Shown here in pieces: positions 1 to 36,592 of a stretch of DNA of 36,592 nucleotides. The position numbers were made by a program, and so were the translations under genes. Position 1 is the stretch's first letter, and each line of letters starts with the position of its first letter. The stretch spans positions 1 through 36,592 of the forward strand of contig JAFLVF010000009.1 in NCBI GenBank assembly GCA_022508425.1. Reading direction: 5' to 3'. This stretch comes from Clostridiales bacterium. GTDB taxonomy: Bacteria; Bacillota; Clostridia; Christensenellales; Pumilibacteraceae. The notes beneath the pieces are model-generated. The model ran no database searches. It was not told where the DNA came from and was given only the letters and a program-made list of their open reading frames with translations.

Positions 1-54
1 AACCCTCGACTTCCACCATGTGAAGGTGGCACTCTCCCGCTGAGTTAATTGCCC
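1..54 (-). tRNA. tRNA-Val (anticodon CAC), partial; 3' part lies left of the window
   Basis: Reverse complement reads GGGCAAT TA ACTC AGCGGGA GAGT G CCACC TTCACAT GGTGG AAGTC GAGGG TT: acceptor strand, D-stem ACTC/GAGT, anticodon stem CCACC/GGTGG, 7-nt loop TT-CAC-AT, start of T-arm GAGGGTT. Truncated at base 1. Confidence 0.87.
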
Positions 55-74
55 GAATGTTTTGTTGTGGGCTT

Positions 75-103
75 ATTTTACCACCTCTTTGTGCAGTTGT
101 CAA
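75..103 (-). promoter_or_regulatory. sigma-A/70-type promoter for the tRNA
   Basis: Minus strand TTGACA (103..98), 17-nt spacer, TAAAAT (80..75), about 20 nt upstream of the tRNA 5' end. Confidence 0.8.
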
Positions 104-163
104 GCGTTCGGCACGCGAAAACATTTTTAGCCACGGCTCGCGGTACGGCTCGTTTTGTCGATA

Positions 164-192
164 TTGACTTAAACCCGTCGGTATGCTACAAT
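164..192 (+). promoter_or_regulatory. sigma-A/70-type promoter for the AraC-family gene
   Basis: TTGACT (164-169), 17-nt spacer, TACAAT (187-192). Confidence 0.7.
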
Positions 193-200
193 ACTTATCG

Positions 201-1004
201 ATGAGTTTTTCGCTTGACAAAATTTTTACTACACATACCGCCCTGCCTAAAAATGTCGGTGTTGTCGAAATCGATCCGAATGCCGCGCTTCGTCCGTATG
301 TCAGGTGTTTTTGGAAGTACAACGACTGTCCGAACGTGCGCGAGCTTCGCATAATACCCGATTGCTGTGCGGACATAATAATTCCGCTTGACGGCTCCCC
401 GTCGATTTTCGTCGGGGCGAGTGACAAAAGCTTTGTTACGCCACATACGGGCAACGTATTCGGCATAAGGTTTTATGCTTGGGCGGTTGCGCCATTTTTG
501 CATATCGGGCTTAAGGAATCGTTTAACGGCGCCGTGCCGATTGACTATATATTGAATAATTTCGACCGCGTGCAAAGCGCTATAATTGCGGCAGATACCA
601 CCACGCGACAAGTCGAACTTGCCGAGAAATATTTGCTCGAGCTGTTCGACGGAAAACTGTGCTTTGATATCATGAACGGTTTATACTGCGCGATCAATGA
701 TAACTGCCGCATTACGGTTAAAACTCTGTCCGATTATTGTGCGGTATCCAAGCGCACGTTAGAGCGCAAATTTATAGACAATATCGGTATTTCGCCCAAA
801 ACGATGATAGATTTATTGCGCTATCAACTGCTGTGGCAAGATTGTATCGGACGCGACTTCTCTTCCGCCGACAGCGCGTATAAATTGGGCTACTATGACG
901 AAGCGCATATGTACAACAATTTCAAAATGTTTCACGGCATAACAATGAGCGCGGCGCGCGCCGAATACGCAAAGTTGTCGCGTTTTTACAATACAAACAA
1001 ATGA
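201..1004 (+). CDS. AraC-family transcriptional regulator (N-terminal DUF6597-like sensor region, C-terminal HTH)
   Basis: ORF 183..1004; C-terminus 'TVKTLSDYCAVSKRTLERKFIDNIGISPKTMIDLLRYQ' is a typical AraC HTH. The track ATG at 183 lies inside the predicted promoter, so ATG 201 (MSFSLDK) or a later start is more likely. Confidence 0.82.
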   Translation: MSFSLDKIFTTHTALPKNVGVVEIDPNAALRPYVRCFWKYNDCPNVRELRIIPDCCADIIIPLDGSPSIFVGASDKSFVTPHTGNVFGIRFYAWAVAPFLHIGLKESFNGAVPIDYILNNFDRVQSAIIAADTTTRQVELAEKYLLELFDGKLCFDIMNGLYCAINDNCRITVKTLSDYCAVSKRTLERKFIDNIGISPKTMIDLLRYQLLWQDCIGRDFSSADSAYKLGYYDEAHMYNNFKMFHGITMSAARAEYAKLSRFYNTNK

Positions 1005-1047
1005 TTTCGCCATATAATATGTTTATCATATTTTACAGAGGACAACC

Positions 1048-1962
1048 ATGAACGACAACGTACTTAATAAGGCACGCGATTTCATTTATCGCAACGCACG
1101 CCCGCTCGATCTGGCGCTGTGGCGGTATCATTTCGAGGGCGGCAGCCGCAAAGACGTGTTAGATATTCTATCCTATTACCAAAACGCCGACGGCGGATTT
1201 GGATATGCGCTCGAACCGGACTGCTGGAATGTAAATTCAACGCCCATGGCCGCATGGAAGGCGCTTACCGTTCTCAAAGAAATAGGCATCGACGCTCAAG
1301 ATAATATCGTAAAAAAGATTTTGTCCTACCTAGACAGCGGCAAGGATTTCGAAAACGGAATGTGGTACAATACGGTAAAGAGCAACAATGAGCATCCTCA
1401 CGCGGTGTGGTGGGAGTGCCGAAACGGGCTCGGCGTTCCGAGCGCAAACCCCACCGTCAGTCTTGCCGGGTTCGCGTTGAAATTCGCAGACAAGCAGAGC
1501 GCATTATACAAAAAGTCGGCAACTATCGTAAAGCGTGAAGCCGAACGCTTTATAGCCGCGCCCGTATGCGATATGCACGTTACACCCGTATATTTGGAGC
1601 TGTACGAGTATTGTGCGGATATAAAAGATTTCGACCTGTTCGATTTGGCGGCATACAAAACGGCGCTGTATTCGGCAATCAAAAACACGGTTTGCACCGA
1701 CACGGATAAATGGGCAAAAGAATATGTTTGTAAGCCGTCCGTTTTTTACGACAGCTCTAAAGTTGTTTTCGAAATATTGGATGGGGAATTGTGCGAAGCG
1801 GAAGGCGAGCTGTTGCTCAAAACCCAGCTTGACGACGGCTCGTACAATATCCCTTGGATATGGCATAACGACTATACCGAATACTACGTCGCGGCCAACT
1901 GGTGGAAGTCCGCCGTATTGCGCGCAAATATGCTGTACCTAAAAGACTTAAAGCTGATATAA
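1048..1962 (+). CDS. Squalene-cyclase/prenyltransferase alpha-toroid repeat-like protein
   Basis: 304 aa; 'ILSYYQNADGGFGYALEPDCWNVNSTPMAAWKAL' and 'LLKTQLDDGSYNIPW' resemble QW/prenyltransferase repeats; SD-like AGAGGACAACC before the ATG. Confidence 0.65.
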   Translation: MNDNVLNKARDFIYRNARPLDLALWRYHFEGGSRKDVLDILSYYQNADGGFGYALEPDCWNVNSTPMAAWKALTVLKEIGIDAQDNIVKKILSYLDSGKDFENGMWYNTVKSNNEHPHAVWWECRNGLGVPSANPTVSLAGFALKFADKQSALYKKSATIVKREAERFIAAPVCDMHVTPVYLELYEYCADIKDFDLFDLAAYKTALYSAIKNTVCTDTDKWAKEYVCKPSVFYDSSKVVFEILDGELCEAEGELLLKTQLDDGSYNIPWIWHNDYTEYYVAANWWKSAVLRANMLYLKDLKLI

Positions 1963-2020
1963 TACGAAAAGACGAAAACGCATACCGTATGCGACAAGCA
2001 AACAATAAGGAGATATTACA

Positions 2021-2443
2021 ATGGCGGTAGTACCCAACTTTCATTTTGACGGAAAATGCAGAGATGCGATAGAGCTTTACAAAAAGGCTTTCGGCGCGGA
2101 AACGCTGTGCTTGCTCTTGTACAAGGATGCAAGGCCGGAAGATTACGACAAACCTCTGACCGAAGAGCAAAAGAATTTTGTTTACCATGCGGAAATTCTG
2201 ATCGGTGATCATCGAATTATGATGGCCGATAATATAGATATGCCTTTTAATCCGAGTACCTCTTTGTTTCTGACAATGACAATGGATACAAAAGAAGACG
2301 TTATGCAAGCGTTTAACGTTTTGAAAGACGGCTGTAAAATAATCCATCCTCCACACAGCACGACGTACAGCTCTTGTACCGTTAATTTTATAGATAAATT
2401 CGGTTTTCGTTGGGTAATCATGACCGAACAAACGGAACGGTAA
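2021..2443 (+). CDS. VOC-superfamily (PhnB-like glyoxalase/bleomycin-resistance fold) protein
   Basis: 140 aa; 'PNFHFDGKCRDAIELYKKAFGAE...HAEILIGDHRIMMADN...FIDKFGFRWVIM' is typical of PhnB-like VOC proteins; SD AAGGAGATATTACA ATG. Confidence 0.85.
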   Translation: MAVVPNFHFDGKCRDAIELYKKAFGAETLCLLLYKDARPEDYDKPLTEEQKNFVYHAEILIGDHRIMMADNIDMPFNPSTSLFLTMTMDTKEDVMQAFNVLKDGCKIIHPPHSTTYSSCTVNFIDKFGFRWVIMTEQTER

Positions 2444-2469
2444 AATTTTGCGCTATCGTCACGGCAACT

Positions 2470-2502
2470 AAAAAAGAGGAAGCGAAATGCTCCCTCTTTT
2501 TT
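2470..2502. terminator. Bidirectional rho-independent terminator between convergent genes
   Basis: AAAAAAGAGG..AGC gaaat GCT..CCTCTTTTTT hairpin with A- and T-tracts. Confidence 0.85.
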
Positions 2503-2521
2503 GATAGTCCGCTAAATAATA

Positions 2522-2896
2522 TTATTCCGGATCGACGACTTCCGCGTCGACGACGTTTTTGCGAACGCTTTCTATTCCATTCTTGCAGCTCGCTTTTGCC
2601 GTATAGCCCTCGCTCGCCAAAATCGGCTCGCCGTTGCGTGCTTTCAGGCGGAAACGATACTCGCCCGCCTTGTCGAGATAAATCTCGAACTTAGGGCATT
2701 TCTCGGTCGCGTATCCATCGACCGTCTGGTCCTCTACGCCCGCGATCTGCGCATTTTCGGTGACGCTCGCGATGCTATTGCGGCATGTTGCAAGCGCGTT
2801 GAGCACCTCGCCACCGACACCTATAATTTCGCCGTTGCCGGCTTTCAGGCTGAACGTGAACCCGTTGCCGCTCTTCTTGATAACAAATTTTCCCAT
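2522..2896 (-). CDS. DUF1508 (YegP-like) protein, two repeats
   Basis: 124 aa with two copies of the pattern 'F.(F)SLKAGNGEIIG.....' / 'YRFRLKARNGEPILASEGYTAKASCKNGIESV'. Confidence 0.85.
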   Translation of the reverse strand: MGKFVIKKSGNGFTFSLKAGNGEIIGVGGEVLNALATCRNSIASVTENAQIAGVEDQTVDGYATEKCPKFEIYLDKAGEYRFRLKARNGEPILASEGYTAKASCKNGIESVRKNVVDAEVVDPE

Positions 2897-2938
2897 TTTA
2901 TCACCCCTTTCGTGAATTTTGTCTATTGTGACTGCCCT

Positions 2939-2967
2939 ATTATATTACACTTTGTTGAATAAGTCAA
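2939..2967 (-). promoter_or_regulatory. sigma-A/70-type promoter for the DUF1508 gene
   Basis: Minus strand TTGACT (2967..2962), 17-nt spacer, TATAAT (2944..2939). Confidence 0.78.
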
Positions 2968-3034
2968 TATATATTTCGACAAAATCGAATAACATGTTAA
3001 TTACTATGCTACGGATATGCCGTCGGGCGGCGGG

Positions 3035-3766
3035 CTATCGATTCTTTTTGTACATAGGCATAGGACTGATTTTATGAAGATTGGCTATATGCATGCTGTC
3101 TATCTTTTGCTTGATTACGGGATCGTCGATCTCGCCCGTCTCGATATATCTGTCGAGCACGGCGTAGGTAAAGCCCATGTTGTCCTCGTCGCTCTTGCCC
3201 GACAGCCCGTCCTCGGGTGTTTTCTCTATGAACATTTTGGGAAGTCCCAGCTCGTAGCCGAGCGCCTTGACCTCTTTGACCAACAGATCGCTCAGCGGAC
3301 TGAAATCTCCCGCGCTGTCGCCGAACTTGGTCGAATATCCCACGTAGTCCTCCGATCTGTTGCACGTGTTGGCCACGCGGCCGTTGTAGAGCGCCGATAT
3401 GCCGTACAGCACGGCCATACGCACGCGTGCGGGGGTGTTGGAGTAATACACCTTGTTAGTGCGCAGATCTTCTTCGGCAATACCGCTTTCCGCTATCGCT
3501 CCGACCAGGCGCTCACACACTTCCCCGATATTGACCACGAAGTGCTTGATACCGAGATGTTGTACGAGCGCATGCGAAACGTCGATGTCGTGCTGACTGC
3601 CCTGCGGCATCAATACGCCGATTACCCTTTCGCGCCCAAGCGCCTCGACCAACAGCGCCGCGCACACCGAGCTGTCCTTGCCGCCCGAAATGCCGATGAC
3701 GGCGTTGCAGTCCTTGCCGTTCTGCTCGAAATACTCTCTAATCCACTTGACAATTTCGTCTTTCAT
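3035..3766 (-). CDS. nadE: Ammonia-dependent NAD+ synthetase
   Basis: 243 aa; 'VIGISGGKDSSVCAALLVEALG' PP-loop, 'LMPQGSQHDIDVSHALVQHLGI', 'NTCNRSEDYVGYSTKFGDSAGDFSPLSDLLVKEV'. Confidence 0.95.
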   Translation of the reverse strand: MKDEIVKWIREYFEQNGKDCNAVIGISGGKDSSVCAALLVEALGRERVIGVLMPQGSQHDIDVSHALVQHLGIKHFVVNIGEVCERLVGAIAESGIAEEDLRTNKVYYSNTPARVRMAVLYGISALYNGRVANTCNRSEDYVGYSTKFGDSAGDFSPLSDLLVKEVKALGYELGLPKMFIEKTPEDGLSGKSDEDNMGFTYAVLDRYIETGEIDDPVIKQKIDSMHIANLHKISPMPMYKKNR

Positions 3767-3811
3767 ATTGCCGACCTCTGTTTACATTTTACCACACCTG
3801 CGAAAAAAAGT

Positions 3812-3847
3812 AAAACCCAAAACGAAAAATTTCGTTTTGGGTTTTTT
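3812..3847. terminator. Rho-independent terminator (downstream of the cis-prenyltransferase gene)
   Basis: Long stem AAAACCCAAAACGAAA / TTTCGTTTTGGGTTTT with flanking A/T tracts. Confidence 0.85.
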
Positions 3848-3870
3848 GCGGAAATTCACTCGCGCCGCAC

Positions 3871-4476
3871 TCATCCTCCCAAAGTGACGTCTTGGCGCGA
3901 ATACCATTCGAGCGCGGCGTCGAGGTGTTCTTCTTTAAAATCGGGCCACAAGTCTTCTACTATATAAAAGTCCGAATACACCGTTTGCAACGGCAAAAAA
4001 CCCGACAGCCTGCACATTCCGCCCCAGCGTATAACCATGTCTATGCGCGGGATATCTCGCGAGCACCAACCGTTTTTCATATCCCATTCCCAGCCGTAGT
4101 TGATCAACAGGTTGACGCGCATTTTGCCGTTTTGCTCGCGTCCACGCGTTGTGTACGGAACGAGACACTGAGGAAAACACTCCGACTCGGTATTGCCGAC
4201 GACGAAAACGTCCACGCCCTCGCCTACAATCAGCTCGACCGCCTTACAGCACGCGTCGGAAAACGCGTTGACCTGTGCTTTCGGGCGCTTGCAATTATCG
4301 ACGGTAAAGCCGTAGTAAGTCAGTTCTTTCACGCCTCGTTCTTCTGCGGCGCGAAGCAGTCTAAGCCCGGGCATAAGGCCGTGTTCGTACCCGTCTTCCT
4401 TGTTCAGTCCGTTATAAGTCGCCCAACGCCTGTTTCCGTCGGGTATTATTCCTATGTGCGTCGGAGTTCGATACAT
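3871..4476 (-). CDS. Isoprenyl (undecaprenyl diphosphate synthase-like) cis-prenyltransferase, divergent
   Basis: 201 aa; 'PTHIGIIPDGNRRWA', 'GYEHGL', 'RLSGFLPLQTVYSDFYIVEDLWPDF' match the UppS family. Confidence 0.88.
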   Translation of the reverse strand: MYRTPTHIGIIPDGNRRWATYNGLNKEDGYEHGLMPGLRLLRAAEERGVKELTYYGFTVDNCKRPKAQVNAFSDACCKAVELIVGEGVDVFVVGNTESECFPQCLVPYTTRGREQNGKMRVNLLINYGWEWDMKNGWCSRDIPRIDMVIRWGGMCRLSGFLPLQTVYSDFYIVEDLWPDFKEEHLDAALEWYSRQDVTLGG

Positions 4477-4542
4477 TTCCCACCACCATTACCGAAAATT
4501 CAATCGCTATAATTATCTGTAATTGCCGTGAAAATATGTAAG

Positions 4543-4574
4543 CAAAAAACAATAAAGCGCCGAAAACGGCGCTT
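4543..4574 (-). terminator. Hairpin with T-rich tail
   Basis: Minus strand AAGCGCCG TTTT CGGCGCTT followed by TATTGTTTTTTGC. Confidence 0.65.
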
Positions 4575-4670
4575 ATCTCCATTACTGCTGTCTATTAGTC
4601 GCTAATGCGTACCGTACCGCTTTATCTTCCTCCGTAGCCGCTCGGTCTACCGCGCGTAAAAGCACGGAAA

Positions 4671-4695
4671 ACTCACAGTATAAAATACTGTGAGT
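4671..4695 (-). terminator. Perfect 10-bp inverted repeat, probable terminator of the 76-aa gene
   Basis: ACTCACAGTA-taaaa-TACTGTGAGT; minus strand followed by TTTT. Confidence 0.5.
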
Positions 4696-4723
4696 AATCG
4701 GGCTTTGCAGTATGATTTTCCGA

Positions 4724-4954
4724 TTAGTCGACGAGGCTTTGCAACTGCTTGGTCAGCTCGATGAGATTTTCGCGCTTGACCTCAATCTCCGCACTATATT
4801 GACGGAAGAACTGCATTTCGGTCTCTTGCGGCTCGTTATTGCTGATGAGAGACTCCATAAGTGCAGCCATAGAGCGCGAGCGCTTGTTCTCAAGCTCCTG
4901 CATCTCCTTCTCGATAATGTTGATTTCCTTTGCCAAATCCTTTTTCAATGACAT
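4724..4954 (-). CDS. Small coiled-coil protein (76 aa), paralogue of the 8163..8396 product
   Basis: ATG at 4954 with strong SD AAAGGAGATATAATC. The frame stays open upstream (track start GTG 5110). Confidence 0.7.
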   Translation of the reverse strand: MSLKKDLAKEINIIEKEMQELENKRSRSMAALMESLISNNEPQETEMQFFRQYSAEIEVKRENLIELTKQLQSLVD

Positions 4955-5247
4955 GATTATATCTCCTTTTACCTGTTTTCTATTTTTGTTGTTTTTGCCG
5001 CGGATTATTTTTTCTTCCGTCGGGATTTTGGGTTGATCGGGCGTTCCCGTCGCGACACGGCCGCGCCCTACGAATATCACGGACAAAACCGAGACAATCA
5101 CCAAAGCCACTGCGATCAGTTGCGTGCGACCGCCGATCTTCTTTGCAATTTTTGTCCCATAAAGCTCCTCTTTTATCAGATTAAGGCCTTATGATTTGTG
5201 ATACAATACATAATATACATTCGATACTATTAATACAACACTTAGGC

Positions 5248-5276
5248 ATTTTAGCATAAATATATAATAATGTCAA
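5248..5276 (-). promoter_or_regulatory. sigma-A/70-type promoter upstream of the small coiled-coil gene
   Basis: Minus strand TTGACA (5276..5271), 17-nt spacer, TAAAAT (5253..5248). Confidence 0.75.
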
Positions 5277-5327
5277 ATATTTTATGCTCGGCAACTCCCA
5301 TAAGCAAATTGTCACCCTTAACAACTG

Positions 5328-5353
5328 CCGCCGACAAGCGCCGCCGACAAGCG
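5328..5353. repeat. Tandem 13-nt direct repeat ccgccgacaagcg x2
   Basis: Exact copies at 5328-5340 and 5341-5353. Confidence 0.9.
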
Positions 5354-5380
5354 CCGAGCGGCAGTAATTCATCAAACGAC

Positions 5381-5413
5381 AAAAAATCGGCGGCGTAAAC
5401 GCTGCCGATTTTT
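5381..5413. terminator. Rho-independent terminator after the InlB-repeat lipoprotein
   Basis: AAAAAATCGGCgGCG-taaa-CGCtGCCGATTTTT. Confidence 0.8.
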
Positions 5414-5481
5414 GACGGGAGTCGACCCGATTTTGTTTGAGCCGAGAACGATTGTGCGCAATTATATTTCGTCGATTGCGC

Positions 5482-8070
5482 CTATAGCACTGTATCGATC
5501 TTGATAGACGTCACTTGGCCGTTGTTGTCCAGCGTAAATGTGAAGCGGTACGTGCCAGTCTTGGTACAAGTCAAATCGTTGCTTAACATCGCCTTGGTTA
5601 TCGCGCCGTCGGTATTGTTGGCGGTGACTTGGAAGAACGAAGCCCAACACACCTGCTTGGAACGGGAGTGCAAAGTTGTCCTGATACCGAAATCAAGCCC
5701 CTCTGTAAGTGCAAAGTCAAACGTGATTGTACCCGCCGTTCTGTTGTATGCGGCAATTCTGTTCTCCCAAGACGCAGTGAACGAACCGTGGATGTAAATA
5801 TCGTACGCCAGCTTGATGTTCGCCGCTTCGCCGTGGCGTACAAAAGTCAGCCTCCTCGTGGATTCGTTCAGCGTAATGGTGTAGTTTCCGCTGGTAACGA
5901 CAACGATATTATTGTCGTTCTTGCCGTCAAGCTCGTTACTGCTTGTAAAGTATTTGGTGCTGCCGATATTGCCGTCGAGGTTTTGATAATTGTACTCGCC
6001 CGTCCACCCGTTGCCGGCCTTGAGTATCTTGAACTGGTTGCCCTCGTACAAATCGACCGTAATCGAGTATATGCCGTCGCCCATTTTTCTAAGGTGCACG
6101 TTGTCGGGTATCAAGCTGACGCTCGCAATGGTTTCCCATCCAAGCTCCAGCGCCGCGGCGGCGCCCACCATGTAGTACGGAGAACTGTCTACCAATTCGC
6201 CGGTGTCCGGAAGATTGCCTGTCGAGTTGCCGTCAATCCACAAATCCTTGTAGTCGATGCTTGACGTATCCGTAGTGCCGTAATTGTAATAGATTGTATA
6301 TGTTCCTGCGGCAACGATAATATTCTTTCTGTCCAAAGACAGCTGGGCCTTGACCGTAGGCTCCATTCTGAAATGGGCGATATCGACGGTCTTGCCGCCG
6401 AGCACTATCGTCATCTCCGTCGTGCCGCCCGAGCCTATTACAACGTCTTTGGCCATAACTTCAGGCTTGGCTATATTTTGAGTGATGGGTTTTATCTTGG
6501 TTGTTCCGACATAAATTCCGTCGTTATCTCGGATATCCGCCCTCTTGATTTCCTGAATGTAAACGATGTTGGAGGAATATCTGTAGAGAACGTTTATTAT
6601 CGAACCGGATATGTCCGCGCCGTTTGCAAGCCTAAGCATCTTGTCGGGAGTCAACACTACCTTGTCCGTGCTGTACTCGTCGCGCGTAATATTGACAATC
6701 AGTTCGCCGTTGTACCAGAATTCGAGCGCGACGTCCTCTCCTCTGAAGTCTATATCGTACGCCCAGATGTCTCCTGCGCTCGGGGGGTTGAACTTTCCTC
6801 TCAGTTCGCCGTCCATCCAGATTCCGTCGCCTCTTATGATAGCCGTATCGTAATGTGCGTGCAACGTTCTTGCGCCCGGAGTTCCTGTAAACACATAGTT
6901 CGTGTCCACTTTCTCGCCGCCATCTTTCTCGGTGTACCAACCGACAAACATAAATCCCGCCGGAGCGAACGGCCTGTACGGCATTCTTTCAAGCTTCTTG
7001 CCGACGGTCATCATTACCGTCGCTTCGGAGAGCGTGCCTTTGCCGGCGTCGAATGACACTATGAATTCCACCAACAGATACTGCGCGTAAATTATTTCGA
7101 TATTAGAGTAGTCGGTATCGGCATCCACTTGAACGCCGCCCGTTTTCTCGGTAAACCAGCCGACAAACTCGTACCCCACAGGGGGCGTGGGCGTAGGCAA
7201 CTCGCCCAGCTTCGCGTCGGTTGTAAACATTTCCTCGATATCGCCGGCTATAGTGCCGCCGTTGGCGTCTATCGTAACAATGTACTCTCCCTCTTCCAAA
7301 TAGAGCGCATATATAGTACAATCCGAGCTGAACACCGTGTTCGATTTGACTCGTTTGCCGCCCGTCTTTTGAGTGTACCAGGCCACAAAGGTTTTGTCCG
7401 TGGGCACCCCTGTGGGTGTAGGGAGCGCTCCCGACAATTTACCGTTAACGGTAAGGCGTGATTCCTCGTTGATTGTGCCGACGCCCGCATCAAACGTAAT
7501 CAAGTATTCCTGAATATAATGGGCGTACACTGTCACTTCTCTCGTTTCGCCGGTAAACTCGTAGCTTGTATCCACTCTCTCGCCGACCGTCTTCTCGGTG
7601 TACCAGCCGACAAACGTGCAGTTGTTAGGCGGAGTGGGATCGGCGGGCAACGCCAAAAGCCTGCCGTCCACCGTTTCCATGTTCTCCGTGCCCGCGGCAA
7701 GCGTGCCGCCGTTTCCGTCAAACGTAACGTAATACTCTGTCGATTGAGTTTCGCCCCATTTCGCGTGAATGATACAGCTGAACGAATACGTGTAGTCTAC
7801 CGTAAGCCTTTCGCCGTTAAACACCGACGAGAGATACCAGCCGAGGAACTCGGTGTTCTCCTTGTACGGCGTGGGAAGTGACGCGAGCTTTCCGTCCGTC
7901 GTCTCCGCCGACGTCGGGCTGACGGTGCCGCCGTTGGCGTTGAAAGTTATTTGATACACGCCGTCGCCTGACGAGGATGACTTGTTAGAGCATGCCGAAA
8001 GCAAGCCGCAACAAGTAGTAGCAAGCAGCACAACGACCAGAATGATTGCCGTCAACTTTCTTATCTTCAT
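5482..8070 (-). CDS. Lipoprotein with five Listeria-Bacteroides/InlB B-type repeats and C-terminal carbohydrate-binding-like beta domains
   Basis: 862 aa; signal peptide with lipobox 'LLSAC'; five units of the type 'Y.VTFDGNGGTL...LP.DPTPP....FVGWYTEKTGG..VD'; C-terminus resembles SusE/F or CBM-like sandwich domains (tentative). Confidence 0.85.
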   Translation of the reverse strand: MKIRKLTAIILVVVLLATTCCGLLSACSNKSSSSGDGVYQITFNANGGTVSPTSAETTDGKLASLPTPYKENTEFLGWYLSSVFNGERLTVDYTYSFSCIIHAKWGETQSTEYYVTFDGNGGTLAAGTENMETVDGRLLALPADPTPPNNCTFVGWYTEKTVGERVDTSYEFTGETREVTVYAHYIQEYLITFDAGVGTINEESRLTVNGKLSGALPTPTGVPTDKTFVAWYTQKTGGKRVKSNTVFSSDCTIYALYLEEGEYIVTIDANGGTIAGDIEEMFTTDAKLGELPTPTPPVGYEFVGWFTEKTGGVQVDADTDYSNIEIIYAQYLLVEFIVSFDAGKGTLSEATVMMTVGKKLERMPYRPFAPAGFMFVGWYTEKDGGEKVDTNYVFTGTPGARTLHAHYDTAIIRGDGIWMDGELRGKFNPPSAGDIWAYDIDFRGEDVALEFWYNGELIVNITRDEYSTDKVVLTPDKMLRLANGADISGSIINVLYRYSSNIVYIQEIKRADIRDNDGIYVGTTKIKPITQNIAKPEVMAKDVVIGSGGTTEMTIVLGGKTVDIAHFRMEPTVKAQLSLDRKNIIVAAGTYTIYYNYGTTDTSSIDYKDLWIDGNSTGNLPDTGELVDSSPYYMVGAAAALELGWETIASVSLIPDNVHLRKMGDGIYSITVDLYEGNQFKILKAGNGWTGEYNYQNLDGNIGSTKYFTSSNELDGKNDNNIVVVTSGNYTITLNESTRRLTFVRHGEAANIKLAYDIYIHGSFTASWENRIAAYNRTAGTITFDFALTEGLDFGIRTTLHSRSKQVCWASFFQVTANNTDGAITKAMLSNDLTCTKTGTYRFTFTLDNNGQVTSIKIDTVL

Positions 8071-8162
8071 CTTTTCCTCGCCATATATTATTCGGGTGAG
8101 CGAGCGCCAATCTTTGCATACATATCGGCGCTTGCGAAAAATGTTGTCGATACGGGATAATT

Positions 8163-8396
8163 TTATTTCTTATTCAGCCCTTCGAGCTCGGCATAGAGCC
8201 CGCGCAGCCTATCGCGCGCTTGATCGATAAGCGACGAAAACGTGGTGAAATACTGCTCGTCTTCGGGCAAAGGTTTTGTGCCCGCAAGCATTGCGCGCAT
8301 AATAGCTTTTTGCGAACGCTCGCACTTCTTCTCATATGCTTGGATTTCGAGCTCGCAGTCTTCTATAGCCTTTTTGATTTGACTTTTCTTAGACAT
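8163..8396 (-). CDS. Small coiled-coil protein (77 aa), paralogue of the 76-aa protein at 4724..4954
   Basis: SD GGAGGTAGTAGA before the ATG; ungapped alignment to the 76-aa product gives 24/76 identical positions. Confidence 0.75.
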   Translation of the reverse strand: MSKKSQIKKAIEDCELEIQAYEKKCERSQKAIMRAMLAGTKPLPEDEQYFTTFSSLIDQARDRLRGLYAELEGLNKK

Positions 8397-8419
8397 TCTA
8401 CTACCTCCTCCGACTCAGC

Positions 8420-9322
8420 CTACGCATTTACATTGTTGTCGTTTGTCGCGGCCGCTTCCGCTTGCGCCGTCTTATCCACTTCTTCTATCTTAAACGTGCG
8501 CGTGGTGCCCGACACAATGCGCTTGACAAGCCCGCGCTGCATAAACGCCATGTCGCCCTCGTAAGGAATGAAGAAGTCCTGCGCCTCGTAGTGAGAATTT
8601 TTGTAAACTTTCAACTCCTTCATCATGCCCGCAATCATCTCCTTGGCGTACTTGACTCGACGCGGGTTCTTGATGCGGTACATCGTGGGCGTATCCGCCA
8701 TGCTGGCGATATTGGAAATATCGTCAACAGAGAATTTCGTTCCGTTGTAGCCCGCAGGCTCGACGGCAAGCAACAAGCTCAACGTTTTGCCGCGCACAAT
8801 GAGCTTGGCGATGACCATGCGGCCGACGCGGTATGTTTCGCGCTTCCAGCTCATGCGGTCCTTGACCTTTTCGTACGAAAGCAATTCGTTCTTCAGCTCC
8901 GAATACCATTCCTTGGATTCGCGGCTCAACTGGGAAAGCTTGGCGGTAAGACTGCGGTTGTATCTGACGCGCTCCGTACCCTCGGTAACATATGTGGGCG
9001 TGTCGTCGTCCTCCTCGTCATCGTCCAGCTCGGGCTCGGGCTCCGGTTCGAGCTCGGGCTCGGACTCAGACTCGACCTTCACCGCGTCGGGCGGAACGTC
9101 GCCCTCCGTCGCCTCGCCTTCCGCTACGCCGGTGTCTGCCGAAACGGCCGGCTGCTGCGCGTGGTCCTGTGTATTATAGTTCTGCGTAGGCGCCATTACT
9201 ACCTTGACGACGGGCGCGCGCTTGCGCAAAGCGATTATGAACACAATGCCAAGCACCGCCAAAAGTACGACAAAAACGATCAGAACGACCATTAATATCA
9301 AAAGCATGGTTTTGTTATCCAT
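8420..9322 (-). CDS. Membrane-anchored protein: N-terminal TM, acidic Glu/Pro/Asp linker, cytosolic uncharacterised domain
   Basis: ATG 9322 (MDNKTMLLILMVVLIVFVVLLAVLGIVFIIALRKR) with SD AGGAGGTATAAGGAAA; linker 'ESESEPELEPEPEPELDDDEEDDD'. The track start at 9346 is probably too early. Confidence 0.8.
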   Translation of the reverse strand: MDNKTMLLILMVVLIVFVVLLAVLGIVFIIALRKRAPVVKVVMAPTQNYNTQDHAQQPAVSADTGVAEGEATEGDVPPDAVKVESESEPELEPEPEPELDDDEEDDDTPTYVTEGTERVRYNRSLTAKLSQLSRESKEWYSELKNELLSYEKVKDRMSWKRETYRVGRMVIAKLIVRGKTLSLLLAVEPAGYNGTKFSVDDISNIASMADTPTMYRIKNPRRVKYAKEMIAGMMKELKVYKNSHYEAQDFFIPYEGDMAFMQRGLVKRIVSGTTRTFKIEEVDKTAQAEAAATNDNNVNA

Positions 9323-12300
9323 TTTCCTTATACCTCCTAATAGCAAAGATGATTACGACGACTGCGAACGCGCAGGCGACTACTCCTAAAATAATATCTA
9401 TCAGCATGAACGTGTTGTCAAACGCCGGCGCTATAGTAAACTCGTAACGCGCCTCCAGCGTTTCGTAACCGTCAAGCTCTACCCGTGCAATCATGATATA
9501 GCGACCGGCGGCCGTGGGTCTGTCGGTTAGGAAGATGTCCGGCCTGTCTTTGTTAATATAGATGTACGTAATTTCGCCGTACGTGGCGTCGCCTATGGGA
9601 TTGGGGCTGTTGCCGCTGAATTCCTCAGACCAGCTCTCGATGCTCGGCGACGAATCCCCGACCCAAGAGTTTTTGGAAAGCGCGACCTCGAACATCATTT
9701 CGCTTGTAATCGTCTGCGTATACCGCGCGCTTGCATAAGCCACGACAATATACTTGCCTGCGACGGTGGGAATCTGCGAGCCCAAATCTCTGCGCGTCAA
9801 TGCGTCGAGATATCTGTATGTAATCTTGACGGTGTCGTCGCCTGTCAGGTTTGTTCTCGCCGTAGGTCCGGCCCACTTCGCTCTCTCGCCGAGATACAGG
9901 ACGGACGAAATGCGCACGCTCTGATCCCATGCGATGACGCGGTCGCGTATGGTGAACATGATTCGGCTTGAATGATTGACGCCGAGATAATCGTTGCTGT
10001 TAGATTCGTTTTCCGCATAGGACAGCATGAAGTACGTGCCGGGTGCGGTGGGAATATAGAATATCCGCGCATATTTTCTGCTGTTGTCGACAGTGAACGA
10101 ATCTTCGCCTTTTTCAACTTTCTCTTTTAGCTGATACTCGTCGTTCTCGTACACGGCCTTGTAGAACTCGAAGTACGGCAATCCGCGGAAAGGCAACCCT
10201 GTGGGCATGACGACCGTTTCATCGATGTTGGCCGTCCAGCCTTCTATGCTGGGCACCGTTACCCAGAAGTTTTGATCGCTGTTGACGAACACTTGGAACT
10301 CTATAATTTCCTCTAATCCGCCGTACTGATCGGGTATGCCGTTGACCGTAACCGTCATTTTGTACCAACCGACTTTGGCGTCGGCGAGTCTGTCGTAGGT
10401 CTCTTCCACGCCGGTGTATCGGTAGAACATTTCGCCCGTATCCTTATGCCTGATCACAATATTAGGCTTACCGTAGAGGGCTGTTGCCGTCGGCGCATTC
10501 ACGTCGTCGTTGTAGCTGCCGAAATACCAAGCGGTAATCTTAGGCGTTTCCACCCAAGCGTTTTTAGCCTCGGTGACAATGAACGATGTTTCGTACTCAA
10601 ACGCATCGTAGTTGTCTCTTGCAGCTACGTACAAACGCAACGTGTACGTGCCTTGCGTCAGCTTGTTGAGCTCGGCGGCGATCTCCGGCTCTACGTATTT
10701 GTCCTGTGCAAAGCTGCCGGTGTGAATACCTTTGCCTCCTACGTCGTTAAAGAGCTGGAATTTTCGGAACAGCGCCGCCCCGCCTTCATGACCTTCTCTA
10801 ACCTCGAATCTGACTTCGCCGAGCGATACGGGCGTGCCCGTAAACAGGTTGTTTTTCTCGTCGTAGTTGTTCCACGCCCAATCGGTGACGCCGGGCGACG
10901 CGGAGAACTCCCTGTTGGTCACAGGAGAAATAGTAAAGAATACGGTCTTGGTCAAAGCCTTGTAATTGTCGGTACCGACGACTGAGAACACCGCCTTGTA
11001 ATCGCCGACGGTGGAGGGCATTGCCGTCCAATTCTCGCTGCCGTTTTCGGTGCTGTAGGTTACCGTAGCGTTACCGAAATAGGGCGCGTAATTGACGACG
11101 ATGTTAGAGCCGTACACCCAACCGTTTGATACGTCTTGCGTACCCATGAAGAACGCGGGGGCGGTCGTCCACCTGTTGGTCGCTTGCTCGACTTTGAAGT
11201 TAACCGTCTTGGCAGTGTCGCCGCTGAGCGATTTGTAATTGGTCTGTTCGTTGACGGTGGCCGTTATTGTATACTCGCCCACTCCCAGCCTGCATAGCTC
11301 GCTTATAAGCGCGGCTCTGTCATTTGTATTGATATTCTTCCCGTCGGTGCCCGTTACGAAAGCGACTATGACGGTAAACTCGGGAGTAATCCCGCCTTTT
11401 TTGTACACAGCAATAGATACGGAATCGCCTTGCTTGGCAATGGGTAAAATCAAGTGAGTGTCTATATCTCTTGCGAACTCGCTCCATATCCAATTTGATA
11501 TAATCAAGTCTACACCGTCGCCGGATTCGTTCTCCAGCCATTCGTTGTTTGCTTTTTCGATTACGAGACTTACCCAGCTCTCAAGACCGCTGTACTTATA
11601 GTCGGCGTCGACGGTAGCATAGATAAAATACGTTCCGGCGCTCAAGCCCTTGATATAATTGCCGAGGTTGGAGTACGAAACGATCTCGTACTGTGATACA
11701 GCGCCGCCTATTCCTACCAATCCGACTCTGACGACCATCTTGTCGCCGTTGTATTCGGCCCCGAACTTGATGACGGGAGCAGTCTCGCTGCCGTAAGTCC
11801 AAGAAATCGGCACGGCGCTGTCGCGGTCTGCTCCGCCCGAGTTTTCGTTTTGCTTCCAGCTGTTCGCCTTTACGCTTATTATTATAGTAAGAGTGTATGT
11901 AAGCGCTGCGTGATTGTCGTCGCCGTCGATTTCCGCAGTCACGACGTACGTATCTGCTTCACACTTTTTGAGCTCGGCCAACAACGCCGACCAAGAACCG
12001 CCCGAATACAGCGAACCGGACGCATTACTGGCTCTGAGCGTGTAGACGGCAGTCTTACCCCAAGAAGCGGAACCCAATTTCGGCTCCGGCAGGTCGCCGC
12101 TGTAATCGTAGTCGTACGGCTTGTTGATTGTGGTTTTGTCGGTACTATCGGTCGTGTTGTCCCATTTGGGCGCTATCTTGTCGACTTGAATCGTGCGAGT
12201 AATGTTCTGAGGTGCGCTGTAATTAACTGTTTTGGCAATAGCAAAAGTTATTGTATATTCACCTGCGCCCCATTTCGCCATATCCTCTATCAAGGCGGCG

Positions 12301-15300
12301 TATACGCGCTCTGCAAGCGACCTTGTATCCGTCTCGAGTTGAGACATTCCCTCAGGATCTTTATAATCCTCCGCGCGGAACGTTCTGAATACGCTACCGC
12401 CCTTTGTAATTGTGTAAACTATAGTATCGTCGCCGAAATTGGCCTTAGGTCTCTTCAGCTTTTCCGCGTCAAACGAGCCGTAAGTCCATGAGGTGCTGGC
12501 AAACAACGTGCTTTCGTCCCATAGGGTGACGGAAGGATCTATGTTGACATATATATAATCGATTACGGTTGCATAGTTCTCACACGTCACGGTATATTCC
12601 ACAATATACTCTTTTTCGCTGGCGTCTCTTGAACGAAGGTCTTTTAACATTTCTTCGAAATCGGTGTACACCTTAGACCACGTGGAGTCGAAGCCTATGC
12701 GGTAAGTAATAACCGCGCCATCCTGCGCAACCTCTATTTCGTTGAATATTTTCTTATCGTTATTTCCCCATTCCCATTTAATTCTGTTGCCGCTACCGCT
12801 ACCGTCGCCGGGTTTAACGGTAATATCGGGTTTGGCAAGCTTGACGTTGGCGCTTACGTTCTTTTCAATCGACGTAGCGCCCGTTGTGTCAACCGCAACA
12901 GCAACCACAATACTGTATCTGGCCACTTCAAGCGCCTTAAGAGCCGCGAAAAGCTCGCTGAAGTCGCCCTCTGCTTTTCCCGCTTTAACAGTCACGTCCA
13001 CCGTTATTGTGTGGAGAACGGCGGTGCCGAGTTTGACGGTGTAAATCAATCTGAAGCTGTTGATATCCTGATTGTTTTCGGTAGCGACAAGCACGTCGGT
13101 AATGTTGGAAAAATCGGGATCGGTGTTAGTCAGCTCCCATTCTATATCATCCGGTTCCCTCACCCATTTGATTTTCTGCGGATCGATATTAAAGTAAACG
13201 GGCGTAACAAGATCGTCGTAGTTTTCGTTGCCCTTTAACGTTACGACCATTGCATAGTATCCGGCAAGCGCGGACGAAATATCTGCTACATGACTGCCGT
13301 AATCCACGCTCGAAATGCCACTTTCAAGCTTCGCGCCGTAGTATGCGTACGTAATTTCGTTGCCCGTATCGACGGTGGCTTCGGGCGTATTGTGGGAAGA
13401 CGGAGTGTTGCCGAAAGTCCAATCGGGAATAGTGGGGGCTGTCTTCCAACTGTTTTGCGCCTTCTTTACGGTAAAGCGCAAATCCTGCGAAACCGCAGCG
13501 TAATCATCCGTCGCTATAACCTCCGCTCGCAGGTTGTAGCTACCGGCATTCAGTCCCATAAGCAACGAACCGTCATCGCCGCAAAGCTTACTTGTAAGAT
13601 CTTTCTTTGTCAAATTGATAAAACCGGGGACTTTGCCCGATGCCGAAACACCGCCGTCGCTGTCTACCGTGTAAACGGTGTACACAAACGTACCGTATCT
13701 GGCGGTGCCTTCGGTCAACAAAGTGTCCGGAAGGCTGTCATTATACGTCCATTCGGTTTGCATTGTAGCGCCTGTTTGCAAGCTGTTACCTGCCTGCGTA
13801 ATGTTAAGCAAAATGTTGACGCTCAAGCCGCTGTAGTTAGTGGTGCCGGTAAGACTTACCGTCAAAGTATAAGCGCCCGCATGCAGTTCGTTAAGCGTGT
13901 CTACCGTTGTTGCGGTAAGCTTGCCGTATTCGTCGATCTCCAAAGTCCACGTCGAATTTTCGACAGCCATCGACGTGTCGGAGGTCTTTATACCCTTTGT
14001 CAATACATAGGTTATCTTTTTGTCTTTGTCCTCGTTGAACACTGCGCCTGCGGCACGGAAATTATTGTTGTCGGTCTGGAAATTGTTGTACTGCCAACCG
14101 ACGAGAACGGGCGCCGGATTCCAGTTATTCTCCGCAATTGTCACATTGAATACCATTGACAGCCTAAGGTCGGCATAATCGTTCGTACCCTCCAGCTCCG
14201 CGACAAGCGTGTATGTGCCGACGGGGAGAGCTGTGAATTTGTCCGCATACGTGGTTTTCCCATCCTCGCCGGTGAGCGCCGTTATATCTGTAAAGTGGTC
14301 GTCCCACAGCTGTTCGGTAGTGCCGGTGCCTTTGTATAAGATATATTCCACTTTCTTCCCTTCGGTATTGCGCTCCGCTTTACCATTTTGGAAGTTTGTT
14401 TTTACGTCAAAGCCTTTGTACGCCCAGCCCGTCATGAACGGTGTTTGCGTCCAACCGTTGTCAACCTGCGCGACGCTGAAATATATCGACAACGACAGCG
14501 CGGAATAGTCGGCAGTACCCGTCACCTCCGCAACGAGCTTGTATTGAGCGGCGCCCAATGCTTTGAGCTTACTTCTGACGATGGACACGTCTGTGATGGG
14601 ATCATCACCCCACTGCTTGGTCGAGGTATTTTGTCCGTTCTTATTTTCTTCCTTAAACAAGGTGTACTGTATAACCGCACCTTTTTTGGGGAACGTTGCC
14701 CCGCCCGCGGTGAAGAGTCTTTCGTCGTAGCTGCCGAACGTCCAACCGATAACAGACGGCGTCGGATTCCAGGTGTTTTGTGCCTGAGTTACGTTAAACG
14801 TCATGTCCAACGACAGCTCGGCGTAATCGGTAGTTCCCGCGTAAGACGCGACGAGCCTATATTGACCGGCGCCCAAACCGCCGAGCGTGCTATTAACGGT
14901 TACGTCGTCGACAGGTCCCCACTGCTTGGTCGATGTGCTTTGTCCGTCTTTTTCTTCTTCTTTAAACAGAGTGTACTGTACCTTTACGCCGTCGGTGGTA
15001 AATGCTGCCTTGCCCGCGGTAAAGAGTTTTTCGTCGTAGCCGCCGAACGTCCAACCGATAACAGACGGCGTAGTATCCCAGGTGTTGTTCGCCTGCGAAA
15101 CGCGGAACGTCATGGAAAGCGTCATATCGGCATAGTCAACATTACCCTTCAAAAACGCGACCAGCGTGTACGTGCCGTAAGGAAGAGCCTTGAATTTGTC
15201 CGCATACGTGGTTTTTTCATCCTTGCCGGTGAGTGCCGTTATATCGGTAAAGTGAAACTCTTCCGTAGATGAGGATGTAATTTTATCGCCTTGGTACAGA

Positions 15301-18300
15301 GTGTATATAACAGCGTTGCCGGTAGCGTTAGCGGCAATGCCCGCGCGGAAGTTGGTACCCGCAACGAAGCTCGTGTACGCCCAGCCCGTCATAAACGGTG
15401 TGGTATCCCAAGTGTTGTTCGCCTGCGAAACGCGGAACGTCATTGACGCAGACAGCGCGAAATAATTGGTGCCCTCGTCTATATGCGCGTAAATCGTGTA
15501 AGTATCGGGATGCAAATCTTTTTTAAAATACGTAACATCGTCGTCGGACATTTCGTATTTGACTTCATTATTCGCTTCGACCTTCGTAACGGTAAGAGGG
15601 CGCTTTACAATACCGGAGGCAGAGGTGTCGGTGCCGACGTACAGCTTGTACGTAGCGCCTTCGGTGTTGAAGTTTGCTATACCGCCCTTGAATATGTCCT
15701 TGCTGAAAGTGCCGAACGTCCAACCGACTATGGACGGCGTAGTGGTCCACGTATTTTCCGCCTTTGCCACGCTGAATATCATGGAAAGCGACAAATCGCC
15801 GTAATCGGCGGTGCCCTTGTACGACGCGACAAGCGTATACGTGCCGGCATCCAAAGCCTTAAAATACGCCGCGTCATCGTCGGACATATCGTATTTGTCG
15901 CCGTCGGCTTTCTTCGTTACGGTAAGAGTGCGCTTTACAATACCGGAGGCAGAGGTGTCGGTGCCGCTGTACAGCTTGTATTCCACCTTTTCGTCCGGCG
16001 TGTTAAAGTAATTGGGCACGCCCGCTTGGAAGTTTCCGCCCTCGCCGCTTAAAAAGCCCTGATAAGTCCAACCCAACATGCGCGGCGTAGTCTTCCAACC
16101 GTTTTCTGTCTGCGACACATTGAAGAATATATTTTGCGACAGCGCCGCATAGTCAGTCGTGCCCGCCACCGCTGCGACGAGCTTGTATTGTCCGGCGCCC
16201 AATGCCTCGAATTTACCTTGGACGGTTTCGTCTATCGAGGTAAACGGATCTTTCCACAGCTCGATCCAATCATCGTCTTCGCCGCCGTCTGCGGATACGC
16301 CGTCGACAGCTTCGTCATCTTTTTCTTTGTAAAGCTTGTATGTAACAACCTGTCCGTTGTCGGGGAACCTCGCCACGCCCCCTTGGAAGTTGCTCGTGCT
16401 AAAGCTTCCGTATGTCCAGCCTATCATATACGGCGCTTTCGTCCAGCTGTTTGCGGCCTGCGCCACGCTGAAGAATATATTTAGCGACATATCGGCGTAG
16501 TTGGTCGTGCCCTTGTACGACGCTACGACCGTGTATTGCCCGACGCGTAAAGCTTTGAAATCGTCTTCTTTCGTCGACACGTCGGTAAACTCGAATTTCT
16601 TCTTCGTCGTATCCGAAGTATCGGTGCCCGAATACAGCGCGTATTTCACCGTTACGGATTCGCCATCTTCGTCCTTTGTATCAAAGTAAGTGGGTTCGCC
16701 CGCGTGAAAGTTGCTTAAATTGAAGCCTTGATACGCCCAGCCGATTACGTACGGAACATTTTTCCAACTGTTGGTGGTTTGGTTTACGGTAACTTCTATG
16801 TAGCTGCCGGCATAGAATTCGTTTACGTTATTCTCAAACGGATTGTCTTCTTCTTGCGCGGCGTCGTCTTGCTCGGCCCCTCCTTGCTCGCCCTTATCGA
16901 ATTTTCTCTGATTCTTAATGGCCGGAACGTAGCTGTCAAGATAGTATGTGCCGGCGTCAAGCTGATTGAGCGCTTTGGCAACCTTTTCGCTTACTTGGTT
17001 TTTGTCGTCTACGTTAAAATAAGTGCCCTTGTCGTCAAACGTACATACGACAGCGCCCTCCTCGCCATCCTCTATTTTCAGCCATTCGTATTGGTCGGCG
17101 CCTTCGACGCCGCTCTTTTTGCGACCTAAGCGGAACTGCACTTTATCCTGGCTGTCGAGGAACTTGAGATCACCCGTTATAATATTGTCTTCTTGGCTAA
17201 AGCCGTCGTAGTACCAGGACGGTAATTTAGGCGCAACCGTCCACTCGTTGTTCGCAGGGGTGATGGTGTAATAAACGAGCAAATCATCACCTTCGATCTT
17301 AAAGTAGTCTTTGTAATATTTTTCAAACCAATCCCCACCTTCGTTGGAGTGAGGGAGCTTGCTCGTATCCCAAAATGTGTCCGTCTTGTTTCGCAAAATG
17401 AGCCTTATATAAGCCACGCCGACGTTCTTGTAATCCATACCATCTTCTTTGTCGGGCGAGGCGTCATAATAAGAGCTTACATAGGCCGTAGACAGAACAT
17501 CATTTCCGGTATATGTGCCGCCGTGGTAATATATGCCGCCCTCTTGCTTCATCAAGTCGTAAATTTCTTTTACGTCAGCGCCGTCGAACATCCATATATT
17601 AAAGCCGTAATGTTCGAAATCTTTGGAATTGGCGCCGCCCACATAAGCGTAGTTTTTAGCGTAAATGCTGTAATAAACGTCGTAAGTTTTGGGTGTTGCG
17701 AACGAACCGGCAATTTCTTTCTCGCTGAAATCGGCACCGCCGGCGTAGCCGTCGCCGCGGCTGTACATTATCGTAACCTCGGTGTCATATAACTCGGCAT
17801 TCTCCTTGTCGGATATTGTCTTCCAGTATCCTATGCGAGACCCCTTTGTGGTATATTTGAGAGTGCCGTTAAGCTTGGCAAGCGGACTGACTCCGCCGTC
17901 ACCTGCGACCGTAATGTCGTCGTGCAATGTTTCTGCGCCCAACGGGCGGGAGTTGCGGTAGTCCCCTTGCCCTTTGTTAACCTCTTGACCGCGTATCACG
18001 TCGTGCAAATCGGAAAGAGCTTCGCTGTCAAACGCCTTGGGCAAAACGTAAAGTTTATATTCGCCGGTCACCGAATGGTTTCCACTGTCGTAACTCATGT
18101 AAACATACAGCGTGTACGTACCAGCGGGCATACTCTTGTTTATATAGTAAGCGATGGTTTTTTCCGGACTATCTTTGGCCGCGCCATTATCGCTATGCGT
18201 CCACTTATTATCATTTTGCTTATCTTGCACCCAAGTTACCACGTGAAGGAGCTCGCCCTTCTCTTTTATGGTCGTTTTTGCGCCGTCGGGCGACAGATAG

Positions 18301-19640
18301 TCTATTTTAAACTGCATTTCTACGTTTGTTACGCCGTCGACCTTGATTCTGGGCTCGTTGATATAAATATCGTCACCGTACGTTATGGTATCGAGTATGG
18401 CAAACGCGTCTCCGCCCGGTTTTGCAAAGTCTTCGAGAGTATAACCGTTTTTACCGTCAAAGTTAGGTGAGCCTTCATCAGTTGAGCTACTGATAAAAGT
18501 TTCATCATCGGGCCTATATGCAAACGGAACGTACGGTTCGTTGCCGTTTTTGTATCCCGGCAAAGCGATCATCTTGTCGCCTTTGACTATGTACCAGTAT
18601 TTTTTAAGCACAAAAGAAGTTGTCGTTCTGGTTTCTTCGGGCACGCTCAAACCCCTATAGCTTTCGCTCAGGGCGGATTCGTTGGTATAGTCAAATATAT
18701 AATTTTCGCTTTTCGAAATGTTATAGTTGTCATCCGCAAAGTTAAACTGGAATGAAGCAACATATTCGCCCGAGTCGCCAAAAACGGTACCGGACCTATT
18801 TGTAATTCTGATTTTAATCTCCTTGCCGTCTGTAACGTACAAATAGTTCGAGTAAGAGGTCGAAGATGCTGTGTCAGGATAACGAGTTGGTTTTAATGAA
18901 TCGGTACCGAAGAGCGAGCTTTTGGGGTTTTCGGTGGTGAGATCCTCGCCCATTATCATTATCGGTATATTCTTGCCTGAAGAATAAGAATAATAGGAGT
19001 TTGTGATAGTTCTGGTATTGACGACAGAGTTGTTATCTATCTGCGCCGCATACCAACCGTTGTTGTGCTGATAGATTGTGGTAATATCGCCGTGCGCGGC
19101 GTAGCCGGTGATTGCTTGAGAATACGTAGGGCCTCGGTTGGTAGGCGTTGTGGCATTTGTAAATGCGTTAATGTCGTTGACGTTGACATGAACAACCTGG
19201 GAGTCAAGAACGACAATATCGTTGTAAGGCTGCGCGTCCGCCGCCAAAGGCTCTACTTCAAACTCGTATTTGCCGGCGTTCCTTATGCTTGTCGTTTTGT
19301 CCGTGCCGTCCTTTCCGCTCGGATATGTAAACTTAGTCAGAGTAACAATGTATTCGTCGGGATCGAGTCCCAGAACGGTGTGGTAATCTATGAACTCGTC
19401 TTCTTTCTCGCCGAGAGTGTATTGCTTGCCGCCGATAGTGTACGTCTGACCGAAGGTGAAATGCTTTTGCCCGTCCGACGTGTGATCGCCTATGACCGAG
19501 GACGGGGCGCCGTCGTTGACCGTGCTCTTTTGGTTCTTTGCAAAACATAAAAATGCGCCTATGCCAATGCACAACGCCAACACGCATATGATAATTATCG
19601 AGACAATAAATCTCTTTCCCCTCAATTCGGTTTTGCCCAT
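9315..19640 (-). CDS. Giant bitopic surface protein with ~24 divergent Ig-like/MBG-like repeats
   Basis: Open frame 9315..19715; likely ATG 19640 (MGKTELRGKRFIVSIIIICVLALCIGIGAFLCF) with SD GGGGGAGTGATGTG. Repeated motif 'NxWxxxPxxxGWxYGxF...AGTYTLVAsvkGTxdYadLsLsmxFxVxqA'. C-terminal TM 'MLIDIILGVVACAFAVVVIIFAIRRYKENG'. Confidence 0.9.
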   Translation of the reverse strand: MGKTELRGKRFIVSIIIICVLALCIGIGAFLCFAKNQKSTVNDGAPSSVIGDHTSDGQKHFTFGQTYTIGGKQYTLGEKEDEFIDYHTVLGLDPDEYIVTLTKFTYPSGKDGTDKTTSIRNAGKYEFEVEPLAADAQPYNDIVVLDSQVVHVNVNDINAFTNATTPTNRGPTYSQAITGYAAHGDITTIYQHNNGWYAAQIDNNSVVNTRTITNSYYSYSSGKNIPIMIMGEDLTTENPKSSLFGTDSLKPTRYPDTASSTSYSNYLYVTDGKEIKIRITNRSGTVFGDSGEYVASFQFNFADDNYNISKSENYIFDYTNESALSESYRGLSVPEETRTTTSFVLKKYWYIVKGDKMIALPGYKNGNEPYVPFAYRPDDETFISSSTDEGSPNFDGKNGYTLEDFAKPGGDAFAILDTITYGDDIYINEPRIKVDGVTNVEMQFKIDYLSPDGAKTTIKEKGELLHVVTWVQDKQNDNKWTHSDNGAAKDSPEKTIAYYINKSMPAGTYTLYVYMSYDSGNHSVTGEYKLYVLPKAFDSEALSDLHDVIRGQEVNKGQGDYRNSRPLGAETLHDDITVAGDGGVSPLAKLNGTLKYTTKGSRIGYWKTISDKENAELYDTEVTIMYSRGDGYAGGADFSEKEIAGSFATPKTYDVYYSIYAKNYAYVGGANSKDFEHYGFNIWMFDGADVKEIYDLMKQEGGIYYHGGTYTGNDVLSTAYVSSYYDASPDKEDGMDYKNVGVAYIRLILRNKTDTFWDTSKLPHSNEGGDWFEKYYKDYFKIEGDDLLVYYTITPANNEWTVAPKLPSWYYDGFSQEDNIITGDLKFLDSQDKVQFRLGRKKSGVEGADQYEWLKIEDGEEGAVVCTFDDKGTYFNVDDKNQVSEKVAKALNQLDAGTYYLDSYVPAIKNQRKFDKGEQGGAEQDDAAQEEDNPFENNVNEFYAGSYIEVTVNQTTNSWKNVPYVIGWAYQGFNLSNFHAGEPTYFDTKDEDGESVTVKYALYSGTDTSDTTKKKFEFTDVSTKEDDFKALRVGQYTVVASYKGTTNYADMSLNIFFSVAQAANSWTKAPYMIGWTYGSFSTSNFQGGVARFPDNGQVVTYKLYKEKDDEAVDGVSADGGEDDDWIELWKDPFTSIDETVQGKFEALGAGQYKLVAAVAGTTDYAALSQNIFFNVSQTENGWKTTPRMLGWTYQGFLSGEGGNFQAGVPNYFNTPDEKVEYKLYSGTDTSASGIVKRTLTVTKKADGDKYDMSDDDAAYFKALDAGTYTLVASYKGTADYGDLSLSMIFSVAKAENTWTTTPSIVGWTFGTFSKDIFKGGIANFNTEGATYKLYVGTDTSASGIVKRPLTVTKVEANNEVKYEMSDDDVTYFKKDLHPDTYTIYAHIDEGTNYFALSASMTFRVSQANNTWDTTPFMTGWAYTSFVAGTNFRAGIAANATGNAVIYTLYQGDKITSSSTEEFHFTDITALTGKDEKTTYADKFKALPYGTYTLVAFLKGNVDYADMTLSMTFRVSQANNTWDTTPSVIGWTFGGYDEKLFTAGKAAFTTDGVKVQYTLFKEEEKDGQSTSTKQWGPVDDVTVNSTLGGLGAGQYRLVASYAGTTDYAELSLDMTFNVTQAQNTWNPTPSVIGWTFGSYDERLFTAGGATFPKKGAVIQYTLFKEENKNGQNTSTKQWGDDPITDVSIVRSKLKALGAAQYKLVAEVTGTADYSALSLSIYFSVAQVDNGWTQTPFMTGWAYKGFDVKTNFQNGKAERNTEGKKVEYILYKGTGTTEQLWDDHFTDITALTGEDGKTTYADKFTALPVGTYTLVAELEGTNDYADLRLSMVFNVTIAENNWNPAPVLVGWQYNNFQTDNNNFRAAGAVFNEDKDKKITYVLTKGIKTSDTSMAVENSTWTLEIDEYGKLTATTVDTLNELHAGAYTLTVSLTGTTNYSGLSVNILLNITQAGNSLQTGATMQTEWTYNDSLPDTLLTEGTARYGTFVYTVYTVDSDGGVSASGKVPGFINLTKKDLTSKLCGDDGSLLMGLNAGSYNLRAEVIATDDYAAVSQDLRFTVKKAQNSWKTAPTIPDWTFGNTPSSHNTPEATVDTGNEITYAYYGAKLESGISSVDYGSHVADISSALAGYYAMVVTLKGNENYDDLVTPVYFNIDPQKIKWVREPDDIEWELTNTDPDFSNITDVLVATENNQDINSFRLIYTVKLGTAVLHTITVDVTVKAGKAEGDFSELFAALKALEVARYSIVVAVAVDTTGATSIEKNVSANVKLAKPDITVKPGDGSGSGNRIKWEWGNNDKKIFNEIEVAQDGAVITYRIGFDSTWSKVYTDFEEMLKDLRSRDASEKEYIVEYTVTCENYATVIDYIYVNIDPSVTLWDESTLFASTSWTYGSFDAEKLKRPKANFGDDTIVYTITKGGSVFRTFRAEDYKDPEGMSQLETDTRSLAERVYAALIEDMAKWGAGEYTITFAIAKTVNYSAPQNITRTIQVDKIAPKWDNTTDSTDKTTINKPYDYDYSGDLPEPKLGSASWGKTAVYTLRASNASGSLYSGGSWSALLAELKKCEADTYVVTAEIDGDDNHAALTYTLTIIISVKANSWKQNENSGGADRDSAVPISWTYGSETAPVIKFGAEYNGDKMVVRVGLVGIGGAVSQYEIVSYSNLGNYIKGLSAGTYFIYATVDADYKYSGLESWVSLVIEKANNEWLENESGDGVDLIISNWIWSEFARDIDTHLILPIAKQGDSVSIAVYKKGGITPEFTVIVAFVTGTDGKNINTNDRAALISELCRLGVGEYTITATVNEQTNYKSLSGDTAKTVNFKVEQATNRWTTAPAFFMGTQDVSNGWVYGSNIVVNYAPYFGNATVTYSTENGSENWTAMPSTVGDYKAVFSVVGTDNYKALTKTVFFTISPVTNREFSASPGVTDWAWNNYDEKNNLFTGTPVSLGEVRFEVREGHEGGAALFRKFQLFNDVGGKGIHTGSFAQDKYVEPEIAAELNKLTQGTYTLRLYVAARDNYDAFEYETSFIVTEAKNAWVETPKITAWYFGSYNDDVNAPTATALYGKPNIVIRHKDTGEMFYRYTGVEETYDRLADAKVGWYKMTVTVNGIPDQYGGLEEIIEFQVFVNSDQNFWVTVPSIEGWTANIDETVVMPTGLPFRGLPYFEFYKAVYENDEYQLKEKVEKGEDSFTVDNSRKYARIFYIPTAPGTYFMLSYAENESNSNDYLGVNHSSRIMFTIRDRVIAWDQSVRISSVLYLGERAKWAGPTARTNLTGDDTVKITYRYLDALTRRDLGSQIPTVAGKYIVVAYASARYTQTITSEMMFEVALSKNSWVGDSSPSIESWSEEFSGNSPNPIGDATYGEITYIYINKDRPDIFLTDRPTAAGRYIMIARVELDGYETLEARYEFTIAPAFDNTFMLIDIILGVVACAFAVVVIIFAIRRYKENG
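14733..15966 (-). repeat. Near-identical DNA repeats inside the giant gene
   Basis: Exact 30-nt match 14733-14762 = 15042-15071 (309 apart); 41-nt match with one mismatch 15073-15113 / 15403-15443 (330 apart); exact 37-nt match 15600-15636 = 15930-15966 (330 apart). Confidence 0.9.
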
Positions 19641-19759
19641 CACATCACTCCCCCAATATAAGTCAGTATCCCTTCCCGCTATATAGCAATAGCGAAGCAA
19701 AACTGCCTCGCCCAAAACATCTTTGTGTTGAATTTTCGTAAACAGCCGTTATTAGTTAT

Positions 19760-19787
19760 ATTATATCAAATCTATCGCGATTGTCAA
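19760..19787 (-). promoter_or_regulatory. Consensus sigma-A/70 promoter for the giant surface-protein operon
   Basis: Minus strand TTGACA (19787..19782), 16-nt spacer, TATAAT (19765..19760); predicted 5' UTR about 110 nt. Confidence 0.82.
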
Positions 19788-19865
19788 TATCTTCCGAAAA
19801 ATTTTTTATAAAAAATCGGCGCGTTTTGCGACGGTACAATCCGCGTTTTTACGCCCGAAACAATC

Positions 19866-19897
19866 AAAAACCCCGAAATGTACTTTCGTTTCGGGGT
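19866..19897 (-). terminator. Rho-independent terminator after glgA
   Basis: Minus strand ACCCCGAAA..TTTCGGGGT followed by TTTTTG. Confidence 0.8.
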
Positions 19898-19985
19898 CTG
19901 AATAGCGGAGTTTAATCGCCGTGGTATTTGCTTTGATGTGTGCGCCGTATTTTGACGGCATTTTCCCTGCAAAGCGGCTGCAATA

Positions 19986-21470
19986 TCAGATGTTCGGCAA
20001 ACCTTTGTACATCGCAATATATTCTTTTGCGCTCGCGTTCCACGAAAAATCGGTGCGCATTGCTCTGTCGACAAGAGCGCGCCACTTCTCCGGAAAACCG
20101 TTGTACAGACCGAGCGCGCGATCCACCGCATTGAGAAGATCGGCGACGGAGTAATGCGCAAATTTATACCCGTTGCCGAAGTCGCCGTTGTACGCGTCCA
20201 CTATGCTGTCGTGGAGCCCGCCCGTCTCGCGCACAATGGGAATAGTTCCGTAACGACACGCCATCATTTGGCTTAGGCCGCACGGCTCGGTACGGCTCGG
20301 CATGAGAAACATGTCAGCGCCCGAATATATCTTGTGCGACATGTCGGTGTTAAACGCAATTACGGCGCGAAGTTTGTTGCCGTAAATATCTTGCAGATAT
20401 CTGAAGTAGTTTTCGTAATCGCTCTCGCCCGTGCCGAGCATGATAAACTGAATATCCCGGGCAAGCAGATCGTTCATAGCGGCTTTGACTATATCCAAGC
20501 CCTTGTGCGAGGCGAGCCGCGTAATCATCGCGACAATGGGAACATTCGCCCTGACCGGCAATCCCAGCATGGATTGAAGCTCGGCCTTGCACTTCGCCTT
20601 GCCCGATTTGTCTTTGACCGAATAATGCGCGAATAGCGACGGGTTTGTTTCGGGATTGTACTGCTCGGTGTTGACGCCGTTGAGTATGCCTTTCAGCTTG
20701 TGCTCGTTGCGTTTTAGGTCGTAGTCGAGCGTGTGGCCGTACTCTTGAGTGAGAATCTCCTTGGCATAAGTCGGACTGACCGTCGTCACCATATCGGCAT
20801 AATCGATTGCGCCCTTCATAAGGTTTATCTCGCCGAAGTGCTCGATACTACCGAATTCATGCTCGGGAATGCCGAACACGTCGCCGATAATCTGCCGAGG
20901 ATACCAGCCTTGATATTCGATATTGTGAATCGTATACACAGTCTTTATGCCCTTGTAGTTGTCCGAATACATATAGAACAGCTTGTAGTATATGGGCACA
21001 AGCGCGGTCTGCCAGTCGTTGCAATGCAAAACGTCGGGCATAAAGTCGAGGCGCGGCAGAATGTCTATAACCGCTTTGGAAAAGAAAGCGAATCTCTCGC
21101 CGTCGTCGCCGAAACCGTACAGCTTGTCGCGCTTGAAATAATACTCATTGTCTATAAAGTAATATACCGTGTTACCCTCTTGAATCTTGAACAACCCGCA
21201 ATACTGCCGCCGCCACGAAAGCTCGACAAAAGTCCAGCACACGAATTGCAAGTCCGCTCTACGCTTTTCGGGAAAACTGCCGTACAGCGGAAGTATGACT
21301 CTCGCCTCGTACTCGCCGCTGTCGTTTATCGCCTTGGGTAGACTGCCCATGACCTCGCCCAATCCTCCCGTGCCGGCAAAAGGGAACGCCTCCGACGCGA
21401 CAAACAGTATTTTCTTCTTGGGCGCGGCTTTTACTTCCGCTTTTTTAACCGCCTGCTTCTTTGTTGCCAT
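19986..21470 (-). CDS. glgA: Glycogen synthase
   Basis: 'KKILFVASEAFPFAGTGGLGEVMGSLPKAI', 'NDWQTALVPIYYK', 'PSRTEPCGLSQMMACRYGTIPIVRETGGLHDSI'; ATG 21470 preceded by AGGAGG; the track start 21554 is upstream of the SD. Confidence 0.95.
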   Translation of the reverse strand: MATKKQAVKKAEVKAAPKKKILFVASEAFPFAGTGGLGEVMGSLPKAINDSGEYEARVILPLYGSFPEKRRADLQFVCWTFVELSWRRQYCGLFKIQEGNTVYYFIDNEYYFKRDKLYGFGDDGERFAFFSKAVIDILPRLDFMPDVLHCNDWQTALVPIYYKLFYMYSDNYKGIKTVYTIHNIEYQGWYPRQIIGDVFGIPEHEFGSIEHFGEINLMKGAIDYADMVTTVSPTYAKEILTQEYGHTLDYDLKRNEHKLKGILNGVNTEQYNPETNPSLFAHYSVKDKSGKAKCKAELQSMLGLPVRANVPIVAMITRLASHKGLDIVKAAMNDLLARDIQFIMLGTGESDYENYFRYLQDIYGNKLRAVIAFNTDMSHKIYSGADMFLMPSRTEPCGLSQMMACRYGTIPIVRETGGLHDSIVDAYNGDFGNGYKFAHYSVADLLNAVDRALGLYNGFPEKWRALVDRAMRTDFSWNASAKEYIAMYKGLPNI

Positions 21471-21643
21471 AATAATAACGAAACCTCCTAAAAAGGCGCT
21501 TGAAAATGTAGGAAAGAGTTGCGCTGACGGCGTAGTCGCGCCGCAGACGGACAACAGGCGACGAGGCGCGACGGGAGTTTAGTTAAACCTAAATGACCGA
21601 GCGCCGAGAAGCACGTAATCCGTATCCGGCGATGAATACGACG

Positions 21644-22753
21644 TCAGATTACCGCGTGCTTAGATATAAAGTACGGATGCGTCTCATGCCCAGACAATGT
21701 TCTTCCGTCGAGCACGGTAACGAGCTTGTCCGCCACCACGCAGTTGAGACTGCTGTTCTCGCCGATAACGGCGTCTTGGAAAATAATCGAATTTGTTATC
21801 TTCGCGCCCTTTGCTATCTTTACGCCGCGGAACAGTATGGAATTGCTGACCTCGCCTTGGATATCGCAGCCGTCGGCAATGAGCGAATTGTGTATGACGG
21901 CGGCGCTCCCCACGCGGGCGGGCGCGCTGTCGCGCACCTTTGTATAGATATTGGCGCCGTCGCGATAGAACAGCTCGTCGCGGATATCTTTGTTGAGCAG
22001 TTCGAGCGAGTGCTTGTAATAGTTGCTCAAACTGTCGATATTTGCAAAATATCCGTCCTGCATGTATGCGTAAATATTGTATTGATTGCAACCTTTTGCA
22101 AGTATGTCATTGGTAAAGCTGGCATAGCCCAACTCTGTCGAGGTATCGAGCATGTTGAGCAGGAATTTACGGTTCGTGACGAATATGTTGGCAAACACGA
22201 TATTCTCGCCGCTCGCCTTGCTCGTATTGATCACGCCGACAACCTTGCCGTCGCCGTTGACGTCGACTATCGTGCGCGGTTTTTTGTTGGTCAGATTCTT
22301 CTTGCGCGTGACGAGCGTAATGTCGGCGTGATTGTCAATATGCGACGCGATTACGTTGGAAAGATTGATGTTGCACACGTTGTCGCAATCGCTGAACACC
22401 ACATAGTCCTCGTCGCAATGCCGAATAAACGGCTCTATGTTCTTGATCGCGCCGAGGCGGTGGCTGTACAAATCCTTGTCGCCGCCGCCGTAAGGCGGAA
22501 GAATTATCAGTCCGCCGTTTTTGCGCGACAAATCCCAATGCTTGCCGCTTCCGACATGGTCCATGAGCGACTGATAGTTGTTCTTTGTAATTACGCCGAC
22601 CTTGGATATTCCGCTGTTGACCATGTTGGACAGCACGAAATCTATAAGCCTAAACCTGCCGCCAAACGGCACGGAGGCCAAAGAACGCACCGCGGTAAGC
22701 TCGCCGATATCCTTGTCGTGAAGATTTCCGAAAATGATTCCGAGTGTTTTCAT
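21644..22753 (-). CDS. glgD: Glucose-1-phosphate adenylyltransferase regulatory-type subunit GlgD
   Basis: 369 aa; 'LGIIFGNLHDKDIGELTAVRSLASVPFGGRFRLIDFVLSNMVNSGI' is typical of GlgD; start overlaps the glgC stop (TAATG). Confidence 0.94.
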   Translation of the reverse strand: MKTLGIIFGNLHDKDIGELTAVRSLASVPFGGRFRLIDFVLSNMVNSGISKVGVITKNNYQSLMDHVGSGKHWDLSRKNGGLIILPPYGGGDKDLYSHRLGAIKNIEPFIRHCDEDYVVFSDCDNVCNINLSNVIASHIDNHADITLVTRKKNLTNKKPRTIVDVNGDGKVVGVINTSKASGENIVFANIFVTNRKFLLNMLDTSTELGYASFTNDILAKGCNQYNIYAYMQDGYFANIDSLSNYYKHSLELLNKDIRDELFYRDGANIYTKVRDSAPARVGSAAVIHNSLIADGCDIQGEVSNSILFRGVKIAKGAKITNSIIFQDAVIGENSSLNCVVADKLVTVLDGRTLSGHETHPYFISKHAVI

Positions 22754-23943
22754 TACGCTTGTACTCCTATATCCACAATCTCGCCCGACCCTACATTAGT
22801 GCCGCGTTTAAGAACAGTCCCTCTTCCGACGAGCGCGATACGGTGCTTGTCCGAATTGTTGTCTCCGATCGTAACCTTGTCCTCTATCACGACGTTTTCG
22901 TCTATCATGCCGTAATTGATTCTGACCTTCTTGCCGATGACCGCGCCCTGCATAACTATGCTGTTCTCTATGACCGCGCCCTCGCCGACGGTAACGCCCT
23001 CGCCGATGACGGAGTTGATGACCGTGCCGTTTATCTCGCAACCCGTCGTCATAATGGAATTGACGAACTTGCCGGTCTTGCCTATATACGACGGCGGGAG
23101 CGGCTGGTTGCGCGAATAAATCTTAAACGACGGATCGTCGAGATCGAAAACGGGTTTGTCGCCGAGCAAGTCCATATTCGCTTCCCAAAGACTGGTGACC
23201 GTGCCGACGTCCTTCCAATATCCGTCGAACTGATAGGCAAACATTCTGCACTTGGCCTTGAGCATCTTGGGAATGATATTCTTGCCGAAGTCGTTGACGG
23301 AGGACTTGTCAGCCTCGTCGGCAATCAGCTCGCGCACCAAGACGTCCTTTTTGAATATGTATATACCCATGCTGGCATGGTTGCTCTTGGGAGTCTTGGG
23401 CTTTTCCTCAAACGACGTTATGCTCTTGTCCGGCGCATAGTCCATGATGCCGAAACGGCTCGCCTCTTCCGCAGGCACGTCGATTACCGCAATGGTGCAA
23501 TCGGCGTTGTGCGCGACGTGCTCGCCCAACATCCTGCTGTAATCCATTTTGTAAATGTGGTCGCCCGACAGAATAAGCACGTGCTCGGAATCGAACTCGT
23601 TGAGGAAATGCAGATTTTGGTAAATGGCGTTGGCCGTGCCCTTGTACCACTCTCCGCCCGTCTTGGCCTGGTACGGCGGAAGGGTATGCACGCCGCCGTA
23701 GCTACGGTCCAAGTCCCACGGCTCGCCGTTGCCGACGTACTCGTTGAGAATGAGCGGTTGGTACTGCGTAAGCACGCCCACCGTGTCTATGCCCGAGTTG
23801 GTACAGTTACTAAGCGGAAAATCTATTATGCGGTACTTGGCGCCGAACGACACCGCAGGCTTTGCCACGCTGTTGGTAAGCGCAAACAACCTTGTACCCT
23901 GCCCGCCCGCAAGCAACATTGCCACACATTTTTTCTTTTTCAT
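22753..23943 (-). CDS. glgC: Glucose-1-phosphate adenylyltransferase
   Basis: 396 aa; '[54 protein letters not shown]'. Confidence 0.96.
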
Positions 23944-24011
23944 ATTTTATCTCCGGAAGGTTTGATGCCGAAATTTTATTGTATCGAAATCTTATACGAT
24001 AACGCATGATT

Positions 24012-24040
24012 ATTATAACATACTCGATAAGATTTCTCAA
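24012..24040 (-). promoter_or_regulatory. sigma-A/70-type promoter for the glgCDA operon
   Basis: Minus strand TTGAGA (24040..24035), 17-nt spacer, TATAAT (24017..24012). Confidence 0.75.
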
Positions 24041-24065
24041 TAGCTTCTGTAATATTTCGCAAAGG

Positions 24066-24093
24066 CAAATCCGAGCCAAGATGCTCGGATTTG
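24066..24093. terminator. Hairpin, probable end of the fructan operon
   Basis: CAAATCCGAGC-caagat-GCTCGGATTTG perfect 11-bp stem between the ABC ATPase gene and the glg promoter; T-run weak. Confidence 0.6.
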
Positions 24094-24151
24094 TCGTAAA
24101 ATTATTGATCGGATATTCGTCATTCGTACTACTCGAAAAATATTGCGACTG

Positions 24152-25732
24152 TTATTTTTCTGTCTTTTTCGATTCCGAATTATCCGATTTGGAGGAATCG
24201 GGTTCGTCTTGGTTCTTCTTCTTGAACAGGCCCTTGACCTTGTCGACAAACTTGCCGAACAAGCCTTTTTCCTGCTGAATAACGACTACGTTGTCCTCGT
24301 CCAACTTTTGCGTGTTGTCGATTTCCTCGTACTCGAAGTAATCTTTGTTTATCGCCTTGAGCGTGGATTCGTTGAAGAAACGAGTGTGCGCCGGATCTAC
24401 GGCCACGTCAACGGCGTCGCCTATTCTCACCTGGAATTCACTGCTAGTCTTGGATATGACCTTTGTTTCGCCGACGTTGCCGTACAGGTTGATTATATCG
24501 CCGAGCATCTCTATGTGCGTTACGTCATACTTGAAAGAATGCGCCTTGAAGCGATCGAATTTCTCGTCCTCTTTGTAAATTAGATTTTCGGGACGAATGC
24601 CGTAGATAAGCCGCTTGCCCTCGTAGTTTTCCAACAGCTTTTGCTGATCCTTGGTCAGCTTGATCTTTACGCAATTGTCGGTTATGTCCTCGCCGTTAAC
24701 CTTGACCGACTTGATGACATATCCGAAGTCCGGCGTAACGGTAAGCTGAATCTTGGTGCCTGCCGCAGCAAACTCGGCGCTTGCTGTCACCTTGCCGTGC
24801 GCGGACGGCATGATAGTAACGGGGTGCTGGTAGGGAGTCTTTGCCTCGCCGACCGCGGGCTCCGCCTGCGCGGGAACTTCGTCAAATTGCTCGCTTCCGT
24901 CGGGAACCGATTTTTCGAATTCGGCTTCGACCTTGACTTCGCCGTCGGGCATGGTAAATACTTTCGCGTCGGACACAAACACGTCGCCGTGCTTCTCGCC
25001 GTGGAAGATATTCATAGCGGGCGTGCCTATAAACCCTGCCACAAACACGTTTGCGGGGTACTTATAAAGCTCGTCGGGCGTGGCGATTTGTTGGATAATG
25101 CCGTCCTTCATTATGACTATTCTGTCCGCCATTGTCATGGCCTCGATCTGGTCGTGCGTGACGTAAATGGTGGTAGCGTTGACCGCCTTGTGTATACGCA
25201 CAATCTCCGACCTCATAGCTACGCGCAGTTTGGCGTCGAGGTTACTGAGCGGCTCGTCCATAAGGAAGACCTTGGGCTCGCGAACGATAGCGCGACCGAG
25301 CGCAACGCGCTGGCGCTGACCGCCGGAGAGCGCACGAGGCTTTCTGTCGAGGTAGGGCGTCAGCTTGAGAATATTGGCCGCACCGCGCACGCGCCTGTCG
25401 ATAACGTCCTTGGGCACCTTGTGCAGTTTGAGCGAGTACGCCATATTCTTGTACACTGTCATCTGCGGATACAGCGCGTACGACTGGAACACCATCGCTA
25501 TCCCTCTGTCCTTGGGCGCGACGTTGTTGACGAGCTGACCGTCTATGTACATTTCGCCGGTGGAGATTTCCTCCAAGCCGGCTATCATGCGCAGTGTTGT
25601 AGACTTGCCGCATCCGGACGGACCGACGAACGCTATAAACTCGTTGTCCGCGATATCTATATTAAAATCATGAACGGCATGAACGCCGCCGTCGTAGATT
25701 TTGTTGATGTTTTTTAACTGAATAGTAGCCAT
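24152..25732 (-). CDS. Carbohydrate ABC transporter ATP-binding protein (MsmK/UgpC-like) with inserted module and C-terminal tail
   Basis: Walker A 'GPSGCGKST', signature '[36 protein letters not shown]', H-loop '[17 protein letters not shown]', '[11 protein letters not shown]', 'GIRPENL'; 526 aa, much longer than canonical MsmK. Confidence 0.93.
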
Positions 25733-25733
25733 T

Positions 25734-26690
25734 CTATTTTCCTACCTTTATTATATTTTGTCTTAAACCCATGGCCGCAATGGCGCCGTAGTTGGTTGTC
25801 GTGTAACTTCCGCACTTGCAAGCAAACTCAAGCACGTCGCGATAGTCAAAGTTATAAATATTGTCCGCCGTTACGCCGAGGCGCATCAGCTCGGCTATCA
25901 GCCCGCCGAAGAACGAATCGCCCGCCCCCGTCGTGTCGACCGCCTTGACCTTGAATCCGGCGCAATCATACGTCTTGCCGTCGCTCAAGTACAGTTTGGC
26001 GCCGTGGGCGCCGCGCGTCATGGCAAGCATCTTCGCTCCCATGCCCAAAAGAGTCTCGGCGCCGCTGTCGGCATTGCTTTGTCCGGTAATGAACGCCAGC
26101 TCGTCGTCGCCCGCCTTGATTACGTCCGCTTTGCCCGCATAGTCGAGCACAACTTGCCTTAGTTCGTCTCGATCATTCCACAGGTTAAACCGCAGATTGG
26201 GATCGAAACATACGAGCGCGCCGCCGCGCTTTGCCTTGTCGATTACGTAATCGTGCGCGGCTCGGGACTCGGCGGTACTCAACGCGACGCTGCCGAATTC
26301 CAGCATGTCGCCGCGGTCGAAAACCACTTCCGAGAACTGCTCGGGCGTAAAGTAAAGATCGGCCGCCGTCTTGCGGTAAAAAGCGAATTGCCGCTCACCG
26401 CCCGCGCCGAAACTTACGAACGCAAGCGACGTGTCGTAGCGGTCGTTCTTGCGGACAAACCGAGTGTCAACGCCCTCGCCGTTAAGCGTGTCTATAAGGA
26501 ACTCGCCGAATGCGTCGTTGCCTACTTGTGAAAGGTACATGCAGTCGCAGTCCAGTCGTTTTGCCTGTACGCAAACGTTGGCAGGAGCGCCGCCCGCTTT
26601 TTTTACAAACTCGTCGGTGTCTTTGAGCGCACCGCTGCCCTTGGACTGAAAGTCTATAAGCAGCTCGCCCATACACACAAGCTTACTCAT
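25734..26690 (-). CDS. PfkB-family carbohydrate kinase, fructokinase-like
   Basis: 318 aa; 'GELLIDF', '[36 protein letters not shown]', '[18 protein letters not shown]'; next to GH32 genes. Confidence 0.9.
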
Positions 26691-28209
26691 AGAAGGAAAT
26701 CCCCTTTACCGTCGCCTTTGCTCCGTTGGAATAGAACGCAAGGCCCTTCTTCTGAATGCCGACAAGCCGCATTGACAGAGCGACCTCGTTGTTGAAATAC
26801 AGAACGGCAATCTCGCCGTCTATGATTATATCAACTCCGTACTCTTTGTCCTTAGCGAAGGTGTAGTCGACATATGTCAGCACGTCGCCGTAGCGCAAGA
26901 TGTTGCCTACGTCGTTGTAGCAAGCGATACGGTTGTTGGCGGTGTCGAAGCTGATCACCTTATTGCCCAGCCTGTTGTCGTATACGCCGTCAATGCCGAA
27001 CGTAACACCCATCTCGCCGAGCTCGTCAAACTTCATTGTGAAGTGCATTCTCGTGATGTTGGTGGAAAGCGCGTCCAAGCCGACCGCGGTAAACTTATCG
27101 CCCGCAAACGACGCGTCGGACACCTTTTTGCCGTTTGTGCCGCGGTATTCTACAGACGTAGCAAACGCGTTCTTTACGTTGTTGACCATCACCGCCTGAA
27201 GCTCGCCCGTGTTGGCTTGCTTGATCTCGTGCACAACAAGGTTGCCGCCCCAATCAAACTCGCCTACGTCGCCGCCGGTCAGCTTTGCGCACCAGGCAAA
27301 TGCGTACAGCTTGTCGCCCGCTTTTTCCAATCTTCCGGCATAGAAGCCCGTGCTGTCTATCTTGTCGCGGCCGAACTTCTTCCACTCGCCGTTGCGCTCT
27401 GTCTTGTACCTATAATGCGTGACGCGGTTTAGACCGGAGCTCTGCTCGCTGTAGGCGAGATACCAAAATCCGTTGTGCTCGATATACGACGGGCACTCCA
27501 TGTTATACGTGCCTGCGTCGTTCTCGAAGAAAATGCCTTCGTCCGTCCACTCGTCCGCCGCCGCGTCCAAAGAATCGGCCTTGTACTGTTTGATTACGCC
27601 CTTGTCGTTCGCCCTGGTGGTGACGAGCATATAATAGCATTCGTCCGTCGCGTCGTAATAAACGTACGGATCGCGGAAGTCGTCGCTGTTGCCGAACATC
27701 ATGAAGTCATTGTCCTTTGACCAGGTCTCCTGATTGTCGGTGCTTACAGCATGGCGAATCGCCTCCATGTAGGGAAGCCCGGTAGCGCTCGGAGAAGCGT
27801 GACCGGTGTAGAAGCAGTGGTACTTGCCGTTCTTGTCCTTGATAAACGAGCCCGTGCCGAGCGCCGCGTCGATGGACGAGATTTTTTCTTCGAAGTTGAT
27901 AGCGATGCCCTCGTCCTTGTACGTCACGTAGTCGGTTGTGGTAAGCCGAGAAAACGGATGATAGAACATATATTGCGCACCCACTTTGTCCTGCAATTGG
28001 TAGATGTTCATGACGCCGTCGTCATAGAACGGCATAACGTCGCCCATGTACAGCGTAGATCCGTCCGCATGCGACGAAATGGGGAACACGTTTTTGTTGC
28101 CCTGATCGATCTTGCCCTTGTTGCTCTCGGGTTGTTTCTCCGAGCAAGCGGCAAGCGGAAAGCACAACACAGCCATAGCCGCCATCAATATTGCCTTGAT
28201 CTTTTTCAT
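26683..28209 (-). CDS. GH32-type (fructanase-like) lipoprotein
   Basis: ATG 28209 'MKKIKAILMAAMAVLCFPLAACSEK' lipobox; 'GDVMPFYDDGVMNIYQL', 'DDFRDPYVYYD', 'MECPSYIEHNGFWYLAYSEQ'; overlaps the upstream stop by ATGA. Confidence 0.8.
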   Translation of the reverse strand: MKKIKAILMAAMAVLCFPLAACSEKQPESNKGKIDQGNKNVFPISSHADGSTLYMGDVMPFYDDGVMNIYQLQDKVGAQYMFYHPFSRLTTTDYVTYKDEGIAINFEEKISSIDAALGTGSFIKDKNGKYHCFYTGHASPSATGLPYMEAIRHAVSTDNQETWSKDNDFMMFGNSDDFRDPYVYYDATDECYYMLVTTRANDKGVIKQYKADSLDAAADEWTDEGIFFENDAGTYNMECPSYIEHNGFWYLAYSEQSSGLNRVTHYRYKTERNGEWKKFGRDKIDSTGFYAGRLEKAGDKLYAFAWCAKLTGGDVGEFDWGGNLVVHEIKQANTGELQAVMVNNVKNAFATSVEYRGTNGKKVSDASFAGDKFTAVGLDALSTNITRMHFTMKFDELGEMGVTFGIDGVYDNRLGNKVISFDTANNRIACYNDVGNILRYGDVLTYVDYTFAKDKEYGVDIIIDGEIAVLYFNNEVALSMRLVGIQKKGLAFYSNGAKATVKGISFYE

Positions 28210-29579
28210 ACAGGTACTCCTATTTGTTTTATCGTAATATCCTTGACGTTTCCGTCTGCCAATAGTGTAAACCGCCCGTCTATATATATTCTGCTGCTGA
28301 TAATCTCTCTGCCGCCGTCCACAAAAACCTCGACGCACGAAGAGTCCAGCAAAATTCTGACGTCGCACTTTTTATAGGCTCCGTTCGAGCGGCGGATACA
28401 ACCGTTGCCGTTGTTGGCGTTGATAGTATCCAAATACACGCCGCCGTCGTTGCCTACGACTATCTGTCCGTTGCCGCCCTGCAAAATCAATGTGCCGACG
28501 CCGTCGAACGTAGCCTCGATGTTCGCGCACTCGGGGATGGTGCCGTTGATATCGACTCGCTCTCCCAAGTATTTATCAAGCGAAGCTACCGGCTTTTGGA
28601 TAACGTCGCCGTCGCGTATCTCAAGCTCGCGCGGGATTGTAAACGAACCTACCCAGCCGTGCTCCATGTCGCGCGTAGGGTACGGTTTGTTCCACATCTC
28701 CTGCCATCCTACCATTATGGGTTTGTCAATGTTGTTTATCACCTGCGGCGCGTAGAAAGCGTCGCCTTTGTCGATTTCTTTGATGAAATCAACATGCATA
28801 CAGCCGCGCTCGAAGTCGATCTCGCCTACTACGAACACGCTGGCGTGCGTGTTCTTGTAGTCGTTGCCGCATTCGACAACGTGACTGCCCGAAACAATCA
28901 GAACGTCTTTCCCGTCAACTTTGGTATAACACGGGCACTCCGCCATATCGCCGAGCGCGTCGAACGGCCCGATGGTAAAGTCGTATTCGAGCTTGTCGAG
29001 CGAATGCCCGCTCAAGACTACCACCACACCCTTGTTCGTCTCGATATCCCTACCGCCCACAAACACGTAAAACTTGTCGTTGTGCATAATGGGAAATGGA
29101 TCGCGGAAGTCCGATCGGCTGATGTTTTTCGGCAACGTCTCGTTGTTAAAGACCGAATGGTGTTTCTTGACAAAATCTTTGCCGTCGACGCTCTTGGCCA
29201 TGCACACCTTTTCTTTCTTGACGTCCGATATTTCGTAATGTCTGGTGTACAGGATATTGAGCGCTCCTCCGGCGACGACAGCGCCGCCGGAGAAACAGCT
29301 TATTTCGTCTTTTTCGGTAGGGGCAAGTGCAACGCCTACGTCGGTATACGATATCAAATCGTCGGATACAAAGTGCCCCCAATGCATCACGCCCGGCTCC
29401 GCGCCGTACGGATTGTATTGGTAGAACAAATGGTATGCGCCGCGATAATGTACCAATCCGTTGGGATCGTTCATCCATCCGATAGGCGCCGTCATGTGGT
29501 ATTTCGGTCTGAACTTGCCGTTTACCGACGTGACGTTTGCCTCGATATAGTCGTTTGCCTGTTTGATACTGTATGCCAT
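28206..29579 (-). CDS. GH32 sucrose-6-phosphate hydrolase / beta-fructosidase, cytoplasmic
   Basis: 457 aa; 'YHMTAPIGWMNDPNGLVHYRGAYHLFYQYNPYGAEPGVMHWGHFVSDDL', 'FRDPFPIM', 'ECPCY'; no signal peptide. Confidence 0.95.
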   Translation of the reverse strand: MAYSIKQANDYIEANVTSVNGKFRPKYHMTAPIGWMNDPNGLVHYRGAYHLFYQYNPYGAEPGVMHWGHFVSDDLISYTDVGVALAPTEKDEISCFSGGAVVAGGALNILYTRHYEISDVKKEKVCMAKSVDGKDFVKKHHSVFNNETLPKNISRSDFRDPFPIMHNDKFYVFVGGRDIETNKGVVVVLSGHSLDKLEYDFTIGPFDALGDMAECPCYTKVDGKDVLIVSGSHVVECGNDYKNTHASVFVVGEIDFERGCMHVDFIKEIDKGDAFYAPQVINNIDKPIMVGWQEMWNKPYPTRDMEHGWVGSFTIPRELEIRDGDVIQKPVASLDKYLGERVDINGTIPECANIEATFDGVGTLILQGGNGQIVVGNDGGVYLDTINANNGNGCIRRSNGAYKKCDVRILLDSSCVEVFVDGGREIISSRIYIDGRFTLLADGNVKDITIKQIGVPV

Positions 29580-29597
29580 TGCAATCCTTTAATCAGA

Positions 29598-31625
29598 TTA
29601 AACTTCCTTGAACTCGATATAAGTGAATGTGAGGTTGACTTCACCGTTTTTCGTCAGCTCGCCGAGTTGGAAGCATGTATAAATGTTGTCATCATCGAAA
29701 TTAGCCGTAAAGCGGAGCGTAACGATATTTACTCCGACTGTAACCCAATTCCAACGATTGCTATCGGTACCGGCAGGTTCTTTACCTAAGTAAGTAACGC
29801 TTTTATCAACATTAAAGGAAGTATTGCCATCCTTATCGGAAATGAAGACATAGGTCATTTCATAGGTCTTTCCGTTCTCCATTGCCAGATGTTGGTTAAC
29901 TTTTAAATGCCAATCAAGGCTACCGGACACGCCGGAAGCTGTAATTGTAAATTCTGTTGTTTCTTCATTGTAATCGTTAGCGGGGTTACGAGAAGCAGTT
30001 ACTTCGCCATCCCTGCCAAGTGTGTAAGGTCTTAAATCGGTGGTAATTTCCGCTATGCTGAAATTTGTAACCTCAATTTCGAATCCCTTAGGAAGCAATC
30101 CGAGCTTTAATACCGCATCGACATCACCATCTCCGCCCGGTGCAAACCTAAAGGTAGCGGTATTGTCACCGTTAACCAAGGTAAACGGAGCACCATATTC
30201 CTCGCCGTTATAATATTTGGAAGAATTACCCTGCGATTCGAATTTAATGATTCCCTCTTTGTTGCTTGTGATAGCATATGTTACTTCGTAGAAATGGCCG
30301 CGTTTGACATTTATAGAAGACGTAAGCTTAATGTGCCAATCTTCAACATTATCTGCGGTCGACTCCTCGCTTCTGGAAATGATGACCGAATCTTCGGTAT
30401 CTCTGCGCGAAGCACTGATATCCGCATTGTTCTGTTCAAAGCTATAGTTCTCGAAACCGTTGGTTTTGCCGCAGCCTTCGCACTCGCCATTATTAAATGT
30501 ATGTTCTTCAAATTCCGCAGTTATCTCGACTGCGTCGGCGGGCATTGTGAAGGTATATTCGTCTTGCTGATCCTTCGTAATTACCGTCATGTTCTGTTTG
30601 AGACTGTCGGCCACGAGGTGGTAGCCTTTTTCGGGATCTACGGTAACGGTAATCTTGTCACCCGCGGCTGCCTTTCCTTCTACCGTGCCCGTGACGGTTA
30701 CGGTGCCGTGCTCGATAGCGCTGTCAACCGTTACGTCGTACTTGACGGTTATAAGCCTGAATTCTGCGGACACCTCGACGATATGCGCGGGCATTGTAAA
30801 CGTGTTGCCGGTGATAACGTGGTCGGTGCCGTCGTTGTACTTGAGCGACCCCGGCACAAGCTCGTAGCCGCCGTCGGGCGTCGCCGTAACGGTGACTGTG
30901 TCGCCTATCGTCGCGTTAGCTTTATCTACCGTGACGGTGCCGTTGGATATACCGCTTGCAACCGTGACGGCATATGTCAATTTTGCAAACGTAGCCTTTA
31001 CCGTTACATCATGCGCAGGCATGTCGAACAGCTTCGACTCCTTGATGTCGTGATCGGTCTCGCCGTCGTTGTATACGAGCGTAGCGAGATAGTAGCCCTC
31101 GTCCGGCGTTGCGGAAAGAACGACCTTCTCACCCGCTTCGTAGCGCTGTTTCACGTTGGTGACAACGACTGTGCCGCCGACGATGCCTGTTGCTACCGTG
31201 ACGGTGTATGTAACTGTCGTGGTGGCGCCGCATACGCATACGCCGTCCTCGAAGTGGTGGGCTACCGCCGCGTCCTTGCCGTCGCAATCTTCGTATGCGC
31301 ACACCTTCCAGTGATGACCTTCGGTGTCCTTGTCGTACGACGCGTTTGCGCCGAAGTCGTGACTGCGCTTGGGGACGACGGTGTCCTGTAAATCAATCTC
31401 TTGGGTGCAGGCCTCGTCGCTGTAATATTTGCCGTTCAAGGTCCAGTATTCCTTGTTGCCGAGAGCGTAACAGGTTGCGGGCACCGCTGTAACATGCTCG
31501 GGCGTTGCGGGCGTGCCGCCGGGCTCTTCCTTCCCGCCGCACGCGGCAAGCGCACCGAAGCACATGATCGCGCTGACCATGCACGACGCTATGCTCATCA
31601 GCGTCCTTTTAGTTACTTTCTTCAT
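29598..31625 (-). CDS. Lipoprotein with Cys/His-rich segment, three divergent InlB-type repeats and two CBM-like domains
   Basis: 675 aa; lipobox 'GALAAC'; three units like 'YTVTVATGIVGGTVVV....AGEKVVLSATPDEGYYL..LVYND....FDMPAHDVTVKATF'; two C-terminal jelly-roll-like units ('SFEQNNADISASRRD...DWHIKL', 'TLGRDGEVTASRNPANDY...DWHLKV'). Confidence 0.8.
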   Translation of the reverse strand: MKKVTKRTLMSIASCMVSAIMCFGALAACGGKEEPGGTPATPEHVTAVPATCYALGNKEYWTLNGKYYSDEACTQEIDLQDTVVPKRSHDFGANASYDKDTEGHHWKVCAYEDCDGKDAAVAHHFEDGVCVCGATTTVTYTVTVATGIVGGTVVVTNVKQRYEAGEKVVLSATPDEGYYLATLVYNDGETDHDIKESKLFDMPAHDVTVKATFAKLTYAVTVASGISNGTVTVDKANATIGDTVTVTATPDGGYELVPGSLKYNDGTDHVITGNTFTMPAHIVEVSAEFRLITVKYDVTVDSAIEHGTVTVTGTVEGKAAAGDKITVTVDPEKGYHLVADSLKQNMTVITKDQQDEYTFTMPADAVEITAEFEEHTFNNGECEGCGKTNGFENYSFEQNNADISASRRDTEDSVIISRSEESTADNVEDWHIKLTSSINVKRGHFYEVTYAITSNKEGIIKFESQGNSSKYYNGEEYGAPFTLVNGDNTATFRFAPGGDGDVDAVLKLGLLPKGFEIEVTNFSIAEITTDLRPYTLGRDGEVTASRNPANDYNEETTEFTITASGVSGSLDWHLKVNQHLAMENGKTYEMTYVFISDKDGNTSFNVDKSVTYLGKEPAGTDSNRWNWVTVGVNIVTLRFTANFDDDNIYTCFQLGELTKNGEVNLTFTYIEFKEV

Positions 31626-31650
31626 GATATTTATCTCCTATGGATTTATT

Positions 31651-33330
31651 TTAATCTATAATGGATTTGCGATAGATCACTATATCGCTGATTTCTATTG
31701 TGACGTCCTCGATGCCGAGCCCGTAATTGACTTCGCCGAACTGCCATTCGAGGTGATTGGTGCCGGGCAGGTTTACTGCGTTGCTCCTAAAGGTGAACAA
31801 AGTCTCCGTTGTCGGAATCTCGAATTGCGCCCACACCACGTTGGGATCCCAGGCGCCCGAGCGCGGACCGATGACTCTGGCCGTTATCGGCTTTGACGCC
31901 TTCGCTTTGAACGATATATAGAAATCGCCGAAAGAGCTTGTGCCTAATGTGAAGTCGACTCCCTCGATCTTGTTGTGCCAATCGGAGCTACCGAACTCGT
32001 CGACGTGGAAAAGCAGTTTGCCGTCCTTCCACTCCACATAGTTGGGCGCACCGTTGTATGCGAACATCTTGAACACGTTGTAGCAACCGAATGTATCGGT
32101 GTTGGTCTGCATTACCTCGCTCGTCACTTTGAGGTTGGAAATCGTGATATCGTTGACGGCGCCGCCCGCTTGAACGTATATCCACAGCTTGCCCGATTTG
32201 CCTTCTTCGATAGTAACCTCTTGCTCGTTCGAGCCGTTCTTGTCGAGGTTTTCCACGTCGAGGATAAACTCGTCGGGGCCCCACTGACTGCGCAGAATGC
32301 GAACGGAATAATCTCCGTCGGTTTCGCTTTCCAGATCGAACGAAATATTGTAGGTCGAGCCCACGTTGAGGTCTATGCCCGTTTCGATAAACATTCCGCC
32401 CTTCCAATCGTCGTTGGGATTGGTCGGCGTAGTGATATGAAGAGTAGCCGACGAATTGTCGTCCGCAATGTCCACAGACCCGACGACGGGGCTGTCTATA
32501 CGCTTTTTCACATTGTCGCCGAACTCAACGGTCTTGTCGAGCATGCTCTCGTACTGCACGGTGGCGTTTGTAAATTCGCACTTGATGTCGGCGCCTAAAG
32601 ATCCGAGCAGGAGCTGTACCTTGACGTCGGCGGTCTTTTCTTCGTCGTCCTTCGGCACTTCGTAGCTAAACGTCAGAGTGTTGTCGCCCTCGACGACAGT
32701 AAGATCTGTCTCCTCTTCGCCTATCTTGGCCTTGGCGGTGCCGGCCGCATTTGACTTGATTACATACGTAAAGGTATGCTCGTAGCCCGTAGCAAGCGTG
32801 TATGTGCGAGTCAACGACACGTCGCCCGCATTGGAAGCGCCCGTCGCCTCAAACAGCATATGGCTCTTGTCGCCGTCGCCGACCACGCTCTGCGTAGCCA
32901 GCTTTGCGCCGCCCGCGACGTCCACCGAGAATCCGTTCATATTGACGCTGTCAAACGCCTTGTACACCGGGCGCCGATAGACGGACACGTACGCCGTTGC
33001 CGTCGCCGAGTTCCCGGCGCTGTCGCTGACGGAGTACGTCACTTCGTATTCGTCGTCGGTGGGGAAAACGGCGATTCCGTCCTTTACCTCCACATCCGGA
33101 GAAACGGTTATCTTCATGGCAGGGGTAATGTCGCCGTCCTCTTTGTCGAGCGCGGCCACCCTGCGCAACAAGTCCACCGGCTCGTTGATGACGCAGTCAA
33201 AGTCGCCTACGCCGACGATTTCAGGCTTCTCGTTTACCGTTTTGCCGCCGCAACCGACAAAAGCCGACGCGGCTAACGCGCAAACAGTGGATAATGCGGC
33301 TATTTTACCTATCTTTTTCAGTTTCGTCAT
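31651..33330 (-). CDS. Lipoprotein with DUF5011/HYR-like Ig domain followed by CBM4/9-like domains
   Basis: 559 aa; 'ASAFVGCGG' lipobox; 'VINEPVDLLRRVAALDKEDGDITPAMKIT...YEVTYSVSDSAGNSATATAYVSV'; later beta-sandwich binding-like segments. Confidence 0.75.
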   Translation of the reverse strand: MTKLKKIGKIAALSTVCALAASAFVGCGGKTVNEKPEIVGVGDFDCVINEPVDLLRRVAALDKEDGDITPAMKITVSPDVEVKDGIAVFPTDDEYEVTYSVSDSAGNSATATAYVSVYRRPVYKAFDSVNMNGFSVDVAGGAKLATQSVVGDGDKSHMLFEATGASNAGDVSLTRTYTLATGYEHTFTYVIKSNAAGTAKAKIGEEETDLTVVEGDNTLTFSYEVPKDDEEKTADVKVQLLLGSLGADIKCEFTNATVQYESMLDKTVEFGDNVKKRIDSPVVGSVDIADDNSSATLHITTPTNPNDDWKGGMFIETGIDLNVGSTYNISFDLESETDGDYSVRILRSQWGPDEFILDVENLDKNGSNEQEVTIEEGKSGKLWIYVQAGGAVNDITISNLKVTSEVMQTNTDTFGCYNVFKMFAYNGAPNYVEWKDGKLLFHVDEFGSSDWHNKIEGVDFTLGTSSFGDFYISFKAKASKPITARVIGPRSGAWDPNVVWAQFEIPTTETLFTFRSNAVNLPGTNHLEWQFGEVNYGLGIEDVTIEISDIVIYRKSIID

Positions 33331-33979
33331 GATTGACCTCTCCGTTTTCGTTGATGTAATCGTCTTTGTCGATATCGTGCTTGAGACTGTATACGCTTGT
33401 CTTGAGCGCCTTGGCCTTGAGATTGTAGAAGTTTTCGGTCAGTAGCTTGGACAGCGCAAACGGAACGATATACAGCGTGAGCGGCAGCACATACGGATAC
33501 AGCAGTATTATCGCCACCACACCGCCTATAACGGCAAGCGCCAAAATGCTGCGCAATATTCCGCCGAACAAGAGCATAAACCCGTTGTATAGCAACTCCC
33601 GAAACGTCACAGTCATATTGACTATAATGATGGGCGCGTTTATCAGGTAAATTGCTCCCACCACAAGCGCAATGTAGCACACTGCCAACACAAAGTAGTT
33701 TGTGTGATCGGGATGCGTATTAAAGAAGTAAATGTTCAAAACAGGAAATACGATTATTATAAGCTCGAAAAACGTATAAAATACTATCGTTCCGAAGCTC
33801 GAACCTATAGTCGTAAAAATGTCCTTGAATCTGCGCGTCTTCTTGTCGGTTTTGAAGAAGCCTATCACGCCGATAAACATTGGTATAAACGGTATAATAA
33901 GCAACGCGGAGGCGGCAAGAAGCAGCGAAACTACAAGCACTTCCCAAACGTATTCGCCAAAAAGCTGCAATCCGTGCAT
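33305..33979 (-). CDS. YesL/DUF624-family membrane protein
   Basis: 224 aa with multiple hydrophobic helices, directly downstream of the solute-binding protein gene as in many sugar ABC operons. Confidence 0.7.
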   Translation of the reverse strand: MHGLQLFGEYVWEVLVVSLLLAASALLIIPFIPMFIGVIGFFKTDKKTRRFKDIFTTIGSSFGTIVFYTFFELIIIVFPVLNIYFFNTHPDHTNYFVLAVCYIALVVGAIYLINAPIIIVNMTVTFRELLYNGFMLLFGGILRSILALAVIGGVVAIILLYPYVLPLTLYIVPFALSKLLTENFYNLKAKALKTSVYSLKHDIDKDDYINENGEVNHDETEKDR

Positions 33980-33988
33980 TACGCTATA

Positions 33989-35611
33989 TCAGTTTTTCCC
34001 CAACACTTCAAGATAATTGTCGTACGCGGCTTGGTTAATCTGCTTAATCATGTCGATGGAAGTCTGGTTGTCGGAAAGGAATTTCGTCCACTCCGACTTT
34101 TGCGGAGTGCTGTCCGAGCGCAACCACGTCATCATCTGCGTGCTGATATTGCCGCCCAACGACATCTCGTATGTGCTGAGATCCTTCAGCTGTTGTTCGG
34201 TATAGTTGAGGTTGGGAATGCTCGTGGCGCCCGTGAAAGTGTACGGCTTGACGAATTCCTCAAGACGCTCCAGCCTAAGGCTTGCGCGCGACTCCATCTT
34301 TACCGTTTTGTTCCAAACTTCGTCGGTGAGATACACCACGCCGTACGGTGCGTTTTGCATACGGAAGTCGTCTGCGCTCTGCGAGCCGTGATCGTCGTTG
34401 GGTATGAGCATGCCGTCTTGCTTTTGCTCCAAGAACGCGCCCGACTCAATCGAGCCGTAGTTGATCTGCGCGGAATAATCGGGCTCGAAGAACTTGTCGA
34501 AGTAGGACAGCAATCCCGCCTTGTCCTTGCAAGACGACAGGATTACGCAAACCGATTTCTCCACTTCCAGCTCGTTGCTGACGCCGACGTAGCGTTTGCC
34601 GTCGTCGTCTTTGAGCGGCAATACGATTACGTAGTTGTCGTACAAGCTCTTGTTGACAACCGTCTCTTTCTCCCACCAGTAGAAGGCGCCGTACCTTCCG
34701 CTCTGGCCGTAAGCCAAAAACTCGTCCTGGTCTCTCGTGTAGTTGGTGGACCTTATCAAGCCCTCTTTGTACCAACCGTTAAGCTCTTTGTATGCGTTAA
34801 ACCATTTCTCGTCCTCTATGGTAAACTTGACTTTGCCGTTGACGATGGTCTTGTGCTCGTTATTCTCGGGAACGCCGAACGACGCGACAAGGTCGGATTC
34901 ATTGCCCTGCCAGTTTCCGCCGACGTACGCAAGCGGAATCTCGTCGCCGCCCGCGTTGCCGGCTTTGCCGTCACCGTCCATATCGACGGAGTTGAACTTT
35001 TGCAAAAGCGCCTTGAATTGCGCGCGCGACAAATCCAGCCCGTCTTTCAAATCCTCTTCGGTAAGGGTTACTCCGTTCGGCAGATTGTTGTCTTTGATAA
35101 GCTTTGATATCCACGCCTTGTTGATGAACAAAATATTGGGATATTGCTTTAAACCCATCTCCTCGATGCGCGGCAGCGAGTAAATATGTCCGTCCGGGGA
35201 CTTGAGCGCCTCTTTAATGTCGGGACGGCTGTCGAGTATGCGCTTGAAGTTGGGCATGCTGTCAAGATATTGGTCTATCGCCACTATGCGGTTACGCGGC
35301 GATTTGCCGTAGTTGTACAGCTCGAGATTGGAAAATCCCGCATGGTATATTGCGTCGATATCCTTTGTGGATACAGGGTCGAAGTTCTGCGAGTACTGCG
35401 AAGAGGTTTGGAACGTCCAATGCACGTCCTTTCCCGTCTCCTCGTTCAGTTTTTTGAACACCGGCATCTCGTTGTAATCTTTGACAGTGTTCTCCTTGAC
35501 CGCGAGTATGTTAAACTCGTGATCGGATTTCTTTCCGCCGCAACCCGCGAGCGACAACATCGGCAAAGTGCACGTCACGGCAGTAAGCAGTGCTATCAAC
35601 TTCTTTTTCAT
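33989..35611 (-). CDS. Extracellular solute-binding lipoprotein (carbohydrate ABC transporter)
   Basis: 540 aa; 'LPMLSLAGCGGKKSDHEFNILAVKENTVKDYNEMPVFKKLNEETG'; adjacent to a permease gene. Confidence 0.9.
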   Translation of the reverse strand: MKKKLIALLTAVTCTLPMLSLAGCGGKKSDHEFNILAVKENTVKDYNEMPVFKKLNEETGKDVHWTFQTSSQYSQNFDPVSTKDIDAIYHAGFSNLELYNYGKSPRNRIVAIDQYLDSMPNFKRILDSRPDIKEALKSPDGHIYSLPRIEEMGLKQYPNILFINKAWISKLIKDNNLPNGVTLTEEDLKDGLDLSRAQFKALLQKFNSVDMDGDGKAGNAGGDEIPLAYVGGNWQGNESDLVASFGVPENNEHKTIVNGKVKFTIEDEKWFNAYKELNGWYKEGLIRSTNYTRDQDEFLAYGQSGRYGAFYWWEKETVVNKSLYDNYVIVLPLKDDDGKRYVGVSNELEVEKSVCVILSSCKDKAGLLSYFDKFFEPDYSAQINYGSIESGAFLEQKQDGMLIPNDDHGSQSADDFRMQNAPYGVVYLTDEVWNKTVKMESRASLRLERLEEFVKPYTFTGATSIPNLNYTEQQLKDLSTYEMSLGGNISTQMMTWLRSDSTPQKSEWTKFLSDNQTSIDMIKQINQAAYDNYLEVLGKN

Positions 35612-35640
35612 CTTTTATTCCTCCGAAATAATTTTTTATT

Positions 35641-36567
35641 TTATTTGAACGAGCCGACTAATACGCCTTGCCCGAAGTGTTTTTCTATCATGGGATAGAG
35701 GATGAGAATGGGAACAGTCGCCACAATAATGGACGTGAACTTGATTTGCGTCGCCATGCGCATCTGCTCCAAAACGACTTCGCCCTCGCCGCCCGTCGTC
35801 ACCGACAGCAGCTCGTTAAGCACCGTCTGAAGCGGATAGAACTGCTCGTCGATATTGAAGATGTAGGCGTCGATATAGTTGTTCCAATGTCCGACCGCAT
35901 AGAATAGGACCATAACGCTTATTATAGACTTGGCTATGGGCAACACAAGATCGAAGAATGTACGTATCTCGCCCGCGCCGTCTATTTCCGCGGCCTCCAA
36001 TACCTCTAACGGTACGTTGGATTGGAAGAACGATTTGCACATAAACACGTTGTACACGCTTACGCCGCCGCCGATGATGAGGATGAGCGGGTTTTGATAC
36101 AGCCCGAGAGTGTTGCACAGCATGACGTACGGAACAAGTCCGCCGCCGAAGAACATGGTGATTATCAACAGCACCATTATCACTTTCCGGAACGGCAGAT
36201 AGTCTCTGGACAGCGCCCAGCCCGCCGGAATGGTGAGCACTACGTTGAATATCGTGCCCAATCCCGTGTAGATAAGCGTGTTGCCGTAGCTGCTCCAGAT
36301 ATTTTTCTGCTTAAACAGATACTTGTACCCCGAAAAAGTCGCCTTGATGGGATACAGCCACACCTCGCCGGTCATGACCGCGTCGGGGTTGGAGAAGGAC
36401 GCTATTACTATATAATACAGCGGATAGATTATTATCACGGCCAAGAGCGCCAAAATAATTCCGCATATTATGTAATATACAAGATCGCTTTTGGGGTCTT
36501 TTATCTTATTGGCCTTTTGCTGTGCCTTTAGATCCAAAACAGTTTGATTTTCCATATTCATCACCAC
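35641..36567 (-). CDS. Carbohydrate ABC transporter permease (LplC/YtcP-like)
   Basis: 308 aa; 'YPLYYIVIASFSNPDAVMTGEVWLYPIKATFSGYKYLF' and EAA loop 'EVLEAAEIDGAGEIRTFFDLVLPIAKSIISVMVLFYAVGHWNNYIDA'; start may be 36555 (MENQ). Confidence 0.93.
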   Translation of the reverse strand: MVMNMENQTVLDLKAQQKANKIKDPKSDLVYYIICGIILALLAVIIIYPLYYIVIASFSNPDAVMTGEVWLYPIKATFSGYKYLFKQKNIWSSYGNTLIYTGLGTIFNVVLTIPAGWALSRDYLPFRKVIMVLLIITMFFGGGLVPYVMLCNTLGLYQNPLILIIGGGVSVYNVFMCKSFFQSNVPLEVLEAAEIDGAGEIRTFFDLVLPIAKSIISVMVLFYAVGHWNNYIDAYIFNIDEQFYPLQTVLNELLSVTTGGEGEVVLEQMRMATQIKFTSIIVATVPILILYPMIEKHFGQGVLVGSFK

Positions 36568-36592
36568 ATGCTGTTGCCCGAAAGCTTTTTGG

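Follow-up and report, generated by a model that had tools for sequence, protein, structure and literature searches.

The window analysed here (36,592 nucleotides of Clostridiales bacterium contig JAFLVF010000009.1) encodes a giant surface protein (P1), followed directly by a membrane partner (P2) and a small predicted coiled-coil protein (P3), and comparison with related genomes indicates that P1-P2-P3 is a genuine conserved unit. We read it as a transmembrane fibre unit with a constant adaptor, coupled to a signalling relay and with the lipoprotein P4 as an optional member, and give this reading a probability of about one half. Uncultured gut bacteria often carry giant repeat surface proteins, and events at the inner end of these proteins are usually obscure. 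Here, a conserved, order-restricted and very probably cytosolic module is tied to the giants by gene order, by fusion and by a shared DNA block. It is also tied to a phosphorelay by context, which makes it testable whether the fibre signals and whether it does so via P3.

Gene order and the shared cassette

The first-pass annotation of the window had described a promoter, a terminator and four consecutive minus-strand genes for a bitopic surface protein of ~3440 aa, a protein with one TM, an acidic linker and a presumably cytosolic domain, a 77-aa coiled-coil protein and a five-repeat InlB-type lipoprotein. All of these were present where it had placed them, P1 to P4 being co-directional and bracketed by the promoter and the terminator (Table 1). 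The promoter call is independently supported because its block (ATATTGACAA...TTTG[AC]TATAAYA) is kept 5' of the orthologous giants in two other loci (L006 and L008; upstream alignment). The hairpin in the leader matched no Rfam family. The 56 nt surrounding the terminator fold with -23 kcal/mol (z = -3.6), and 0 of 200 shuffles were as good. As P3 and P4 are separated by a gap of 92 nt, P4 is only a candidate member of the P1-P2-P3 transcript. A hairpin between P3 and P4 was considered as an attenuator and dropped, its sequence not being conserved and its folding being no better than that of shuffles. Beyond the terminator lies a second P3 paralogue (window 4727-4954, minus strand), which has its own promoter and is 32% identical to P3. 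It is preceded by a TM-plus-linker ORF that extends upstream to about 5160 and looks broken, since its apparent ATG is out of frame.

Table 1. Features of the P1-P4 locus and its flank (window coordinates)
Feature	Position	Strand	Evidence or remark
Sigma-70 extended -10 promoter, TTGACA-16-TATAAT	19787..19760	-	scores 12/12, TG before -10
Leader, about 113 nt, with GCGAGGCA/TGCTTCGC hairpin	19641..19759	-	weak fold, z -1.35
P1, giant bitopic surface protein, 3441 aa	9315..19640	-	N-terminal signal anchor and C-terminal TM
Ig-like tandem repeats (WTYG type, about 100-115 aa)	10290..17249	-	21 of 22 HMM hits
P1 C-terminal TM region	9336..9443	-	most conserved part of P1
P2, 300-aa single-TM protein	8420..9322	-	ATG 9322 overlaps P1 stop by 8 nt
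P2 acidic linker	8969..9205	-	net charge -22
P2 domain, basic, DUF5655-related, YjbR/DUF1801-like predicted fold, probably cytosolic	8513..8968	-	profile, model, charge, topology
P3, 77-aa predicted coiled-coil protein	8163..8396	-	ORF; family of 85 copies, 24 genomes
P4, 862-aa lipoprotein, lipobox LLSAC, five InlB B-repeats	5482..8070	-	ORF and Pfam
Intrinsic terminator, stem-loop	5413..5381	-	folding of surrounding 56 nt
Second promoter	5276..5248	-	11/12; beyond terminator, 5' of second P3 paralogue

We then counted how often this order recurs among non-redundant loci with a single-domain P2 in the genus and family, using the window genome and its relatives. Of 19 loci that could be tested, 17 have a giant with a C-terminal TM directly 5' of P2 (overlap or gap of ≤2 nt). 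P3 comes after P2 in 16 of 20 loci, and P4 follows in 5 of 20; these counts are drawn from related genomes and are hence not independent events. The giant is absent at two P2 loci (L079 and L080), and P3 at four. Homologous giants consistently lacking their neighbours, which the first-pass annotation had named as grounds for abandoning its proposal, were thus not what we found for P2 and P3. A second full giant-P2-P3-P4 set is present in the window's own genome (contig C122; P2 71% identical), and the same order was found again in other species. Three MAGs of the window's genus (HAN099, HAN100 and HAN101) also carry the set, that of HAN100 being cut off upstream of P2.

The extent of the unit is marked by one relative, genome G015, in which two P1-P2-P3 loci (L088 and L089) are 93.7% identical over 1439 bp. 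This block takes in P2 and P3, with the final 255 nt of the giant on one side and a few tens of bases past P3 on the other; outside it, the two giants share only short pieces of about 73-74% identity. Such a pattern would be expected from gene conversion or from cassette swapping, and the shared block marks the P1 TM, P2 and P3, without P4, as a unit. Above this cassette the ectodomains differ between genomes. The P2-P3 pair lies under a giant with beta-helix-looking repeats in G006 and G010 (judged by eye), and the giants beside P2 at loci L024 and L074 carry MBG arrays (Pfam MBG_2, PF18676), a family with no Pfam match in P1.

The giant protein, its membrane partner and the lipoprotein

The giant ORF was originally listed as 9315-19715, encoding 3466 aa from a TTG. 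The most likely start is the ATG at 19640, which lies behind GGGGAG. The C-terminal TM of the product ends in RRYKENG, and no LPXTG-type motif was found ahead of this TM when the last ~85 residues of P1 were read in translation; sortase anchoring is therefore unlikely. No Pfam or NCBIfam family matched P1, P2 or P3. A profile built from a single P1 repeat gave 22 hits, 21 of them within residues 823-3142. The predicted structure of a repeat (pLDDT 95.2) is a beta-sandwich. Foldseek found no counterpart for it at E ≤ 0.001, and its VIA-align matches are mostly Ig domains, with a best Z of 7.3. By repeat hits and predicted structure, P1 thus has the tandem Ig-like beta-sandwiches of the giant-adhesin type. 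The number of repeats differs among orthologues; the alignment with the 2459-aa giant of L006 consists mostly of gaps over residues 1000-1800. The last ~65 residues, by contrast, are 85-91% identical in the orthologue alignment, compared with about 50% elsewhere.

Giant Ig-like adhesins include BAP of Acinetobacter (PMC4647330) and a 7651-aa protein of Mobiluncus mulieris (PMC10619420). P1 resembles them in its very large size and in its Ig-like domains, about 100 aa each and in tandem, and differs in its plain C-terminal TM and short basic tail, with no LPXTG seen. We know of no coupling to P2 or P3 in any of these adhesins. Giant adhesins with a dedicated membrane partner are otherwise represented by LapA with the c-di-GMP-gated LapD, which links a giant adhesin to c-di-GMP, and by SiiE with SiiA/SiiB. 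The P1-P2 pairing is alike in this respect. However, P2 has no periplasmic or channel domain and no GGDEF/EAL domain (no Pfam match in P2; GGDEF occurs in a different gene, at other loci), and type I secretion as known from Gram-negatives is not involved.

The start codon of P2 is preceded by AGGAGG. The C-terminal 150 residues of P2 form a domain that is also seen in tandem, alone behind a TM, or fused to giants; in relatives it follows the last TM of single giants of 5335, 2546, 1330 and 1362 aa. The domain is basic, with a mean net charge of +10 over 70 copies. Of 53 proteins in which a TM precedes the domain, 52 have more basic residues after this TM than before it, and by this positive-inside pattern the domain is very probably cytosolic, as the first-pass annotation had presumed. 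Among 14 sampled members of the order, 5 had the domain, against 0 of 277 genomes from elsewhere in the class; it appears to be restricted to one bacterial order.

Profile comparison indicates that the P2 domain, itself uncharacterised, is a distant relative of DUF5655 (PF18899). When two DUF5655 members were used, hhalign aligned the profiles over 106 columns (probability 92.7, E 4e-7), compared with 0.05-4.3% for 20 column-shuffled control profiles; adding a third, divergent member dropped the probability to 58%. The Pfam model itself did not match P2 at E ≤ 1, nor did it match any of 30 domain sequences, so that no P2 sequence reached the Pfam gathering score; P2 also differs from DUF5655 in being membrane-tethered and basic. 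Within the literature collection searched, no paper named DUF5655, and a sequence search returned no PDB entry similar to the domain. Its predicted structure (pLDDT 87.5) suggests, without proving, a double-wing-like fold of the YjbR/DUF1801/MotA type. The top nine VIA-align matches are the YjbR/DUF1801 group and MotA (Z 5.4-7.8, below the trust level of Z 8). The model aligns with MmcQ/YjbR, DUF1801 and the MotA C-terminal 'double-wing' over 92-109 residues at Z 6.5-7.8, but at only 4-13% identity. The hhalign match to DUF1801 was weak (6.5%), and Foldseek returned nothing at E ≤ 0.001 (E ≥ 0.1).

Several proteins carry the domain in other settings. The window's genome encodes a third, divergent P2-type protein (TM, charged linker and P2 domain; 9243-10226 of locus L096, genome G000, contig C118), which adjoins smpB and has no giant beside it. 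A 2767-aa protein of genome G043 (L065, 9395-17698) has two N-terminal TMs, some 2300 residues and then the P2 domain, and would have either a giant cytosolic region or an unusual topology. At loci L010-L025, InlB-like or other Ig-like modules (identified by eye) lie between the TM and the P2 domain and would be cytosolic by the positive-inside rule.

P4 matched PF09479 in five stretches (E 3e-49, 165 bits against a cut-off of 27). Full-length orthologues were found in only 5 of about 20 loci, which makes P4, on this distribution, a clade-limited accessory; at the remaining loci, similarity to other lipoproteins is limited to the C-terminal part of P4.

P3 and phosphorelay genes in relatives

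The 85 distinct P3 copies within the fetched loci, from 24 genomes, occur in several contexts. P3 directly follows a P2-domain protein in 21 copies and other bitopic surface proteins in 24-27. The latter proteins end in a coiled-coil, charged tail, and the idea that these tails are divergent P2 domains was ruled out on comparison. A further 19 copies lie directly after an HPt gene, in clusters of hybrid-kinase, RR-HD-GGDEF and HPt genes whose protein domains were confirmed, and some copies stand alone. Contig C77 of the window's own genome has in one run P3, a 2025-aa bitopic protein, P3, a hybrid kinase, an RR-HD-GGDEF protein and an HPt protein.

P2 leads to the same type of relay in another group, made up mostly of rabbit-gut MAGs. 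RR-HD-GGDEF and HPt genes lie downstream of the P2 protein in all nine loci with downstream sequence, immediately so in eight, and pilB/pilT genes then follow in seven. Tandem P2 proteins without an adjoining giant also occur. These counts, too, come from related genomes and are not independent, but two parts of the unit, P2 and P3, each adjoin the same relay type elsewhere. The first-pass annotation contained neither this linkage nor the conserved domain within P2.

Proposed assembly and alternative explanations

We propose that P1, once exported, stays attached through its C-terminal TM, and that its Ig-like array forms a long extracellular fibre. P2, which lacks an ectodomain, would pair its TM with the conserved TM of P1 and hang its DUF5655-like domain into the cytosol on the acidic tether, and P3 could dock there on the P2 domain. 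The P2/P3 end would be a constant adaptor under differing ectodomains and may couple surface proteins to the hybrid kinase/HPt/RR-HD-GGDEF relay within the order and, in some lineages, also to type IV pili. Engagement of the fibre might be reported inward, or the behaviour of the fibre might be set from inside, with P4 as an optional lipoprotein partner. An outside-to-inside assembly of this kind had been suggested in the first-pass annotation. Its fibre, membrane linker and cytosolic adaptor are well supported at the level of sequence because of the coupled gene order, the giants that carry the P2 domain on their cytosolic tail and the positive-inside pattern, whereas the lipoprotein fits less well, given its sparse distribution. 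A signalling role of the unit is suggested by gene context, and we put its odds at about even. The window locus has no kinase alongside; its relay context comes from relatives of P2 and P3 elsewhere, from which we infer any relay link of its own. More tentatively, the locus may represent an undescribed outside-in (or inside-out) signalling apparatus of one order of uncultured Clostridia, in which giant fibres with interchangeable ectodomains and a common, constant cassette of P1 TM, P2 and P3 would act with a hybrid-kinase/HPt/RR-HD-GGDEF phosphorelay that controls c-di-GMP and type IV pili.

Alternatively, P2 and P3 could be a purely structural anchor that holds the inner end of the fibre through oligomerisation, positioning or a cytosolic scaffold, without signalling. 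Coupling, TM conservation and a constant cassette demand structure alone, and P3 is a short predicted coiled coil without a catalytic motif. Such an anchor is possible, but it would not be expected to have P3 directly after HPt genes or P2 proteins directly before RR-HD-GGDEF genes. It is unlikely that the two proteins are instead biogenesis factors that help very long surface proteins to be exported, folded or retained in the membrane: P2 lies near the last-made, cytosolic end and away from the signal sequence, and some tandem P2 proteins have no giant beside them, although the translational coupling of giant and P2 and the unrelated ectodomains of the partners (MBG arrays, WTYG Ig-like repeats and an apparent beta-helix type) would agree with such a role.

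The adaptor model has its own counter-evidence in the two P2 loci without a giant, the four without P3, the solitary P3 copies and the small protein beside smpB, which carries the P2 domain in the same genome. A nucleic-acid-binding regulator tethered at the membrane, with DNA or RNA contacted by the double-wing-like domain, would be in line with the best structural neighbours of the P2 domain, with its basic charge and with the DNA binding predicted for YjbR (PMC7641849). We consider this improbable, as Z values under 8 may reflect merely a widespread arrangement, a slight acidity was seen in the two DUF5655 relatives examined, and fold similarity shows no function. It is very hard to credit a Sus-like glycan-capture complex centred on P4. 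Fructan and glycogen genes do lie upstream in the window, and P4 weakly matches an X25 pullulanase-type domain (E 0.08, short of the cut-off), but the unit contains no transporter and persists without P4, whose orthologues are confined to 5 loci.

Elsewhere in the window, a partial tRNA lies at the contig end (1-54, minus strand). Glycogen genes (19986-23943) adjoin a fructan-type sugar operon (24152-36567, minus strand) with two GH32 genes, a PfkB kinase, an ABC permease and a MalK-type ABC ATPase. The ATPase (24152-25732, minus strand) carries a divergent InlB B-repeat (PF18998, E 4.6e-11) before its MalK OB/TOBE part, that is, a surface-type module in a cytosolic protein, suggesting that this lineage may employ InlB-like modules inside the cell.

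Follow-up and report, generated by a model that had tools for sequence, protein, structure and literature searches.

A giant Ig-like repeat protein of a Clostridiales bacterium and its overlapping partner gene encoding a distant relative of DUF5655

Several described systems can be set beside the giant surface protein considered here. Giant1-5 of Apilactobacillus kunkeei are extracellular proteins of 3,000-8,000 aa with many imperfect repeats (50-366 aa, several of ~100 aa) and a distinct N-terminal head, and they carry a signal peptide, a beta-solenoid head (Giant1-4), a DUF5776 C-terminus and, in Giant1-3, alpha-helical repeats (PMC12863079). Compared by description only, our giant resembles them in size, in its many imperfect repeats and in having an N-terminal head, but differs in the signal peptide, the beta-solenoid, DUF5776 and the alpha-helical repeats. 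Sortase substrates, as set out in a passage of PMC4155245, end in an LPXTG-like motif, a hydrophobic domain and a charged tail. The sortase-anchored LPXTG fibrillar adhesins of Gram-positives share with the giant a head, a repeat stalk, a C-terminal hydrophobic segment and a basic tail; however, no sortase was detected in the giant's own genome or genus, and a retained transmembrane segment (TM) and a cytoplasmic partner are proposed for it instead. RTX adhesin extender domains (PDB 6xi1) and cadherin arrays likewise form tandem stalks of Ig-like beta-sandwiches, although the likeness is at the fold level only and the giant has other anchoring and secretion. The gliding ‘leg’ proteins of Mycoplasma mobile (Gli349) offer an analogy, without any claim of homology. 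For the gene that follows the giant, the relevant family is DUF5655 (PF18899), whose matches known here are proteins of ~305 aa, one part of which weakly resembles NucS, and which is mentioned in no paper of the open PMC literature searched.

The window, meaning the whole stretch of 36,592 nucleotides that was analysed, comes from a MAG of a Clostridiales bacterium of the Pumilibacteraceae. An earlier note had placed a giant repeat gene at 9315-19640; these coordinates are correct, and the strand, which that note did not give, is minus. TMs were called from hydropathy, not with a trained TM predictor. The giant gene has the following features.

9315-19640, minus strand: giant gene, 3,441 aa (ATG at 19640, stop at 9315-9317)
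19760-19787, minus strand: candidate sigma-70-type promoter, TTGACA-16-TATAAT with extended -10 (a consensus-perfect match only)
19542-19598, minus strand: N-terminal TM or signal anchor, aa 15-33 (hydropathy and positive-inside rule)
17250-19523, minus strand: head, aa 40-797, ~760 aa (28-41% identity to orthologues)
9420-17249, minus strand: array of 24 Ig-like units, aa 798-3407 (iterated HMM and manual segmentation)
13788-16772, minus strand: units 2-10, canonical and most alike (unit-to-unit identity)
14463-15086, minus strand: two adjacent units modelled with AlphaFold2
9420-9962, minus strand: membrane-proximal region, aa 3227-3407 (orthologue comparison)
9339-9395, minus strand: C-terminal TM, aa 3416-3434 (hydropathy), then cytoplasmic tail RRYKENG

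The reading frame is intact, with no internal stop across its 3,441 aa, and the candidate promoter lies ~120 nt upstream of the ATG. The N-terminal TM is preceded by the K/R-rich segment MGKTELRGKRF (N-in), and the positive-inside rule predicts that all of the repeat region is extracellular; the ectodomain comes to ~373 kDa with a pI of 4.6. Searches with the whole giant return no Pfam match at E<=1 and none in NCBIfam either. The head has no Pfam match and no usable match among PDB sequences, the best being a de novo design at 0.037. The best-conserved part of the protein is aa 3227-3441, comprising the membrane-proximal region, the TM and the tail, with 45-75% identity to orthologues versus 27-34% for the central units.

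The repeats, which the earlier note had put at about 24 by eye, are real. Manual segmentation gives 24 units, starting at aa 798, 957, 1064, 1180, 1296, 1409, 1519, 1622, 1728, 1838, 1952, 2063, 2157, 2281, 2372, 2493, 2593, 2699, 2822, 2909, 3027, 3124, 3227 and 3324. An HMM iterated from nine seed units finds 19-20 of them at E<=1e-3, rising to 21 at E<1e-4 once the units of relatives are added, and 20 shuffled copies used as a control gave nothing below E 0.08 in any iteration. The units are divergent and vary from 84 to 159 aa in length. The impression that the central units are most alike and the C-terminal ones more divergent is borne out by best-pair identities of 35-64% for units 2-10 (13.79-16.77 kb) versus 29-40% for the C-terminal units, and the motifs read by eye (an opening N-x-W...P...GW-x-Y/F-G and a closing G-x-Y-x-L-x-A...NY...F-x-V-x-x-A) are right for the canonical units. 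The units are old protein-level duplications, since TRF finds no DNA-level tandem repeat in the array; the same result rules out an assembly artefact or a DNA-level tandem repeat as their source. Within the order, 48 of 151 genomes contain units of this kind; of 298 other genomes of the phylum, 5 gave weak matches. As a separate observation, open frames of 11,687-12,526 aa in other families of the order (G034:C29, G121:C89, G103:C1) also contain MBG_3 or unit matches.

Structure prediction and profile comparison can be combined to say what the units are. Using a shallow alignment of 60 unit pairs, drawn like our other AlphaFold2 alignments only from loci gathered in this analysis, AlphaFold2 models two adjacent units as Ig-like beta-sandwiches (mean pLDDT 94.0, pTM 0.81). 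Foldseek with this model returns the RTX-adhesin extender 6xi1 as the best match, then cadherins, titin Z1Z2 and Sap S-layer, with E 5e-5 downward and TM-scores of 0.2-0.4 over two domains, a likeness at the fold level only. Searches of the units against PDB sequences yield marginal matches, several of them to Ig-like domains. Among 71 single units from the genus scanned against Pfam, a strong match of every unit was not found: Big_3_5 (PF16640) was reached by 12 (best 6.5e-7) and MBG_3 (PF18887) by 4 (best 0.0025), all below the curated cut-offs. The consensus unit matches Big_3_5 at 3e-6, again below the cut-off, and in the curated cut-off test for MBG_3 and Big_3_5 it scores 28.2 bits against 35.5. 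The earlier suggestion that the closing half is MBG-like agrees with hhalign: the 71 units align with 13 MBG_3 members at prob 95.5 and E 1.4e-8, with only the last ~33 columns covered. The same note held that the W...P...GW opening fits no nameable family, and this part is not supported: a unit with a GWTYG opening from another family of the order (L182; ‘LALDGWTYGQSANTPRAMTNFGEIVYTYS...NAGTYTVKATVENSDNWIGTSVSATFTIAKA’) aligns from end to end with Pfam MBG_3, at 30.0 bits against a gathering score of 25. Because this unit passes MBG_3, the consensus matches Big_3_5 and the model is Ig/cadherin-like, the units are best described as divergent MBG/Big-type Ig-like repeats, a new subfamily and not a new kind. 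They share with those families the closing half GxYxxxAxVxGTxNYxxLxxxxxFxVxKA, but the units of the window have a greater length, 84-159 aa compared with 72-88 positions in the Pfam models, and begin with NxW...P...GW; no window unit that was tested passes a Pfam gathering score. A search of the organism's own genome for MBG_2 (PF18676) found nothing.

The C-terminal TM and the gene coupled to it go beyond what the earlier note had observed, and we find them more interesting than the repeats themselves. The features of the partner gene and its junction with the giant are listed below.

8420-9322, minus strand: partner gene, 300 aa, directly after the giant (TM, acidic linker, basic DUF5655-like domain)
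9315-9322, minus strand: 8-bp overlap ATGGATAA of giant stop and partner start (read from the sequence as translational coupling)
9333-9338, minus strand: partner ribosome-binding site AGGAGG, inside the giant's last codons (RRYKEN)
9233-9289, minus strand: partner TM, aa 12-30 (hydropathy), then ALRKR, placing the C-terminal side in the cytoplasm
8972-9214, minus strand: partner acidic linker, aa 37-117 (net charge -23)
8495-8971, minus strand: partner cytoplasmic domain, aa 118-276 (net charge +14; AlphaFold2 pLDDT 90.6, pTM 0.83)

AGGAGG or close variants of it occur at the giant/partner junction in many relatives, and the domain is basic in all 34 that were aligned (pI 9.2-10.2). Foldseek with the domain model gives YjbR (2fki) and YdhG (DUF1801; 2oc6 and 9t2w) as the best matches, with DUF419-type entries also among the best; the scores are modest (prob up to 0.99, E 0.02-0.3, TM 0.42-0.57), those behind the YdhG/YjbR-like assignment being prob 0.99-0.96, E 0.02-0.04 and TM 0.42-0.54. 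An independent line of evidence points the same way. Elsewhere in the phylum, a profile search finds only ~305-aa proteins of one kind, and the single one that was scanned has Pfam DUF5655 over the matching part. These DUF5655 proteins align with the partner domains in hhalign at prob 97.4 and E 9.5e-12, yet Pfam DUF5655 is absent among the matches of the 34 domains even at E<=1. Since 0 of 34 reach the Pfam model, the partner domain is a distant DUF5655 relative with a YjbR/YdhG-type fold and not a Pfam member. It further differs from DUF5655 proteins in being membrane-tethered and strongly basic, in its acidic linker, and in its coupling or fusion to giant surface proteins. The partner has no usable match among PDB sequences, with FliL and a ribosomal protein appearing at E>0.3. 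An NCBIfam identity as FliL or teichoic AuxB, suggested for the partner or a paralogue, was rejected, as it covers only the TM and linker and falls far below the cut-off. The label ‘Frataxin-like iron chaperone’ was likewise set aside; it is suggested by the fold class alone (YdhG entries are so named), and nothing here supports iron.

The pair is not confined to the window. Related giants in the genus, 2,465-4,018 aa long and built of about 15-35 units, likewise have an overlapping partner gene behind them. More broadly, of 60 genes for a TM plus the domain, 36 lie directly after an ORF of at least 1,000 aa that in most cases has a TM at its end; among 254 control genes only 4 do so (p 9e-27, a value that overstates independence because several of the 60 loci, taken from named public genomes, share one genome and the species are related). 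No giant lies upstream in the other 24 of 60, some of which are cut by contig ends. The pair is present in cultured Pumilibacter muris (L129) and in Anaeroplasma-type genomes. Single-chain fusions of 1,000-4,200 aa also exist (L029-L032, L035, L036, L207-L214, L216), in which an N-terminal TM, a large ectodomain, a second TM and the domain follow one another; such fusions are a classical sign that two separate proteins act together, and they suggest as much here. The domain has other uses, because it is also fused behind SipW-like signal peptidase I (L042:6234-8465, minus strand; L024:562-2025; L028:154-2292) and TM-plus-domain genes lie directly downstream of spoIVA (L110, L114, L116). The Gallimonas loci L118, L122 and L136 have neighbours of about the same size. 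In the SipW-like fusions, TIGR02228 is above its cut-off in 2 of 3, and up to three domain copies occur, in L028. In two TM-plus-domain proteins (L107, L112) the C-terminal segment resembles ribosomal protein L15, matching Pfam Ribosomal_L27A at about 1e-10 and TIGR01071 below its cut-off; this hints that the basic domain may be connected with RNA or ribosomes. The organism's own genome has a second copy of the cluster (G000:C122, L045), with the giant's 3' part (1,274 aa, to the contig end), a partner 72% identical and a lipoprotein, and a third, degenerate domain copy (G000:C118, L166) that is preceded by a TM and a lengthy charged linker.

The third gene of the cluster encodes a lipoprotein.

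5482-8070, minus strand: lipoprotein with five List_Bact_rpt (Flg_new) repeats (profile scan)

The closest relatives carry a ~60% identical homologue next to the pair, as does the second cluster in the organism's own genome. Further along the window, a probable fructan-use cluster spans 24152-36592, with an ABC ATPase, a fructokinase, two GH32-like genes, two lipoproteins, one of which has InlB-type repeats, a sugar-binding protein and a permease; here only the lipoproteins were profile-scanned, and the other genes are named from sequence.

The question of anchoring can be approached through sortase. A search found no sortase in the organism's own genome or in any of the 18 other genomes of the genus, and control genomes were positive. 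Across 297 genomes of the order, counted with the same settings, the domain is present in 139 and sortase in 103, and no genome has both (48 would be expected); about 55 have neither. At the family level the domain occurs in 11 families and sortase in 18, and one family alone (f29) holds both kinds of genome, its single sortase match being weak (3.9e-4). The exclusion follows family lines, and a single ancestral switch could account for it. No LPXTG-like motif precedes the C-terminal hydrophobic segment of the giant, where the sequence reads FTIAPAFDNTF. Penicillin-binding transpeptidases are present in the organism's own genome, so a cell wall is expected. Anaeroplasma, by comparison, is wall-less, and the occurrence of the pair there, outside the order, fits an anchor that needs no wall.

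Taken together, we favour a reading, with a probability of roughly 60%, in which the giant is a fibrillar, membrane-anchored surface protein and the coupled partner supplies its cytoplasmic domain, the two forming a split transmembrane anchor or receptor in bacteria that lack sortase anchoring, where it would do the job that sortase has in others. The giant, a putative adhesin, would be exported through its N-terminal signal anchor and retained by its C-terminal TM, with the head held off the cell by the stalk of ~24 Ig-like units. Given ~4 nm per Ig domain, 24 units would by estimate give a reach of roughly 100 nm. Hardly any of the giant itself lies in the cytoplasm, and the partner may provide the intracellular half; coupled translation would supply it in proportion to the giant, and the two TMs may then pair in the membrane. 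A flexible acidic spacer would carry the basic domain in the cytoplasm, where it may hold the fibre by way of a cytoplasmic polyanion or partner, or report binding.

Other explanations must be weighed against this one. The giant could be an ordinary Ig-repeat adhesin sitting on its own TM, with a downstream gene that is co-transcribed but functionally unrelated. Long Ig-like adhesins are common, the giant by itself has a head, a stalk and an anchor, and the domain is found away from giants too, but the start-stop overlap with giants recurs (36/60 vs 4/254) and the same domain is fused behind the TM of large surface proteins, so that we consider this account unlikely. Alternatively, the giant's C-terminus (FTIEPAFD, hydrophobic stretch, RRYKEN) may be a tripartite sorting signal, with cleavage of the giant and its attachment elsewhere carried out by a transpeptidase or exosortase-like enzyme that has escaped recognition. 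In its favour, the motif, the TM and the basic tail are all strongly conserved, their layout matches that given for sortase substrates in PMC4155245, and no classical sortase was detected in the genome. However, the ribosome-binding site of the partner accounts in part for the conservation of RRYKEN, other paired giants have tails of 20-165 aa after the TM, and the fused forms run on into a large cytoplasmic domain, which makes cleavage of this kind quite improbable.

The giant could also be a scaffold that captures polysaccharide for the adjoining glycogen and fructan genes, as glgA/glgC-like, GH32-like and sugar-ABC genes and the List_Bact_rpt lipoprotein are its neighbours in the window. 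Among the neighbours tested in relatives, though, only the lipoprotein and, in one locus, uppS recur beside the pair; the glg and GH32 genes do not, and the giant has no Pfam carbohydrate-binding module. A role in a glycogen/fructan operon was therefore rejected as the main reading, the synteny not being kept, and a scaffold of this type strikes us as very improbable.

The split anchor or receptor can be extended to a wider proposal, which we put forward as possible but doubtful. The tethered DUF5655-like domain may define an undescribed, sortase-independent system that holds giant surface proteins and couples them to the cell interior, as split pairs or as fusions, taking the place of sortase across a large clade of gut Clostridia and also present in wall-less Anaeroplasma-type bacteria. 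If the split anchor or receptor is correct, it would provide a mechanism for the display of very large surface proteins in a large, mostly uncultured, sortase-less gut clade, as well as the first context-based function for the DUF5655-like fold. As a cultured isolate that has the pair, Pumilibacter muris leaves the idea open to bench testing.
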